Of a stretch of 64,000 bases of DNA, positions 1 through 64,000 are shown piece after piece. This stretch comes from Streptomyces agglomeratus (lineage in GTDB: Bacteria > Actinomycetota > Actinomycetes > Streptomycetales > Streptomycetaceae). The stretch is from NCBI RefSeq assembly GCF_001746415.1, contig NZ_MEHJ01000001.1, positions 6,826,501 to 6,890,500 on the forward strand, written 5' to 3'. Position 1 is the stretch's first letter. Each line of letters starts with the position of its first letter. The position numbers and the translations under genes were made by a program. The notes beneath the pieces were generated by a model. It saw only the letters and a program-made list of their open reading frames with translations. It did no database searches and was not told where the DNA came from.

Positions 1-279
1 GCCGACGGCGTGGAAGACCGGCTCCAGCAGATGCGCGATGGCGGGTTCGGCGACCACACCGAGCACTAGCGTGCACAGGGTGATGCCCAGCTGGGCCGCC
101 GCCAGCAGCGCCGACACGTGTTCGAGTCCCCACAGGACGCTGCGCGCCCGCCGGTTCCCCTCTTCCGCGTCCGGTTCGATCTGACTGCGGCGTACGGAGA
201 TCAGTGCGAATTCCGCGCCGACGAAGAAGGCGTTGACGACCAGCGTGAGCAGGCCGATGAGCAGTTGGACCGCGGTCAT
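1..279 (-). CDS. CNNM/CBS-domain membrane protein (hemolysin C/CorC-like), 5' part only
   Basis: The gene starts at 279 and runs off the left edge, so only 93 N-terminal residues are visible. They begin MTAVQLLIGLLTLVVNAFFV and continue with a GAEFAL element and a second hydrophobic segment (AQLGITLCTLVLGV). This is the membrane-embedded CNNM (DUF21) domain of the family. The ATG overlaps the TGA of the upstream CNNM gene (ATGA at 276-279), so the two are translationally coupled. Tandem pairs of this family are common in actinobacteria. Family members are linked to magnesium or cobalt efflux; the substrate here cannot be read from the sequence. Confidence 0.85.
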   Translation of the reverse strand, partial: MTAVQLLIGLLTLVVNAFFVGAEFALISVRRSQIEPDAEEGNRRARSVLWGLEHVSALLAAAQLGITLCTLVLGVVAEPAIAHLLEPVFHAVG

Positions 280-1655
280 CGCCCGGCCTCCTTGTCGCCG
301 GGGCCGAACGAGTCGGCGGAGTCGGTGGTGCCGGAACCCGCGGACTCGCCGGGCAGCGGCGCGTGCAGCATCACGCGTGCCGCGCGCCGTCCGGCCGCGT
401 CCACCACGTCCAGCTGCCACCCGGCCAGTTCGATCCGGTCACCCACGGCCGGAATGCGTCCCAGCTCGTGTGCGACCAGTCCTGCGAGCGTCTCGTACGG
501 CCCTTCGTGCACCCGCAGTCCGACCCGCTCCAGCTGGTCCGTCCTGGCCGCGCCGTCCGCCGACCACAGCACCCGCCCGTCGGCGTCCTCGCCCGCCGGG
601 GCGAGATCCGGCGTCTCGTGCGGATCGTGTTCGTCCCGCACCTCGCCGACGACCTCCTCGACGATGTCCTCCAGCGTCACGACGCCCGCCGTGCCGCCGT
701 ACTCGTCGATGACGACAGCCATGGTCTGTTTGCCCGACAGCCGGTCGAGGAGGCGGTCCACGGTCAGCGACTCCGGCACGAGCAGGGGCTCGCGCAGCAG
801 GGAGGAGACCGGGTAGGACGGCCTGCGCTCGGCGGGCACGGTCAGTACGTCCTTGATGTGCGCGATGCCGACGACCGAGTCGAGGCTGCCCCGGTAGACG
901 GGGAAGCGGGACAGGCCGGTCGCGCGCGTCGCGTTCGCGACGTCCTCGGCGGTGGCCTGCACATCGAGCGCGGTGACCTGAACGCGCGGCGTCATCACGT
1001 TCTCGGCGCTCAGCTCGGCCAGATTGAGGGTCCGTACGAACAGCTCGGCGGTGTCGGCCTCCAGCGCACCCTCCCTCGCGGAGTGCCGCGCCAGGGCGAC
1101 GAGCTCCTGGGGACTGCGGGCGGACGCCAGCTCCTCGGCCGGTTCCAGACCGAAGCGCCGTACGATCCGGTTCGCCGAGCCGTTGAGGTGGCTGATGAGC
1201 GGCCGGAACACGAGGCTGAAGATCCGCTGCGGGGCGGCCACGACCTTGGCCACGGCCAGCGGCGAGGAGATCGCCCAGTTCTTCGGCACCAGCTCGCCGA
1301 CGACCATCAGGACAACGGTGGACAGCGCCGTACCGATGACCAGAGCCACCGACGAGGCGGTCGCGGGGGACAGCCCGAGACCCCGGAGCGGGCCCTGGAT
1401 CAGCTTGCCGATGGAAGGCTCGGCGAGCATACCGACGAGGAGGTTGGTGACGGTGATGCCGAGCTGGGCACCGGAGAGCTGGAACGTAAGGCTGCGTACG
1501 GCCTTGAGGGCGCTGGCGGCGCCCCGCTCGTTCCGCTCCACGGCGCGCTCGAGGTCTCCGCGCTCGATCGTGGTCAGCGAGAACTCCGCCGCGACAAAGG
1601 CTCCGCAGGCGAGCGAGAGCAGCACGGCCACGGCGAGCAGAAGCACTTCGGTCAT
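276..1655 (-). CDS. CNNM/CBS/CorC_HlyC-domain membrane protein
   Basis: A 459-residue protein of usual family length. Residues about 1-190 form the CNNM (DUF21) membrane domain, with the repeated AxxFxVAEFSLTTIER-like start and several hydrophobic helices. A pair of CBS domains follows (from VMTPRVQVTALD, about 215-335), then a CorC_HlyC domain (GRVLWSADGAARTDQLERV onward), and a polar tail. The family is annotated as TlyC/CorC-type hemolysin or magnesium/cobalt efflux factor; haemolytic activity is not implied. A strong Shine-Dalgarno (GGAGGTGA) precedes the ATG at 1655. It is first in a two-gene operon with the overlapping second CNNM gene. Confidence 0.9.
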   Translation of the reverse strand: MTEVLLLAVAVLLSLACGAFVAAEFSLTTIERGDLERAVERNERGAASALKAVRSLTFQLSGAQLGITVTNLLVGMLAEPSIGKLIQGPLRGLGLSPATASSVALVIGTALSTVVLMVVGELVPKNWAISSPLAVAKVVAAPQRIFSLVFRPLISHLNGSANRIVRRFGLEPAEELASARSPQELVALARHSAREGALEADTAELFVRTLNLAELSAENVMTPRVQVTALDVQATAEDVANATRATGLSRFPVYRGSLDSVVGIAHIKDVLTVPAERRPSYPVSSLLREPLLVPESLTVDRLLDRLSGKQTMAVVIDEYGGTAGVVTLEDIVEEVVGEVRDEHDPHETPDLAPAGEDADGRVLWSADGAARTDQLERVGLRVHEGPYETLAGLVAHELGRIPAVGDRIELAGWQLDVVDAAGRRAARVMLHAPLPGESAGSGTTDSADSFGPGDKEAGR

Positions 1656-1802
1656 CGGTTCACCTCCGTCCCATGATCGGGCAGGACGGGGACGGCTGCG
1701 CGATGTCGACTACTGGGAGGCTCGCCCATGGGCGGACGCTCACACCTTTCAAAGGGGATGAATGATCCGCCCATGGTAAAGGACGAGCAAATTGCGACAG
1801 AA

Positions 1803-1875
1803 AGCGGGTCGAGTCGGGCGGTCGAGTCGGGCGGTCCAGTGGGGCGGTCCAATGGGGCGGTCCGGTGGGTGTCCG
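1803..1875. repeat. 13-bp tandem repeat (GGGCGGTC-containing unit)
   Basis: Copies of GGGCGGTC start at 1816, 1829, 1842 and 1855, an exact 13-bp period, with imperfect units on both sides (GCGGGTC near 1805 and GGGTGTC near 1867). The unit is close to GGGCGGTCCAGTG. It lies between the CNNM gene and the remains of a GNAT gene. No function can be assigned. Confidence 0.8.
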
Positions 1876-1891
1876 GCGGGTGTCGAGTGGG

Positions 1892-1922
1892 CCGACTCGG
1901 CCGGGTCACCCGACTCGGCCGG
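1892..1922. repeat. 18-bp-period direct repeat CCGACTCGGCCGG x2
   Basis: Two perfect copies of CCGACTCGGCCGG lie at 1892-1904 and 1910-1922, directly beside the 13-bp repeats. Together they form a 120-bp low-complexity patch at the 3' end of the decayed GNAT reading frame, which reads into them without its normal stop. Confidence 0.75.
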
Positions 1923-1929
1923 TTCAGCC

Positions 1930-2235
1930 GGCGAGCGGATGGCCCACCGCCGCCACCGCGGTCCAGGGGCGTACCCGGCGGCGCGCCAGGCGTGGTGCGC
2001 GCGCTCGTTCTCCCGCAGGACCATCGCGTCGTCCGTCGCCCGCCCAGCTCGACGAACCGCTCCTCGGCCGCCGCCGGCAGGGCGGAGCCGATGCCGCGCC
2101 GCCGCCGTACGGGATGTACGGCCGGCCGGTACAGGTGACAGCGCCAGGCGTCGAAGCCAGCGACGACCGTACCGACGAGCTCCGCGCCGCCGCCGTCGTC
2201 GGCGACGGACCCCGCACCCCTTGCCGCTGCTAGCG
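1930..2235 (-). pseudogene. GNAT-family N-acetyltransferase, truncated and frameshifted
   Basis: On the minus strand one frame (about 2235-2045) reads ...ELVGTVVAGFDAWRCHLYR then AVHPVRRRRGIGSALPAAAE, the core strands and acetyl-CoA loop (R-x-x-G-I/A-G) of GNAT enzymes. A second frame (about 2042-1930) continues with MVLRENERAHHAWRAAGYAP and a PRWRRW ending, the usual family C-terminus. The frame change falls near 2035-2045. The first about 50-60 residues are missing, no start codon is present, and the 5' edge overlaps the start of the antitoxin gene at 2257. Frameshift plus N-terminal loss mark a pseudogene. Confidence 0.75.
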
Positions 2236-2256
2236 TTGCCGCGCTAGCTTGATGGT

Positions 2257-2484
2257 GTGGCGAAGACTCAGCTGAACGTACGCGTGGACGAGACCACCGC
2301 CGAGGCCGCGCGCCAACGCGCCCTCCAGCGCGGGATGAGCGTGAACCGCTACATCGAGGAGCTGGTCCGACAGGACGCCGGTGAGGTGGGGCGTACGTTC
2401 GTCGAGGCCGCGTCCGACTTCATGAAGCAGTACGAATCGGTCTTCGCTGAGGAGTTCGGCGCGGAGCGCGAAGGCAAGCGTTGA
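2257..2484 (+). CDS. Ribbon-helix-helix antitoxin of a toxin-antitoxin pair
   Basis: A 75-residue protein starting at GTG 2257 (KTQLNVRVDETTAEAARQRA). The N-terminal beta strand followed by two helices (about residues 3-45, with MSVNRYIEELV) matches the Arc/MetJ-type RHH DNA-binding fold of small antitoxins. The C-terminal part (about 46-75) is acidic and probably binds the toxin. The stop overlaps the start of the next gene (TTGA at 2481-2484), so the two are translationally coupled, as toxin-antitoxin pairs usually are. Autorepression through the RHH dimer is expected from the family. Confidence 0.75.
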   Translation: MAKTQLNVRVDETTAEAARQRALQRGMSVNRYIEELVRQDAGEVGRTFVEAASDFMKQYESVFAEEFGAEREGKR

Positions 2485-2852
2485 CTCTCAGGATCGACCT
2501 CGCCTGGCTCCTCATGATCGCCGAACACAAGACCCCGGGCGACCCCCAGGTCGTCGACTGGGGCGCGCTCGTCGCCGCCGTCGCCCGGCACGAGGCGGAG
2601 ATATTCGGCATCCCCGTCTACCGCGATCCGGCGGCCCGCGCGGCCGCCCTTCTCCAGCTCCTGCTGCACGTGCCGGCCCTGGAGCGGTCGAACGCGATGT
2701 TCGCCTCGGCCGTCGCGTACGGCTACCTCGTCGCCTGCGGGCTGAAGGTCGTGACCTCCCCCGAACAGGTGCGGGACCTGGCCAGGCTCATCAAGGAGAG
2801 CAAGGCGGACGTCCACGTGATCGCGGAGGAACTGCGGCAGTGGAGCCGTTGA
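2481..2852 (+). CDS. Fic/Doc-like toxin component with degenerate active-site motif
   Basis: A 123-residue protein, the size of Doc toxins, starting at a TTG that overlaps the antitoxin stop. It has Doc-like helical content, and its central segment HVPALERSNAMFASAVAYGYL sits where Fic/Doc proteins carry HPFxxGNKRTA. The first His, an Asn and the following F-A helix are kept, but the phosphate-binding G-N-(K/G)-R core is not. It may be a distant or inactive member, or a lineage-specific variant of the active site. Pairing with the RHH protein supports a toxin role; biochemical activity is uncertain. Confidence 0.6.
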   Translation: MTLRIDLAWLLMIAEHKTPGDPQVVDWGALVAAVARHEAEIFGIPVYRDPAARAAALLQLLLHVPALERSNAMFASAVAYGYLVACGLKVVTSPEQVRDLARLIKESKADVHVIAEELRQWSR

Positions 2853-2862
2853 GCCACCTGGC

Positions 2863-3561
2863 CTAGCTGCCGGCCGCCGGGGCGTCGGGCGCTTCCGGTG
2901 GCCGGTTCGCCACCCCCAGCACGCACGGCGACGACGGCAGCCTGGGCCCCTTCTCCGGTACGGACAGCCGCCGATGGGTGCCGATGTCGAAACCGGCCGC
3001 GGCGATGGCCGCGAGCGGGTCGCGGGCGGTGTGGCAGCCGCCGAAGAGCACCGGCCACACGGTACGGTCCAGCGCCCGCTGAACCGTCACCATGGCCCGG
3101 CCCTCGCCCCTGCCGTGCTCGAAGAAGCGGAGCTCCCCGCCGGGCCGCAGTACGCGCCTGATCTCGGAGAGGGCGCGCGGTACGTCCCGTACGCTGCACA
3201 GCACCAGCGACACCACCGCCGCGTCGAACGCCTCGCTCTTCACCGGCAGCGCTTCGGCCGCGCCCGGCACCACGTCCACCGGGACGCCGGCGTCGAGAGC
3301 CGCCTTCACCGCCAACTGGCGCAGGCTGCGCTCCGGTTCGATCGCCACGACCTCCGAGACCGCCGCCGGGTAGTGCGCGAAGTTCAGCCCGTTGCCCGCG
3401 CCGATCTCGATGATCCGGCCGGAGAGGCCGGCCAGCAGTTCGTCCCGGTGTGCGGCCACCCCGCCTCTGAGGTCGGCAGCCACGCTGAGCCGGGCGTAGA
3501 AGCGCGCGAAGAGCGGGTGGTGCACGGCGTCCCGGGGAACCTTGCTGCGGCGCTCGGGCAT
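2863..3561 (-). CDS. Class I SAM-dependent methyltransferase
   Basis: A 232-residue UbiE/COQ5-like methyltransferase. Motif I is IIEIGAGNGLNFAHYP (about 50-65), the acidic residue of motif II is in AIEPERSLR, and motif III-type LRPGGELRFFEHG follows near 135-148. A C-terminal substrate-binding part contains VLFGGCHTARDPLAAI. The closest general group is membrane-lipid or small-molecule methyltransferases of the Methyltransf_11 type; the substrate is not determined. It is convergent with the toxin-antitoxin pair (10 bp between stops) and upstream of nothing obviously related. Confidence 0.85.
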   Translation of the reverse strand: MPERRSKVPRDAVHHPLFARFYARLSVAADLRGGVAAHRDELLAGLSGRIIEIGAGNGLNFAHYPAAVSEVVAIEPERSLRQLAVKAALDAGVPVDVVPGAAEALPVKSEAFDAAVVSLVLCSVRDVPRALSEIRRVLRPGGELRFFEHGRGEGRAMVTVQRALDRTVWPVLFGGCHTARDPLAAIAAAGFDIGTHRRLSVPEKGPRLPSSPCVLGVANRPPEAPDAPAAGS

Positions 3562-3601
3562 CGCGGTACCTCCTCCGTGGGGCGGTCGGACACCGGGATA
3601 C

Positions 3602-3964
3602 TTACCCCGCCGGGCGGCTCACTCCGCGCACGAAGCAGAACTCGTTGCCTTCCGGGTCCAGCAGCACCTGGAAGGAGCCGGCCACGTCGGTGACGATGCC
3701 GCCGGTTCTGGTCGCGCCCAGACGCTCCGCCTCGGCGCTCGCTGCCTCGATGTCGCCCGCGTCCAGGTCCAGATGCAGCCGGTTCTTGACCGCCTTCCCC
3801 TCGGGTACGCGCTGGAAGGCGACCCGGGTCCAGTCCGGCGGGTCGACGTACGACCAGTCCGGGCTCCGGTCGACCGGATCGCCGCCGAGCAGGGCGGCCC
3901 AGAAGCGGACCAGTACGGCAGGCTCCGCGCAGTCGAAAACGATCTCGTCGATACGTGCTCGCAT
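3602..3964 (-). CDS. VOC (glyoxalase/bleomycin-resistance fold) protein
   Basis: A 120-residue protein starting at ATG 3964 (MRARIDEIVFDCAEPAVLVRFW). The two beta-alpha-beta-beta-beta units of the VOC superfamily can be followed, with HLDLDAGDIEAASAEAERLG in the second half and the typical ending DPEGNEFCFVRG. Many members bind a divalent metal or a small hydrophobic ligand; this sub-group is uncharacterised. An upstream in-frame start near 4015 exists, but the extra residues do not resemble the family. Confidence 0.85.
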   Translation of the reverse strand: MRARIDEIVFDCAEPAVLVRFWAALLGGDPVDRSPDWSYVDPPDWTRVAFQRVPEGKAVKNRLHLDLDAGDIEAASAEAERLGATRTGGIVTDVAGSFQVLLDPEGNEFCFVRGVSRPAG

Positions 3965-4034
3965 GGCGACGACCTTACGGGCGCCAAGGCGCTTACACGC
4001 ATGCGGTACGTACACGGCGCATGCGAGACCGGCC

Positions 4035-4730
4035 CTACGGGCGCCAGCTCCCGCCCAGCAGCGGCGCGAGCCACGTCGCGGCGCGGGTCCGGAACTCGGT
4101 GGGCGGCAGGGCTCCCGCGCCCTCCGGAACGGCGCCCAGCAGCGGGGCTCCCGCGGCCGCCACCGGCAGGTCGGTGAGATTGCAGCGTTCGGCGAGGCCG
4201 GGGGCGGCGGGCCAGCTGCCGACGACGACTCCGAGCATCTCGATGTCGCGGGCGCGCAGCGCCTCGGCGGTCAGCGCCGTCCAGTTCAGGGTGCCGAGGG
4301 CGGCCGGAGTGACGACGAGGACGGGCGCGTCCAGGAGCCGGGCGACGTCGGCGAGGGTGGCGCCGTCGTCGTCGAGGCGGACGAGGAGGCCGCCGGCGCC
4401 CTCCACGAGTACCAGGTCGTACTCGGCGTCGAGCTTCGACGCCGCCGCGGCGATGTCGTCCGGCCGTACGGGGGGCATACCGGCGCGCCGGGCGGCGGTC
4501 GCGGGCGCCAGCGGCTCGGGGAACCGTGCGAGTTCGACCGCCGCGACTCCCTCACCCGCCAGCCGCACGACCTCGTCGGCGTCGCCCGGCTCTCCCGCGT
4601 CGACGCCGGTCTGAGCGGGTTTGAGCACGGCGACGGTACGGCCCTGGGCGCAGGCGACGGCTGCAAGCGCGGCCGTGACGACGGTCTTGCCGATCTCGGT
4701 TCCGGTGCCGCTGACGACGATGACGGCCAT
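4035..4730 (-). CDS. bioD: Dethiobiotin synthetase BioD
   Basis: A 231-residue BioD. It closes the ureido ring of dethiobiotin from 7,8-diaminopelargonate, CO2 and ATP in the cytosol. The P-loop is at the start (VVSGTGTEIGKT, residues 4-15), followed by the substrate-binding KPAQTG. The LVEGAGGLLVRL motif (about 110-121) is the second family signature, and VVTPAALGTLN follows. It is third in the minus-strand bioB-bioA-bioD series, 141 bp downstream of bioA, so it may share that transcript or have its own start. Confidence 0.95.
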   Translation of the reverse strand: MAVIVVSGTGTEIGKTVVTAALAAVACAQGRTVAVLKPAQTGVDAGEPGDADEVVRLAGEGVAAVELARFPEPLAPATAARRAGMPPVRPDDIAAAASKLDAEYDLVLVEGAGGLLVRLDDDGATLADVARLLDAPVLVVTPAALGTLNWTALTAEALRARDIEMLGVVVGSWPAAPGLAERCNLTDLPVAAAGAPLLGAVPEGAGALPPTEFRTRAATWLAPLLGGSWRP

Positions 4731-4871
4731 GCGGTGCGCTCCTCGCGGTGATGTGTGTCTGGGCGGTGGTTCATGTCCGTGGGCGGCCCGCTTCCCCAGC
4801 CCGGAACGGCCGGAACGGCCGGCGTCAAGCCCGTCCGGCCGTCCGGCGCCCGGGGGACGTCGTTCGTCCGG

Positions 4872-6167
4872 TCACGTGCCTGCCGTGGCCGCCGCTCGTA
4901 CCGCCCCGCAGATCCTGGCCAGGTCAGCGTCGTTCGTGACGTACGGCGGCATGGTGTAGATCAGGTCGCGGAACGGGCGCAGCCACACGCCCTCCCGGAC
5001 CGTCGCCGCCGTGGCCGCCGCCATGTCGACCTCGCGGTCCAGTTGTACGACGCCGATCGCACCCAGCACCCGTACGTCCCGTACCCCCGGCAGCCCGGCG
5101 ACCTCGGCCAGACCTTCCTTCAGCCCCGCCTCGATGCGCTTGACCTCGCCCTGCCAGTCCTGGCCGAGCAGCAGGTCGATCGAGGCGCACGCGACCGCCG
5201 ATGCCAGGGGGTTGCCCATGAACGTCGGGCCGTGGGCCAGCACCGGGACCTCGCCCCGCGAGATGCCGTCCGCCACCTCCGACGTGCACAGCGTCGCCGC
5301 CATGCTCAGGTAACCGCCGGTCAGGGCCTTGCCGACGCACAGCACATCGGGCGAGACCGAGGCGTGCTCCGAGGCGAAGAGCGTTCCCGTACGGCCGAAA
5401 CCGGTCGCGATCTCGTCGAAGACCAGCAGGACGCCGTGCTCGTCGCACGCCTCCCGCAGCACCCGCAGGTACTCGGGCGCGTGGAAACGCATGCCGCCCG
5501 CGCCCTGCACCACCGGCTCCACGATCACCGCGGCCAGTTCGTCCGCGTGCCCGGCGATCAGCGCGCGCAGCCGGTCGGCGTACGCCGCGTCGTACTCGGC
5601 GGGCGGCGCGTCCGCGAAGACCTGGCGCGGCAGCGCGCCCTGCCACAGTTCGTGCATCCCGCCCTCGGGATCGCACACCGACATCGGCTGCCAGGTGTCC
5701 CCGTGGTAGCCGCCGCGCCAGGTCAGCAGCCGCTGCTTGCCGGGCCGGCCCACCGAGCGCCAGTACTGGAGGCACATCTTGACCGCGACCTCGACCGACA
5801 CCGATCCGGAGTCGGTCAGGAAGACGTGCCGCAGGGGCTCGGGAGTGATCTCCACCAGTTTCGCCGCCAGGCGCACGGCGGGCTCGTGAGTGAGCCCGCC
5901 GAACATGACATGGCTCATCCGGTCGAGCTGCCCGCGCACCGCCTCGTTGAGCACGGGGTGGTTGTAGCCGTGGACGGCCGACCACCAGGATGACATGCCG
6001 TCGATCAACTCGTCCTGGCCGTGGGCGGGCTGAGCGAGCCGAAGCCGTACGCCGGACGCGGACTCCACCAGCAGCGGCTCCGCACGGCCCGGCATGGGAC
6101 CGTACGGATGCCATACGTGATCCTGGTCCAGCCGGAGCAGCTCGGCGGGGGCGAGCGGCTCAGGCAT
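4872..6167 (-). CDS. bioA: Adenosylmethionine-8-amino-7-oxononanoate aminotransferase BioA
   Basis: A 431-residue class-III PLP aminotransferase that makes 7,8-diaminopelargonate from KAPA using SAM as amino donor. The N-terminal [12 protein letters not shown] is the classic BioA signature, followed by [16 protein letters not shown]. The PLP lysine is in [15 protein letters not shown] (about 280), and [15 protein letters not shown] carries the cofactor-binding Asp. Its ATG overlaps the last 8 bp of bioB (6160-6167), showing coupling. Confidence 0.96.
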
Positions 6168-7338
6168 TGGGCGCGAGGTCCGTACCGGCGCCGCGCCGGC
6201 GTACCGACACGAGGTCCGTACGGGCGCCCGGAATACCCGGCGCCTCCGCGGCGTCCGAGGTCTCCCCGGCCTCCACGGCGCCCGCTGCCGCCTCGGCCGC
6301 CGGCTCCCCGCACGCCGACGCGCAGCCGCCGCCGCTCCGGTGCTCCGGCAGCGTCGTCCTGTCGGTCCCCTCCACCTCGAAACCGGCGTCGGCGATCATC
6401 TCCAGGTCCGCCTGGCCGGCCTGGCCCTCACTGGTCAGGTAGTCGCCGAGGAAGATCGAGTTGACCAGGTGCAGCGCCAGCGGCTGCATGGTGCGCAGGT
6501 GCACCTCGCGGCCGCCCGCGAGCCGTACCTCCACGTCCGGGCAGACGAACCGCACCATCGCGAGAATCCGCAGCGCCCGCTGCGGCGTCAGGTTCCACTC
6601 CTTGGCGAGCGGGGTTCCCTCGAAGGGGATCAGGAAGTTCACGGGCACGGAGTCGGGGTCGAGCTCGCGCAGCGCGAAGACCACGTCCACCAGGTCGGCG
6701 TCCGTCTCGCCCATGCCCGCGATCAGACCGGAGCACGCGGACATGCCCGCTGCCTGCGCCTGCTGGACGGTCTCCACACGGTCGGCGTAGGTGTGGGTCG
6801 TGGTGATGGCCCCGTACGTCGACTCCGAGGTGTTCAGGTTGTGGTTGTACGCGTCGGCTCCCGCCGCCCGCAGGCGCTCCGCCTGCCCGTCGGACAGCAG
6901 CCCGAGGCAGGCGCACACCTCGACGTCCTCGTTCTGGTCCTTGATCGCCTCGATCGTCTTCGAGACGCGGTCGACGTCCTTGTCCGTCGGACCGCGCCCG
7001 CTCGCCACCAGGCACACCCGCTTCGCGCCGCCCGCGACCCCGGCGGCCGCAGCCTTGGAAGCCTCGTCGGGCTTCAGCCAGGTGTACTTGAGGATCCCGG
7101 CCTTCGAGCCGAGCCGCTGCGAGCAGTACGAACAGTCCTCGGGGCACAGGCCCGACTTGAGGTTCACCAGGTAATTGAGTTTCACCCGCCGTCCGAACCA
7201 CTGGCGGCGTACCTTTCCGGCCGCGGCCACCACATCGAGCAGCTCGTCGTCCGAGGTCGCCAGCACGGCGAGCGCTTCTTCGCGGGTCGGCAGCTCGCGC
7301 CGCAGCCCCTTCTCCACCAGGGTGTTCAGCAGGTCCAT
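6160..7338 (-). CDS. bioB: Biotin synthase BioB with an Ala/Glu-rich C-terminal extension
   Basis: A 392-residue radical-SAM enzyme that inserts sulfur into dethiobiotin. The 4Fe-4S cluster motif CxxxCxxC is in [12 protein letters not shown] (about 59-70), and [20 protein letters not shown] and [13 protein letters not shown] segments are conserved. BioB is normally about 320-350 residues. The extra about 55 residues after [13 protein letters not shown] are Ala/Glu-rich, contain a [12 protein letters not shown] stretch with two Cys, and look disordered. It is first in the bioBA(D) run and divergent from bioF, with a palindrome in the shared upstream region. Confidence 0.96.
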
Positions 7339-7404
7339 GGTGCCGATCCTGACCTACGGCACCGCCTGTGGCCAAGGAGGAACCGCACAAGAGCGGCCTC
7401 ACGA

Positions 7405-7424
7405 GGTGTGGGTATTGCCACACC
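7405..7424. promoter_or_regulatory. Candidate biotin-repressor operator between bioB and bioF
   Basis: GGTGTGG (7405-7411), a 6-nt spacer and CCACACC (7418-7424) form a perfect 7-bp inverted repeat. It sits in the 143-bp region between the divergent bioB and bioF start codons, directly before a possible bioF promoter (CCTGAC near 7424-7429 and TAGTGT at 7446-7451). Its position suggests one operator controlling both directions. The protein that binds it is not in the window. Confidence 0.5.
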
Positions 7425-7481
7425 CTGACCTCGCGCGCGCCCGGCTAGTGTCTGTGGGCTGCCTACAAAAGGGACTCTTCC

Positions 7482-8639
7482 ATGCCCCAGGGACCGTTCG
7501 ACCCGTTCGACTGGATCGACGAGCAGGCGGCGGTACGCGCGAAGGCCGGGCTCGTCAGGACCCTGCGCCCGCGCTCCGCCGAGTCCGCCCTGCTCGACCT
7601 CGCGAGCAACGACTACCTCGGCCTCACCCACCACCCGGAGGTCACGTCCGCCGCCGCCGAGGCCGCCCGCCGCTGGGGCGCCGGGGCCACCGGTTCGCGG
7701 CTCGTCACCGGAAGCACCCGGCTGCACGCCGAACTTGAGAGGGAATTGGCCGATTTCTGCGGCTTCGAGGCAGCTCTCGTACTTTCCTCCGGTTACGCCG
7801 CCAATCTGGCCGCACTCACCGCGCTCAGCGGCCACGGCTCGCTGATCGTCTCCGACGCCCTCAACCACGCCTCGATCGTCGACGGCTGCCGCCTCTCGCG
7901 CGCCACGACCTCCGTAGTGCCGCACGCCGACCCGGACGCCGTACGCAAGACGCTCGACGCGCACGACGGCCGCGCCCTCGCCGTCACCGACTCGGTCTTC
8001 TCGGTGGACGGCGACGCGGCGCCCCTCGCGGAACTGGCGGCCGCATGCCGTGCGTACGGCGCCGCCCTCCTCGTCGACGACGCGCACGGCCTCGGTGTCC
8101 TCGGCGACGGCGGCAGGGGGGCACCGCACGCGGCGGGGCTGGCGGGAGCGGACGGTGTGGTCGCCACCCTCACGCTGTCGAAGTCGCTGGGCAGCCAGGG
8201 CGGAGCGGTCCTCGGTCCGGCCAGGGTCATCGACCACCTGGTCAACACGGCCCGTACGTTCATCTTCGACACCGGCCTGGCACCGGCCGCCGCGGGCGCC
8301 GCGCTGGCGAGCGCGAGGCTGCTGCGCCGGGAGCCGGAACTCGCGGGGCGAGCCCGTACGGTCGCCGCGTCACTGCACGGGGGGCTGACGGACGCCGGTC
8401 TGTCCGCCGTACGCCCGGACGCGGCCGTTGTGTCGGTCCTGGCGCCCTCGCCGGAGGCGGCGGTGCGGTGGGCCGCCGACTGCCGGGCGGCCGGCCTCGT
8501 CGTGGGCTGCTTCCGCCCGCCGTCGGTACCGGACGGGATCTCCCGGCTCAGGCTCACCGCACGCGCGGACCTGACGGACGCGCAGGTCGCACAAGCGGTG
8601 GCAACGGTCGTACGGACCGCTCCCTCCGCCGCTTTCTGA
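7482..8639 (+). CDS. bioF: 8-amino-7-oxononanoate synthase BioF
   Basis: A 385-residue PLP-dependent alpha-oxoamine synthase that condenses pimeloyl thioester with alanine, the first ring-precursor step of biotin synthesis. The N-terminal LLDLASNDYLGLTHHP, the GxGATGSRLVTGSTRLH substrate loop, DDAHGLGVLG and the PLP lysine motif TLTLSKSLGSQGG (about 230-242) are all present. It is transcribed away from bioB. The start at 7482 (MPQGPFDPFDWIDEQ) is the first in-frame ATG, 38 bp after the putative -10 box. Confidence 0.95.
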   Translation: MPQGPFDPFDWIDEQAAVRAKAGLVRTLRPRSAESALLDLASNDYLGLTHHPEVTSAAAEAARRWGAGATGSRLVTGSTRLHAELERELADFCGFEAALVLSSGYAANLAALTALSGHGSLIVSDALNHASIVDGCRLSRATTSVVPHADPDAVRKTLDAHDGRALAVTDSVFSVDGDAAPLAELAAACRAYGAALLVDDAHGLGVLGDGGRGAPHAAGLAGADGVVATLTLSKSLGSQGGAVLGPARVIDHLVNTARTFIFDTGLAPAAAGAALASARLLRREPELAGRARTVAASLHGGLTDAGLSAVRPDAAVVSVLAPSPEAAVRWAADCRAAGLVVGCFRPPSVPDGISRLRLTARADLTDAQVAQAVATVVRTAPSAAF

Positions 8640-8650
8640 CGCACCGCCGG

Positions 8651-8896
8651 TCAGGGCCGGCGTTGCGCCCCGCCGAGTGCCTCGTCGCGTACGGCGGACA
8701 GGAAACTCGTCCACGTGTCCGCCCCGAAGAGCAGCGCCGGCCGTGTGACGTGCTTCGAATCGCGCACGGCCAGCAGGCCGCCGTCGACGCGCGCCGTCTC
8801 GACGCAGTTGTTCATCCCGGTGCTGCGGCTGCTGCGCCGCCACCGGGCTCCGTACAGGTCAGTGCTGGAAGGTACGTGCGCGAGCGGAGCGGACAT
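8651..8896 (-). CDS. DUF397 domain-containing small protein
   Basis: An 81-residue protein with the DUF397 pattern: WRRSSRSTGMNNCVETA, then VRDSKHVTRPALLFGADTW and a final FLSAVRD. In streptomycetes, DUF397 proteins of the WhiJ/BldB-associated type are usually encoded next to an XRE regulator, as here: it starts 9 bp after the XRE stop. The partner pair probably acts as a small regulatory module, and a toxin-antitoxin-like relationship has been proposed for such pairs. Confidence 0.9.
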   Translation of the reverse strand: MSAPLAHVPSSTDLYGARWRRSSRSTGMNNCVETARVDGGLLAVRDSKHVTRPALLFGADTWTSFLSAVRDEALGGAQRRP

Positions 8897-8905
8897 GGTG
8901 CCTCC

Positions 8906-9754
8906 CTACCGGGCATCACCGATACGGGCGATGAGAGCGGATGATTCCTCGGGTGAAAGAGCCTGTGCCTGAAGCGCGTTGAACGCGGCTTCGTACGCCT
9001 TGAGGTCTTCTTTCCGTTCGAGATAGAGGCTACTCGTCAAGTGGTCGATAACAACCATGTCCAGATCGGCCATGTTCGGAAAGGAGAAAATAACAAGTCC
9101 AATGTGGGCGCCCGACTCGAAGGGCAGAACCTGTAAACGGACATGAGGCAATTCCCCCACCTCCAGCAACTGCCGTAACTGTTCTTTCATGACCTGCCGG
9201 CCACCCACCGGCCGCCGCAGCGCCGCCTCGTCGAGTACGGCGCGCAGATCCAGTGGCCTCGCTCCGCGCAGTACCTCCTGGCGTGCGATCCGTACCTCGA
9301 CCAGCGAATCGACCTTCGCCCCGGGCAGACCCGCGAGCGCCGCCCGCGTCACCGCCCGCGCGTAGTCCGGCGTCTGGAGCAGCCCGGGTACCACCGTGGT
9401 CTCCAGCGTGCGCGCCGAACCCGCCTGCGACTCCAGGCTGATGAGGTCGCGGTACTGGGGCGGCAGCAGCCCCCGATAGGCGTGCCACCAGTGCTTGCCG
9501 CCCTCTTTCGCCGACAGGCCGGTCAACGCGTCGACCAGTTCCCGCAGCCGGGGGTCCTTCACTCCGTACACGTCGAGCAGCCGGGTCACGTCGGACGGCT
9601 TCACCGCGCTGCGGCCCGTCTCGATCCTGCTCACCTTCGACTGGTGCCACCCGACGAGCCGGGCGGCCTGGGGGCTGGTGAGCCCCGCCCTGTCACGCAG
9701 TCTCCGCAGCTCGTCCCCGAGCCTGCGCCGACGTACGGCGGGACTGTGCCGCAT
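8906..9754 (-). CDS. XRE-family helix-turn-helix regulator (Scr1/DUF5753 type)
   Basis: A 282-residue protein from ATG 9754 (MRHSPAVRRRRLGDELRRLR). The HTH lies at about 10-65 (GLTSPQAARLVGWHQSKVSRIE), followed by the DUF5753 C-terminal domain (YRDLISLESQAGSARTLE, VPGLLQTPDYARAV). Proteins of this type control development and antibiotic genes in Streptomyces together with DUF397 partners. An AT-rich palindrome in the upstream divergent region (9839-9854) may be its binding site. It forms an operon with the DUF397 gene and is divergent from an ATP-binding anti-sigma-like protein, a classic three-gene layout. Confidence 0.93.
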   Translation of the reverse strand: MRHSPAVRRRRLGDELRRLRDRAGLTSPQAARLVGWHQSKVSRIETGRSAVKPSDVTRLLDVYGVKDPRLRELVDALTGLSAKEGGKHWWHAYRGLLPPQYRDLISLESQAGSARTLETTVVPGLLQTPDYARAVTRAALAGLPGAKVDSLVEVRIARQEVLRGARPLDLRAVLDEAALRRPVGGRQVMKEQLRQLLEVGELPHVRLQVLPFESGAHIGLVIFSFPNMADLDMVVIDHLTSSLYLERKEDLKAYEAAFNALQAQALSPEESSALIARIGDAR

Positions 9755-9838
9755 TTCCGCCTCCTCCCAACAGAGGAGGATGCGCCGGCCGGAGCCCGAA
9801 TACGTTCTCGCGTAGCAGAGTTCACCGCTTCGAGCTAC

Positions 9839-9854
9839 AGATATATGCATATCT
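9839..9854. promoter_or_regulatory. AT-rich palindrome between the XRE gene and the ATPase gene
   Basis: AGATATATGCATATCT has a perfect 10-bp core palindrome (ATATGCATAT, 9843-9852) flanked by AG and CT, giving 6-bp arms around ATGC. It is strikingly A+T-rich for this genome and lies in the divergent region 85 bp upstream of the XRE start. It is a good candidate for an operator or promoter element of the XRE/DUF397 module. Confidence 0.45.
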
Positions 9855-9982
9855 TGGGGGATCGCCCCCTATCACAGCACCATGAGTGGCACTCTGGCGC
9901 GAAAGCACAATCCGAGGCCGTCCTAGAAGTTCATCCGCTACGAGTCGGAGTCCGGCCCCGGTGGGAAAGGGACAGCGTCGCC

Positions 9983-10426
9983 ATGGCAGACCACCAGGAA
10001 GCATCCGTCACTCTGCCGAGCGAGCCAGCCTCGGTCTCCGCCGCGAGGAGATATGTCGCGGAGATTCTCGGCGAGTGGGGGATGCCCCCGGGATCCGAAG
10101 CCGCCGACACCGTACGGCTGATCGTTTCGGAACTGGCCACCAACGCGGTTCAGCACACGTTCGGGCAGTCGCCGACCTTCACGGTTGACGTCCGGCTCGA
10201 CCGGGACGAGCAGCTGCGCATCGGCGTCACCGACAGCCACCCCCGCTGGCCCAAACGGCTTCCCGCGGCCGTCCAGCAGGACAACGGGCGGGGCATAGTG
10301 ATCATCCGATGTCTCACCGCCGAATGCGGTGGGCGGGTCTCCGTCCAGCCCACGCGGGAGGGCGGCAAGACCGTGTGGATCGAGCTGCCCTGGACCGTCC
10401 CCGTCCAGCAGCCCGTCGTCCAGTAG
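9983..10426 (+). CDS. ATP-binding protein, anti-sigma regulatory factor (HATPase_c) type
   Basis: A 147-residue protein with a GHKL/HATPase_c domain of the RsbW-like serine kinase group. The N box is in LIVSELATNAVQHT (about 53-66), the G1 motif is in IGVTDSHPRWPK, and the G2 motif is in NGRGIVIIRCLTAECG. The start at 9983 (MADHQEASVTLP) follows a GGGAAAGG Shine-Dalgarno. It is divergent from the XRE/DUF397 pair. Small stand-alone proteins like this often act as antagonists of sigma factors; the target is not visible. Confidence 0.9.
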   Translation: MADHQEASVTLPSEPASVSAARRYVAEILGEWGMPPGSEAADTVRLIVSELATNAVQHTFGQSPTFTVDVRLDRDEQLRIGVTDSHPRWPKRLPAAVQQDNGRGIVIIRCLTAECGGRVSVQPTREGGKTVWIELPWTVPVQQPVVQ

Positions 10427-10444
10427 ACGGCTGCCGGCGGCCCG

Positions 10445-10831
10445 TCAGGCGGTTCCGCGTTCCTCCGCGCCGCGCTCCACGCAGAACTCGTTGCCCTCCG
10501 GGTCGGCCATGACCACCCAGCCCCTGCCGTCCTCGACGCGCTGATCGCTGACTGTCCGGGCACCGAGCGCCGTGAGCCGCTCCACCTCGGCATCCCGGGT
10601 GCCGCGCGGCGGCTGGATGTCGAGGTGGACGCGGTTCTTGACGGTCTTGCCCTCCGGCACCCGGACGAACAGGAGCGCCGGCACATGCGGTTGCTCCGGA
10701 TCGATCAGCACCTCGTCGTCACCCGGTTCGTCCAGCAGCTTGTAGCCGGTCAGGTGGGACCAGAACTCGGCCACGGTATAGGGGTCGTGGGCGTCGAAGG
10801 TGATGTGGCGCACCGGGTTCAGGAAGGTCAT
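10445..10831 (-). CDS. VOC-family protein
   Basis: A 128-residue glyoxalase-fold protein starting at ATG 10831 (MTFLNPVRHITFDAHDPYTVAEFW). The second repeat contains GKTVKNRVHLDIQPP and ends MADPEGNEFCVERG, as in the VOC protein at 3602-3964, so the two are paralogues. Function is unknown. It is convergent with the ATP-binding protein, 18 bp between stops. Confidence 0.85.
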   Translation of the reverse strand: MTFLNPVRHITFDAHDPYTVAEFWSHLTGYKLLDEPGDDEVLIDPEQPHVPALLFVRVPEGKTVKNRVHLDIQPPRGTRDAEVERLTALGARTVSDQRVEDGRGWVVMADPEGNEFCVERGAEERGTA

Positions 10832-10875
10832 GGCGGTGAACGTACCTGCCCGCACGGGCAGGCGACACGCAATAT

Positions 10876-11349
10876 TCAGCGCACCCGGCCGTACCAGACG
10901 CTCTTGGACCAGATCTTCTCCAGCTTGACCACGGAGCCGGACTTGGGGGAGTGCCAGATCTTGCCGCTCCCCGCGTAGATGCCCACGTGGTAGACGCTGC
11001 GTCCGGAATGGAAGAACACCAGGTCGCCGCGCTTGCGGCTGGAGGCGGAGATGTGGCGGGTCTTGTTGTACTGGGACTGCGCCGTTCGCGGCAGGCTCTT
11101 GCCGGCCTTCTTGTACGAATAGAGCGTCAGCCCTGAGCAGTCGAACCGGCTCGGGCCGGCCGCCCCGTACTTGTACGGTGCGCCCTTCTTCGACGCGGCG
11201 ATGTTGAGCGCCTTCGTCGAATGCGCCGCGGCGTGTGCCTCGGGGACGGCCCCCGGCGCCAGCATCGTGCCGCCGATCGCGGCGAGGGTGAGAGCCGAAG
11301 CGGCTCCGGCCCGGGACAGTACGGACGGAACGTTCTTGTGCGCGGTCAT
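10876..11349 (-). CDS. Secreted NlpC/P60 cell-wall hydrolase
   Basis: A 157-residue protein beginning at ATG 11349 (MTAHKNVPSVLSRAGAA). A Sec signal peptide ends at about residue 40 (PEAHAAAHS). The NlpC/P60 domain follows, with the catalytic Cys in RFDCSGLTLYSY and the His in VYHVGIYAGSG, so it should cleave peptide cross-links or stems of peptidoglycan outside the cell. There is no SH3 or LysM binding domain, so it is a minimal hydrolase. The long structured leader upstream is a c-di-AMP riboswitch, which fits known control of wall hydrolases in Streptomyces. Confidence 0.93.
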   Translation of the reverse strand: MTAHKNVPSVLSRAGAASALTLAAIGGTMLAPGAVPEAHAAAHSTKALNIAASKKGAPYKYGAAGPSRFDCSGLTLYSYKKAGKSLPRTAQSQYNKTRHISASSRKRGDLVFFHSGRSVYHVGIYAGSGKIWHSPKSGSVVKLEKIWSKSVWYGRVR

Positions 11350-11357
11350 GCGCAACC

Positions 11358-11540
11358 CTTCGTCAGCCGCCTGTGAAGGATGACCTGTCGGGTTCGGACA
11401 GGCGAAGATGCCCGGCCGCGTGCTGCGGCTTCACCCCGAGGGACGACCGTCTCCGGTCACCCCGTACTGCTTGGGTCCTCCACTCCTGCCGATGCACTCC
11501 TGTCGACCAGTCATCCGGGACGGCGGCAGGACTCGGCGTC
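11358..11540 (-). ncRNA. c-di-AMP riboswitch (ydaO-yuaA leader)
   Basis: The minus-strand leader of the NlpC/P60 gene contains the conserved blocks of the actinobacterial ydaO element in order: GAGTCCTGCCGCC near its 5' end, GAGGACCCAAG with GGGGTGA, TCGGGGTGAAGCCG, a CGCAGCACGCGGC-type stem, and the 3' block CCGAACCCGACAGGTCA with TTCACAGGCGG. It ends a few bases before the start codon. In Streptomyces these elements precede cell-wall hydrolase genes and switch expression off at high c-di-AMP. The exact 5' boundary is approximate. Confidence 0.85.
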
Positions 11541-11790
11541 CGCCCGGACCGCCCCGCCGCGGTGGCGGGGGCTTGTCGTCCCAGGGATCTTGACTCATGA
11601 ACCACCGGATTTCCGAGCTGAGACGGCGTTTTGTGAGGCTCCTCACCGATGACCCGTTCGGGTGGACAAGGTTGTCCGGAGGGCGGGGCGTCGGTGCCCG
11701 GCGACGCCCGTACCAGCGGCGGAATGCCTCATTCCGCCCGGTGTGCAGGCGTGTTGCGCAAGTTGGGGCGTACCGCTGTTCAGGTATTTC
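11541..11790. other. Intergenic stretch without a recognised gene
   Basis: This region separates the riboswitch leader from the small gene ending at 11850. Open frames here lack family resemblance and third-position G/C bias. The promoter of the riboswitch transcript should lie near 11540-11600 on the minus strand, but no clear -35/-10 pair was identified. Confidence 0.5.
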
Positions 11791-11833
11791 CTACCCCGTT
11801 TGGATGAGCGTTTCTGGTACGCCAATGGGGTAG
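11791..11833 (-). terminator. Possible terminator hairpin after the ClpP-like operon
   Basis: CTACCCC (11791-11797) pairs with GGGGTAG (11827-11833); TGG and CCA inside can add further pairs. The arms are separated by 28-29 nt. It lies 17 bp downstream of the stop of the small minus-strand gene at 11850, where a terminator would be expected, but no U-tract follows. Confidence 0.35.
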
Positions 11834-11849
11834 CCGCGCCGCGTGTCTC

Positions 11850-12170
11850 TCAACTCGCGGACACCGGCGGGAGGGTGACGCGACCCGCCCGGCGCTCTCC
11901 GTCGAGCACCCGCAAGGCCCGCGTGAGCGTGGCGGCGTGCACGCGCGCCTCACCCCGCTCGTGCATGAGGGTCAGGGCGTCCCGCAGGCCGGCGGCCTTC
12001 CCCGCGAGGGCCTGGGCGGCCCGCAGGGCGCCGTAGGTGTCGGCGCCGTGCGCCGGATTGATCCGTCCCACCAGATCGACGACTTCCAGGTAGCGGTCGA
12101 CGAACTCGCACTCGGCGCGGGTCAGTGCGGGCAGCGGCGGCAGTTCGGGCGGCAGCACGGCCGGGTTCAC
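11850..12170 (-). CDS. Conserved-type small protein of unknown function
   Basis: A 106-residue, mostly helical, charged protein ([40 protein letters not shown]). No domain was recognised. Its GTG start overlaps the TGA of the ClpP-like gene (GTGA, 12167-12170), so it is translationally coupled and may act with that protein. Third-position G/C is high, supporting real coding. It could be an adaptor or a structural partner; this is only inferred from the coupling. Confidence 0.65.
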
Positions 12171-12811
12171 CTCGTCGGGGAGGACGCGAGGGAGCCCTTG
12201 CGGCTCGGTACGACATGGTCGACCAGGCCGTACGCCAGGGCCGCTTCGGCGGTGAACACCTTGTCGCGCTCGATGTCGGCGTCCACCCGGTCGGCGCTCT
12301 GCCCGGTGTGCCGCGCCAGGAGCCGGCTGAGCAACTGCCGCGTCCGCGCCAACTCCCGCGCCTCGATCTCCAGGTCGGAGGGCCGGCCGTGCACCGGACG
12401 GTCGATGGAGGGCTGGCGGAGCAGCACCCGGGCGCCCGGCAGCGCGAGGCGCTTGCCCGGGGTGCCGGCCGCGAGCAGCAGAGCGGCCGAGGACGCGGCC
12501 TGGCCGAGGCAGATCGTCTCGACGTCGCAGTTGACGAACTGGATGGTGTCGTAGATCGCGGACATGGCGGTGTGCGAGCCGCCGGGGGAGTTGATGTAGA
12601 GCGAGATGGCCCGGTCGGGCGCGGCGTGTTCGAGGTGCATGAACTGCGCCGTCACGTCATTGGCGGCGGTGTCGTCGACAGCCGTCCCCAGGAAGACGAT
12701 CCGCTCGTCGAGCAGCTTCCCGTACGGATCGACCGTGCGGCTCCCGGTGGCGGTGCGCTCGGTGAACTCGGGAAGTACGTAGCGGGCGCGGTGGGAAAGG
12801 GGTCGGTTCAT
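12167..12811 (-). CDS. ClpP-like serine protease subunit lacking the catalytic histidine
   Basis: A 214-residue ClpP-family protein. The nucleophile region [10 protein letters not shown] has Ser107, and the helix after it and the oligomerisation part are conserved ([33 protein letters not shown]). At the position where ClpP has the catalytic His (RVMIHQP in E. coli), this protein reads RVLLRQP, so Arg132 replaces it; the Asp of the DADIERDK segment is kept. It may be an inactive or modulatory subunit of mixed Clp rings, or a lineage paralogue. No Clp ATPase is encoded nearby. It is divergent from the Phd-type antitoxin and coupled to a 106-residue protein. Confidence 0.88.
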
Positions 12812-12838
12812 GCGGCGCCTCCGGCTCTGTGTAAAAAA

Positions 12839-12861
12839 TGTACAGGACGTACAGCTCGTAC
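12839..12861. promoter_or_regulatory. Operator-like GTAC repeats in the ClpP/antitoxin divergent region
   Basis: TGTAC-N5-GTACA (12839-12853) is a perfect inverted repeat. GTAC occurs at 12840, 12849 and 12858, an exact 9-bp spacing. Phd/YefM-type proteins bind short TGTACA-like palindromes in their own promoters, so this is a candidate autoregulatory operator; it could also control the divergent clpP-like gene. Confidence 0.5.
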
Positions 12862-12871
12862 TATGGGGAGC

Positions 12872-13153
12872 ATGGCTTACGAGATTCCGGTGACGCAAGC
12901 CCGGGCAGAACTGGCGGAGCTGATCAACCGCGTCGTATACGGCGGTGAACGCGTGGTCGTGACCCGGCACGGGAAGCCGCTGGTGGCGCTCGTTTCCGCC
13001 GCTGACCTGGCACGACTGGAGGGCGCGCAGGAAGAGGCCGATGAGTCGGTGATCAGTTCGGTCTCCACGATCGGCTCCGCCGCGTCCGCTCCGGGCGAAC
13101 GGCGGCGCTTCGGTATCGCCGCCGAGCGCCGGGGCGAGACTCCCGGCAGCTGA
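12872..13153 (+). CDS. Phd/YefM-family antitoxin without an adjacent toxin
   Basis: A 93-residue protein starting at ATG 12872 ([20 protein letters not shown]). The N-terminal 50 residues follow the Phd/YefM pattern closely: [35 protein letters not shown]. The C-terminal 40 residues are Ser/Ala-rich and then basic. No RelE/YoeB, Doc or PIN toxin follows: the next gene is ureA about 290 bp downstream. It may be an orphan antitoxin or transcription factor. Confidence 0.85.
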
Positions 13154-13229
13154 CGCCCGTACGGGGGTCCGCGCTCCGGTTGCCCGCACGCGTCGGCCGC
13201 GTGGATGACCATGGACGCGCAAAGGGCCA

Positions 13230-13248
13230 GTTAACGCGTTGGAAAAAC
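13230..13248 (+). promoter_or_regulatory. Possible GlnR-type box upstream of the urease operon
   Basis: GTTAAC followed by GGAAAAAC (13230-13248) resembles one half of the GlnR consensus (gTnAc-n6-GaAAc). It is the most A+T-rich part of the ureA leader, about 190 bp upstream of the start. GlnR control of urease is known in Streptomyces. Only one half-site is convincing, so this is a weak call. Confidence 0.3.
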
Positions 13249-13439
13249 TTCCGCTCTAACGTGCAATGCCTGGCCCGGCGGTCAGAAAACGCAGGTCAAC
13301 AGAGTGTTGAAGTCGGATAGGGTCCCGCTGCGCCCGGGGTGGACGAAGTGGTTCCGCTACCGTCCTCGACCCCGCTGACGCGTTGGCTTCCGCCTGCCCC
13401 CGTCCGGGCGGCCCGGCGGTACGACTGGAGGTAGCACGC

Positions 13440-13742
13440 GTGCAACTGACCCCGCACGAGCAGGAACGACTGCTCATCCATGTGGCGGCGGACGTCGCGG
13501 AGAAGCGCCGCGCGCGCGGCGTGAAGCTCAATCACCCCGAATCGATCGCGCTCATCACCGCGCACATCCTCGAAGGCGCCCGCGACGGCCTCAGCGTCGC
13601 GGAACTCATGGCCTCCGGGCGCAAGGTGCTCACCCGTGCCGACGTCATGGAGGGCATCCCCGAGATGATCCACGACGTGCAGGTCGAGGCGACCTTCCCG
13701 GACGGCACCAAGCTCGTCACCGTCCACGAACCGATCGCCTGA
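13440..13742 (+). CDS. ureA: Urease gamma subunit
   Basis: A 100-residue UreA starting at GTG 13440, preceded by GGAGG. Family signatures are [40 protein letters not shown] and the C-terminal [21 protein letters not shown]. With UreB and UreC it forms the nickel urease that splits urea into ammonia and carbamate. It is first of six tightly packed genes (ureABCFGD). Confidence 0.97.
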
Positions 13743-13758
13743 CGGAAAGACGCGGCCG

Positions 13759-14070
13759 ATGATCCCCGGAGAGATCCTGTACGCCGACGAGCCCGTCGCC
13801 CTCAACGAGGGCCTCGCCGTCACCCGCCTCACCGTCCTCAACGCGGCCGACCGGCCCGTCCAGGTCGGCTCCCACTACCACTTCGCCGAGGCCAACCCCG
13901 GCCTCGACTTCGACCGCGCCGCCGCCCGCGGCCTGCGGCTGAACATCGCCGCGGGCACCGCCGTGCGCTTCGAGCCCGGCATCCCCGTCGACGTCGAACT
14001 CGTCCCCGTCGCCGGGCGACGCGTCGTCGCCGGTCTGCGCGGGGAGACCGGAGGTGCCCTCGATGCCTGA
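13759..14070 (+). CDS. ureB: Urease beta subunit
   Basis: A 103-residue UreB ([18 protein letters not shown]) with the conserved [21 protein letters not shown] and GTAVRFEPG segments. It lies 16 bp after ureA, and ureC starts inside its last codons. It packs with UreA and UreC in the structural enzyme; it has no catalytic residues. Confidence 0.97.
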
Positions 14071-15784
14071 GCTCTCGCGCCCTGTGTACGCCGACCTGTT
14101 CGGCCCCACCACCGGCGACCGCATCCGTCTCGCCGACACCGACCTGCTCATCGAGATCGAGGAGGACCGCTGCGGCGGCCCCGGACGCGCCGGTGACGAG
14201 GCGGTGTTCGGCGGCGGCAAGGTCATCCGCGAGTCCATGGGCCAGGCCCGTACGACCCGGGCCGAGGGCGCACCCGACACCGTCATCACCGGCGCCGTGA
14301 TCCTCGACCACTGGGGCATCGTCAAGGCGGACATCGGCCTGCGGGACGGGCGGATCACCGGCATCGGCAAGGCCGGCAACCCCGACACCATGGACGGCGT
14401 ACACCCGGACCTGGTCATCGGCCCCGAGACCGAGATCATCGCCGGCAACGGGAAGATCCTCACCGCCGGAACCATCGACGCGCACGTCCACTTCATCTCG
14501 CCGACCGTCGTCGACCAGGCGCTCTCCTCCGGGATCACCACGCTCGTCGGCGGCGGCACCGGGCCCGCCGAGGGAACCAAGGCCACGACGGTCACGCCCG
14601 GCGGCTGGCACCTGGCCCGGATGTTCGAGGCGCTGGAGCACTACCCGGTCAACATCGGGCTGCTCGGCAAGGGCAACACCATGTCCCGCGACGCCATGCA
14701 CGCCCAGCTGCGGGGCGGCGCGCTCGGATTCAAGATCCACGAGGACTGGGGTGCGACACCTGCCGTCATCGACGCCTGCCTGCGCGTCTGCGAGGAGACC
14801 GGCGCGCAGCTCGCCATCCACACCGACACGCTGAACGAGGCCGGGTTCGTCGGCGACACCCTCGCCGCCATCGCCGGGCGCACCATCCACGCGTACCACA
14901 CCGAGGGCGCCGGCGGCGGGCACGCGCCGGACATCATCACGGTCGTCTCCGAGCCGTACGTCCTGCCCAGTTCCACCAACCCGACCCGGCCGCACACCGT
15001 CAACACCATCGAGGAACACCTCGACATGCTGATGGTCTGCCACCACCTCAACCCGGCCGTGCCGGAGGACCTCGCCTTCGCGGAGTCACGGATCCGGCCC
15101 TCCACCATCGCGGCCGAGGACATCCTGCACGACCTCGGCGCCATCTCGATCATCTCCTCCGACTCGCAGGCGATGGGCCGGATCGGGGAGGTCGCGCTGC
15201 GCACCTGGCAGACCGCTCACGTCATGAAGAAGCGCCGCGGCGCCCTGCCGGGCGACGGGCGCGCCGACAACCACCGTGCGCGTCGCTATGTCGCCAAATA
15301 CACGATCAACCCGGCCGTCGCCCAGGGCCTCGGTCACGAGATCGGCTCCGTCGAAAGCGGGAAGCTCGCCGACCTCGTGCTGTGGGACCCCGCCTTCTTC
15401 GGCGTCAAGCCGCAGCTCGTCATCAAGGGTGGCCAGATCGCGTACGCGCAGATGGGTGACGCCAACGCGTCGATCCCGACGCCGCAGCCGGTGATGCCGA
15501 GGCCGATGTTCGGCGCGCTCGGCAGGGCCCCCGCCGCCAATTCGTTCAACTTCGTCGCCGAGGCGGCGATCGAGGACGGGCTGCCCGAACGCCTCGGGCT
15601 CGGCAAGCGGTTCGTGGCCATCGGCAACACCCGAGGAGTGACCAAGGCCGACATGCGCGAGAACGACGCCCTCCCGCGCGTCGAAGTCGATCCCGACACC
15701 TTCACGGTGACGATCGACGGTGACGCGGTCGAACCCGCACCGGCCGCGGAACTCCCCATGGCCCAGCGTTACTTCCTCTTCTGA
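14063..15784 (+). CDS. ureC: Urease alpha (catalytic) subunit
   Basis: A 573-residue UreC, full family length. The nickel ligands are present: HVHFISP (about 138-140), the carbamylated Lys in [13 protein letters not shown], further His residues in [11 protein letters not shown] and [14 protein letters not shown], and the mobile-flap Cys in [16 protein letters not shown]. The chosen start is ATG 14063 ([15 protein letters not shown]), which follows a GGAG at proper distance and overlaps the ureB stop. A GTG 9 bp upstream is an alternative. Confidence 0.98.
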
Positions 15785-15786
15785 CC

Positions 15787-16515
15787 ATGGACGCGACCAC
15801 GGACGCCTCCACCCCCGGCACGCCGGCGACAGCGCCCGGAGCGGCGCGGGCCGCCCTGCTCGTCCTCGCGGACGGGCGGTTCCCCGCCGGGGGCCACGCC
15901 CACTCCGGCGGCGCCGAAGCGGCCGTCAAGGCGGGGCGCGTACGCGACGCCGCGGACCTTGCCGCCTTCTGCCGGGGCCGCCTGCACACCACCGGCCTCA
16001 CCTCGGCGGCCCTGGCCGCCGCGGCGGCAGCCGGTGTGGACCCGCTCGCGCTCGACGAGGCCGCCGACGCCCGTACGCCGTCACCCGCCCTGCGGGCGAC
16101 GGCGCGCAAGCTCGGCCGGCAGCTCATGCGCGCCGCCCGCGCCACCTGGCCGTGCGACGCGCTCGACACCCTCGCCGCCGCGCGCCCGCGCGGCGCCCAC
16201 CAGCCCGTCGTGCTCGGGGTCACCGCCCGGGCCGCCGGGCTCGGGCCCGAGGACGCCGCACACTGCGTGGTGTACGAGAGCGTCAGCGGCCCCGCGACCG
16301 CGGTCGTACGCCTGCTCGGCCTGGACCCCTTCGAGGCCACCGCCGTCCTCGCCCGCCTCGCGCCCGAACTCGACCAGGTCGCCCGTCGCGCGGCCGACGC
16401 CGCCCACCGCGCCCTGACGGAAGGCGCCGGCGCGCTGCCGGCGGCCTCCGCCCCCCTGCTCGACATCACGGCACAGGCACACGCCGCCTGGCCCGTACGC
16501 CTCTTCGCCTCGTAA
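15787..16515 (+). CDS. ureF: Urease accessory protein UreF
   Basis: A 242-residue all-helical UreF (LLVLADGRFPAGGHAHSGGAE, about 20-40). It works with UreD and UreG as a GTPase-controlling scaffold during nickel insertion. It starts 2 bp after the ureC stop. The middle is Ala-rich and less conserved, as is usual in actinobacterial UreF. Confidence 0.93.
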   Translation: MDATTDASTPGTPATAPGAARAALLVLADGRFPAGGHAHSGGAEAAVKAGRVRDAADLAAFCRGRLHTTGLTSAALAAAAAAGVDPLALDEAADARTPSPALRATARKLGRQLMRAARATWPCDALDTLAAARPRGAHQPVVLGVTARAAGLGPEDAAHCVVYESVSGPATAVVRLLGLDPFEATAVLARLAPELDQVARRAADAAHRALTEGAGALPAASAPLLDITAQAHAAWPVRLFAS

Positions 16516-16545
16516 CACCGCTACACCCTCAGGAGCCGCCCCGCC

Positions 16546-17223
16546 ATGCACCTCGACCACAGCCACGAGACGACCCCCGCCGTCAGCGCCGACGCCGCCC
16601 GCCCCGACGGCACGAAGCGCGCGCTGCGCATCGGGCTCGGCGGCCCGGTCGGTTCCGGCAAGACCGCGACCGTCGCCGCCCTCTGCCGCGCGCTGCGCGA
16701 AGAGCTGTCCATCGCCGTCGTCACCAACGACATCTACACGCGCGAGGACGCCGAATTCCTGCTCCGCAACGCCGTGTTGCCGCCCGAGCGCATCCAGGCC
16801 GTCGAGACCGGGGCCTGCCCGCACACGGCCATCCGTGACGACATCTCCGCCAACCTCGAAGCCGTCGAGGACCTGGAGGACGCGGTGGGACCGCTCGACC
16901 TGATCCTGGTCGAGTCGGGCGGCGACAACCTCACCGCCACCTTCTCCAAGGGGCTCGTCGACGCGCAGGTCTTCGTCATCGACGTGGCGGGCGGCGACGA
17001 CATCCCGCGCAAGGGCGGCCCGGGGGTCACGACGGCCGATCTGCTGGTCGTCAACAAGACCGACCTCGCTCCGTACGTCGGCTCCGACCTCGGCCGCATG
17101 GCCCGCGACGCCGGGGAGCAGCGTGGCGAACTGCCGGTCGTCTTCACCTCGTTGACCTCCGAGGACGGCGTGAAGCCGGTGACCGACTGGGTCCGCTCGC
17201 AGCTCGCCGCCTGGTGCGCGTGA
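16546..17223 (+). CDS. ureG: Urease accessory GTPase UreG
   Basis: A 225-residue SIMIBI GTPase that delivers nickel to apo-urease. The P-loop is [17 protein letters not shown] (about 26-42), the metal-binding CPH is in [13 protein letters not shown], and the [10 protein letters not shown] guanine motif is near 168. The N-terminus HLDHSHETT gives a short His-rich extension that may help hold nickel. UreE is absent from the operon, as in other actinobacteria. Confidence 0.97.
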
Positions 17224-17987
17224 CCACCGCCGCGCCGGCGGGCATCGAAGCGACGGCCAGGATCACCGCCGTGCCCGACGGCCTCGGCGGCACCCGGCTT
17301 CCCGTCCTGGAGAGCGACGGGCCGCTCGCCCTGCGCCGTACGCGCGCGGCCGGCGCGTACGCCCGTGTCACCGTCGTGGGCGCGATGAGCGCACCGCTCG
17401 GCGGGGACCGGCTGGCCGTCGAGGCCGACGTAGAGGACGGCGCCGCGCTCGCCGTGGACTCCGCCGCCGCCACGGTCGCCCTGCCCGGCCGGGGCGGAGC
17501 CCACGCCCGCTACGACGTACGGCTGACGGCCGGAGCCGGCGCGTGCCTGCGCTGGCTGCCGGAACCGCTCATCTCGGCCCACGGCAGCGACCTGCGGATG
17601 ACCACCCGCGTCGAGCTCGCCACCTCCGCCCGCCTGGTCCTGCGCGAGGAGCAGATCCTCGGCCGGTACGGCGAGGAGCCCGGCACGCTCACGACCCGGC
17701 TCACCGTCCACCGGGCGGGCCGTCCGCTCCTGGACCAGGAACTGTCGTACGGTCCCGAGGCGCCCGGCGGCTGGGACGGCGGCGCGGTGCTCGGCGGACA
17801 CCGGGCCACCGGCCAACTCCTCGTCGTCGACCCGGGCTTCGAGCGCAACCCTCCCGCGGCGGCCCTGCTGGGCGACAGCGCGGTCCTGACACCGCTCGCC
17901 GGGCCCGCCGTGCTGGTCACGGCCGTGGCGGCCGACGCACTCGTGCTGCGGCGGGTACTCGACGGAGCACTTCAGACATTTGGGTGA
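17220..17987 (+). CDS. ureD: Urease accessory protein UreD
   Basis: A 255-residue UreD/UreH scaffold protein. Recognisable blocks are [39 protein letters not shown] and [19 protein letters not shown]. It joins UreF and UreG in the pre-activation complex on apo-urease. The start is taken at GTG 17220, which overlaps the ureG stop (GTGA); a GTG at 17214 is also possible. It is the last gene of the operon. Confidence 0.92.
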
Positions 17988-18158
17988 CCGCCATGTGCAC
18001 CGCTCAGCGGGACACGGCTCGCCGGTTATGGGATTGGTAAAGAACACCAGTGCAGCCTGTTGCCGGAGCCCCTTCAGACGACAGGATTCGCCCGTACGGC
18101 CACTGACCATGACCACTGCCGTCACGCACGGCTCAACACTTATAGGGGGAGGCACCAC

Positions 18159-19754
18159 TTGAGACGTTCAGCAGCGCTCGGCTCCGCCGGCACTCTCATA
18201 GCGGGCACCTTGATGGCCGGCGCGATAGCCGCGCCGGCTGCCGGCGCCGAGGGCCGCAGCACCAGCACCACCCGCGTCACCAGCTCGTCCGAGGCGCGTG
18301 GTGTGCAGCTCGCCGCGTACCGCGCCGCGAAGGCGGGCATCGACTGGCGCGACTGCCCGGCCGACTGGGGCTTCGACAAGCCCATCCAGTGCGGCTGGGT
18401 CACCGTTCCGGTCGACTACGCCAAGCCCAACGGCCGGAAGATCGAGATCGCCGTCGACCGCGTCGGCAACACGGGCTCCGAGGCGGACCGCCAGGGCGCG
18501 CTCCTCTACAACCCCGGCGGCCCCGGCGGCTCGGGCATGCGCTTCCCCACCCGCGTCACCAAGAAGAACCCGATCTACACGAAGCTGGCCAAGGCGTACG
18601 ACTTCGTGGGCTTCGACCCGCGCGGTGTCGGTCACTCCTCGCCCATCTCGTGCGTCGACCCGCAGGAGTTCGTCAAGGCGCCGAAGCTCGACCCGGTGCC
18701 CGACAGCGAGGCCGACAAGCGCGCCCAGCGCAAGCTCGCCGCCGAGTACGCGGACGGCTGCCAGGAGCGCAGCGGCTGGCTGCTGCCGCACATGACCACC
18801 CCGAACACCGCACGCGACCTGGACGTCGTCCGCGCCGCGCTCGGTGAGCGGAAGCTGAACTTCCTCGGCGTCTCCTACGGCACGTACCTCGGCGCGGTCT
18901 ACGGAACGCTGTTCCCGGGCCACGTCCGCCGCATGGTCGTCGACAGCGTGGTCAACCCGTCGAAGGAGAAGATCTGGTACCAGGCCAACCTGGACCAGGA
19001 CGTCGCATTCCAGATGCGCTGGGACGACTGGAAGCAGTGGGTGGCCAAGAACGACGCCACCTACCACCTCGGGAACACCCCCGAGCAGGTCGAGCAGCAG
19101 TGGCTGAAGCTGCGCGCCACCGCCAAGAAGAGCCCGATCGGCGGCGTCGTCGGCCCCGCCGAGCTCATCGGCTTCTTCCAGAGCGCGCCGTACTACGACT
19201 CCGCCTGGGCGCACACCGCCGAGGTCTGGAGCAAGTACGTCGCCGGCGACACGCAGGCACTCGTCGACGAGATCGCGCCGGACATGGCGGACACCGCGGG
19301 CAACGCGTCCTCGGAGAACGGCAACGCCGTCTACACGGCCGTCGAGTGCGCGGACGCCAAGTGGCCCACCAACTGGAAGACGTGGGACCGGGACAACACC
19401 AGGCTGCACAAGGACCACCCGTTCATGACGTGGGCCAACGCCTGGATGAACCTGCCCTGCGCCACGTGGTCGTCGAAGCAGCAGACACCGCTCGAGGTCA
19501 AGTCCCGCAAGGGGCTGCCGCCGGTCCTGATCGTGCAGGCCGAGCGTGACGCCGCCACTCCCTACGAGGGCGCCGTCGAGCTGCACAAGCGCTTCAAGGG
19601 CTCGCGCCTGATCACCGAGAAGGGCGCCGGCTCGCACGGTGTCACCGGCATCACGAACCCCTGCGTCAACGACCGGGTCGACACGTACCTCCTCACCGGA
19701 AAGACCGACAGCCGCGACGTGACCTGCGCCCCGCACGCCACGCCGAAGCCGTAA
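18159..19754 (+). CDS. Secreted tripeptidyl aminopeptidase-like alpha/beta hydrolase (SlpD/SlpE type)
   Basis: A 531-residue secreted peptidase. The chosen start is TTG 18159, preceded by AGGGGGA at 8 nt; it gives a signal peptide (RRSAALGSAGTLIAGTLMAG ... AAPAAGA). The catalytic Ser is in FLGVSYGTYLGAVYG, the Asp in VQAERDAATPY and the His in GAGSHGVTG, and the oxyanion loop is LLYNPGGPGGSG. The C-terminal TAP-like domain is complete. It resembles the Streptomyces extracellular tripeptidyl aminopeptidases; the substrate range is inferred. It is monocistronic, with a terminator immediately downstream. Confidence 0.92.
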   Translation: MRRSAALGSAGTLIAGTLMAGAIAAPAAGAEGRSTSTTRVTSSSEARGVQLAAYRAAKAGIDWRDCPADWGFDKPIQCGWVTVPVDYAKPNGRKIEIAVDRVGNTGSEADRQGALLYNPGGPGGSGMRFPTRVTKKNPIYTKLAKAYDFVGFDPRGVGHSSPISCVDPQEFVKAPKLDPVPDSEADKRAQRKLAAEYADGCQERSGWLLPHMTTPNTARDLDVVRAALGERKLNFLGVSYGTYLGAVYGTLFPGHVRRMVVDSVVNPSKEKIWYQANLDQDVAFQMRWDDWKQWVAKNDATYHLGNTPEQVEQQWLKLRATAKKSPIGGVVGPAELIGFFQSAPYYDSAWAHTAEVWSKYVAGDTQALVDEIAPDMADTAGNASSENGNAVYTAVECADAKWPTNWKTWDRDNTRLHKDHPFMTWANAWMNLPCATWSSKQQTPLEVKSRKGLPPVLIVQAERDAATPYEGAVELHKRFKGSRLITEKGAGSHGVTGITNPCVNDRVDTYLLTGKTDSRDVTCAPHATPKP

Positions 19755-19766
19755 CGGTCCGAACAC

Positions 19767-19802
19767 GGGAGGGGGCGTCCGGGACTCCGGGCGCCCCCTC
19801 CC
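19767..19802. terminator. Bidirectional terminator hairpin
   Basis: GGGAGGGGGCG (19767-19777) pairs perfectly with CGCCCCCTCCC (19792-19802). The 14-nt loop contains a smaller CCGG-N4-CCGG pairing. It lies between the convergent peptidase and epimerase-like genes and can serve both. Confidence 0.8.
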
Positions 19803-19814
19803 TGCTGTTCGCTT

Positions 19815-20861
19815 CTACCGGGAGGCGAGCCAGGCGTCCTCCTGGGCGTAGTCGAACGGCCCGTCGCCGTCGTGGGCGTACCGCTGCGACAGCTTGGGGA
19901 ACGCCTCCCGCCAGTCCTGGCGACGGAGCATCTCCGCCAGCCATTCCACGGTGGCGGGCAGGGAGTCGGCGTAACCGGTGACAGCCCGGTAGCCCAGTTC
20001 CCGCTCGGCGGCGGACATGTCGTAGACGACGGGGTGGACGCCGCTCCAGGGCGTCTCGCCGACCGTGCCCACCGGCGGGGACCCGTCCACCAGCACCAGC
20101 TCGCTCCGTACGCCCATGACGGCGTCGATCGCCGTACTGATCTCCGCGACCGTCGGAACGTCGGGATCGCCCGCGTTGAGCACCCGCGCACCCGGCCGCG
20201 CCGCCGCCAGGCGGATCAGCTCCCCGAGATTCGAGACGTGCACCGGGTGGAACCGGCTGCGCCCGCCGTGCGCCAGGACGCGCACCGGCCGGCCGTCCAG
20301 CACCCGCTTGACGAAGTGGAGCTCGCGCGGTGTCCGGCAGTACGGCCCGTGGACCGCGCCCGCCCGCAGGACGGTCGTCGGCAGCCGGTCGGCGGCCGCC
20401 AGCAGCCGCCGTTCGACCGCGACCTTCCTGGTCCCGTACGTCGCGTCTCCCGGCGCCACGGTCGGCTGCGTCTCCGGGATCGGCACCGGACAGCGCGGAA
20501 AGCCGTCGGGCTCGGCCTGGGTGTCGAAGCTGCGCCCCTTGTCGTCCTCGTACACGGCGCCACTGGAGATGACGACGGCGGAGCCGATCCGGTCCGCCAG
20601 CCCGGTCAGCTGCGCCGCGTGCCGCTCCTCCATCGCGACCATGTCCACCAGGACGTCGCAGCCCTCGCCGAGCGCGGCGGCGAGCGCCGCGTCGTCCTCC
20701 CGGTCGAGCGCCGTCGCTCGTACCTCCTGCGGCCACCTCTCGTCGCGGCCACCGCCGCGCGACGCGGCGGTCACGTCCCAGCCGTCCTCGGCGAGGGCCC
20801 GTACGGCCGCCCGCCCGATCTGTCCTGTGGCTCCGATGACGAACGCGTTTCCCTTGGTCAT
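19815..20861 (-). CDS. NAD-dependent epimerase/dehydratase-like SDR
   Basis: A 348-residue extended-type short-chain dehydrogenase. The nucleotide motif is FVIGATGQIGRAAV (about 7-20), the active-site Tyr/Lys pair is in TYGTRKVAVERRL, and HFVKRVLDGRPVRVLAHG is typical of sugar-nucleotide or isoflavone-reductase-like members. The substrate is unknown. It starts 15 bp from the window region that separates it from plsC-like, in the same orientation and possibly the same transcript. Confidence 0.82.
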   Translation of the reverse strand: MTKGNAFVIGATGQIGRAAVRALAEDGWDVTAASRGGGRDERWPQEVRATALDREDDAALAAALGEGCDVLVDMVAMEERHAAQLTGLADRIGSAVVISSGAVYEDDKGRSFDTQAEPDGFPRCPVPIPETQPTVAPGDATYGTRKVAVERRLLAAADRLPTTVLRAGAVHGPYCRTPRELHFVKRVLDGRPVRVLAHGGRSRFHPVHVSNLGELIRLAAARPGARVLNAGDPDVPTVAEISTAIDAVMGVRSELVLVDGSPPVGTVGETPWSGVHPVVYDMSAAERELGYRAVTGYADSLPATVEWLAEMLRRQDWREAFPKLSQRYAHDGDGPFDYAQEDAWLASR

Positions 20862-20924
20862 GGGAAGGACGCTAGGGGCGCGCGAGCCCCGGACGGGGAA
20901 CTTTCGCCGTCCGCTGATCCGCCG

Positions 20925-21626
20925 TCAGCGCAGGAGCCTCGGGAACTTCTTCGCCTGCTCCGCCTTGACCTCCGCCGCGTACCGGTCGACGTACTCCTGG
21001 CCGGAGAGCCCGAGGATGGCGTACATGATCTCGTCGGTGACCGCGCGGAGCGCCGCCTTCTCGTTCTCCAGGCCCGCGTAGCGCGAGAAGTCCAGCGGTT
21101 CGCCGAACCGGATCGTGACGCGCTTGATGCGCGGTACGACCTGTCCCGGCGGCTGGATCTCGAACGTACCGACCATCGCGCACGGGATCACGGGCACCCG
21201 CGCCTGGAGCGCCATCGCCGCGACCCCGACCTTGCCCTTGTAGAGGCGGCCGTCGTGCGAGCGGGTGCCTTCCGGGTAGATGCCGAGCAGTTCGCCCTTG
21301 CTCAGCACCCCGAGCCCTTCGCGGATCGCCGCCTTCCCCGCCTCCTTGCCCGACCTGTCGACCGGGATCTGACCGGCGCTGCGGAAGAACGCGGCCGTCA
21401 GCCGGCCCTTGAGGCCGGGACCCGTGAAGTACTCGGCCTTGGCGAGGAAGGTGATGCGCCGCTTGATGATCGCGGGCATCAGGAAGTGGTCGGAGAACGA
21501 CAGGTGGTTGCCCGCCACGATCGCGGCGCCTTCGTCCGGGATGTGTTCGAGCCCCTCGATCCTCGGCCGGAAGAGCAGCCTCAGCAACGGCCCGAGGAGG
21601 ACGTACTTGAGCACGTAGTAGAACAC
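20925..21626 (-). CDS. 1-acyl-sn-glycerol-3-phosphate acyltransferase (PlsC family)
   Basis: A 233-residue acyltransferase that would transfer an acyl chain to lysophosphatidate or a related acceptor at the inner membrane. The catalytic HX4D motif is in AGNHLSFSDHF (about 40-50), the phosphate-binding EGTRS is in GIYPEGTRSHDGRLY, and VPVIPCAMVGT is motif IV. A hydrophobic N-terminus (MFYYVLKYVLLGPLLRLLF) anchors it. It is upstream of the epimerase-like gene by 63 bp. Confidence 0.93.
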   Translation of the reverse strand: MFYYVLKYVLLGPLLRLLFRPRIEGLEHIPDEGAAIVAGNHLSFSDHFLMPAIIKRRITFLAKAEYFTGPGLKGRLTAAFFRSAGQIPVDRSGKEAGKAAIREGLGVLSKGELLGIYPEGTRSHDGRLYKGKVGVAAMALQARVPVIPCAMVGTFEIQPPGQVVPRIKRVTIRFGEPLDFSRYAGLENEKAALRAVTDEIMYAILGLSGQEYVDRYAAEVKAEQAKKFPRLLR

Positions 21627-21742
21627 GGGGCGGCTCCTAGCTCGGCCGGATCGGGCTCCAGGGCTGCGTTCTGCCAGGTCAGTGACATCTCGGTGACCGA
21701 CAGCCTATGTGCAGCCGTCGTCCCGGGTAACCGTCTCTCTTC

Positions 21743-21782
21743 GGGTCATGCCGACCCAATGCCGACTTTACTGACCCGGCAT
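21743..21782. promoter_or_regulatory. Overlapping inverted repeats in the plsC/DUF6153 divergent region
   Basis: GGGTC-N5-GACCC (21743-21757) and ATGCCG-N12-CGGCAT (21759-21782) are two perfect inverted repeats side by side in the 278-bp divergent region. They may be operators for either side. No regulator is encoded next to them. Confidence 0.3.
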
Positions 21783-21904
21783 CAGACACGGGACCCTGCG
21801 GCGAGCGGCGAGCAGCGGGCGGCTTCGGTGCCGGCCCGGTACGGGCGCCGGCCCCACGGCCGGCCGGGCGTCGGACCCGCGGGCGCGCTGACTAGGATGC
21901 CGGC

Positions 21905-22393
21905 ATGAGTCAGCAGACGTGGTGCGCGGCCCGGCCCCTCGGGGTGCGGCTGTACGCGCTGCTCGTGCTGACCGTACTGGCGGGTCTGGTGGCCATGCAC
22001 GGGCTGGGGCCGGTCGTTCCTCCGGCACCCGGCTCCGCCGCGCCGCAGGTGCGCCACGCGGCCCCCGGCGCGCCCGCTCCGGGCGCGCTCACCACGACAA
22101 CGGCCACGACTGCGATCACGGCCGCGTCCGCCACCGCCTCGCACGCCGACGCGGCCGGCGGCGCGGACTGCGCCCACGCCGGTCACGGCGAGGGCGACGC
22201 CGGGGGACACGTCGAGCACGCCGACTCCACGTGCGCCGCCGGGGGCACGAGCGGAGCGCCCGCGACAGCCCCGCCGGCGCGGGCAGACGTCGTCGTCTGT
22301 CCGGCAGCGGACGTCACGGCGCTCGTCCCCGAGGTGACGCGCGACGGCCGCGCCCCGCCTTCCCTCAGCGAACTCCAACTCCTGCGCATATAG
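21905..22393 (+). CDS. DUF6153-like membrane/exported protein
   Basis: A 162-residue protein with one N-terminal hydrophobic segment (LYALLVLTVLAGLVAMHGLG, about 15-35). It is followed by an Ala/Thr-rich exported part with a His/Cys-rich patch (DCAHAGHGEGDAGGHVEHAD) and a short end, VCPAADVTALVPEV. The layout matches DUF6153-type proteins. The His/Cys patch could bind a metal such as copper. It is followed 88 bp later by a DUF305 lipoprotein, a frequent neighbour of this kind of protein. Confidence 0.7.
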   Translation: MSQQTWCAARPLGVRLYALLVLTVLAGLVAMHGLGPVVPPAPGSAAPQVRHAAPGAPAPGALTTTTATTAITAASATASHADAAGGADCAHAGHGEGDAGGHVEHADSTCAAGGTSGAPATAPPARADVVVCPAADVTALVPEVTRDGRAPPSLSELQLLRI

Positions 22394-22481
22394 GCGGCCC
22401 CGGCGCGCCCGGCCTGTGCGGCCGGTGCGGCGCTTCGAGCCATGCCCTGTCACTTCGCGTATCCACAGGAGTCGCACCACC

Positions 22482-23117
22482 ATGACCGCACACAGTTCCC
22501 CGGTCCGCCGCGCCGCCGCGCTGGCCGCAACCGTCACCGCCGCTGTCCTGCTCGCCGCCTGCGGCGGGGGAAATGACGGCGGGGGAAATGACGGTTCGTC
22601 CCGCCACGACGGCCACGGCACCACCTCTGCCGCCCCCGACGGGCGGGGCGAGCGGAACGCCGCCGACATCTCCTTCGCGCGGGGGATGATCCCGCACCAC
22701 CGTCAGGCTGTCGACATGGCGGCACTGGCGGCGACCCGGACAGGGTCCGCCGAGGTCAAGAAGCTGGCCGCCGAAATCAAGCGGGCGCAGGGCCCGGAGA
22801 TCAGGACGCTGTCCGGCTGGCTCACCGCCTGGGGCGAGAAGGTCCCCGCGGGAACCGGAGTCGGAGAGCACACCGGCCACTCCGGCTCCGGGATGATGAC
22901 GCCCGGGGAAATGGAGAAGCTGGAGAAGTCGTCCGGCGAGGCGTTCGACACCGCGTTCCTCACGATGATGGTCGAACACCACGAAGGCGCGGTCGAGATG
23001 GCGAGGACCGAGCGGTCCGACGGGGTCTACGGGCCCGCCAAGGACATGGCCGGTGACATCGTCACCTCGCAGAGCGCCGAGATCGCGCGTATGAACAAGC
23101 TGCTCGGCACGGGCTGA
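22482..23117 (+). CDS. DUF305 lipoprotein
   Basis: A 211-residue protein with a lipobox (AVLLAACGGG, Cys about 26), so it should be anchored outside the membrane. Two DUF305 ferritin-like helical hairpins carry His pairs: ARGMIPHHRQAVDMA (about 69-83) and LTMMVEHHEGAVEMA (about 165-180). These pairs may bind copper or iron; function is not established. A 15-bp direct repeat just after the lipobox encodes GGGND twice. The gene probably shares a transcript with the DUF6153-like gene. Confidence 0.88.
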   Translation: MTAHSSPVRRAAALAATVTAAVLLAACGGGNDGGGNDGSSRHDGHGTTSAAPDGRGERNAADISFARGMIPHHRQAVDMAALAATRTGSAEVKKLAAEIKRAQGPEIRTLSGWLTAWGEKVPAGTGVGEHTGHSGSGMMTPGEMEKLEKSSGEAFDTAFLTMMVEHHEGAVEMARTERSDGVYGPAKDMAGDIVTSQSAEIARMNKLLGTG

Positions 23118-23127
23118 TCGCACGGAC

Positions 23128-23166
23128 AGCGGTACGGGGGCGACCGACGGCCGCCCCCGTACCGCT
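23128..23166. terminator. Bidirectional terminator hairpin
   Basis: AGCGGTACGGGGGCG (23128-23142) and CGCCCCCGTACCGCT (23152-23166) form a perfect 15-bp stem with a 9-nt loop. It lies between the convergent DUF305 and phosphatase genes. Confidence 0.85.
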
Positions 23167-23201
23167 CGCTGACACCACGTCCGGCGAGAGCTGCCGGTGC
23201 G

Positions 23202-23810
23202 TCAGAACGAAGCCATGATCCGGCGCGGTGCGTCGAAGATGCGGCTGAACGCCTCGATGGCGGCGGGCGGCTGGCTCGGCTCGTCCCGGCCGGTCGTGAG
23301 CACGTACCACACCTGCTCGATGGACGGCGGGCCGACGGCGAGGGTGCGCAGCGCGGCCTGCCTGGAGGTCGCCTCCCCGGTGTTCACGACGTACGCCGCG
23401 GTGATGGAGCCGGTGCGGCCGACGCCGGCGCCGCAGTGGACGAACACCGGCCCCTCGGACGACTTCACGGTCTCCTGGAAGGTGGCGACCTGCCCGTTGG
23501 TGGGCGTCTGCCCGTCCCGGATCGGCATACGGACGACCTTCAGCCCGGCCTTCTGCGGTACGGCGAGCTCTTCCGCGGACAGCTTCTCCGCCCGCAGGTC
23601 GACCACCGTGTGCACGCCGCGGGCCACGAGCTCGCGGTATCCGTCCGCGCGCGGGGCGGAACCGCGCCACAACTTGTCGTCGACCGCCTTGAAGTGGTTG
23701 ATCCCGGCCATCCGTACGCCGGACGACTCCTTCTGGGAAGCCATCGCGTGGGCGCCGATCATGCCCAGGGTGAAGGCTGCCCACAGCACGGCGTAGCCGA
23801 GGAGGGACAC
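23202..23810 (-). CDS. Dual-specificity/tyrosine phosphatase-like protein, membrane-anchored
   Basis: A protein of about 202 residues if started at GTG 23810. It opens with one transmembrane helix (LLGYAVLWAAFTLGMIGAHAM), followed by a cysteine phosphatase domain with the CX5R loop in FVHCGAGVGRTGSITA (about 145) and the general-acid segment VVRMPIRDGQTPT. No Shine-Dalgarno precedes the GTG, and the sequence immediately upstream is the broken end of a PEP-synthase-like gene. The original start may therefore have been lost or replaced. Substrate unknown. Confidence 0.8.
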   Translation of the reverse strand: MSLLGYAVLWAAFTLGMIGAHAMASQKESSGVRMAGINHFKAVDDKLWRGSAPRADGYRELVARGVHTVVDLRAEKLSAEELAVPQKAGLKVVRMPIRDGQTPTNGQVATFQETVKSSEGPVFVHCGAGVGRTGSITAAYVVNTGEATSRQAALRTLAVGPPSIEQVWYVLTTGRDEPSQPPAAIEAFSRIFDAPRRIMASF

Positions 23811-23819
23811 TCGTCGAGC

Positions 23820-25105
23820 GGGGAAGTCAGCGAGCCGGCCAGGGACTCCTGGGCATGGAGGGACGACAGGACGTTGCGGCCCCAGGCCAGCGCGGTCAGG
23901 ATCTGACCGGACAGCATCGCCCTGGGCTCCGGGATCTGCGCCAGCTCCTGGTCCACATCGGCCATCAGGTCCACCGCGAGCAGCGGCAGCGCGGCGCGCA
24001 GCCGCCCCACCCGCCAGGCCGCGGTGGCGCGCCGGGCGCCGGGGACCGGGTTGATGAAGTCGAGGACGGGATGGGCGGAGGGGATGGACTCCAGCAGCCG
24101 CAGATCGGCCGCCACCCGCCCGTCGACGGTGGTGACCACGCTCAGCTCGCGCAGGCTGCGGCGCCCGGCGGTGCCCGCGATGTCCAGGGCGAACGTCAGC
24201 CCGTGCGACATCGGCGCCACCCACAGGTCCTCCTCCAGCGGCTGGAGCACTCCGGGGAACGTCTCGGCGACCGGGCCGGGCCCCAGCAGCCGGGCGCCGC
24301 CGGCGGCACGCAGGGCCATGGCGGTGATCGGGCGGGCCTGGAAGAGCCACAGGCGGTTGTCCGTGTCGAAGCCGAACTCCATGTCCTACGGTCCGCCGAG
24401 GATCCGCTCGGCACGCCGGGCCAGCCGTACCAGGCGCCAGATCCGCCGCCGCCCCAGCAGCCGGCGGCGGCGCAGTTCACGCGGCTCGATACTGGCCAGG
24501 CGCCCGTGCCGGGTCAGCTGGTACCGGACACCCTGGGTGGCCCCGGACAGCTGCCGGTCGGGCCCGCCGCGCACGACGCTGACCAGGATCCGGTCCCGCC
24601 GGCCGGCCACCGGGTCGGCGCCGAACATCACCCCGCCCACCGAGGTCCGCAGCATGGGCTGGACCAGCACCGCCATGCCGCCGGCCGGTTCGCCGGCGCC
24701 CGCCCCGCCGGCGCGGGGGCCGGCGGAGGACTCGCCGCGCCGGGCCGAGCCGAGCACGGTCCGCATGGCGTCGGTGAAGCTCTCCCAGCCGCGCACGTCC
24801 AGTACGGAGGCGAAGAGCCCCGCCATGGAGGAATCGGAGGTGTCCTCGACAGCCGAGGAGGACCGTACGACCAGGGGCCGCCCCTCCTCGCCGGTCAGCT
24901 CCCGCCACGCCGCCCGCAGTGCGGCCTCGCCGTGCGGCACGCCCGCCGCCGCCTCCACGGGCATGAGAGCGAAGCCGGGCAGTACGGGCAGCCCGGCCGC
25001 GGCGGCCCGGGCGAGGTTGGCCGCCTTCGCTCCGGTCAGCGCCGGGTTCCGTGCCTCCTCGGCCTCCAGTGGGATCACCGCCAGCCGTTCCAGGCCGCTG
25101 CCCAC
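23820..25105 (-). pseudogene. PEP synthase / rifampin phosphotransferase-like gene, amber-split and 3' truncated
   Basis: The first part (25105-24389) has a PPDK-type N-terminal ATP-grasp domain: ALTGAKAANLARAAAAGLPV, PLVVRSSSAVEDTSDSSMAG, VLVQPMLRTSVGGVMFGADP. After ERILGGP the frame meets TAG (24388-24386) and then continues in the same frame with DMEFGFDTDNRLWLFQARPI, the normal end of that domain, where family members have GGPQD. A single CAG to TAG change explains the break. The continuing frame then loses similarity near 23820-23830, where the phosphatase gene begins; the swivelling His domain, about half of a normal about 870-residue protein, is missing. Confidence 0.85.
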
Positions 25106-25327
25106 GGCAGACTCCTTCGGTCACGCTGGAAAGGTCCTGTGGCCACTGTGAACCGGTTGCCGCCCGCGCGCGATCGCAGGTGCGGCTGTGCGGAGCAGCG
25201 GACGGGGGGCGCACCGGCCGTCGGAGCAGCCGGGGGCGCGCACCGGCGGCTGCTGTGGCTGCTCCGACCGGGCCGTGCTGCCGTACAATTGAGGCAGCGG
25301 CTTTGTGTACGACGGCGTACTTCGATC

Positions 25328-27160
25328 ATGAGCAAGCCCATCGAGGACTACGCCCTTCTCAGCGACCTCGAATCTGCCGCGATGCTCGGCAGGGACGGGT
25401 CGGTCGACTGGCTCTGTTTCCCGCGCTTCGATTCTCCCGCCTGTTTCGCCGCACTGCTCGGCACGGGGGACAACGGATTCTGGCGCGTGGCGCCCGTCGG
25501 CGCCGGAGCCTGCTCCCACCGGGCATACCGCCGGGACACGCTTGTGCTCGATTCGTACTGGGAGACGGCGGCCGGCACCGTGCGCGTCACGGACTTCATG
25601 CCGCCGCGCGGCCGGCAGCCCTGCGTGGTGCGCACCGTGGAGGGCTTGTCCGGTTCAGTCACCCTGCGCAGCGAACTCAAGCCGCGTTTCCACCAGGGAA
25701 GAATCCTTCCCTGGGTCCGGGTCACCGACAACTGCACGGTCGCGATCGCCGGGCCGGACTCGCTGTGGCTGAGCGCCGACGGCCCGGTGCGGACAGTGGA
25801 CCGGACGGACGCCACCGTCCTCGAACTCACCGTACCGGCGGGCCGGCGGACCACCCTGATGCTGGCCTGGACGCCCTCCCACCTCACCGGACTGCCCGCA
25901 CCCCTGTGCGTGCCGCCGGAGACGGCGCTCAAGGCGACCACCGACTTCTGGCGCGAGTGGACGGCCCAGTGCCGCTACGAAGGACCGTGGCGCGAAGCCG
26001 TCGTACGGTCCCTGATCACCCTGAAAGCGCTCACCTACGCCCCCACCGGCGGCATCGTCGCGGCCCCCACCACCTCGCTCCCCGAATGCGCGGGCGGCGA
26101 ACGCAACTGGGACTACCGGTACTGCTGGCTGCGCGACTCCACCCTCACCCTCTCCTGCCTGCTACGCAGCGGCTACCGGGACGAGGCGACGGCCTGGCTC
26201 GACTGGCTGCTGCGCGCGATCGCGGGCGAACCCGCCGATCTACAGGCCGTGTACGGCGTCGAAGGCCACCGGCACCTCCCCGAGACCGAGGCACCATGGC
26301 TGCCCGGCTATGAGGGCGCGCGGCCGGTCAGGTTCGGGAACGCCGCGGTGGGGCAGTTCCAGCTCGACGTGTACGGCGAGGTGCTGGACACGCTGTACTG
26401 GTCGCTGCGCGCCGGCATCCCCCTGGAGTCCCACATGTGGAGCCTGGTCAACTCCCTGATGCGCTATCTGCGCACGCACTGGCGCGAACCGGACGAAGGG
26501 CTGTGGGAGGTCCGCGGGCCGAGGCGCCAGTTCGTCCATTCCAAGGTCATGTCATGGGTCGCCGCCGACCGCGCCCTGCGCATGGGACACCTCCTCGGCC
26601 GGAACGGGGCCTCCGCGCAGTGGCGGGCCATGCGCGACGCGGTGCACCGGGAAGTCTGCCGCGAGGGCTGGGACGCGGAGCAGCAGTCGTTCGTCCAGTC
26701 CTACGGCTCCTCCGCACTCGACGCGTCCGCGCTGCTGATGCCCAAGCTCGGTTTCCTTTCCCCCGACGACCCGCGGGTGCGCGGCACGGTCCGGGCGATG
26801 CGGGCGCTGGACCACGAGGGCTTCGTACGCCGGTACGCGCAGAGCGGCCACGGCGCGGACGGCGTGCATGCCGTGGACGGCATGCACGGCTCCGAGGGCA
26901 CGTTCGTGGCGTGTTCGCTCTGGTACGCCGACGCCCTGGCCGCGACCGGACACCTGGACCGGGCGCGGGAGACCTTCGAACGGGTCCTGGGCATCCGCAA
27001 CGACGTCGGGCTGCTGTCGGAGCAGTGGGACCCGGGCGGGCGGCGGCAGCTGGGGAACGCCCCGCAGGCGTTCAGCCACATCGCCCTGGTGGACACGGCG
27101 TTCGCCCTCCAGCGGGCCGAGTCCGCGCCCGGACCGGGCGCCGAGCGGCAGCTCACCTGA
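25328..27160 (+). CDS. Glycoside hydrolase family 15 (glucoamylase/trehalase-like)
   Basis: A 610-residue cytosolic GH15 protein beginning MSKPIEDYALLSDLESAAML. An N-terminal beta-sandwich (to about 220) leads into the (alpha/alpha)6 barrel. The acid region is RNWDYRYCWLRDSTLTL (about 260) and the base region is VGLLSEQWDPGGRRQLGNAPQAFSH (about 560). FGNAAVGQFQLDVYGEVLD is a strong subfamily signature shared by bacterial trehalases and glucosidases. No signal peptide. The substrate, trehalose or malto-oligosaccharide, cannot be decided from sequence. Its end overlaps the convergent methyltransferase by 8 bp. Confidence 0.92.
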   Translation: MSKPIEDYALLSDLESAAMLGRDGSVDWLCFPRFDSPACFAALLGTGDNGFWRVAPVGAGACSHRAYRRDTLVLDSYWETAAGTVRVTDFMPPRGRQPCVVRTVEGLSGSVTLRSELKPRFHQGRILPWVRVTDNCTVAIAGPDSLWLSADGPVRTVDRTDATVLELTVPAGRRTTLMLAWTPSHLTGLPAPLCVPPETALKATTDFWREWTAQCRYEGPWREAVVRSLITLKALTYAPTGGIVAAPTTSLPECAGGERNWDYRYCWLRDSTLTLSCLLRSGYRDEATAWLDWLLRAIAGEPADLQAVYGVEGHRHLPETEAPWLPGYEGARPVRFGNAAVGQFQLDVYGEVLDTLYWSLRAGIPLESHMWSLVNSLMRYLRTHWREPDEGLWEVRGPRRQFVHSKVMSWVAADRALRMGHLLGRNGASAQWRAMRDAVHREVCREGWDAEQQSFVQSYGSSALDASALLMPKLGFLSPDDPRVRGTVRAMRALDHEGFVRRYAQSGHGADGVHAVDGMHGSEGTFVACSLWYADALAATGHLDRARETFERVLGIRNDVGLLSEQWDPGGRRQLGNAPQAFSHIALVDTAFALQRAESAPGPGAERQLT

Positions 27161-27890
27161 CCGCGGTCAGCAGCACCATCCCCGAATCGCCGTAATCCGG
27201 CAGCGTCGGGTCGGCGTCGATCCGGCCGACCGAGAGCCGCCGGGTCAGTGGCCGGAAGACCTCCGTGACGACGGCCGGGTCCACCGGACAGCCGGGCCAC
27301 CGGGACGCGGGTCCGATGCGGTACGTGGGCATGTTCTCCATGAACGCCGCGACCAGATGCCCGCCGGGCACGACCGAGCGTACGAAGTGGCGGCAGAAGT
27401 CCGTGAACTCGCCGCGGTCCTCGGTGACGCCCTCCGCGACGAAGCTCATCGAGGCGGCGCCGTAGGTGCCGGGCGTGAGGTCCCGTACGTCCGCGTGGAC
27501 GACCCGTACCCGCGCCAGAGCCTCCTCGGCGGTCGCCGGAAGGCCGGGATTCAGGCGCCGGCACAGCGCGTAGAACGGCTGCCAGCTGTCGTCCGGGCCC
27601 CGGTCGAGCTGCCGGGTCAGGTACGCGACACCGGACGCACCGGCCTCGACCGCGTCGATCCGCCGGCTCGCGGCGACCGCGAGCATAAGCGGATACAGAT
27701 TGGGACCGGCCCCGAACTCGACGGAACGGGCGACGCCGCCGGCCGCGAACCGGCGGTAGAACGCCGAGTGGTGGGCGATGACCGCCGCGTCCGACGGGTG
27801 CAGCTCCCGGTAGTTCTCCGCCAGGTAGTCCTCGACGGGCCAGCGGTCCCAGTACACATCGTCGTTGCGCGTCGGCGGACGTCCGGACAC
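27153..27890 (-). CDS. SAM-dependent methyltransferase of NNMT/PNMT-like type
   Basis: A 245-residue methyltransferase. The N-terminal WDRWPVEDYLAENYRELHP resembles the start of NNMT/PNMT/TEMT small-amine methyltransferases, with motif I in VEFGAGPNLYPLMLA (about 58-72), and VHADVRDLTPG and FVRSVVPGGHLVAAFMENM further on. The general group methylates small amines; actinobacterial members are largely uncharacterised. It starts 7 bp after the stop of the GGDEF-EAL-PLP fusion gene, so it should be co-translated and may act on that enzyme's product. Confidence 0.85.
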   Translation of the reverse strand: MSGRPPTRNDDVYWDRWPVEDYLAENYRELHPSDAAVIAHHSAFYRRFAAGGVARSVEFGAGPNLYPLMLAVAASRRIDAVEAGASGVAYLTRQLDRGPDDSWQPFYALCRRLNPGLPATAEEALARVRVVHADVRDLTPGTYGAASMSFVAEGVTEDRGEFTDFCRHFVRSVVPGGHLVAAFMENMPTYRIGPASRWPGCPVDPAVVTEVFRPLTRRLSVGRIDADPTLPDYGDSGMVLLTAVR

Positions 27891-27897
27891 GGCTCCT

Positions 27898-30800
27898 TCA
27901 GCTCCGCCCGGACAGTGGGAAGCGCTCGCCCAGCCGGGTCAGCGTGTCGTTGAGCCGGTCGATGTCCTCGTCGGAGTTCAGCGCCGTGATCTGGACGCGG
28001 AAACCGACCCGGTCGCGCGGGACGAGCGGATAGGCCGCCAGGGTCACGTAGATGCCGCTGTCCCACAGGAAACGGGACACGGCGTCGAGGTCGGAAGCGT
28101 TCGTCAGCGGAATCTCCACGATCGGCAGCGCGCCCTCGTTCGGGGTGGCGATGCCGAGGCCGCGGACGTGGTCGAGCACCCACACCGCCTTGCGGTGCAG
28201 GCCGGCCCGGACGACGTCACCCCGGCGGTCGTTGACCTCCAGGCCGGCGAGCGTGGTGGCGAGCGAAGCCGTCGGCGAGGGGCCGGAGTACAGATAGGGA
28301 CCGGCGGCGACCTTCAGCAGGTCCTTGAGCGGCGCGGATAGCGCCAGAAAGGCCAGCAGCGACGAGTACGCCTTGGAGAAGCCGCCGACCAGCACGATGT
28401 TGTCGTACGTCTCCCCGGTGTGCCGTACGACGCTGTTGCCACGCGATCCGTACGGGCAGAGTTCGTCGGCCCGCCGTTCACCGATGACGCCGAAGCCGTG
28501 CGTGTCGTCGATGTACATCGTCGCGTCCAGGTCGCGGCAGATCGCGGCCAGCTCGGGCACGTCCGGGATGTTCCCGGTCATGCTGTTCACACCGTCCAGG
28601 CAGACCAGCCGGGGGGAGCCGGCCGGTACGCCGCGCAGCAGGGCGTCGAGCTGCTCCGGCCGGTCGGCGCGGAAGCGTTGCAGCGTCGCGCCCTGGCCCC
28701 GGGCGGACACACAGCCGTCGTACACGGTCCGGTGCGCCGCCGCCTCGACGAAGACATGGCCCTGGCCCGCCAGGACGGGGATCACCGAGGCGTGGATCAG
28801 GGTGGCGGTGGGCAGCAGCAGTGTGTCGGGCGCGCGCAGCAGAGCGGCGAGCCGCTCCTCGATCTCGGGGTAGAGCCGCGGGCTGCCGAGCAGCCGTGAC
28901 CAGCTGGGATGCGTTCCCCAGCGGCGTACGACCGGTTCGATCGCGTCGATGATCTCGGGATCGCAGTCGAAGCCGAGGTAGTTGCAGGAGGCGAAGTCGA
29001 CCAGCCAGTGGTCGCCGCTGCGGATGTGCCTGCCGCGTACCTCGTCGAAGACCGCGTCGCTCATCGGGCTCGTCAGCCGCAGACGTTCGAGATCCCCCCA
29101 GCGCGGGTCGATCGCCCCCGGGGGTGGTGCAACCGCTTCTCGCATAGAGTTCTCCTTCTCCGGGGCGGCCGGGCCCAGGACTTCGGGGGCGGGGGCGGCG
29201 GGCGGAGGGCCGGCAGGGGCCCGTGCGGCCGGCGGGGCCGGGCGGGTGGCCACCGCCCGTTCGCCGGTCCGCCCGGCCGCCGGCCGGAAATGTCCGTTGG
29301 GACGGCGCAGGAGGAAGGCGCCCTGCTCCAGGGTCATCGGCCGGGCGAAGAGGTACCCCTGCCCGAAACGGCAGCCCATACGAGCGAGGAGATCGCGTTG
29401 CGCCGCTTCCTCGATGCCCTCCGCGATGACCTGAAGGCCGAGCGTGTCGGCGATGTGGACGATCCCTTCCACGAGCGCGACCTGCTGGGAGTCGGTCGTG
29501 ATGTCGTCGATGAACGACTTGTCGATCTTGAGTACGTCGATCGGGAACTCCCGCAGATAGCGCAGCGAGGAGAAGCCCGTTCCGAAGTCGTCCACGGCGA
29601 TGCGTACGCCCAGGTCCTTCAGGGCATGCATGACGGCCTCGATCTGACCGTCCCTGCGCATGAGCACCGTCTCGGTGAGTTCCAGTTGCAGCGACCCGGG
29701 AGAGAGCCCGGGGGTCGCCAGTACCTTGCACACGTCGTCCAGGAACTCCGTCTCCCTGAACTGACGGCCCGACACGTTGACACTGACGTACGGCGCGGAG
29801 CGCGGTGCGGCCCGCTGGAGCCCGGCGATGTCGGTGGTGGCGCTGTCCAGCACCCAGGACCCCAGCGGCGCTATGTGCCCGGTCTCCTCGGCCAGCGCGA
29901 TGAACTGCTGCGGCGGAATTAGGCCGCGCTGGGCGTGCGGCCAGCGGGCCAGCGCCTCGAAACCGACCACCTCACCCGCGGTGAGGTCCACGACGGGCTG
30001 GTAGCGCAGCGCGAATTCGTGATTGGCGACCGCCGTGCCCAGATTCGCCTGGAGGTCGTGCCGCTCCAGCATGCGGACTCCCAGCTTCGGCTGGAACCGG
30101 CGCCACTGGCGCTTGCCGGCGGCCTTGGCGGCGTACAGCGCCAGGTCGGCGTGGCTGAGCAGGTCCTCGCTGTCGGCGCTGTCCACCGCCGTGGCCACGC
30201 CCACACTCGCCGAGATGCTCACGGAACCGCCGGTCAGGCGAAACGGCCGGTTGAGGGTGTGCACGACCTGCGCGGCCAGGAGTTCGGCGTCGACGGGCTC
30301 CTTCGCGTCTTCCATCAGCAAGGCGAACTCGTCGCCGCCGAGCCGGGCGGCGGTGTCGGTGCGGCGCAGCGTCTCCGAAAGCCGGCCGCCCACCGCCGCG
30401 AGCAATTGGTCCCCGACGCTGTGGCCCATCGTGTCGTTGACGACCTTGAAGTCGTCGAGATCGATGAACAGGACGCAGGTCAGGGACGACTCGCGGCGGC
30501 CGCGCAGCAGCGCGCGCTCGATGCGCTCCAGCAGCAGCGTGCGGTTGGGAAGGCCGGTCAGCGAATCGTGAAACGCCCGCTGGGTGAGCTCGTGTTCCAG
30601 CTGGCGCTGCTCGGTCACGTCCCGCAGGGTGGCGACCAGTCCGCGTACGGTCCGGTCGTGGCGCAGGTCGCGGCACCGGACCTGCACCTCGATGCGACCG
30701 TTCTCGCGCGGGACGTACCAGTGGTCCTGCGACTCCCCGTGGTCGCCCTCCCACATGGCCGTCAGGACCCTGGCCGCCCGGTCGCGGTCGCGCGAGTCGA

Positions 30801-32418
30801 CGAGATCGGGCAGCGCCACACCGACCAGGTGCACGTCGCCGAAGACGGCCTGCGCCGAAGGGCTCGCGTAACGGACGGTGTTGTCCTCGTCGATGATGAG
30901 AATGACGTCCGCGGCGTTGCGCACCAGGGTGCGGAAGTACGCCTCGCTCTCCCTGCGGACGATCTCCTGGCGCAGCGCGACGCGCTCCATCGCGAGCCCC
31001 GCGTGCGAGGCCAGGATCTCCAAGGAGCCGCGTGTCTCGTTCAGTTGTCCGGTGGGGCCGGCGGCTATCAGTACACCGGGCAGCTCGCCTCCTGGCGGCC
31101 GGTCGGGCGGGATCATCGGGCACACCACGGCGCTCGGCAGATGGTGCAGCCGGGAGGCGATGCGCGGGCCGAGTTCCGTCACCGGCACCACGTGGGTGTG
31201 GCGCAGCGCCGGAGTGACCGGCGGGCCGGGCACCGTCTCGCCCGTACGGGCGTCGCGCCATTCGCCGGGGCCCCCGGCGGGAGCGTCCGGCCCCGCGCGC
31301 GCGTCCTCGCCGCTGCCGGCCGACAGCAGCATGCTCGCGTGCCCTGCCTCCGGCCCGGTCAGGGCCGCGACGGCGACGTCGCAGGAGCGCGCCACCTCCT
31401 GCGGTGTGGTCGCCGACACCAGCGAGGCCGACGCCGTACGCAGGGCCACTTCACGGGCCACCGCCTTGCGGTGGGCCACGACCATGCCCGTGAGGCGCAG
31501 GATGACCAGGAGGATCAGGAGTCCGGAGAAGGCGGCGATGACGGCCGCGTCCTGAGCGGTGCCGCGCAGCCCCTCGTACAACAGGATCCCGGGCGCGATC
31601 AGCACGGCCGCGGAGAGCAGCAACAGCCGTGTCGGAGGCGGAAGCAGCGACTGCGGCTGGTGCGAGCGCGCGGTCAGCTCCACCATCGACGGATGCAGCG
31701 CCGCCAGGCCCCAGGCCGTGTAGAAGACCACCCAGCCCGTGTCCAGCACCGTGCCGGCTTGCCACAGTCCGTTGAGCTGGAGGATCCCGTACGCGATGTC
31801 GAAGCCCAGCAGCGTGACGGTGCCGAGGACGAGCAACTGCACGGAACGGTTGCGGCCCGTCAGGAATCCCGGCGTGAGCAGCCGTACCAGCAGCGCGAGC
31901 ACCAGTACGTCACCGAGCGGGTAGGCGATGCTGATGGCGCGCTGCACCCAGGTCAGCCCCTCGACGCGGGTGAGGGGCTGCACGAGGAAGACCCACACCG
32001 GGAGCGCGAGTCCGGCGGTGAAGATCAGCGCGTCCAGCAGGCTCGGCAGGTCGCGCCCCACCCACCGGTACCTGACCAGGCCCAACAGGCCCACGGCGAA
32101 CAGCGGGTACGTCGCCAGGTAACAGGCGTCCGCGGGCGAGGGGAACGGGTTGGACGCGTCGAAGTACTGCTCGAGGACGTGGTAGTACGTGTCTCCCGCG
32201 GCGAAGGCGAGCAGTCCGGCAGCGAGCACCCACCACGGCCAGCGGTGCGCCGGCCGGTGGATGTACACGCCCGCTACGACGGCCACGACGCCGGCCAGAC
32301 CGATGACCGCCCACAGCGGCGCGTGCGCCTGGGGCAGCGTCAGACACACTGCTGTCGCACCGGCGACGAGGACGACGTAACCGGCCATGAGCCCACGCGT
32401 CGTCCGGGTCACAGGCAT
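27898..32418 (-). CDS. Membrane GGDEF-EAL c-di-GMP enzyme fused to an alpha-oxoamine-synthase-like PLP enzyme
   Basis: One uninterrupted 1506-residue frame. Residues about 1-310 contain about ten transmembrane helices, followed by a GAF-like region and a PAS domain (from about 490, AYFRTLVRNAADVILIIDED). GGDEF is at 694-698 in RLGGDEFALL with an intact I-site RRTD five residues before it. EAL is at 821-823 (GFEALARW), with DDFGTGFSSLRYL and GQGYLFARP conserved, so both synthesis and breakdown of c-di-GMP are plausible. A Pro/Ala linker (about 1045-1090) joins residues 1092-1506, an AONS-like enzyme (SCNYLGFDCDPE, YIDDTHGFGVIG, PLP Lys1349 in GGFSKAYSS). An AGAAGGAG site 7 nt before Met1092 (ATG 29145) could also give a free PLP enzyme. 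Confidence 0.88.
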   Translation of the reverse strand: MPVTRTTRGLMAGYVVLVAGATAVCLTLPQAHAPLWAVIGLAGVVAVVAGVYIHRPAHRWPWWVLAAGLLAFAAGDTYYHVLEQYFDASNPFPSPADACYLATYPLFAVGLLGLVRYRWVGRDLPSLLDALIFTAGLALPVWVFLVQPLTRVEGLTWVQRAISIAYPLGDVLVLALLVRLLTPGFLTGRNRSVQLLVLGTVTLLGFDIAYGILQLNGLWQAGTVLDTGWVVFYTAWGLAALHPSMVELTARSHQPQSLLPPPTRLLLLSAAVLIAPGILLYEGLRGTAQDAAVIAAFSGLLILLVILRLTGMVVAHRKAVAREVALRTASASLVSATTPQEVARSCDVAVAALTGPEAGHASMLLSAGSGEDARAGPDAPAGGPGEWRDARTGETVPGPPVTPALRHTHVVPVTELGPRIASRLHHLPSAVVCPMIPPDRPPGGELPGVLIAAGPTGQLNETRGSLEILASHAGLAMERVALRQEIVRRESEAYFRTLVRNAADVILIIDEDNTVRYASPSAQAVFGDVHLVGVALPDLVDSRDRDRAARVLTAMWEGDHGESQDHWYVPRENGRIEVQVRCRDLRHDRTVRGLVATLRDVTEQRQLEHELTQRAFHDSLTGLPNRTLLLERIERALLRGRRESSLTCVLFIDLDDFKVVNDTMGHSVGDQLLAAVGGRLSETLRRTDTAARLGGDEFALLMEDAKEPVDAELLAAQVVHTLNRPFRLTGGSVSISASVGVATAVDSADSEDLLSHADLALYAAKAAGKRQWRRFQPKLGVRMLERHDLQANLGTAVANHEFALRYQPVVDLTAGEVVGFEALARWPHAQRGLIPPQQFIALAEETGHIAPLGSWVLDSATTDIAGLQRAAPRSAPYVSVNVSGRQFRETEFLDDVCKVLATPGLSPGSLQLELTETVLMRRDGQIEAVMHALKDLGVRIAVDDFGTGFSSLRYLREFPIDVLKIDKSFIDDITTDSQQVALVEGIVHIADTLGLQVIAEGIEEAAQRDLLARMGCRFGQGYLFARPMTLEQGAFLLRRPNGHFRPAAGRTGERAVATRPAPPAARAPAGPPPAAPAPEVLGPAAPEKENSMREAVAPPPGAIDPRWGDLERLRLTSPMSDAVFDEVRGRHIRSGDHWLVDFASCNYLGFDCDPEIIDAIEPVVRRWGTHPSWSRLLGSPRLYPEIEERLAALLRAPDTLLLPTATLIHASVIPVLAGQGHVFVEAAAHRTVYDGCVSARGQGATLQRFRADRPEQLDALLRGVPAGSPRLVCLDGVNSMTGNIPDVPELAAICRDLDATMYIDDTHGFGVIGERRADELCPYGSRGNSVVRHTGETYDNIVLVGGFSKAYSSLLAFLALSAPLKDLLKVAAGPYLYSGPSPTASLATTLAGLEVNDRRGDVVRAGLHRKAVWVLDHVRGLGIATPNEGALPIVEIPLTNASDLDAVSRFLWDSGIYVTLAAYPLVPRDRVGFRVQITALNSDEDIDRLNDTLTRLGERFPLSGRS
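29145..29158 (-). promoter_or_regulatory. Internal Shine-Dalgarno and start for the PLP-enzyme half
   Basis: Reading the minus strand, AGAAGGAG precedes an ATG (29145-29143) with about 6-7 nt between them. This is a near-ideal ribosome-binding site inside the long fusion frame, exactly at the junction between the Pro/Ala-rich linker and the PLP enzyme (EKENS/MREAVAPPPGA). It suggests that a separate 415-residue enzyme can be made, or that the two halves were once separate genes. Confidence 0.65.
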
Positions 32419-32521
32419 ACGCCACGCCTCCTACTCGATCGTAGGCACACCCTGAGTCCCGCTGCATCTCCTGCGTTCCGCACCGCCCGCGCGTCCCGGC
32501 GGGACGCCGTCGCACGGCCGC

Positions 32522-33532
32522 TCAGCCGGTGGCCGAGGAGGCTCCCGCCCGCGCCGGAGGGGGAGAACCCGCGGTGACTGACGGGGCGTTACGCACGGGT
32601 GGCGCCGGGCGGCCGGCGCACCACGACACCGTGCGGCGCAGCCCTTCTTCGAGGGGTACCCGTGGCGTCCAGCCGAGCTGGTCACGGGCCCTGGTGATCA
32701 CCGGCCGCCGGCGCACCGGATCGTCGACGGGCAGCGGGCCGTACTCGATCCGGGAGGCCGACCCGGTGACGACGAGCACGAGCTCCGCGAGTTCGCGGAC
32801 CGTGCGCTCCGTGGGGTCCCCCAGGTTCACCGGCCCGGCGCGGGCGCTGTCGATCATCGCCGTGATGCCGCGCACGAGGTCGTCGACGTAGCAGAAGCTG
32901 CGTGTCTGGCTGCCGTCGCCGCAGACCGTGAGGGGTTCGCCGGCCAGTGCCTGCCGCACGAAGGTGGGCACGACACGGCCGTCGCGGGACCGCATCCGCG
33001 GACCGTACGTGTTGAAGATGCGCACGATGCCCGCGTCGACGCCCGGACCGCGCCGGTACGCCATGGTCACCGCCTCCGCGTAGCGCTTGGCCTCGTCGTA
33101 GACGCTGCGCGGGCCGACCGGATTGACGTTGCCCCAGTAGTCCTCGGGCTGGGGGTGCACCTCGGGGGCGCCGTACACCTCGCTGGTCGAGGCCAGCACG
33201 AAGCGGCCGCCGTGTTCGCGGGCCAGGCGCAGCGCGTTCTCCGTGCCCCTGCTGCCCACGGCCAGGGTCTCCAGCGGCAGCCGGTGGTAGTCGGCGGGCG
33301 AGGCGGGGCTCGCGAGGTGCGCCACGGCGTGCACCGGGCCCGGTACGGGGAGCGGCTCCGTCACGTCGCACCGGACCGGGTGGAAGCGCGGGTCGGCACG
33401 CAGGTGGGCGATGTTCTCCGGATCGCCGGTACAGAAGTTGTCGAGGCACCAGACCGTGTCTCCCCGGCGGAGCAGCGCCTCGCACAGGTGGGAGCCGAGG
33501 AATCCGCCGCCGCCGGTCACCACGACCTTCAT
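32522..33532 (-). CDS. UDP-glucuronate decarboxylase-like SDR (UDP-xylose synthase type)
   Basis: A 336-residue extended SDR from ATG 33532 ([20 protein letters not shown]). Catalytic Tyr/Lys are in [19 protein letters not shown], preceded by [25 protein letters not shown]. This asparagine/proline-rich block and [10 protein letters not shown] are typical of UDP-glucuronate decarboxylases that make UDP-xylose. The C-terminal 40 residues are low-complexity ([20 protein letters not shown]). The start overlaps the stop of UDP-glucose dehydrogenase, the enzyme that would supply its substrate, which supports the assignment. Confidence 0.88.
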
Positions 33533-34848
33533 GACGTCACTCCGATGGGGCGGCCGAGTGCGTGCAGTGACCAGCCCGCCGAGCGCCAGAGCCGTGCGTC
33601 CAGGCAGTTGCGGGCGTCCAGGAGCACCGGTGTGCGCACCATCGGGGCGAGGTCGACCGGGTCGATGGCGCGGTACTCGGGCCAGTGCGTGAGATGCAGG
33701 ACCAGGTCCGCGTCCTCGCACGCCTTGGGGATGTCCAGGGCGTATCCCAGGTCGGGAAAGACCGCTCGCGCGTTGTCCAGGGCCTGCGGGTCGTGCACCC
33801 GTACCGCGGCCCCCTGCTGCCGCACCGCCGCCGCGACGGCCAGGGCGGGGGAGTCGCGCACGTCGTCGCTGCCCGGCTTGAAGGACGCGCCCAGGACGGC
33901 GACCCGGCGGCCGGCGAACGATCCGCCGGCCAGCCGCCTCGCCAGGCTCACCGTCCGCCGCCGCTGCCGGGTGTTGATGCGGTCGACCTCGTGCAGGAAG
34001 GCCACGGAGTCGCCCGCCCCGAGCTCCTCCGCGCGGGCCGCGAAGGCCCTGATGTCCTTGGGGAAGCAGCTCCCGCCGAAGCCGAGGCCCGGTTCGAGGA
34101 AGGGGGCGCCGATCCGGGAGTCCGCGCCGAGGGCCCTGGACAGGACTGTCACATCGGCGCCCGCCGCGTCGCAGACCTCGGCCATCGCGTTGATGAAAGA
34201 GATCTTGGTGGCGAGGAAGGAGTTCGCCGCGACCTTGACCAGTTCGGCCGTTGCGGGGTCGGTACTGAAGTAGGGAACCCCCGCCCGCAGCAGGGGCGCG
34301 TACACCGCGCGTAGGACCGCTTCGGCGTGCGGGCAGGTGACGCCGACGACGATCCGCTCCGGCCGCATGGTGTCCTCCACGGCGGAGCCCTCACGCAGAA
34401 ACTCCGGGTTCCAGGCGATCTCGGTGTCCCGGGTGACCGCGGCGAGTCGCCGCGCGAGCCGGGCCGCCGTGCCTACCGGCACGGTGGACTTGCCGACGAC
34501 CAGGTTGCCGGGACGCAGGTGGCGTGCGAGGCCGTCCATGACGGCGTCGACGTACCGCAGGTCGGCGGCCTCGCCGTCGGCCCGCTGCGGGGTGCCGACG
34601 CACACGAAGTGGACCCGCGCGAACGAGGCGGCCTCGGCGAGGGAGGTGGAGAAGCGGAGCCGGCCGGAGGTGACGGTCCTGGAGAGCAGTTCGTCGAGAC
34701 CGGCCTCGCGCAGGGGCGCCCGGCCCGCCGACAGGGACGCGATCCGTTCGGCGTCGACATCGACGCCGAGCACCTCGTGCCCGAGGTCGGCCATGCACGC
34801 GGCGTGGACCGTCCCGACGTATCCGGTGCCGATGACTGTCATCCGCAT
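33529..34848 (-). CDS. UDP-glucose 6-dehydrogenase
   Basis: A 439-residue UDP-glucose/GDP-mannose dehydrogenase. NAD motif [20 protein letters not shown] is at the start, the catalytic Cys is in [14 protein letters not shown] (about 256-269), and the C-terminal UDP-binding domain has [20 protein letters not shown]. It oxidises UDP-glucose to UDP-glucuronate with two NAD. The start at ATG 34848 follows AGGAG with 7 nt spacing; ATG 34842 is an alternative. It overlaps the decarboxylase gene (ATGA) and follows galE by 10 bp, so these three form one operon. Confidence 0.93.
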
Positions 34849-34858
34849 GACGTCACTC

Positions 34859-35977
34859 CTAACCGTTCGCCCGCCGGGCGTTTCCGGCGTACCCATGGGG
34901 GTTGAGCTGCTGGAATCTCCAGGCGTCCCCGCACATGTCGGCCAGCCCCCGGGTGGGGCGCCACCCCCAGGCGCGCTCCACCGCCGAGGCGTCCGCGACG
35001 AGTTCCGGCACGTCGCCCGGGCGGCGGGACACGATGTCGTACGGGACGGGGGTACCGCACGCCGCACTGAAGGCCGCGACGACTTCGAGAACCGAACGGC
35101 CCTTCCCGAGGCCGAGGTTGTACGTGTGCATGCCGGGGCCGTCGGCGAGGTGGTCCAGCGCCACGCGGTGGGCCTCCACCGTGTCCATGACGTGGATGTA
35201 GTCACGGACCGCCGTCCCGTCGGGCGTGGCGTAGTCGTCGCCGAAGACGCGGAGCCTGTGGCGCCTGCCCACGGCCACCTGGGCGAGGTAGGGCATCAGG
35301 TTCTCGGGCGTTCCGCTGGGGTCCTCGCCGAGCAGTCCGCTGGGGTGCGCCCCGACCGGGGTGAAGTACCGCAGGGCGACCCCGGTGAAGCCAGGGCTCC
35401 GGCGGCACACGTCGGCCAGGATCTGCTCGCAGATCCATTTGGAGGCGGCGTACGGATTCGTGGGGCGGGCAGGGGTGGCCTCGTTCAGCGGTCCGCGTCC
35501 GGCGTCCCCGTAGATGGAACAGGACGAGGAGAACACCATCTGGCGCACCCCGTGCTCGTCCATCGCCCGCAGCAGAGAGGTGGTGCCGCCGACGTTGGTG
35601 TCGTAGTACTCGACGGGCATCCGTGTCGACTCACCCACGGCCTTGTGCGCGGCGAAGTGCACGACGGCGTCCACAGAGTGGCGGTCGAAGACGGCCGACA
35701 GGGCGCGCCGATCACGGATGTCCAGCTCGTACACGGCCCCCACGAACCGGCCGGCGATCCTTTCCACGCGGGCGAAGACCTGCGGTGTGCTGTTGGAGTA
35801 GTTGTCGACGACGATCAGTTCGTAGCCGTGGTCGAGCAGTTCGACGCACGCGTGACTTCCGATGAAGCCGGCGCCGCCGGTGACGAGCACGGTCGACGGT
35901 GGGTTCGGGCGCCCGGGTGTCCCGTGGGCGGGCGCGTCCCGGACGGGGATCACCGGTGCCGGCTCGCTGTGGGTCAT
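34859..35977 (-). CDS. galE: UDP-glucose 4-epimerase
   Basis: A 372-residue GalE that interconverts UDP-glucose and UDP-galactose. After a 27-residue extension, the NAD motif is VLVTGGAGFIGSHACVELL. The conserved VHFAAHKAVGESTRMPVEYY, the Ser region SSSCSIYGD, catalytic Tyr/Lys in NPYAASKWICEQIL, and VRDYIHVMDTVEAH are present. It is first in the minus-strand sugar-nucleotide operon and divergent from a TetR gene across an A+T-rich 177-bp region. Confidence 0.94.
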   Translation of the reverse strand: MTHSEPAPVIPVRDAPAHGTPGRPNPPSTVLVTGGAGFIGSHACVELLDHGYELIVVDNYSNSTPQVFARVERIAGRFVGAVYELDIRDRRALSAVFDRHSVDAVVHFAAHKAVGESTRMPVEYYDTNVGGTTSLLRAMDEHGVRQMVFSSSCSIYGDAGRGPLNEATPARPTNPYAASKWICEQILADVCRRSPGFTGVALRYFTPVGAHPSGLLGEDPSGTPENLMPYLAQVAVGRRHRLRVFGDDYATPDGTAVRDYIHVMDTVEAHRVALDHLADGPGMHTYNLGLGKGRSVLEVVAAFSAACGTPVPYDIVSRRPGDVPELVADASAVERAWGWRPTRGLADMCGDAWRFQQLNPHGYAGNARRANG

Positions 35978-36154
35978 GACAAGACGCTCCTGAGTAACAC
36001 AACGCTGTACGCTGCTGATGTATATTTACGGCGTATATATCGACTTTGCGACGGTTGTTCCCCGGAGTCAAGAGGGGACCGGGCCCGGCGGGGGCCGTCG
36101 TTCCGGTGGCAGGGTCGAGGTAGGGTCGATCGGTCGACGAGCCCGGAGGCGGTC
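35978..36154. promoter_or_regulatory. A+T-rich divergent promoter region between galE and the TetR gene
   Basis: The segment 36015-36050 is unusually A+T-rich for this genome and contains two GTATAT copies around TTACGGC (36020-36038), a TATA-N9-TATA arrangement. Because a TetR gene lies directly on one side, this is the likely place for its operator and for the galE promoter. The repeat is imperfect, so the exact site is not defined. Confidence 0.4.
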
Positions 36155-36856
36155 ATGCCGAAAGAGACGGAGGACGGTCGCGCGCGACGCGCCAGCGACC
36201 GGGGCCGCTACGGACGGCTCAGCAGGGAGCGCGTGCTGGCCACGGCACTGGAGGTCGTCGACCGCGACGGCCTGTCCGGCCTGAGCATGCGCAAGCTGGG
36301 CGCGGAGCTGGGGGTCGAGGCGATGGCCCTGTACCGGTACGCCCCCAGCAAGGACGCCTTGCTGGACGGGCTGGTCGAGGGGTTCTGCCGGGAGGTCCAC
36401 CAGGAACTGGACCAGCACCCGCCGGCCGGCGGGGGAGCCGACGGCTGGCGCCGCGAACTGCACCGGATCGCGCTCGCCAACCACGGGGTCGCCCTGCGCC
36501 ACCCGAACGTCGTACCGCTCCTGGCCACGCGCCTGCTGTCCACGCCGCTGGCCCGCCGGCCCCTTCCCGTGCAGCGCGGCGACGAACGCGTGCTGGCGGT
36601 GCTGCACGACGCCGGAATCGGGGAGCGCAGGAGCGTGGAGATCCACCGGTGCTTCACCGCGTGGCTGCTCGGCTACCTGCTGGTCGAGCTGCGCGCCATG
36701 GACGACGAGCCGGGCGAACCCGATCCGGCCTTCCGGCTCGGCCTGCACCGGATGCCCGCCGCCGAGCTCCCGCGCCTGCGGGCCACCGCCGCGGCCATGG
36801 ACGGCCGCGGCGGCCCCGAGGGGCTCGCCGCGGGCCTGGACGCCCTGCTGGGGTGA
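36155..36856 (+). CDS. TetR-family regulator (TetR_C-type)
   Basis: A 233-residue regulator starting at ATG 36155. The HTH is in RVLATALEVVDRDGLSGLSM and RKLGAELGVEAMALYRYAPS (about 25-65), the form seen in regulators with a TetR_C_1 ligand domain. The C-terminal part includes HRCFTAWLLGYLLVE. Its position, divergent from galE, suggests it controls the sugar-nucleotide/c-di-GMP gene run and itself. Confidence 0.88.
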   Translation: MPKETEDGRARRASDRGRYGRLSRERVLATALEVVDRDGLSGLSMRKLGAELGVEAMALYRYAPSKDALLDGLVEGFCREVHQELDQHPPAGGGADGWRRELHRIALANHGVALRHPNVVPLLATRLLSTPLARRPLPVQRGDERVLAVLHDAGIGERRSVEIHRCFTAWLLGYLLVELRAMDDEPGEPDPAFRLGLHRMPAAELPRLRATAAAMDGRGGPEGLAAGLDALLG

Positions 36857-37035
36857 CGACCGGGGCCTGCCGCGCCCGCCGGGGGCCCCTGGCGGCGCCT
36901 GTCCGCCGTACGGAGCAGCACGCGTACTCGTGTGTGGGACGCGGCGGCGCGGTCGCTTGGCGGCGGAGGCGGCGGGCGGTGGCCTGGCTCTGCCCGACAC
37001 CCAGTCGCCAGGCAACCCAGCCCCAGGAGGTCCGG

Positions 37036-37440
37036 ATGCGCTCCCCAGCCACCGTCACCGCAGTCGTCCTGCTCGCGCTCGCGGCCGTGGCCCTGCCCGC
37101 CCGGGCGGCGGACGGGCCCGGCGAGGCCGGGAACCCGCCACGGGGGCTGTTCCTCACCGTTTCGGGCTCGGACAGCACCTGGATCCGCGGCGTCCTCCTC
37201 CAGTGCGCCCCCGGGCCCTCGGGACCCCATCCGGCGGCCTCCGACGCGTGCGCCGCTCTCGAAAAGGCGAAGGGTGACTTCGACAAGCTGCCGGGGAACG
37301 CGCGCGCGTGCACCAAGCAGTACGAGCCGGTGACCGTCAGCGCCGCGGGCAGCTGGGGCGGGCTCAGGACGGCATGGCGGAAGACCTACCCGAACGCGTG
37401 CGTGCTGGAAACCGCGACCGGGCCCGTCTTCCGCTTCTGA
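37036..37440 (+). CDS. Subtilisin-inhibitor-like (SSI) secreted protease inhibitor with Lys P1
   Basis: A 134-residue SSI-family protein with a signal peptide (MRSPATVTAVVLLALAAVAL ... PARA). Four Cys form the two expected disulfides (QCAP, DACAAL, RACTKQY, NACVLE). In SSI the reactive loop is CPM-VYDPV; here it reads CTK-QYEPV, so the P1 residue is Lys, pointing to trypsin-like targets rather than subtilisin. A terminator follows the gene. SSI proteins protect against or regulate extracellular proteases. Confidence 0.92.
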   Translation: MRSPATVTAVVLLALAAVALPARAADGPGEAGNPPRGLFLTVSGSDSTWIRGVLLQCAPGPSGPHPAASDACAALEKAKGDFDKLPGNARACTKQYEPVTVSAAGSWGGLRTAWRKTYPNACVLETATGPVFRF

Positions 37441-37465
37441 GCGGTCACCTCCGAGCGGGCACTTC

Positions 37466-37490
37466 CGGGCGGCCGGTGTCCGGCCGCCCG
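37466..37490 (+). terminator. Terminator hairpin after the SSI gene
   Basis: CGGGCGGCCGG (37466-37476) and CCGGCCGCCCG (37480-37490) form a perfect 11-bp stem with a 3-nt loop, 26 bp after the SSI stop codon. Confidence 0.8.
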
Positions 37491-37519
37491 TACCGCATCG
37501 CGCGGTGCAGTGTCGCGCG

Positions 37520-37557
37520 GTGCGATTTCGTTTCAGCGGTGCAGTTTCGTTTCAGCA
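37520..37557. repeat. 19-bp tandem repeat (GTGC..TTTCGTTTCAGC x2)
   Basis: TTTCGTTTCAGC occurs at 37526-37537 and 37545-37556, each preceded by GTGC, giving an exact 19-bp period. A related GCGCGGTGC repeat lies just before it (37502-37523). It sits between two convergent genes. No function assigned. Confidence 0.7.
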
Positions 37558-37573
37558 GACACTCACCGGGCGC

Positions 37574-37732
37574 TCACCGGCTGCGCGACGCGGCCATGCC
37601 GACCGTGACCAGACCGAGCACGACCCAGCCGAACCACAGCCAGCCGTTGCTGCCGAGTGCCGCCGTGTACGCCGATATGACGACCAGCGTCCCGACGGTG
37701 AGCACCCCCATCGACTTCGCAGAACCGGGCAT
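37574..37732 (-). CDS. Small two-helix membrane protein
   Basis: A 52-residue protein starting at ATG 37732 (MPGSAKSMGVLTVGTLVVIS), preceded by an excellent AAGGAGGGG site. It has two hydrophobic segments (VLTVGTLVVISAYTAAL and LWFGWVVLGLVTVGMAA) and a basic end. A longer version from 37768 is possible but lacks a good ribosome-binding site. Unknown function. Confidence 0.65.
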   Translation of the reverse strand: MPGSAKSMGVLTVGTLVVISAYTAALGSNGWLWFGWVVLGLVTVGMAASRSR

Positions 37733-37811
37733 GCGCGCCCCCTCCTTCTGACGGAGGGCCATCGTCACCCCTCAGGGGCTTCCGCGCTACTGTGCCGACG
37801 TTACCGCCGCT

Positions 37812-38771
37812 CTAGCGCCCGCGCGCCTGGAGCGAGGCGAGGTACGCGTTGTACGCCACCAGCTCCTGGTCGCCGTCGCGGTCCGCCGCCCGGTCGGAGC
37901 GCCGCGCGACCCGCTGCTCGGACCGGTACCACTGGAAGACCAGCGCGATCAGGACCAGTACCGAGGGGATCTCCGAGAACGCCCAGGCGATGCCCCCCGC
38001 GGCGTTCTGGTCGCTCAGCGCGTCGATGCCCAGCGACGCGGGCGGGTTCGCGTACGTACCGATCATCGGCTGGGTCGCCATCATCAGCGCGATGCCGAAG
38101 AACGCGTGGAACGGCATACCGGCGAAGAGCTCCAGCATCCGCATCACGTAGCCCGGCCGGTGCGGCCCCGGGTCGACGCCCATGATCGGCCAGAAGAAGA
38201 CCAGACCGACGGCGAGGAAGTGGACCATCATGCCGAGGTGGCCCGGCTTGCTCTCCATCAGGAAGTCGAAGACCGGCGTGAAGTAGAGCGCGTACAGGGA
38301 GGCGATGAACAGCGGGATCGTGAAGGCCGGGTGCGTGACGATCTTCATGTACCGGCTGTGCAGCAGCATCAGCAGCACCTCGCGCGGCCCCTTGCGGTTC
38401 CCGCGTCCCGCCACCGGCAGCGCGCGCAGCGCGAGTGTCACCGGGGCGCCGAGCAGCAGCAGGATGGGCGAGAGCATGCTGATGACCATGTGCTGCACCA
38501 TGTGCACGCTGAACATGACCATGCCGTAGTCGTTCAGCTTGGTGCACATCACCAGCGCCACGCTCAGCACACCGAAGGTGAAGAAGACCGTCCGGCCCAC
38601 CGGCCAGCCGTCGCCGCGCCTGCGCAGCCGCACCAGGCCCCACCCGTACAGGGCGAGCGCGAGGACGCACCCCACCAGGAAGAAGAGGTCGGGGGAGAAC
38701 TCCAGCCCCCGGCTCAGCGTGAACGGCGGCAGATCCATGTTCATGCCGCTGCCGTGCCCGCTGTGATCCAT
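37812..38771 (-). CDS. Cytochrome c oxidase assembly protein (caa3_CtaG type)
   Basis: A 319-residue integral membrane protein with about seven to eight transmembrane segments. The family signature VHMVQHMVISMLSPILLLLG (about 95-115) carries conserved His, and further His occur in MVHFLAVGLVFFWPIMGVDP and FHAFFGIALM. The N-terminus MDHSGHGSGMNM is His/Met-rich and may bind copper. The family supports insertion of copper into cytochrome oxidase or copper handling; which applies here is not certain. Confidence 0.92.
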   Translation of the reverse strand: MDHSGHGSGMNMDLPPFTLSRGLEFSPDLFFLVGCVLALALYGWGLVRLRRRGDGWPVGRTVFFTFGVLSVALVMCTKLNDYGMVMFSVHMVQHMVISMLSPILLLLGAPVTLALRALPVAGRGNRKGPREVLLMLLHSRYMKIVTHPAFTIPLFIASLYALYFTPVFDFLMESKPGHLGMMVHFLAVGLVFFWPIMGVDPGPHRPGYVMRMLELFAGMPFHAFFGIALMMATQPMIGTYANPPASLGIDALSDQNAAGGIAWAFSEIPSVLVLIALVFQWYRSEQRVARRSDRAADRDGDQELVAYNAYLASLQARGR

Positions 38772-38825
38772 CTGCGTACTCCCGTGGGACTGCCCATTCG
38801 TACCGGTTGTCCGCTACAGACTAGA

Positions 38826-38859
38826 ACTGCCCCCGGCCGCGCTCGCGGCCGGGGGCAGT
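38826..38859 (-). terminator. Terminator hairpin after pfkA
   Basis: ACTGCCCCCGGCCGC (38826-38840) and GCGGCCGGGGGCAGT (38845-38859) form a perfect 15-bp stem with a 4-nt loop, 21 bp downstream of the pfkA stop on the minus strand. Confidence 0.87.
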
Positions 38860-38879
38860 CCGTCAGGCAGGAAACAAGA

Positions 38880-39905
38880 TCACAGCACGCACTCGGCCTC
38901 GGCGTACCGCTCGGTGGGAACGGTCTTGAGGGTCTCCACGGCTTCGGCCAGCGGGACCATCACGATGTCCGTGCCGCGCAGCGCCGTCATCATGCCGAAC
39001 TCACCCCGGTGCGCCGCCTCCACCGCGTGCCAGCCGAAGCGGGTGGCGAGGACGCGGTCGTACGCCGTCGGGGTGCCGCCGCGCTGGACGTGGCCGAGGA
39101 TGACGGGCCGCGCCTCCTTGCCGAGGCGCTCCTCCAGCTCGACGGACAGCTGCCGGGCCACGCCCGCGAAGCGCTCGTGGCCGTACATGTCCTTGCCGCC
39201 GACGTCGAACTCCATGGAGCCCTCGCGCGGCTTGGCGCCCTCGGCGACCACGACGATCGCGAACCGCTTGCCGGCCGAGAAGCGCTTGCCGACCAGCTCG
39301 GTCAGCTCACCGATGTCGAAGGGCCGCTCCGGCACCACGATGGCGTGCGCGCCGGCCGCCATGCCGGAGTGCAGCGCGATCCAGCCGGTGTGCCGCCCCA
39401 TGACCTCGACGATCAGCACCCGCTGGTGCGACTCGGCGGTGGTCTTGAGCCGGTCGAGGGCCTCGGTCGCGACCCCGACGGCCGTGTCGAACCCGAAGGT
39501 GACATCGGTCGACGCGATGTCGTTGTCGATGGTCTTCGGTACGCCGACGATCGGCAGCCCGGCCCCGGACAGCAGGTTGGCCGCCTTCAGCGTGCCTTCG
39601 CCGCCGATCGGGATGATCGCGTCGAGTCCGAGCTCCGCGACGTGGCCGCGGGCCTTCTCGACGCCGTCGCGCAGATGCGCGGGCTGGACCCGGGAAGAGC
39701 CGAGAATCGTGCCGCCGCGGGCCAGGATGCCGCCTACCGCGTCGAGATCCAGCTTGCGGTAATCGCATTCCAGCAGGCCCCGCCAGCCGTCGTGGAAGCC
39801 GATGACCTCGTCGCCGTGATCGACGACGGCCCGGTGCACGACGGAACGGATTACAGCGTTCAGGCCGGGGCAGTCGCCGCCGGAAGTGAGTACACCAATG
39901 CGCAT
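38880..39905 (-). CDS. pfkA: 6-phosphofructokinase
   Basis: A 341-residue PFK that phosphorylates fructose 6-phosphate in glycolysis. The nucleotide loop GGDCPGLNAVIRSVV is at the start, IPIGGEGTLKAAN near 100, substrate-binding PKTIDNDI near 124-131, and VMGRHTGWIALHSG near 165. It has Gly in GGEGT, as in ATP-using enzymes, but Lys in KTIDND, as in the actinobacterial group that sits near pyrophosphate-type enzymes. A Streptomyces enzyme of this group uses ATP, so ATP is the best guess. Confidence 0.95.
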   Translation of the reverse strand: MRIGVLTSGGDCPGLNAVIRSVVHRAVVDHGDEVIGFHDGWRGLLECDYRKLDLDAVGGILARGGTILGSSRVQPAHLRDGVEKARGHVAELGLDAIIPIGGEGTLKAANLLSGAGLPIVGVPKTIDNDIASTDVTFGFDTAVGVATEALDRLKTTAESHQRVLIVEVMGRHTGWIALHSGMAAGAHAIVVPERPFDIGELTELVGKRFSAGKRFAIVVVAEGAKPREGSMEFDVGGKDMYGHERFAGVARQLSVELEERLGKEARPVILGHVQRGGTPTAYDRVLATRFGWHAVEAAHRGEFGMMTALRGTDIVMVPLAEAVETLKTVPTERYAEAECVL

Positions 39906-40050
39906 GCCCGGAATACCTTTGCAACGTGGGCGGGAGACCGGACCACGTCGTCCGGTTGGATCCCCGTCACCCTACTCGCGCGGGGTGACGGGGCCGAACC
40001 GGGCGTCCGACAGCTGGACAGCCCAAAGGTGTACGAACCGCGACAGTCCG

Positions 40051-40779
40051 TCAGGCGGGCTGCGTGGCCGCCGCGATGCGCTCGGCGCGCAGCGCCTCGT
40101 ACCACCGGTCGTCGGTGGGCGGCAGCGCGTTGACGTCGAGGGCCAGCTTCAGCAGCAGGTCCGCGATGAGCGGGTTGCGGGCGAGCACGGGGCCGTGCAT
40201 GTACGTACCGAAGACGGTGTCGTTGTACGCGCCCTCCGTGCCGTCACCGGTTCCGTTGCCCTTACCGATCCGCGTCCGGGCGAACGGCCGGGCCGTCGGG
40301 CCCAGATGCGTGATGCCCTGGTGGTTCTCGAAGCCCGTCAGCGGCGGCAGGCCGAGGCGCTCGTCGATGTCGCCGAGGACGTCGCCGACGCACCGCTCGC
40401 CCTCGCCGCGCGTGCTGACCACGTCGAGCAGCCCGAGGCCCGGCTCGCGCTCGCCGAGGTCGTTGATGAACTCGTGGCCGAGGATCTGGTACCCGGCGCA
40501 GACCGAGAAGACGATCGCGCCGTTGGAGACCGCGCGCTCCAGACCGCCGTCGCGGCGCAGCCGCTCCGCCGCGAGGCGCTGCGGCCGGTCCTCACCGCCG
40601 CCGATCAGGTAGATGTCGCCCGAGGTGGGGATCGGCTGGTCGCTGCGTACGTCCACACGCTGGACGTCGAGGCCACGCTGACGGGCCCGGCGCTCGACGA
40701 CGAGGGCGTTGCCCTGGTCGCCGTACGTGCTCAGCAGGTCCGGGTAGATCCACACCAGGCGCAGGCTGTTGTCGCTCAT
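40051..40779 (-). CDS. gatD: Lipid II isoglutaminyl synthase, glutaminase subunit GatD
   Basis: A 242-residue class-I-like glutamine amidotransferase. The nucleophile Cys is in IVFSVCAGYQILGHEF (about 90-105), GGGEDRPQ precedes it, and the His of the triad is in GTYMHGPVLARNP. With MurT it amidates D-Glu to D-isoGln in lipid II of the peptidoglycan. It lies 31 bp downstream of murT in the same transcript, the standard arrangement. Confidence 0.95.
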   Translation of the reverse strand: MSDNSLRLVWIYPDLLSTYGDQGNALVVERRARQRGLDVQRVDVRSDQPIPTSGDIYLIGGGEDRPQRLAAERLRRDGGLERAVSNGAIVFSVCAGYQILGHEFINDLGEREPGLGLLDVVSTRGEGERCVGDVLGDIDERLGLPPLTGFENHQGITHLGPTARPFARTRIGKGNGTGDGTEGAYNDTVFGTYMHGPVLARNPLIADLLLKLALDVNALPPTDDRWYEALRAERIAAATQPA

Positions 40780-40810
40780 GCTTGCTTGTCCTTTTCCGGT
40801 GTACGCGGGC

Positions 40811-42049
40811 CTAGTTGCCGACGCGGCGGCGCAGGTCCTGGAACGCGGTGTAGTTGGCGATCGTCTCGATCAGCCCGGGCGGCGCGAGCTGCACAGCCTC
40901 GTCGAGCGTCTCGCAGACCCGGAACTCCAGGTTCGCGACCTCCAGGCGTACGGCGAGGTCCAGCTTGCGGTCACCGAGCACGAAGATCGGGTGGCCGGCC
41001 AGCCGGGTGTAGTCGACGTCCCAGAGCCAGGAGGTGTCCGTGCCGTCGGCGCCGCGCGCGTTGACGGCCAGGATCACCGGCGTGGGCGGCGGGTTGATGA
41101 GAGAAAACGTTTCGAGCCAGCCCGCCGGGTTCTTCGCGAGCAGCAGCCGCAGGTCGCGCTCCTGGAACTGGACGACGTCGTACCGGCCGGCCACCGCCTG
41201 CACCTGGTACATCCGCTCCAGCGCCACCTGTGGCGGCACGCCGAACACGGCGGCCACGGCGGCGGAGGTCGCGGCGTTCGCCTTGTTGGCGCGGCCGGGC
41301 AGCTGGAGGTGGATCGGCCAGGCCGAACCGTGCGGGTCGACGACGTGGTCGCCGCTCAGCACCCAGCTCGGGGCGGGGCGGCGGAAGCCGCACTCGCCGC
41401 AGAACCAGTCGTCGCCGGGGCGCTGCATCACACCGCCGCAGGACGGGCAGGACCAGGCGTCGTCCTTCCACTCCTGGCCGGCGGCCACCCACACCACGCT
41501 GGGCGAGGAGGACGCGGCCCAGACGATCAGCGGGTCGTCGGCGTTCGCGATGACGACGGCCTTCGTGCCGGACAGGCCCTCGCGCCACTTCTCGGCGAGC
41601 ATCCGGGTCTCGGCGGCCCGGTCGAGCTGGTCGCGCGAGAGGTTGAGCAGGGCGATCGCCTTGGGCGTCACATCGCGTGCGACCCCGGCGAGGTACTTCT
41701 CGTCGACCTCGATCACGCCGTACTTCGCGTCCGAGCCGCCCGCCAGGGCGGAGGTGATGCCCGCCGGCATGTTGGCGCCGAGCGCGTTGGAGACGACGGG
41801 GCCGCTGGCCCGCAGTGCCTCGGCGATGAGCCGGGTCGTCGTGGTCTTGCCGTTCGTCGCGGACACGAGCACGACGTCGAGATGCTGGGCGAGCCGCCCG
41901 AGCAGGTCGGGGTCGAGCTTGAGCGCCACCTTGCCGCCGATCACGGATCCGCTGCCGCGTCCCGCGGCGCGGGACACCGCCGCCGCGGCCTTGCCTGCCG
42001 TCACGGCCAGCTTGGCCCGCGGCGACAACGGCTCCGTGTTGCCTGCCAT
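40811..42049 (-). CDS. murT: Lipid II isoglutaminyl synthase, Mur-ligase subunit MurT
   Basis: A 412-residue Mur-ligase-like protein that activates the D-Glu carboxylate with ATP. The P-loop is VLVSATNGKTTTTRLIAEAL (about 50-69). Four Cys, in CPSCGG and CGECGF, form the zinc ribbon typical of MurT. The C-terminal DUF1727 domain contains NPAGWLETFSLI and ILAVNARGADGTDTSWLWD. The start at ATG 42049 follows AAGGAGGAT. Confidence 0.95.
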   Translation of the reverse strand: MAGNTEPLSPRAKLAVTAGKAAAAVSRAAGRGSGSVIGGKVALKLDPDLLGRLAQHLDVVLVSATNGKTTTTRLIAEALRASGPVVSNALGANMPAGITSALAGGSDAKYGVIEVDEKYLAGVARDVTPKAIALLNLSRDQLDRAAETRMLAEKWREGLSGTKAVVIANADDPLIVWAASSSPSVVWVAAGQEWKDDAWSCPSCGGVMQRPGDDWFCGECGFRRPAPSWVLSGDHVVDPHGSAWPIHLQLPGRANKANAATSAAVAAVFGVPPQVALERMYQVQAVAGRYDVVQFQERDLRLLLAKNPAGWLETFSLINPPPTPVILAVNARGADGTDTSWLWDVDYTRLAGHPIFVLGDRKLDLAVRLEVANLEFRVCETLDEAVQLAPPGLIETIANYTAFQDLRRRVGN

Positions 42050-42198
42050 CGTCACTGATCCTCCTTGCATCCGGCGCCGCATTTGCCCCAGGTCCACCGG
42101 TCAACGTCGGGGCTCAGCCTATCGAGAACAAGCCGGGCCCCCGCACCCCGGCACCACCGGGGGCGCCTCGGCCTCCGGTGGAACGTACGCTTGCCGCC

Positions 42199-42744
42199 AT
42201 GCGACACCGCCCGATTCCCGGCAGTTCCGGGCTCGTACGACCCATGACACTGCTCGGTGACCCGGCGCTCCACGCGCCCTGCGAGACGGTGACCGACTTC
42301 GGTCCCTCGCTGGTCCGGCTCGTCGAGGACATGTTCGCGACGATGTACGCCGCCGAGGGGGTCGGCCTCGCGGCCAACCAAGTCGGCGTACCGCTGCGTG
42401 TCTTCGTCTACGACTGTCCGGACGACGAGGATGTCCGGCATGTCGGTCACATCGTCAACCCACGCCTGGTCGAGGCCGACGGCATCACCGTACGCGGTCC
42501 GGAGGGGTGCCTGTCGCTGCCGGGTATCGAGGCGGGGACGGAACGCTTCGACCGGGCGCTGGTGGAGGGTGTGACGGTGACGGGCGATCCGGTACGCGTC
42601 GAGGGCACCGGCTTCTTCGCCCGCTGCCTCCAGCACGAGTGCGACCACTTGGCCGGGTTGGTCTACACGGACCGCCTGACCGGCTGGCGCCGCGCGAAGG
42701 CGCTGCGCGCGGCACGGCGGGCGTCGTGGGGCGGCGGGTCGTAG
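42199..42744 (+). CDS. def: Peptide deformylase
   Basis: A 181-residue deformylase that removes the formyl group from nascent proteins. All three motifs are intact: GVGLAANQVG (motif 1), EGCLSLPG with the metal Cys (motif 2), and QHECDHLAG with the two metal His and catalytic Glu (motif 3). It is a type-I-like enzyme of standard length. The start is ATG 42199 (MRHRPIPGSSG). It is divergent from murT. Confidence 0.95.
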   Translation: MRHRPIPGSSGLVRPMTLLGDPALHAPCETVTDFGPSLVRLVEDMFATMYAAEGVGLAANQVGVPLRVFVYDCPDDEDVRHVGHIVNPRLVEADGITVRGPEGCLSLPGIEAGTERFDRALVEGVTVTGDPVRVEGTGFFARCLQHECDHLAGLVYTDRLTGWRRAKALRAARRASWGGGS

Positions 42745-42751
42745 GGCGGGT

Positions 42752-42775
42752 CCGCGCCGCCCTTGAGCGGCGCGG
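42752..42775. terminator. Terminator hairpin between def and the TetR gene
   Basis: CCGCGCCGC (42752-42760), a 6-nt loop and GCGGCGCGG (42767-42775) form a perfect 9-bp stem between the convergent stop codons. Confidence 0.65.
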
Positions 42776-42781
42776 CGGCGA

Positions 42782-43429
42782 CTAGAAGCCCGGCCCGTCC
42801 ACACGGTCGGCCGCGGCGGCCAGGCGCCCCCACAGCAGGTCCGCGAGGCTGGAGACCAACTGCTCGCGGGAACAGGGGCGTTCGCCCAGCCACCAGTCGC
42901 CCGCGGCGTGCATCATGCCGACGATCCCGTGGCCCCACACCCGCGCCAGCTGCTCACTGCCGGGTCCCAGGTCCACCCGCTCGGCGATCACCATGGCGAG
43001 TTCCTCGCCGAGCCGCCGCAGCAACGGCGCCGAGTGCCGGCCGACGTCGAAGCCCTGCTCCGGCTGGTGCGCGTCCTCGGCGGGGTGCATCAGGAACCGG
43101 TAGACCTCGGGCAGCGCCTCGATCGCCGCGAGGTACGTGTCGAGCGTCGCCTCCACCCGCTGGCGCCGTTCGGCGGGTGCGTCCAGCGCCGCGCGCAGGG
43201 CCGAGAGCAGCGCGTCGGTGTGCCGCTTGGCGAGCGCGCGGTAGAGGCCGCCCTTGTCGCCGAAGTGCCGGTAGAGGATCGGCTTGGTGATCCCCGCCTC
43301 GGCGGCTATGGCGTTCATGGAGGCCTGCGGACCGTCCCGCAGCACCACGCGGTCCGCCGCTTCGAGCAGGTCGCGGCGGCGCCGCGCGGCAGCGGAGCGC
43401 TGCTGCTCGTCCGATTGTGTGGTGTCCAT
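42782..43429 (-). CDS. TetR-family regulator of the divergent acyl-CoA dehydrogenase
   Basis: A 215-residue TetR regulator starting at ATG 43429 (MDTTQSDEQQRSAAARRRRD). The HTH is in MNAIAAEAGITKPILYRHFG (about 38-57). The C-terminal ligand domain contains VYRFLMHPAEDAHQ. It is divergent from an acyl-CoA dehydrogenase, with a perfect 9-bp palindrome between them, so it is likely to repress that gene and respond to an acyl-CoA. Confidence 0.92.
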   Translation of the reverse strand: MDTTQSDEQQRSAAARRRRDLLEAADRVVLRDGPQASMNAIAAEAGITKPILYRHFGDKGGLYRALAKRHTDALLSALRAALDAPAERRQRVEATLDTYLAAIEALPEVYRFLMHPAEDAHQPEQGFDVGRHSAPLLRRLGEELAMVIAERVDLGPGSEQLARVWGHGIVGMMHAAGDWWLGERPCSREQLVSSLADLLWGRLAAAADRVDGPGF

Positions 43430-43517
43430 GATGTGTTCTCCCCGCCCAAAGCGATTCCGTGACGCCTGCGAAACGTAACACCATGGCCGCGGGCCGCGCC
43501 GGTCCCCACCGCGCCGG

Positions 43518-43557
43518 TTGACAGCGTCTACTTGCCGGTAACAGACTCCTGTTACCG
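43518..43557 (+). promoter_or_regulatory. Promoter and TetR operator of the acyl-CoA dehydrogenase
   Basis: TTGACA (43518-43523) and CAGACT (43542-43547), 18 bp apart, make a plausible -35/-10 pair. CGGTAACAG (43536-43544), ACTC and CTGTTACCG (43549-43557) form a perfect 9-bp inverted repeat that covers the -10 box. Binding there would block transcription; the divergent TetR protein is the obvious ligand-controlled binder. Confidence 0.75.
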
Positions 43558-43598
43558 TAAGTAACGCTTGAAAAATGAAACGCAGCGCTGGAGGGGAC

Positions 43599-44825
43599 AT
43601 GGCCGAGTTCACACTCGAACTCAACGATGACCAGAAGCAGGTCCGCGACTGGATCCACGGGTTCGCCGCAGATGTGATGCGTCCGGCCGCCGCCGAATGG
43701 GACGAGCGCGAGGAGACGCCCTGGCCCGTCATCCAGGAAGCGGCCAAGCTCGGCATCTACTCCCTCGACTTCTACGCGCAGCAGTTCTTCGACCCGACGG
43801 GCCTGGGCATCCCGATGGCGATGGAGGAGCTGTTCTGGGGCGACGCCGGCATCGGCCTCTCCATCGTCGGTACGGGCCTGGCCGCCGTCGGTGTCCTCGC
43901 CAACGGCACCGAGGAACAGATCGGCACCTGGATCCCGCAGATGTACGGGGACCCCGACGACGTCAAGGTCGCCGCCTTCTGCTCCTCCGAGCCGGACGCG
44001 GGCTCCGACGTCTCCGCGATGCGCACCCGCGCCGTGTACGACGAGGCCAAGGACGAGTGGGTCCTCAACGGCACCAAGACGTGGGCGACCAACGGCGGCA
44101 TCGCCAACGTCCACGTCGTCGTCGCCCTCGTCGACCCGGAACTCGGCTCCAAGGGCCACGCCTCCTTCATCGTCCCGCCGAACACGGCCGGCCTGTCCCA
44201 GGGCCAGAAGTTCAAGAAGCACGGCATCCGTGCCTCGCACACCGCCGAGGTCGTACTGGAGAACGTCCGCGTCCCGGGCCACTGCCTGCTCGGCGGGAAG
44301 GACAAGCTCGACGAGCGCCTCGCCCGGGCCCGCGAGCGCGCCCGCAAGGGCGGCGAGCGCGTCAAGAACGCCGCGATGGCCACCTTCGAGGCGTCCCGCC
44401 CGGCCGTCGGCGCGATGGCGGTCGGCACCGCCCGCGCGGCGTACGAGGTGGCGCTCGACTACGCCATGACCCGTGAGCAGTTCGGCCGCCCGATCATCGA
44501 CAACCAGGGCGTCGCCTTCCAGCTCGCCGACATGCGAACCCAGATCGACGCGGCCCGGCTGCTCGTCTGGCGGGCCTCCTGGATGGCGACGGCGGGCAAG
44601 CCGTTCACGTCGGCCGAGGGCTCGATGTCGAAGCTGTTCGCCAGCGAGACGGCCAAGAAGGTCACCGCCCAGGCCGTGCAGATCCTCGGCGGCAACGGAT
44701 ACACCCGCGAGTACCCGGTGGAGCGCATGCACCGCGACAGCGCGATCTACACGATCTTCGAGGGTACGAGCGAGATCCAGCGCCTGGTCATCGCCCGGAC
44801 CCTGTCGGGCATGCCGATCCGCTAG
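43599..44825 (+). CDS. Acyl-CoA dehydrogenase
   Basis: A 408-residue flavoenzyme for alpha-beta oxidation of acyl-CoA thioesters. The start at ATG 43599 (MAEFTLELNDDQ) follows GGAGGGG. Conserved parts are FCSSEPDAGSDVSAM, GTKTWATNGGIANVHVV, MTREQFGRPIIDNQGVAFQLADM, and the catalytic Glu in YTIFEGTSEIQRLVIAR. The substrate chain length is unknown. The basic insert ARARERARKGGERVKNAA (about 245-262) is unusual for small members but seen in actinobacterial ones. Controlled by the divergent TetR regulator. Confidence 0.95.
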   Translation: MAEFTLELNDDQKQVRDWIHGFAADVMRPAAAEWDEREETPWPVIQEAAKLGIYSLDFYAQQFFDPTGLGIPMAMEELFWGDAGIGLSIVGTGLAAVGVLANGTEEQIGTWIPQMYGDPDDVKVAAFCSSEPDAGSDVSAMRTRAVYDEAKDEWVLNGTKTWATNGGIANVHVVVALVDPELGSKGHASFIVPPNTAGLSQGQKFKKHGIRASHTAEVVLENVRVPGHCLLGGKDKLDERLARARERARKGGERVKNAAMATFEASRPAVGAMAVGTARAAYEVALDYAMTREQFGRPIIDNQGVAFQLADMRTQIDAARLLVWRASWMATAGKPFTSAEGSMSKLFASETAKKVTAQAVQILGGNGYTREYPVERMHRDSAIYTIFEGTSEIQRLVIARTLSGMPIR

Positions 44826-44849
44826 TCCGGCCGCCGTCCGGCGCACGGC

Positions 44850-44888
44850 GAAGGCGCCGTCCCACCACAGGAGGGGGACGGCGCCTTC
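44850..44888. terminator. Bidirectional terminator hairpin
   Basis: GAAGGCGCCGTCCC (44850-44863) and GGGACGGCGCCTTC (44875-44888) form a perfect 14-bp stem with an 11-nt loop between the convergent acyl-CoA dehydrogenase and glutathione peroxidase genes. Confidence 0.87.
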
Positions 44889-44896
44889 GGGTGCCG

Positions 44897-45388
44897 TCAG
44901 GCGGAGGGGAGCTGCGCCTCGATGGCCGCCACGACCTCGGCGGCCTCCGGCTCGACACGCGGACGGAACCGGCCGACGACCTCGCCCTTCGCGCTCACCA
45001 GGAACTTCTCGAAGTTCCACTGGACGTCCCCGGCCTCGCCGGCCTCGTCCTTCGCCGCGGTCAGCCCGACGTACAGCGGGTGCCGGTGGTCACCGTTGAC
45101 CTCGATCTTCTCCAGCAGCGGGAACGTCACGCCGTAGCTCGCCGAGCAGAAGGTCCCGATCTCCTCGGCGCTGCCCGGCTCCTGGCCCGCGAACTGGTTG
45201 CACGGCACACCGAGCACCGTGAAGCCCTGGTCGGCGTACGTCTTCTGAAGCCGCTCCAGACCGGCGTACTGCGGCGTGAGGCCGCACTTGGACGCGACGT
45301 TCACCACCAGCACCGCCTTGCCCTCGTAGGCCGCCAGGGTGGTCGGCTCGCCGGTCAGGGTGCGCAGGGGAATGTCGTACAGGCTCAT
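44897..45388 (-). CDS. Glutathione peroxidase-family thiol peroxidase
   Basis: A 163-residue GPx-like protein. The catalytic Cys35 is in NVASKCGLTPQYAGLE, where selenocysteine enzymes have Sec, and the Gln and Trp partners are in CNQFAGQEPG and VQWNFEKFLV. Because actinobacteria use mycothiol and thioredoxin rather than glutathione, it is more likely a thioredoxin-dependent peroxidase; that is inferred from biology of the group. Standard length, cytosolic. Confidence 0.94.
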   Translation of the reverse strand: MSLYDIPLRTLTGEPTTLAAYEGKAVLVVNVASKCGLTPQYAGLERLQKTYADQGFTVLGVPCNQFAGQEPGSAEEIGTFCSASYGVTFPLLEKIEVNGDHRHPLYVGLTAAKDEAGEAGDVQWNFEKFLVSAKGEVVGRFRPRVEPEAAEVVAAIEAQLPSA

Positions 45389-45575
45389 CGCCGTCTCCTA
45401 GGGCTCTGGGCGGCCGGACTGCTGCCGGCCGTCGGTCACTGCTCCGTACTGTTCCAGAGCCCGGCCCGAGCGATGTCCACGGCCCTGCCTTCGGGGCCGG
45501 GCGGGTCCGGCCGAGGACGCTTGCTTGGCTGAAATCCCTGCCCTACGTACCACCACCCTGGGAAGGAACCGCGCC

Positions 45576-46829
45576 ATGACCGGTCTCACCACCCCCGTAC
45601 TCCTGCACAACGGACTGCTCATCGACGGCACCGGGGGCGAACCCGTCACGGACGGCGCCGTGCTCATCGACGAAGGGCTCGTACGCTGGGTGGGCCCGAC
45701 CGCCCGACTGCGCCTGCCGGCGCTGCCCGTCCCCGCCCGGCGTGTCGACGTACAGGGCGACGCGATCCTCCCGGGCTTCATCGACTGCCATGTCCACATG
45801 GCGGCGCCGGGCGGCGCCCTCAGCCACGCCGAGATCGCGGCGATGCCCCTCTCGCTGCGCACCTTCCTGGCCGCGCCCCGCATGAAGCTCACCCTCGAAG
45901 CGGGCGTCACCACCGCCCGCGACCTAGGCGGCGCGGACGCCGGCCACCGGGAGGCCGTCGAATCGGGGCTGCTCGCCGGTCCGCGCCTGCTGGTCGCGAT
46001 CTCCATGCTCAGCCCGACGGGGGGACACGGCGACTTCCGGGCGGCCCCCGACAGCGGCGGGAACGACCCCGTCATGGGACGCCTCGCCGACGGCACCACC
46101 GAATGCCGCAAGGCCGTGCGCGAGGTCCTCCGCCAGGGCGCCGACTGCGTGAAGGTCGCGGCCACGGGAGGGGTGTGGAGCCCGACGGACCAGCCGGGTG
46201 ACGACGGCTTCCTGGAGGACGAGATCCGTACGATCACCGAGATCGCGGCGGGGCACGGCGGCCGGAAGGTGGCCGCGCACGCGCAGGGACGCGGCGGAAT
46301 CATCAATGCCGTACGCGGCGGAGTCGCCAGCGTCGAACACGGCTACGAGATCGACGACGAGGCCATCGACCTGATGCTGGAGCGCGGCACCTTCCTGGTG
46401 CCGACGCTGACCACCGCCAACACCGAGCCCGACCCGCAGAAGGCGGCGGGCCCGGCGTACGCGAAGAAGAAGCACTGGCAGGCCGTCGCCCGCCGGCACA
46501 TCCCGCACGCCGTAGCGCGCGGCGTCCGCGTCGCCATGGGAACCGACTGCGGCATCGCGGAACACGGCACGAACCTGCGGGAGCTGGCGTACCTCGTCGG
46601 CTGCGGGATGACGCCGATGGACGCGATCCGCGCCGGGACCAGCGAGGCGGCGGAACTCCTCGGCCTGGCACGGGAGATCGGCACGCTCGAGCCCGGCAAA
46701 CGGGCCGATGTCGTTGTGGCGCGCGGCAATCCGCTGACCGACATCGCCTCCCTGGGCGAGCCCGCCAACATCCGGCTCGTCATGAAGGACGGCGTGGTCT
46801 GCAAGAACCTCGACGGCCTGACGGTCTGA
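45576..46829 (+). CDS. Amidohydrolase-family enzyme (imidazolonepropionase/prolidase-like)
   Basis: A 417-residue amidohydrolase starting at ATG 45576 behind GGAAGGAA. Metal ligands are visible in GFIDCHVHMAAPG, VAAHAQG, SVEHGYEIDD and MGTDCGIAEHG, and VKVAATGGVWSP holds a Lys that may be carbamylated. The final EPGKRADVVVARGNPLTDI is typical. It resembles Xaa-Pro dipeptidase/imidazolonepropionase-like members; substrate unknown. Divergent from the peroxidase gene. Confidence 0.9.
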   Translation: MTGLTTPVLLHNGLLIDGTGGEPVTDGAVLIDEGLVRWVGPTARLRLPALPVPARRVDVQGDAILPGFIDCHVHMAAPGGALSHAEIAAMPLSLRTFLAAPRMKLTLEAGVTTARDLGGADAGHREAVESGLLAGPRLLVAISMLSPTGGHGDFRAAPDSGGNDPVMGRLADGTTECRKAVREVLRQGADCVKVAATGGVWSPTDQPGDDGFLEDEIRTITEIAAGHGGRKVAAHAQGRGGIINAVRGGVASVEHGYEIDDEAIDLMLERGTFLVPTLTTANTEPDPQKAAGPAYAKKKHWQAVARRHIPHAVARGVRVAMGTDCGIAEHGTNLRELAYLVGCGMTPMDAIRAGTSEAAELLGLAREIGTLEPGKRADVVVARGNPLTDIASLGEPANIRLVMKDGVVCKNLDGLTV

Positions 46830-46833
46830 CGGC

Positions 46834-46872
46834 CCGACAGGCGGGGCGGGCGCTGCCTGACGGGCCTGTCGG
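46834..46872. terminator. Possible terminator hairpin between amidohydrolase and TesB genes
   Basis: CCGACAGGC (46834-46842) and GCCTGTCGG (46864-46872) form a perfect 9-bp stem with a 21-nt loop, in the gap between convergent genes. Confidence 0.5.
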
Positions 46873-46911
46873 CACGGCCCACGCAGGCCGCCCACCGGTC
46901 CGGGCCGGCGG

Positions 46912-47787
46912 TCAGGAAGCCAGCCGCCGGAACAGCCCCTCCTGCACCACCGACACCAGCAGATTCCCCGCCCGGTCGTAGATCCGGCCGCGCGCCAGCC
47001 CGCGCGCGCCCGTGGCGATCGGGGACTCCTGGTCGTACAGGAACCACTCGTCGGCGCGGAATGGCCGGTGGAACCACATCGCGTGGTCCAGCGACGCGAT
47101 GTCGAAGGTGCGCGGCCCCCACAGCGGCTCCACCGGGATGCGGACCGCGTCCAGCAGCGTCATGTCGGACGCGTACGCCAGCGCGCACGTGTGCACGAGC
47201 TGGTCGTCGCCCAGCGGGCCGACCGCGCGCATCCACACCGCGCTGCGCGGGTCCGCCTCCTTGACCTCCTCGGCGGTCCAGCGCAGCCGGTCGACGTACC
47301 GGATGTCGAACGGCTGGCGGCGGGCCATCCGCTCCAGCGCCTCCGGCAGCTCCCCGAGGTGCTCGCGGATCTCGTCCACCACCGTCGGCAGCGACTCCGG
47401 GTCCGGGAAGTCCAGGCGGGGCGGCAGCTGGTGCTCGAAGGCGGCCTCCTCCGGCTGGTGGAACGAGGCGGTCAGGTTGAAGATCGTCCGGCCCTGCTGG
47501 ACCGCCGTGACCCGCCGGGTGGTGAAGGAGCGCCCGTCGCGCACCCGCTCCACCTGGTAGACGATCGGCACCCCCGGGCGGCCGGGACGCAGGAAGTACG
47601 CGTGCAGCGAGTGCACGGGCCGGTCGCCCTCGGTCGTACGGCCGGCCGCGACCAGCGCCTGGCCGGCGACCTGCCCGCCGAAGACGCGTTGCAGGGACTC
47701 ATGCGGGCTGCGGCCGCGGAAGATGTTGACCTCGATCTGCTCCAGGTCGAGCAGATCGACGAGCCGTTCGGCGGGATTCGTCGTCAC
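46912..47787 (-). CDS. tesB: Acyl-CoA thioesterase II (TesB family)
   Basis: A 291-residue double-hotdog thioesterase that releases fatty acids from acyl-CoA. The N-terminal LVDLLDLEQIEVNIFRGRSP, GGQVAGQALVAAGRTT and SLHAYFLRPGRPGVPIVY are typical, and the second domain carries LDHAMWFHRPFRADEWFLYD with the catalytic Asp. The GTG start at 47787 lies 24 bp after the helicase stop, so it is probably cotranscribed with that gene. Confidence 0.94.
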   Translation of the reverse strand: MTTNPAERLVDLLDLEQIEVNIFRGRSPHESLQRVFGGQVAGQALVAAGRTTEGDRPVHSLHAYFLRPGRPGVPIVYQVERVRDGRSFTTRRVTAVQQGRTIFNLTASFHQPEEAAFEHQLPPRLDFPDPESLPTVVDEIREHLGELPEALERMARRQPFDIRYVDRLRWTAEEVKEADPRSAVWMRAVGPLGDDQLVHTCALAYASDMTLLDAVRIPVEPLWGPRTFDIASLDHAMWFHRPFRADEWFLYDQESPIATGARGLARGRIYDRAGNLLVSVVQEGLFRRLAS

Positions 47788-47811
47788 GGGACGTTTCTCC
47801 TTGCTTCTCTG

Positions 47812-50334
47812 CTACAGCTGGCCGACCGAGGTGACGCGCACGACGGCCCGCCCCTCCTCGTCGGAGGCGGCGAGGTCGACCTCCGCGCTGATACCCCAGT
47901 CATGGTCGCCGTTGGGGTCGGCGAACGCCTGGCGGACGCGCCACAGGCCGTGCTCGGCGTCCTCCTCGATCATCAGCAGCTTGGGACCGCGCGCGTCCGG
48001 ACCGGTGCCCAGGTCCTCGTACTCGTCCCAGTACGCGTCCATGGCCTCGCCCCACTTGTCCTCGTCCCAGCCGGAATCGCCGTCCATCTCGCCCAGCTCC
48101 CGGACGTTGTCCAGGGCGGCCAGCTCGACCCGGCGGAACATGGCGTTGCGCACGAGCACCCGGAAGGCCCGCGCGTTGGCCGTGACCGGCTTGACCTGGT
48201 CGGCGCGCTCCTGGGCCTGCTCGGCGGTCTCCACCTCGGGGTTGGCGAGCTGCTCCCACTCGTCGAGGAGGCTGGAGTCGACCTGGCGCACCAGCTCGCC
48301 GAGCCAGGCGATGAGGTCCTCCAGGTCCTCGGACTTGATGTCGTCCGGGATGGTGTGTTCGAGCGCCTTGTACGCGCCCGCGAGGTAGCGCAGCACGATG
48401 CCTTCGGTGCGGGCGAGCTCGTAGTGCGAGGTGAACTCGGCGAAGGTCATGGCCCGCTCGTACATGTCACGGACCACGGACTTCGGGGACACCGGGTGGT
48501 CACCGACCCACGGGTGGCTCTTGCGGTAGACGTTGTACCCGTGCCACAGCAGCTCCTCCAGCGGCTTCGGGTAGCTGATCTCCTGGAGCCGCTCCATGCG
48601 CTCCTCGTACTCGACACGGTCCGCCTTCATCTGGCCGACCGCCTCGCCGCGCGCCTTGTTCTGCTGGGCGGCGAGGATCTGGCGCGGGTCGTCGAGGGTC
48701 GACTCGACGACGGACACCATGTCCAGCGCGTACGAGGGGGAGTCTGGGTCCAGCAGCTCGTATGCGGCGAGCGCGAACGTCGACAGCGGCTGGTTGAGCG
48801 CGAAGTCCTGCTGGAGATCGACGGTCAGCCGTACCGTACGGCCGTCGGCCTCCGGGGTCTCCAGCATCTCCACCACGCCGCCGTCGAGCAGCGAGCGGAA
48901 GATGGCGATCGCCCGGCGGATGTGCCGCAGCTGCGCCTTGCGCGGCTCGTGGTTGTCCTCCAGGAGGTGGCGCATGGCGGCGAAGGGGTTGCCGGGACGG
49001 GCGATGACCGACAGCAGCATGGTGTGGGTGACGCGGAAGCGGCTGTTCAACGGCTCGGGGTCGGAACCGATGAGTTTGTCGAAGGTCGTCTCGGACCAGG
49101 CGACGAAGCCCTCGGGAGCCTTCTTGCGGACCACCTTGCGGCGCTTCTTCGGGTCGTCGCCGGCCTTGGCGAGCGCCTTCTCGTTCTCGACGACGTGCTC
49201 GGGCGCCTGCGCCACCACCAGGCCCGCCGTGTCGAAGCCGGCCCGGCCCGCGCGGCCCGCGATCTGGTGGAACTCACGGGCGCGGAGCGTGCGCACGCGC
49301 GTGCCGTCGTACTTCGTGAGCGCCGTGAACAGCACCGTGCGGATGGGCACGTTGACACCGACGCCGAGCGTGTCCGTACCGCAGATGACCTTCAGGAGAC
49401 CCGCCTGGGCCAGCTTCTCCACGAGCCGGCGGTACTTGGGCAGCATGCCCGCGTGGTGCACGCCGATGCCGTGCCGCACGAAGCGCGAGAGGTTCTTGCC
49501 GAATTTCGTGGTGAAGCGGAAGTTGCCGATCAGCTCCGCGATCTGGTCCTTCTCCTCGCGCGAGCACATGTTGATGCTCATCAGCGACTGCGCCCGTTCC
49601 ACGGCCGCCGCCTGCGTGAAGTGCACGATGTAGACGGGCGCCTGCCTGGTCTCCAGCAGCTCCGTCAGCGTCTCCGTGATGGGCGTCAGGCGGTACTCGT
49701 ACGACAGCGGGACCGGCCGGGTCGCGGAGCGCACGACGGACGTCGGGCGGCCGGTGCGCCTGGCCAGGTCCTTCTCGAACATCGCGACGTCGCCGAGCGT
49801 TGCCGACATGAGGACGAACTGCGCCTGCGGCAGTTCCAGCAGCGGGATCTGCCAGGCCCAGCCGCGGTCCGGCTCGGCGTAGAAGTGGAACTCGTCCATC
49901 ACGACCTGGCCGATGTCGGCGTGCTTGCCGTCGCGCAGGGCGATGGAGGCGAGCACCTCCGCCGTGCACGCGATCACCGGGGCGTCGGCGTTGACGGACG
50001 CGTCGCCCGTCAGCATGCCGACGTTCTCCGTGCCGAAGAGCTTGCACAGGTCGAAGAACTTCTCCGAGACCAGCGCCTTGATCGGCGCGGTGTAGAAGGT
50101 GACCTTGTCCTGGGCGAGGGCGGCGAAGTGCGCGCCCGCCGCGACCAGGCTCTTGCCGGAGCCGGTGGGCGTGGACAGGATCACGTTCGCACCGGACACC
50201 ACCTCGATCAGCGCCTCCTCCTGAGCGGGATAGAGACTGATGCCCTGGCCCTCGGCCCAAGAGGTGAAAGCCTCGAAGAGGGCATCGGGGTCGGCGGTCG
50301 GGGGCATCTGATCGATAAGGGTCACGCCCCCCAT
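47812..50334 (-). CDS. DEAD/DEAH-box RNA helicase with DUF3516-type C-terminal region
   Basis: An 840-residue superfamily-2 helicase. Motif I is LSTPTGSGKSLVAAG (about 54-68), motif II is VVMDEFHFYAEPD, motif III is LMSATLGD, and motif VI is QIAGRAGRAGFDT. The C-terminal half (from about 420) matches the actinobacterial DUF3516 helicases, a distant relation of Ski2/Dob1-type enzymes. It may act on structured RNA; function in cells is not established. The start ATG 50334 is close to an alternative GTG at 50325. Confidence 0.9.
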   Translation of the reverse strand: MGGVTLIDQMPPTADPDALFEAFTSWAEGQGISLYPAQEEALIEVVSGANVILSTPTGSGKSLVAAGAHFAALAQDKVTFYTAPIKALVSEKFFDLCKLFGTENVGMLTGDASVNADAPVIACTAEVLASIALRDGKHADIGQVVMDEFHFYAEPDRGWAWQIPLLELPQAQFVLMSATLGDVAMFEKDLARRTGRPTSVVRSATRPVPLSYEYRLTPITETLTELLETRQAPVYIVHFTQAAAVERAQSLMSINMCSREEKDQIAELIGNFRFTTKFGKNLSRFVRHGIGVHHAGMLPKYRRLVEKLAQAGLLKVICGTDTLGVGVNVPIRTVLFTALTKYDGTRVRTLRAREFHQIAGRAGRAGFDTAGLVVAQAPEHVVENEKALAKAGDDPKKRRKVVRKKAPEGFVAWSETTFDKLIGSDPEPLNSRFRVTHTMLLSVIARPGNPFAAMRHLLEDNHEPRKAQLRHIRRAIAIFRSLLDGGVVEMLETPEADGRTVRLTVDLQQDFALNQPLSTFALAAYELLDPDSPSYALDMVSVVESTLDDPRQILAAQQNKARGEAVGQMKADRVEYEERMERLQEISYPKPLEELLWHGYNVYRKSHPWVGDHPVSPKSVVRDMYERAMTFAEFTSHYELARTEGIVLRYLAGAYKALEHTIPDDIKSEDLEDLIAWLGELVRQVDSSLLDEWEQLANPEVETAEQAQERADQVKPVTANARAFRVLVRNAMFRRVELAALDNVRELGEMDGDSGWDEDKWGEAMDAYWDEYEDLGTGPDARGPKLLMIEEDAEHGLWRVRQAFADPNGDHDWGISAEVDLAASDEEGRAVVRVTSVGQL

Positions 50335-50446
50335 CTTGCCTGGCTTCCCCCCTGAACCGGGAACCGGTCGGCCGTACGAAGATCACGAGCGATACGCTGC
50401 CGTGTCAACGGGGCACACCACAAGAACAAATGGGGCGGGGACGACC

Positions 50447-51238
50447 ATGATGGGACCGGCGCACTCACTGTCGGGGGCAGCGGCCTGGCTTGGCGTCGGG
50501 GCGGCGGCGGCCGCGGCCGGACATCCGATGCCCTGGCCGGTCCTCGCCGTCGGAGCCCTGATCTGCGCGGGCGCGGCGCTCGCTCCCGACCTCGACCACA
50601 AGTCCGCGACGATCTCGCGCGCCTTCGGGCCCGTGTCGCGCGGCATGTGCGAGATCGTCGACAAGCTGTCGTACGCCGTCTACAAGGCCACCAAGAAGCC
50701 CGCCGACCCGCGCAGGACCGGCGGCCACCGCACGCTCACCCACACCTGGCTGTGGGCGGTCATGATCGGCGGCGGTGCGTCGCTCGCGGCGTACACCGGC
50801 GGCCGCTGGGCGGTGCTCGTCCTTCTCTTCGTCCACCTGGTGCTGGCGGTGGAGGGCCTGCTGTGGCGGGCCGCCCGGGTGTCCAGTGACGTCCTGGTGT
50901 GGCTGCTCGGCGCGACGAGTGCGTGGATTCTCGCCGGCATACTGGATAAACCGGGCAACGGCGCCGACTGGCTGTTCACGGGTGACGGCCAGGAGTACCT
51001 GTGGCTCGGCCTGCCGATCGTCCTCGGCGCGCTGGTCCACGACATCGGGGACGCGCTCACGGTCTCCGGCTGCCCGATCCTGTGGCCCATCCCGGTCGGC
51101 CGCAAGCGCTGGTACCCGATCGGGCCGCCCAAGGCGCTGCGGTTCCGCGCGGGCAGCTGGGTGGAGCTGAAGGTGCTGATGCCGGCGTTCATGCTGCTCG
51201 GGGGAGTGGGCGGCGCGGCCGCGCTCAACTTCATCTGA
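50447..51238 (+). CDS. Membrane-bound metal-dependent hydrolase (YdjM/DUF457 type)
   Basis: A 263-residue membrane protein starting at ATG 50447 (MMGPAHSLSGAAAWLG). Conserved acidic/His ligands are in GPAHSLSG, APDLDHKSATIS, GGHRTLTHTW and ALVHDIGDALTVSGCP. About five transmembrane helices are visible. The YdjM-like family is predicted to be a metal hydrolase with phospholipase-C-like ligands; substrate not known. A longer start at 50336 lacks support. Confidence 0.88.
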   Translation: MMGPAHSLSGAAAWLGVGAAAAAAGHPMPWPVLAVGALICAGAALAPDLDHKSATISRAFGPVSRGMCEIVDKLSYAVYKATKKPADPRRTGGHRTLTHTWLWAVMIGGGASLAAYTGGRWAVLVLLFVHLVLAVEGLLWRAARVSSDVLVWLLGATSAWILAGILDKPGNGADWLFTGDGQEYLWLGLPIVLGALVHDIGDALTVSGCPILWPIPVGRKRWYPIGPPKALRFRAGSWVELKVLMPAFMLLGGVGGAAALNFI

Positions 51239-51307
51239 GGCATACCGTTCGGGTGAATTCGGTGCGGGACCCGCTGCCCGGAGCATCAAGATCCAGTTCA
51301 TGGGATC

Positions 51308-53257
51308 ATGGAATCCCCAGAGATGACGCGTCGTCAGTTCACCGCACGTACAGGGGCGGTGGCCGCCGCCGCTGCCGTCACTACCGCCGCCGGGACGGGG
51401 CCGTCGGCCGCCGCACCCACCGCACCCACGGCCCCCCGGTCCACCGCCGACTGGCAGACCTGCCTCGCCGTCGCCCGCGCCCTGCTGGTGGTCGGTGAGG
51501 ACAACAAGTCCCTGATCCCCGAGTACGAGAAGATCCTTCTCGGCGACGGGCTGCCGAAGGCCGCCGCCCCCAAGAAGGTGCTCGTCGTCGGCGCCGGCCC
51601 CTCCGGCATGGTCGCCGCGTCCCTGCTCAAGCGCGCGGGCCACCGCGTCACGATCGTCGAGGCCAACGGCAACCGCGCGGGCGGCCGCATCAAGACCTTC
51701 CGTACCGGCGGCCACGAGAACGCCGAGCAGCCGTTCGCCGACCCGAAGCAGTACGCCGAGGCGGGCGCCATGCGCATCCCCGGCAGCCACCCGCTGGTCA
51801 TCGGACTCATCGACCACCTGGGGATCGAGCGGCGCCCCTTCCACTACATCGACGCCGGACCGGACGGCAAGGCGGCGTACCGCACCTGGATCCGCGTCAA
51901 CGGGATCAGGACCCGGCGCGCCGACTACGCGAAGAACCCGCAGGCGATCAACCGCTCGTTCGGCGTTCCCCGGAAATACGCCGACGTCCCCGCGTCGGAG
52001 ATCGTCCGGCAGGCCCTTGATCCGGTGCGCGACGAGTACAGCACCCGGCAGCCCGACGGCACCCGGGTCAACAAGCCGATGCCCGAGCTGGTCGAAGGCT
52101 GGGCCCGGATCATCCAGCGCTTCGGCGACTGGTCGATGTACCGCTTCCTCACCGAGCACGCCAAGCTCGACACCCGCACGATCGACCTCATCGGCACGCT
52201 GGAGAACATGACCTCCCGGCTCCCGCTGTCGTTCATGCACAGCTTCATGGGCGCCTCCCTGATCAGCCCGGGTACCAAGTTCTACGAGCTGACCGGCGGC
52301 ACCGCGGTCCTCGCGGACGCGCTCCTCGACGACGTACGCGACGAGGTGCGCTTCGACCGGCGCGTCACACGCATCGAAACCCGCGAGGAAGGCGCGCCGG
52401 GGCCGCGCGTGGTGCTGCACACCGTTTCCGAGGGGCGCGGCGCCGAGGTGGTGCGCGAGCGGTTCTCCGGCGACACGGCCGTCGTCACCGTCCCCTTCTC
52501 CGGGCTGCGGCACGTGCAGGTCTCGCCGCAGCTCTCGTACGGCAAGCGCCGGGCCGTGAACGAGGTGCACTACGACAGCGCGACCAAGGTCCTGCTCGAA
52601 TTCAGCCGCCGCTGGTGGGAGATGAGCGAAGAGGACTGGAAGCGCGAGCTGAACGCCCTGGAGCCCGGGCTGTACGACGCCTACCGCAAGGGACGGGTCC
52701 CGGACGACGGGCGGCTGCTCGGAGCCCACCCCTCCGTACCGTCCGGCTACCTCACCGACGCCCAGCGCACCCACTACGCGGCGCACTGCTGGGTCTCCCG
52801 CGACCAGCCGGAGGCGGCGGAGGTCGTCGGCGGCGGGTCGGTGACCGACAACCCCAACCGCTTCATGTTCAACCCGTCGCACCCCGTGCCGGGCAGCGAC
52901 GGAGGCGTCGTACTCGCCTCGTACAGCTGGGCGGACGACGCGCGGCGCTGGGACTCCTACGACGACGAGGCCCGGTACGCGCTGGCGCTGCGCGGCATGC
53001 AGGAGGTGTACGGGCAGCGCCTGGAGGTGTTCTTCACGGGCTGCGGCCGCACCCAGAGCTGGCAGCGCGACCCGTACGCGTACGGGGAGGCGTCCGTACT
53101 CCTGCCCGGACAGCACACCGAGATCTTCGGGGACATGCGTACGCCGGAAGGCCCGCTGCACTTCGCCGGCTGTCACACCTCGCTCAAGCCCGCCTGGATC
53201 GAGGGCGCGCTGGAGTCCGCGGTCCGGGTGGCGCTGGAGGTCCACGGCGTCCGCTGA
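51308..53257 (+). CDS. Tat-exported flavin amine oxidase (L-amino-acid-oxidase-like)
   Basis: A 649-residue FAD enzyme with a Tat signal ([23 protein letters not shown] 51323 is an alternative start). The FAD fold is [20 protein letters not shown] (about 94-113) followed by AGGRIKTF. The substrate half contains [19 protein letters not shown], and the C-terminal FAD loop is [19 protein letters not shown]. The overall layout resembles secreted L-amino-acid oxidases and tryptophan-monooxygenase-like enzymes, which release hydrogen peroxide and ammonia. The amino-acid preference cannot be read. Confidence 0.9.
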
Positions 53258-53267
53258 CCGCGCCGTC

Positions 53268-53305
53268 GCGGCGGCCCCGGCCCCTGTGCGGGCCGGGGCC
53301 GCCGC
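53268..53305 (+). terminator. Terminator hairpin after the amine oxidase
   Basis: GCGGCGGCCCCGGCCC (53268-53283) and GGGCCGGGGCCGCCGC (53290-53305) form a perfect 16-bp stem with a 6-nt loop, 11 bp after the stop codon. Confidence 0.87.
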
Positions 53306-53428
53306 ACGCGAGGCGACCCGGTTCGCGAAGAGTTAACGTCGTTGTAAATTGCCGAGTTGCTGTCCGGCACCTCCTCCTGGACACAATGGCCCCGGGCATC
53401 CGACACAACGTCAGGGGGAGGGGGAGCG

Positions 53429-53820
53429 GTGCTGCGGATCACGGCGGCCGCCAAGGCGCTGCTGCTGGCGTTCTTCGCCCTGCTCTCCCTCACGGCCGCG
53501 ACGGGCGAAGCCGCCGCGGCGCACGGAGCCACCGGTCCGGCCGCCGCCGCGGCGGAGCCCGGTACGGAGCCGCCGGTGGCCGCGCGGGGTTCCTGTTCGC
53601 CCCCGGACTCCGACACCGCCGCCCACCCGGGCCAGGTCCGCCGCGCGCAGCGGCCGCAGACGGGCCCCCGCAGACGGCCGTGCACGCGACCTGCGCCCTG
53701 CCCCCGCCCGCCGCGGAGCTCCCGCGCCGCTCCCTCACGAACGACGACGACGCGCCGTACTGCCACGCGCCGTCGAGATCCGGGGACCTCCCGGTCGCCC
53801 TCCAGGTCTTCCGCTGCTGA
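53429..53820 (+). pseudogene. Small secreted protein split over two frames (frameshift or programmed -1 slip)
   Basis: From GTG 53429 one frame encodes a signal peptide (LRITAAAKALLLAFFALLSL ... AAAAHG) and an exported part with strong third-position G/C bias up to about 53668. The bias then passes to the -1 frame, which reads PPQTAVHATCALPPPAAELP ... LPVALQVFRC and stops at 53820. The crossing point is the heptamer G-GGC-CCC (53662-53668), with one C fewer than needed to keep the frame. Joined, the protein would be about 130 residues with four Cys. Either a single-base deletion or real -1 frameshifting could explain it. Unknown function. Confidence 0.7.
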
Positions 53821-53933
53821 CACGGCCGTACGGACCGATGCCCCGCACCCGCTGAGACGTGTGGGCCGGTTTCCTGTATTACGCACCGATACGTCATCAC
53901 GGCACTGCAATCGCTCCTGGAGGCGATCCCCCC

Positions 53934-54542
53934 ATGCAGACCTTCATCGACCATGCCCGCTCCCTGGGCGAACGCATAGCGGCGCAGGGCGAACGGCGCG
54001 AATGGTTCGGACGGCTGGCGGCAGGCCAGTCCCCGCAGGCGCTCTTCATCACCTGCTCCGATTCGCGCGTCGTCCCCTCCCTCATCACCGGCGCCCGCCC
54101 CGGCGAGCTGTTCGAGCTGCGTACGGCCGGGAACGCGGTGCCCGGGTACCGCACGGACCGGCCGAGCGGCGAGGCCGCGACGATCGAGTACGCGGTGAGC
54201 GTGCTCCGGGTTCCCGACATCGTGGTGTGCGGACACTCCCACTGCGGCGCCGTCGGCGCGCGGGTACGCGGCGAGGACCTCGGCGCCGTACCGGCGGTCG
54301 CGGGATGGCTGAACAGCCAGCTGCCGGACGACCTGGGCGGACTCCACGAGGACGCGGACACCGAAGTGGCCGCGGCCGCCCAGCGCAACGTCCGCGAACA
54401 GCTGGAGCGGCTGCGCGCCTACCCCTGCGTTGCGGAGCGGCTGGCCGCCGGACAACTGCGGCTGCACGGCTGGTTCTACGCCGTGGACACCGGACTGGTC
54501 CTGGCCCACGTGCCCGCCGCCGACGCCTTCCTCCCCCTGTGA
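53934..54542 (+). CDS. Beta-class carbonic anhydrase
   Basis: A 202-residue enzyme starting at ATG 53934 (MQTFIDHARSLGERI) with GGAGG upstream. Zinc ligands are Cys in FITCSDSRVVPS, and His-x2-Cys in VVCGHSHCGAVGA; the Asp-Arg pair (SDSR) is present. It interconverts CO2 and bicarbonate in the cytosol. Its stop overlaps the GTG of a SulP-family transporter, which suggests the pair moves and interconverts bicarbonate. Confidence 0.95.
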   Translation: MQTFIDHARSLGERIAAQGERREWFGRLAAGQSPQALFITCSDSRVVPSLITGARPGELFELRTAGNAVPGYRTDRPSGEAATIEYAVSVLRVPDIVVCGHSHCGAVGARVRGEDLGAVPAVAGWLNSQLPDDLGGLHEDADTEVAAAAQRNVREQLERLRAYPCVAERLAAGQLRLHGWFYAVDTGLVLAHVPAADAFLPL

Positions 54543-56050
54543 GCGCCGGCTTGAACACCGTCACGAAGACCGTCAGGAAGCTCTTCCGGTCGCGCGGCCC
54601 CGGTGACCTCCGCGCCGACTTCACCGCCTCGCTCGTCGTCTTCCTGGTGGCGGTACCGCTGTGTGTGGGGGTGGCCGTCGCGTCAGGTGTGCCCGCCGAA
54701 CTGGGCCTGGTCACGGGCATCGTGGGCGGGCTCGTCACCGGGCTGCTGCCCGGCAGCAGCCTTCAGGTCAGCGGCCCGGCGGCCGGCATGACGGTGCTCG
54801 TGTACGAGGCCGTGCGGGAGTACGGGATCGGCGCACTCGGCGCGATCGTCCTGGCGGCGGGGGTGCTGCAACTCGCGATGGGCGCGCTGCGGCTGGGGCG
54901 CTGGTTCCGGGCGATCTCGATCGCGGTGGTGCAGGGCATGCTCGCGGGCATCGGCCTGGTGCTCATCGCCGGCCAGTTGTACGCGCTGGCCGACACCGAG
55001 GCGCCCGCCGGCGGGCTCGCCAAAATCGGCGGCCTGCCCGGTCTCGCGGCCGGCACGTTCGGGTCGGGACCCGCGTCGGCCGCGCTCGGGATCGGCGTCG
55101 GCACGGTGGCGGTGCTGGTGCTGTGGCCGAGGATTCCGGCCGCCGCGCGTGTGCTGCCCGCCCCGCTCGCGGCGGTCGCCCTCGCGACCGCGGTGGCGGT
55201 GGTGTTCGACCCGCCGGTCGCCCGGGTCGAGGTGAGGGGGCTGCTCGACGCCGTACAGCCGCCGGGCGTCGCCGACCTGGGCCGGCTCGCCGAAGTCGGC
55301 CTGCTGGGCACGGTGATCGCCTTCACGCTGATCGCTTCGGCCGAAAGCCTGTTCAGCGCCGCCGCGGTGGACCGGCTGCACGACGGCCCGCGGACCGACT
55401 ACGACAAGGAGCTCGTCGCCCAGGGCGCGGGCAACGCCGTGTGCGGGATGCTCGGCGCGCTGCCCATGACGGCGGTGATCGTACGCAGCTCCGCCAACTT
55501 GCAGGCTGGGGCGCGGACCAAGGCGTCCCGCGTACTGCACGGCGTGTGGCTGCTCCTCTTCGCCGCGGCCTTCCCGGCCGCGCTCGGAGTGATTCCGGTG
55601 GCGGCGCTGGCCGGTGTGCTGGTGCACGCGGGCTGGAAGCTGCTCCCGGTGAAGGAACTCGGCCCGTTGTGGCGGGAGCACCGGGGTGAGGCGGTGGTGC
55701 TGGGCGCCACGGCGCTCGCCATCGTGGTGACCAACATGTTCGAAGGGGTACTGATCGGCCTGCTGCTGGCGGTCGCGAAGACGGCCTGGGAGACCTCGCA
55801 CGTCCATGTGGAGGTCGCGGGCGCCGACGAGACCGGCCGGGGGCCGGTGCGCGTGCGGGTGCTCGGCAACGCGACTTTCCTGCGGCTGCCGAAGCTCCTG
55901 GACGAACTGGAGGCGCTGCCGCGTGACCGGCCGATCGAACTCGACCTCACGGGCCTGCGGCACGTGGACCACGCGTGCGGCGCGGCGCTGACGGGCTGGG
56001 CGGAGCGCCACAACGAGGAGGGCGTGAAGCCCGTGCAAGTCGCGGCCTGA
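54539..56050 (+). CDS. SulP-family anion transporter (probable bicarbonate carrier)
   Basis: A 503-residue SulP transporter with about eleven hydrophobic segments (from DFTASLVVFLVAVPLCVGVA) and the family motif SGPAAGMTVLVYEAV. The sodium/anion site region FTLIASAESLFSAAAVDRL follows. A short STAS-like end (IELDLTGLRHVDHACGAAL, about 475-495) is shorter than a full STAS domain. SulP proteins carry sulfate, bicarbonate or other anions; translational coupling (GTGA, 54539-54542) to the carbonic anhydrase favours bicarbonate. Confidence 0.92.
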   Translation: MSAGLNTVTKTVRKLFRSRGPGDLRADFTASLVVFLVAVPLCVGVAVASGVPAELGLVTGIVGGLVTGLLPGSSLQVSGPAAGMTVLVYEAVREYGIGALGAIVLAAGVLQLAMGALRLGRWFRAISIAVVQGMLAGIGLVLIAGQLYALADTEAPAGGLAKIGGLPGLAAGTFGSGPASAALGIGVGTVAVLVLWPRIPAAARVLPAPLAAVALATAVAVVFDPPVARVEVRGLLDAVQPPGVADLGRLAEVGLLGTVIAFTLIASAESLFSAAAVDRLHDGPRTDYDKELVAQGAGNAVCGMLGALPMTAVIVRSSANLQAGARTKASRVLHGVWLLLFAAAFPAALGVIPVAALAGVLVHAGWKLLPVKELGPLWREHRGEAVVLGATALAIVVTNMFEGVLIGLLLAVAKTAWETSHVHVEVAGADETGRGPVRVRVLGNATFLRLPKLLDELEALPRDRPIELDLTGLRHVDHACGAALTGWAERHNEEGVKPVQVAA

Positions 56051-56218
56051 CGGGTCGGCCGCCGTTTGCCAGGGCTGGCCGCCGGTCCCGGCGGCGCCCG
56101 CTCTGCGCGCGCCCGGTGGCGGGCCGCGCACGGCCGGGGTGCCGGCTCCTCGCCGTACCCTCCCTTTCGACAGCGGAGGGTACGGCGCGGGGCTCCGGTG
56201 TGAGAGCGCGCGGCGCGG

Positions 56219-58000
56219 TCAGCCGTGCCAGGAGCGCCAGAGCGCCGCGTACGCTCCGTCCGCCGCCACCAGTTCGTCGTGGCTGCCCAGTTCGGTGATC
56301 CTGCCCTCCTCGACCACCGCGATGACGTCCGCGTCGTGGGCGGTGTGCAGCCGGTGCGCGATCGCCACGACCGTACGGCCGTCGAGCACCCGCGCCAGCG
56401 ACCGCTCCAGATGACGCGCCGCCCGGGGATCGAGCAGCGACGTCGCCTCGTCGAGCACCAGCGTGTGCGGGTCGGCGAGTACCAGACGGGCCAGCGCGAT
56501 CTGCTGCGCCTGCGCGGGAGTGAGCGCGTGGCCGCCCGAGCCGACCTCGGTGTCCAGGGCGTCGTCCAGAGACCGCGCCCAGCCGTCCGCGTCGACCGCG
56601 CCCAGCGCCGCCCACAGTTCCGCGTCGTCCGCGCCCGTGCGGGCCAGCAGCAGATTGTCGCGCAGGGACCCCACGAAGACGTGGTGCTCCTGGTTGACCA
56701 GGGCCACGTGCGCGCGCACCCGCTCGGCCGGCATCCGCGACAACTCCGCGCCGCCCAGCGTCACCTCACCCGTACGCGGCGCGTAGATCCCGGCGAGCAG
56801 CCGTCCGAGCGTGGACTTGCCCGCACCCGAGGGACCGACCAGGGCCATCCGCGTCCCCGGGGCCACGTCGAGCGTCACCTCGTGCAGTACGTCGACCCCC
56901 GCCCGGTACCCGAAGTGCACCGCGTCGGCCCGCACCGCACGCCCGTCGGGCGCGGTCGCGCCGTCCCCGGCGTCCGGTTCGATCTCCCGTACGCCGACGA
57001 GCCGGGCCAGCGACACCTGCGCGACCTGGAGTTCGTCGTACCAGCGCAGGATGAGGTTGACCGGGTCCACCAGCATCTGCGCGAGCAGCGCGCCCGTGGT
57101 CAACTGGCCGACGTCGATCCAGCCCTCCAGGACGAAGACGCCGCCGATCAGCAGCACCGAGCACAGGATCGTCATGTGCGTGACGCTGATGACGGGGAAG
57201 AGCACCGACCGCAGCCAGAGCGTGTACCGCTCCCACGCGGTCCACTCCCTGATCCGCCGCTCCGACAGGGCCACCCGGTGCCCGCCGAGGCGGTGCGCCT
57301 CGATGGTCCGCCCGGCGTCCACCGTCTCGGCGAGCATCGCGGCGACCGCCGCGTAGCCGGCCGACTCCGAGCGGTACGCCGACGGCGCCCGCTTGAAGTA
57401 CCAGCGGCACCCGACGACCAGCACCGGCACGGCCACCAGCACGGCCAGCGCCAGCGGCGGCGCGGTGACGGTCAGGCCGCCGATCAGCAGGCCCGCCCAC
57501 ACCACTCCGATGGCGAGCTGCGGCACGGCCTCGCGCATCGCGTTCGCCAGCCGGTCGATGTCGGTGGTGATGCGTGACAGCAGGTCGCCCGTGCCGGCCC
57601 GCTCCAGCACCCCCGGCGGCAGGCCGACCGACCGTACGAGGAAGTCCTCGCGCAGGTCGGCCAGCATCTCCTCGCCGAGCATCGCGGCCCGCAGCCGCAT
57701 CTGGCCGGTGAAGAGCGTCTGGACGGCCAGAGCGAGCGCGAAGACCGCCGCCGTACGCTCCAGGTGGAGCTCGCGGGCCCCGTCCGCCAGGTTCTCGACG
57801 AGCGAGCCCAGGAGGTAGGGGCCGGCCATCGAGGCGACGACCGCCACCGCGTTGAAGGCCACGACCACGGCGAACGCCCCGCGGTGCCGCCTCATCAGCT
57901 CGCGCACGTAGGTCCGTACGGTCGCTGGACTGCCGACCGGCAGGGTTGTCGCCGACTCAGGTGCCGCCGGGTCGTACGCCGGTGGTGCCACGCCCATCAT
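56219..58000 (-). CDS. ABC exporter subunit with intact Walker A and degenerate signature
   Basis: A 593-residue half-transporter: six transmembrane helices (to about 330) and a nucleotide-binding domain. Walker A is intact (LVGPSGAGKSTLG), Walker B is TLVLDEATSLLD with the catalytic Glu, and the switch His is in VAIAHRLHTA. The LSGGQ signature is replaced by LTPAQ. Its ATG overlaps the stop of the upstream half-transporter (57997-58000), so the two form a heterodimer. Substrate unknown; exporters of this form move lipids, drugs or peptides. Confidence 0.93.
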   Translation of the reverse strand: MMGVAPPAYDPAAPESATTLPVGSPATVRTYVRELMRRHRGAFAVVVAFNAVAVVASMAGPYLLGSLVENLADGARELHLERTAAVFALALAVQTLFTGQMRLRAAMLGEEMLADLREDFLVRSVGLPPGVLERAGTGDLLSRITTDIDRLANAMREAVPQLAIGVVWAGLLIGGLTVTAPPLALAVLVAVPVLVVGCRWYFKRAPSAYRSESAGYAAVAAMLAETVDAGRTIEAHRLGGHRVALSERRIREWTAWERYTLWLRSVLFPVISVTHMTILCSVLLIGGVFVLEGWIDVGQLTTGALLAQMLVDPVNLILRWYDELQVAQVSLARLVGVREIEPDAGDGATAPDGRAVRADAVHFGYRAGVDVLHEVTLDVAPGTRMALVGPSGAGKSTLGRLLAGIYAPRTGEVTLGGAELSRMPAERVRAHVALVNQEHHVFVGSLRDNLLLARTGADDAELWAALGAVDADGWARSLDDALDTEVGSGGHALTPAQAQQIALARLVLADPHTLVLDEATSLLDPRAARHLERSLARVLDGRTVVAIAHRLHTAHDADVIAVVEEGRITELGSHDELVAADGAYAALWRSWHG

Positions 58001-59922
58001 GCCGACTCCTCGATTTCCTCGCGTACCGGGACAGCCTTTTCCATGGCCCGCGTGACCCCGGATCGCGCGGCGTCCTCGGCGTCCGTCTCCCGGGTGACGA
58101 CCGCGCGGTATCGCGGGTCGGTGTGCAGCAGTTCGCGGTGCGTGCCGACGGCTGCGACCTCGCCCTCGTGGACGAGCACCACCCGGTCCGCCTGGTCGAG
58201 CACCAGCGGCGACGAGGCGAAGACGACGGTCGTCCGCCCCGTACGCAGCCGCTTCACACCCGCCGCGACCCGCGCCTCGGTGTGCGAGTCGACGGCCGAG
58301 GTCGGCTCGTCCAGGACGAGCACCGGCGGGTCGGTCACCAGCGAGCGCGCCAGCGCGAGGCGCTGACGCTGGCCGCCGGACAGCGAACGCCCGCGCTCCG
58401 TGATCCGGGTGCGCATCGGGTCGTCCGTGCGGTCCGCCGATGCCTGGGCGAGGGCGGCCAGTACGTCCTCGCACTGCGCGGCGTCCAGCGCGTCCGCCGC
58501 CGCGACCATCCCCGAAGCCGGTACGTCGAGCAGCTCGGCCAGCGTGCCGGAGAGCAGCACCGGGTCCTTGTCCTGGACGAGGACGGCTTCCCGTGCGGTG
58601 ATCAGCGGAAGGTCGTCGAGCGCCACTCCGCCGAGGAGCGCCGAGGGGGGCGCCTCAGCGGTACCGGCACCGGTGCCGGAGTCCGTATCGGCCTGCGGGC
58701 CGGCGTCCGACGTGGCGTGGCCGCCCAAGTGCTCCGCGAGCCGGCCCGCCAGGTCGGGGTCGCCGCAGACCACGGCGGTGAACCGGCCCGCGGGGGCGAG
58801 GAGCCCGCTGGCCGGGTCGTACAGATCGCCGGACGGGACCGCCGGGGCGGCCGAAGCCGTCGCGCCGTCCTCGCCCGTCGGGCCGTCCTCGCCCGTCGCG
58901 CCGTCGTCCTCGCCCGTCGCGTACGCCGTGCGCTCCAGCGACAGCACGCGTGCGGCCCGCTTGGCGGAGGGCCGCGAGAAGGAGTACGCCATGGCGATCT
59001 CCTCGAAGTGCCGCAGGGGGTAGAGCAGGAGCGTCACCGCGCTGTAGACGGTGACCAGTTCGCCGACCGTGATCCGTCCGTCGACGGTGAGCTTCGCGCC
59101 GTACAGCACGACCGCGATCAGGAGCAGGCCCGGCAGCAGGACCTGGATCGCCGAGATGAGCGCCCACATCCTGGCGCTGCGCACGGCCGCCCGGCGTACC
59201 TCCTGAGAGGCGCTGCGGTAGCGGCCGAGGAACAGCTCCTCGCCGCCGATGCCGCGCAACACACGCAGGCCCGCGACGGTGTCGGAGGCCAGCTCCGTGG
59301 CCTTGCCTGCCTTCTCGCGCTGGGCGTCGGCCCGCCGGGTCGCCTTCGGCAGCAACGGCAGGACGGCCAGGGCCAGTACGGGCACCCCGATCGCCACGAC
59401 GATCCCGAGCGCGGGCTGGTAGACCAGCAGCCCCACGCACACGATCACCAGCGTCAGGGCGGCGGCGGCGAAGCGCGACAGCGCCTCGACGAACCAGCCG
59501 ATCTTCTCGACGTCGCCGGTCGAGACCGCCACGACCTCGCCCGCCGCGACCCGGCGGGTCAGCGCCGAACCCAGCTCGGCGGTCCTGCGGGCCAGCAGCT
59601 GCTGCACCCGCGCGGCGGCGGTGATCCAGTTGGTGACGGCGGTCCTGTGCAGCATGGTGTCGCCGAGGGCGACAGCCACCCCCAGCAGGGCGATCAGCGC
59701 GCCGGCGAACGCCAGTCCACTGCCGGATCTGTCCACCACGGCCTGTACGGCGAGCCCCACGCCCAGCGGCAGACCGGCCACGCCGCACTGGTGGAGCAGG
59801 CCCCAGGAGAGCGACTTCAGCTGCCCGCCGAGCTGGTTGCGCCCGAGCCAGTAGAGGAATCGAGGTCCGGACCGGACGTCGGGGACGCCCGGATCGGGAT
59901 ACGGAAGATCGCGAATCTGCAT
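57997..59922 (-). CDS. ABC exporter subunit lacking a functional Walker A
   Basis: A 641-residue half-transporter from ATG 59922 (MQIRDLPYPDPG); a TTG at 59961 is an alternative. Six transmembrane helices are followed by a nucleotide domain in which the P-loop region reads VVCGDPDLAGRLAEHL with no Lys/Ser-Thr, and the switch His is absent (VFASSPLVLD). The signature is perfect (SLSGGQRQRLALARS) and Walker B is VLVLDEPTSAVD. It is complementary to its partner, so only one composite ATP site of the heterodimer can hydrolyse. An 18-bp repeat encodes TGEDG units near 58864-58920. Confidence 0.93.
   Translation of the reverse strand: MQIRDLPYPDPGVPDVRSGPRFLYWLGRNQLGGQLKSLSWGLLHQCGVAGLPLGVGLAVQAVVDRSGSGLAFAGALIALLGVAVALGDTMLHRTAVTNWITAAARVQQLLARRTAELGSALTRRVAAGEVVAVSTGDVEKIGWFVEALSRFAAAALTLVIVCVGLLVYQPALGIVVAIGVPVLALAVLPLLPKATRRADAQREKAGKATELASDTVAGLRVLRGIGGEELFLGRYRSASQEVRRAAVRSARMWALISAIQVLLPGLLLIAVVLYGAKLTVDGRITVGELVTVYSAVTLLLYPLRHFEEIAMAYSFSRPSAKRAARVLSLERTAYATGEDDGATGEDGPTGEDGATASAAPAVPSGDLYDPASGLLAPAGRFTAVVCGDPDLAGRLAEHLGGHATSDAGPQADTDSGTGAGTAEAPPSALLGGVALDDLPLITAREAVLVQDKDPVLLSGTLAELLDVPASGMVAAADALDAAQCEDVLAALAQASADRTDDPMRTRITERGRSLSGGQRQRLALARSLVTDPPVLVLDEPTSAVDSHTEARVAAGVKRLRTGRTTVVFASSPLVLDQADRVVLVHEGEVAAVGTHRELLHTDPRYRAVVTRETDAEDAARSGVTRAMEKAVPVREEIEESA
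58864..58920. repeat. 18-bp tandem repeat inside the ABC exporter gene (TGEDG units)
   Basis: GCCGTCCTCGCCCGTCG occurs at 58864-58880 and 58882-58898, with a third copy carrying a 3-bp insertion at about 58900-58919. On the minus strand it encodes three TGED-G/D repeats in the linker before the nucleotide domain. Repeat number is likely to vary between strains. Confidence 0.8.
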
Positions 59923-60079
59923 GATGTCCCACGGCTCGGTGTACTGGCTGAAACCGTGCAAGGTTCGCGTTTTTCCCCCGGAAAGGGCAATTGATTTATG
60001 AGCGCCGGCGCACAGAACACGCCAAGATCGAACATCCCGCTCTGGCGCACCCGGCCGTCCCCGGCTTCACTCCTGACGC

Positions 60080-61699
60080 ATGAGACGACCAAAAGTCATG
60101 TGCGCGCTCGCGGGTCTCGCCCTCGCCGCCGGATCGGTGTTCGGAGCCGGACCGGCGGGCGCGGCGACCGCGACAGGAGAGCCGCCGGCCGAGTTCGGTC
60201 AGGACTGGCACGATCCCGTCACCGCCGCGCCGCCCGTCGCGACCCCCGGCACCCGGTCCTGCCGAGTGACCGTCGCCGAGGCGCAGTTCCGCGACTTCAC
60301 GCCGTACAGGGGCGGATACGCGCCCCCGAAGGGCTGCGGCGACCGCTGGAGCAAGGTGGTGCTCCGCCTCGAGGGCAAGGTCGCGGGACGGCAGTACGAC
60401 CGCCTCGGTCACCTGCACATCGGCGGGGTCGAGGTGCTCCGCACCTCGACCCCGCAGCCCTCGCCGGAAGGCATCACCTGGTCCGTGGAGAAGGACGTCA
60501 CGCGCTACAGCGACACACTGCGGCGCGAACAGCCCGTCGAGATGCTCATCGGCAATGTCGTCAACGAGACGTACACCGGTGTCATCGACGTCAGGGCGAC
60601 CCTGACCTTCTACGCCGCCGGGGGTCCCACCGCGCCGGCGGCCACCGTCCCCGACCGTGTCCTCACTCTCGACGGCGGGAACTCCCTCACCACTCCGCGC
60701 AACTCCGAGCGCATCGTCGCCGAGGTGTACGCGACGGGCTCGGGCGGCGGCTGCGAGGAGTACTGGTACCTCTCCGTCCCCGAGGAGGCCCCGTATTCCT
60801 GCCGGACCCCGGACGGCCCCTACCGCGAGGTGCAGATCAAGGTCGACGGACAACTCGCGGGCATCGCCGCGCCGTTCCCCACGGTCTGGACGGGCGGCTG
60901 GTCCAACCCCTTCCTCTGGTACGTGATCCCCGGCCCGCGCGCCTTCGACGTCAAGCCCGTCCAGTACGACCTCACGCCGTTCGCCGGCAGGCTCAACGAC
61001 GGCCGCCCGCACCGCGTGGAGGTCTCAGTTACCGGTGTCCCCGAGGGGCAGACCGGCTGGAGCACGCCCGTCAACGTGCTGGTGTGGCAGGACAAGGGCC
61101 GTGAGGTGGTCACCGGCGCGCTGACCCGGCACGACGACGGGACCCCGGTCAACTCACCGGTGTACACGGCGGGTTCCGAACACCGCCTCGACACGAGGGG
61201 TGGTCACCGGCTCACTTTCTCCGGCCATCTGAACACCTCTCACGGCCGCGTCGTCACGACCGTCGACCGTACGCTCGCCCACACGTCCGTCCACCGCTGG
61301 ACCGACGGCGAGAATCTCGACGCGCTCAGAGGCACCTGGACGGACAACGAGACCGTCACCACCGACGGGCGCGGCCCGGCCACCGCCGTGCGCGCGCACC
61401 GCACGTACACGATGGACGGTACGACGACGCTCGGCGCCGGCGACCGGCTGCGTACGGTGCTCGCGCTCGGCGACCGCGCGTACACGGCCACGGAGCGGGG
61501 CGGGAAGCGGATGTCCTGGTCGCGTTCCGACGACGCGTACGAGGGAGACGCGACGTACACCGCGAACGTCCCGCGCGACCAGCGGCACGCGGTCGGCACG
61601 TCGAGCGAACGCTTCCGGCTCTCGGGGACGGCGGGCTGTTACGACCGGAGTCTGAGGACGGCGCAGGGGACGATTACTGAGGACCGGCTGCGCTGCTGA
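60080..61699 (+). CDS. Secreted peptide-N4-asparagine amidase A-like protein (PNGase A family)
   Basis: A 539-residue protein with a signal peptide (MRRPKVMCALAGLALAAGSV ... GAGPAGA). The N-terminal 350 residues follow the PNGase A pattern: VTVAEAQFRDFTPYRGGYAPP, VVLRLEGKVAGRQYDRLGHLHI, GGVEVLRTSTPQPSPEGITW, GNVVNETYTGVIDVRATLTFY. Plant PNGase A removes N-glycans from glycopeptides. The bacterial members are not well characterised, so the exact reaction is inferred. The C-terminal half is beta-rich and unassigned. Confidence 0.85.
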   Translation: MRRPKVMCALAGLALAAGSVFGAGPAGAATATGEPPAEFGQDWHDPVTAAPPVATPGTRSCRVTVAEAQFRDFTPYRGGYAPPKGCGDRWSKVVLRLEGKVAGRQYDRLGHLHIGGVEVLRTSTPQPSPEGITWSVEKDVTRYSDTLRREQPVEMLIGNVVNETYTGVIDVRATLTFYAAGGPTAPAATVPDRVLTLDGGNSLTTPRNSERIVAEVYATGSGGGCEEYWYLSVPEEAPYSCRTPDGPYREVQIKVDGQLAGIAAPFPTVWTGGWSNPFLWYVIPGPRAFDVKPVQYDLTPFAGRLNDGRPHRVEVSVTGVPEGQTGWSTPVNVLVWQDKGREVVTGALTRHDDGTPVNSPVYTAGSEHRLDTRGGHRLTFSGHLNTSHGRVVTTVDRTLAHTSVHRWTDGENLDALRGTWTDNETVTTDGRGPATAVRAHRTYTMDGTTTLGAGDRLRTVLALGDRAYTATERGGKRMSWSRSDDAYEGDATYTANVPRDQRHAVGTSSERFRLSGTAGCYDRSLRTAQGTITEDRLRC

Positions 61700-61796
61700 T
61701 CCGCTGCCGGCCCTCCGGCGCTCCGCGCAAATTACCTTCAAGTATGTAGTGACTTCGCACGCCGACGGCAGTAGAACCTGTTTCCGTTCACCTTGA

Positions 61797-63455
<1,659 letters not shown>

Positions 63456-63536
63456 CGATGCGCCGTGCCGGGGCCGGCCGGACCACCGAGCGGCCCCGGA
63501 CCCACTGAACGGCTCCGGGACCCGCCGCCCCGCACC

Positions 63537-64000
63537 TCAGTGCCCGGGCAGCACGCACGCGGTGTCGAGCCCCAGCACATGGTTGAGCCGGCCGAACGCC
63601 AGCCAGGAACCGATGCTCATGCTCAGCTCGACGATCTCCAACTGGCTGTAGCGCGCTGTCATCCGTGTCCAGAACTCCTCGTCCAGGCCGTGGTGGTCCA
63701 GCGCGTACCGCTCGGCGTACTCGGCGGCCAGTCGGGTGCGCTCGTCGAACGCGTCGGTCGTGCGCCACCGTGTCACCGCCTCGGCGAACCCCTCCTCGAC
63801 CTTCTGCCCGTCGCGTTCGGTCCGCCAGTCGAGGCAGAACACGCAGCCGTTGATCTGCGCGATCCGCAGCCGCGCGGCCTCGAACTCGCGCAGCCCCAGG
63901 GTCGTATGGGCGTACACCGCCATCGAGAAGTCCGCCGCGGCGGTCCCGATGCCGGGGACCATCTCGCCCCACACGTACGCGATGGCGTCCTTGCCCTCGG
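63537..64000 (-). CDS. Carboxymuconolactone decarboxylase/AhpD-family protein, 5' end beyond the window
   Basis: At least 154 C-terminal residues are visible; the frame stays open through 64000 upstream (EGKDAIAYVWGEMVPGIG), so the true start is outside. The CxxC pair is in INGCVFCLDWRTE and the helical core is AARLRIAQINGC. AhpD peroxidase-type members carry a His after the CxxC; here that place is Arg, so peroxidase activity is doubtful. General function unknown. Confidence 0.85.
   Translation of the reverse strand, partial: EGKDAIAYVWGEMVPGIGTAAADFSMAVYAHTTLGLREFEAARLRIAQINGCVFCLDWRTERDGQKVEEGFAEAVTRWRTTDAFDERTRLAAEYAERYALDHHGLDEEFWTRMTARYSQLEIVELSMSIGSWLAFGRLNHVLGLDTACVLPGH

Follow-up and report, generated by a model that had tools for sequence, protein, structure and literature searches.

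The window, a stretch of 64,000 nucleotides from Streptomyces agglomeratus, carries a gene in which a membrane c-di-GMP enzyme and an alpha-oxoamine synthase (AONS) are encoded in one open frame of 1506 codons (minus strand, from 32418 to 27898). From its N-terminus the protein comprises a ten-helix membrane domain, a PAS domain, a GGDEF domain, an EAL domain, a linker and the AONS enzyme, and comparison across the genus confirms that this fusion is real and conserved rather than an oddity of one strain. We consider it an even chance that the protein unites a signal synthase and its own sensor in a single polypeptide. Our wider proposal, to which we give slightly less than even odds, is that it belongs to an undescribed signalling arrangement spread through the actinobacterial phylum, in which AONS makes a lipid-like signal, the ten-helix domain is the receptor, the output (c-di-GMP turnover or phosphorelay) is exchangeable, and the parts have been repeatedly welded together in Streptomyces, including in the protein CdgF of the model species S. 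venezuelae. The life cycle of Streptomyces and its antibiotic production are under c-di-GMP control.

The features of the gene are listed in Table 1. AlphaFold2, Pfam and a check of the motifs agree with the first-pass annotation, which had proposed an in-frame fusion of a membrane GGDEF-EAL protein with an AONS-like enzyme, containing about ten membrane helices, PAS, GGDEF with an RRTD site, EAL and the lysine Lys1349, all with intact motifs. On the plus strand of the same interval, frame 1 is interrupted by stops, and the overlapping open reading frames called mechanically there reach at most 880 aa. The next gene on the minus strand, for a methyltransferase, has its first start codon only 7 bases past the stop codon of the fused gene. 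Directly 5' of the fused gene and on the same strand lie sugar-nucleotide genes (32522-35977), two for NAD-dependent epimerases and one of the UDP-glucose dehydrogenase type; the first of the epimerase genes, like the dehydrogenase gene, has relatives upstream at the corresponding loci L010, L011, L012 and L091.

Table 1. Features of the fused gene and its 3' neighbour, in window coordinates.
Feature	Positions	Strand	Basis
Whole fused gene, 1506 codons plus stop	27898..32418	-	One open frame; Pfam; full-length relatives
Ten-transmembrane sensor domain, residues 1-334	31417..32418	-	AlphaFold2
PAS domain, residues 494-606	30601..30939	-	Pfam, best E 9e-10
GGDEF domain, residues 615-770 (RRTD I-site 685, GGDEF 694)	30109..30576	-	Pfam E 2e-44 and motifs
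EAL domain, residues 792-1027 (EAL 821, DDFGTG 943; catalytic motifs intact)	29338..30045	-	Pfam E 1e-74 and motifs
Disordered linker, residues 1048-1104, holding the internal start	29107..29277	-	Model residues 264-320 have pLDDT <50
Internal Shine-Dalgarno-like GAAGGAGA, 5 bases 5' of the ATG	29151..29158	-	Sequence
In-frame ATG within the gene, codon 1092, close to where the stand-alone AONS gene begins in two-gene relatives	29143..29145	-	Comparison with two-gene loci
AONS enzyme, residues 1092-1506 (415 aa if internally started)	27901..29145	-	Pfam Aminotran_1_2 1176-1491, E 4e-21
PLP lysine codon, Lys1349, in GGFSKAYSS	28372..28374	-	K in 145/151 rows
Next gene, SAM-dependent methyltransferase, SCO2525-like	27153..27890	-	126 bits against a family cut-off of 240

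A protein database search found 3621 relatives of the full-length frame. The 120 listed among them measure 1425-1546 aa and all carry Aminotran_1_2, GGDEF, EAL and a PAS model, with identities of up to 85% (the window's own entry aside). Because these relatives share both length and domains, sequencing error, which the annotation had considered at the junction, or chance is excluded for the frame. Most NCBI entries name the full-length protein after its aminotransferase half, and JGI entries after its GGDEF half. Within the genus, an AONS ortholog (E<=1e-90) is present in 68 of 392 genomes. We examined 67 loci besides the window, and 65 of the 68 were classifiable (L047 runs into a contig end; L074 and L075 have a partial or broken AONS match). 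Taking as fused those loci in which EAL and AONS share one open frame, 56 of the 65 are fused, two of which (L053 and L070) have the membrane part further 5' in another frame. Close relatives are therefore not uniformly two-gene, which would have spoken against the fusion, yet the remaining nine loci do consist of two adjacent genes. Conversely, when named genomes were searched with only the c-di-GMP half, 50 loci emerged, and an AONS match adjoined it in 46; it was absent in L148, L154 and L155, and L131 ends at a contig end. Leaving out two loci with partial AONS (L157, L160), 44 of the 46 were classified, 36 as fused and 8 as two-gene. The 392-genome sample and the 50 named loci share organisms, and their counts are not summed.

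The history of the junction was followed in a combined set of 106 loci, in which 61 are fused and 24 are two-gene, the latter made up of 13 loci of family f3, one from another genus (L076) and ten from Streptomyces; the other 21 are 20 loci of the phylum sample and L047. In family f3 the genes are separate in 13 of 13 loci and the stop and start codons overlap (TGATG in 10, ATGA in 3). A tree of the AONS sequences requires at least seven changes between the fused and two-gene states, and its strongly supported branches force at least three changes of the two-gene label. The simplest reading of these sequences is that two neighbouring genes with coupled translation have merged, and perhaps also separated again, on several occasions.

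Repeated changes of state could also mean that the fusion is incidental: coupled neighbours lost the intervening stop, AONS is still made from an internal start, and the fused form has no special role. The seven changes on the tree fit such a history, as does the flickering of state among near relatives of the window (L010 and L091 are fused, L011 and L023 two-gene), and the window has itself retained a strong internal start. The first-pass annotation had left open that two proteins are made from the frame. For the window this stands, since the internal start is real there and coincides with the position at which the stand-alone gene of two-gene relatives begins, but it does not extend to most of the family: by a strict test, positive in 91 of 9577 control windows, an internal start is present in 7 of 61 fused loci, window included, and absent in 54. 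Those that kept it include the window and its nearest relatives (L009; L116, from S. albidochromogenes; and L137, from Streptomyces sp. ISL-98), all of them fused. In the 54 loci without such a start fusion therefore appears to be the sole route to AONS, and the fused protein appears to be the only form, which makes an incidental origin very unlikely in our view. The linker varies from 29 to 123 aa in the 60 other fused loci.

The AONS part has the residues expected of its superfamily. Using positions taken from alignments to serine palmitoyltransferase, we found His1229 in 151 of 151 rows, Asp1305 in 150, Lys1349 in 145 and Arg1474 in all 151; the rows are 150 loci plus the window once more as reference, with L074 and L075 left out. 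We take these residues to be, respectively, the stacking histidine, the aspartate at PLP-N1, the PLP lysine and the carboxylate-binding arginine, and all four are thus present. In six loci the PLP lysine is replaced while the frame is kept: by R or N in L013, L017, L129 and L135, which show no methyltransferase match nearby and are possibly an enzyme-dead version, and by Q in L028 and L133, which retain the methyltransferase.

The best match of the AONS part among solved structures is serine palmitoyltransferase (E 3e-34), followed by enzymes of the BioF and Kbl types. The comparison with CAI-1 signal synthesis made in the annotation is weak by this measure, as CAI-1 synthase in the PDB matches far less well (E about 1e-5). 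The 11 NCBIfam models matched all scored below their curated cut-offs. Thus, we rejected an assignment as BioF (161.7 bits against 426.45 for TIGR00858), as serine palmitoyltransferase (151.6 against 500, 132.2 against 640 and 112.4 against 670 bits) and as an alpha-hydroxyketone autoinducer synthase of the CqsA/LqsA kind (56.8 against 428 bits for NF005526). Since none of the 11 cut-offs was reached, the AONS part is best treated as its own AONS subfamily, one whose probable reaction is the condensation of a fatty-acyl group with an amino acid.

The window also holds, about 20 kb from the fused AONS, a biotin-type cluster (4872-8639) with a class-III aminotransferase gene (bioA-like), a radical SAM/BATS gene (bioB-like) and a divergent BioF-like gene. 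The below-cut-off match to the BioF model would be expected if a biotin-pathway or other housekeeping AONS had been captured by chance. We find this barely credible, as the BioF-like gene (7482-8639) is present separately, beside its bioA- and bioB-like neighbours, and aligns by BLASTP to the AONS part with 34% identity over 191 residues, and the AONS gene of the fusion occurs in just 68 of the 392 genomes of the genus.

Genes that accompany AONS give some hints about its substrates and product. Of the 86 loci that extend at least 800 bases past AONS on its 3' side, 72 have a homologue of the SCO2525-like methyltransferase on that side, in 67 cases within 100 bases; family f3 accounts for 11 of the 14 loci without it. 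An MFS transporter gene was seen near AONS in 13 of 108 loci, many of which are too short to show one; four are from Streptomycetaceae (L031, L034, L094 and L076) and nine are distant. L076 encodes MFS transporter and methyltransferase in one 690-aa frame (1416-3488, minus strand). Further, L107 and L113 have a reductase gene in the space separating AONS from the sensor gene. These companions point to a product that would be modified or exported. In L115, AONS (41% identity) is the last part of a chain composed of an AMP-binding domain of acyl-ligase type, a carrier protein and AONS (4266-7763, plus strand); a gene for a ten-helix hybrid histidine kinase, REC and Hpt domains included, points away from it (944-4234, minus strand). 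Close relatives of the AONS and ligase parts of the chain, matched at 82% and 70% identity, are in line in L180, where the pair adjoins ten-helix and GGDEF-EAL matches. The chain in L115, together with L180, points to acyl-thioester substrates.

Turning to the membrane half, the AlphaFold2 model places ten membrane-length helices in residues 5-334 (pLDDT 90.7, pTM 0.88), and the last of these (291-334) runs on, probably as a signalling helix. Residues 1-313 matched no Pfam family at E<=1, and a likeness of the domain to 7TM receptors was not reliable. In the alignment of loci, the GGDEF residues are kept in 139-143 of 150 rows and the Glu of EAL in 143 of 150, some of the misses being histidine-kinase rows or cut genes; judged by these motifs, the membrane sensor half looks able to make and to break c-di-GMP. 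A model of EAL plus AONS gave a disordered linker of 57 residues and no confident relative placement (pTM 0.53), and apart from GGDEF and EAL, Pfam recognized no domain of the fused protein as c-di-GMP-binding.

The association of AONS with this membrane domain reaches well beyond the fused genes. Among 396 genomes sampled across the phylum, 23 have the AONS gene, while an independent search for the ten-helix domain found it in 82. In all 23 AONS genomes a ten-helix copy is located on the same contig, 105-4232 bases away, and in two (G000 and G095) the pair is fused. Leaving out G834, we examined 20 distant loci. In 15 of the 20, AONS precedes the sensor on a shared strand, the two are on opposite strands in L099, L109 and L115, and the sensor comes first in the loci of Streptomycetaceae and in 13 of 13 f3 loci. 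The ten-helix protein beside AONS ends in GGDEF or GGDEF-EAL in 12 distant loci and in a histidine kinase in 8 (L097, L098, L100, L102, L109, L111, L114 and L115); locus ends cut the ten-helix gene in L096, L104, L107, L111 and L113. On a tree of the domain, where outputs were labelled for AONS-linked rows only, at least four changes are required for the 7 rows labelled as kinases, and within an AONS-linked group of 14 distant rows kinase outputs are intermixed with GGDEF outputs. Because the outputs differ and interleave while the ten-helix domain stays beside AONS, these sequences indicate that AONS is stably partnered by the sensor domain rather than by the c-di-GMP machinery, and this is our main reason for reading the fusion as synthase plus sensor. 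The proposal of the annotation, a bifunctional protein linking c-di-GMP and a small molecule, gains from the genuine fusion, from catalytic residues that are mostly conserved and from genes that are together in the phylum sample even when unfused, but the direction it assumed, from c-di-GMP state to synthesis, is only one of two.

The ten-helix domain also occurs without AONS, in 18 of 20 unlinked copies checked (hand-picked from the higher-scoring hits, not strictly the top 20) and in 6 of 74 genomes of the genus. Two ten-helix proteins stand in tandem after AONS on G854:C79, G742:C26 and G655:C59 (loci L097, L098 and L102), the nearer being a histidine kinase. Further ten-helix proteins in the genus (for example in G110, G182 and G382) are about 50-66% identical to the domain in the window and are mostly encoded by frames of about 1050-1180 codons; some are in genomes without an AONS ortholog, and they are possible paralogues.

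Signalling might run from product to sensor or from sensor to product, and gene order is compatible with both. In the reverse direction, the ten-helix domain would read some other cue, such as membrane state or a nutrient, and c-di-GMP or a phosphorelay would control the activity or expression of AONS, whose product would be a lipid or metabolite made on demand. The linkage of AONS and ten-helix domain fits this too, GGDEF-EAL does stand between sensor and enzyme in the fusion, and a receiver-domain gene, recognized by eye from sequence in the vicinity of 3 of the 8 histidine-kinase loci (L100, L109 and L114), could act on transcription. However, the disordered linker and the uncertain domain placement in the model lend no support to direct allosteric control of AONS by EAL, and the fused protein offers no additional Pfam domain through which c-di-GMP might act. 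The gene neighbourhood favours a sensor that reads the product, and we regard the reverse direction as fairly unlikely.

Under the synthase-plus-sensor reading, AONS with its PLP would condense what are presumably an acyl thioester and an amino acid into a lipid-like aminoketone; the class of chemistry comes from the sequence. This product may then be modified by the methyltransferase encoded next door and, in some lineages, by a short-chain reductase, with export by the MFS transporter where there is one. It would be expected to enter membranes, where the ten-helix domain could bind it, in the producing cell or in a neighbour; the long last helix and the PAS domain, both seen in the architecture, would relay this binding to GGDEF-EAL, and local c-di-GMP would shift. 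Fusion would hold the synthase at the membrane next to its own sensor; in the window, the retained internal start may additionally release a free synthase of 415 residues. Since AONS is found beside one sensor domain through varied gene orders and outputs, its product is a candidate ligand class for membrane c-di-GMP enzymes, and the work names an enzyme to mutate.

Holding the enzyme at the membrane could also be the main point of the fusion, with a soluble acyl-condensing enzyme brought near acyl chains and a c-di-GMP half that works independently. Eukaryotic serine palmitoyltransferase is an acyl-condensing enzyme placed at the membrane, and serine palmitoyltransferase is also what the AONS part most resembles by sequence. 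This explanation, to which the published fractionation of CdgF described below would also be congenial, leaves unexplained why the same sensor, with varied outputs, stands as a separate gene beside AONS, and we judge it quite improbable.

CdgF of S. venezuelae (vnz02140 / sven0451) has been described as a predicted bifunctional protein of the architecture 10TM-PAS-PAC-GGDEF-EAL (PMC6205966). With a C-terminal FLAG tag it was found in the membrane fraction only and at low abundance, it was judged from a mutant not to be involved in development, and the signals perceived by the N-terminal sensory domains, that of CdgF included, were stated to remain unknown (PMC6205966). In our genome G015, the positions of eight GGDEF loci, paired in order with the gene numbers of S. 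venezuelae, correlate with them at r = 0.9998, and from this order and spacing we infer that G015 is S. venezuelae. The fused gene of G015 (locus L066, with no internal start by either test) occupies 485-490 kb, the place predicted for cdgF, so CdgF of S. venezuelae is probably fused to AONS. Were the FLAG tag attached after AONS, the recovery of tagged protein from the membrane fraction only would mean that AONS is membrane-bound in S. venezuelae. CdgF and the window's protein are alike in their 10TM-PAS-PAC-GGDEF-EAL architecture, but the published architecture ends at EAL, and the accessible parts of that study do not mention AONS (PMC6205966). The AONS part was likewise not found described in the accessible portions of the literature on Streptomyces CdgC and CdgF, and open-licence PMC text contained nothing joining GGDEF-EAL with AONS.

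Among known systems, bacterial serine palmitoyltransferase, which has a version working with ACP and an acyl-ACP synthetase (PMC9386255), shares with our protein the catalytic residues and the best sequence match, and the distant chain of AMP-binding domain, carrier protein and AONS is reminiscent of that version. The protein described here nevertheless scores under the curated cut-offs for that enzyme (at best 152 of 500 bits) and is paired with a sensor. The closest parallel in organization is offered by CqsA/CqsS and LqsA/LqsS, in which a synthase is combined with a membrane sensor kinase (PMC3376566); the 6TM domain of CqsS can moreover drive another second-messenger enzyme when it binds its ligand, which is made by an AONS enzyme (PMC4821796). 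There as here, an AONS-superfamily synthase is genomically paired with a polytopic membrane sensor (within 4.3 kb in 23 of 23 phylum-sample genomes), and in 8 of our 20 distant loci the sensor is likewise a histidine kinase. On the other hand, our synthase is much closer to serine palmitoyltransferase than to CqsA, the sensor has ten helices in the AlphaFold2 model where CqsS has six, the output is often c-di-GMP turnover, and EAL and AONS form one frame in 56 of 65 loci of the genus. By analogy, our best reading is that an AONS-made lipid-like signal would be paired with its own membrane sensor, following the logic of CqsA/CqsS with c-di-GMP as output; what would be new with respect to that arrangement is this output and the fusion of synthase and sensor.
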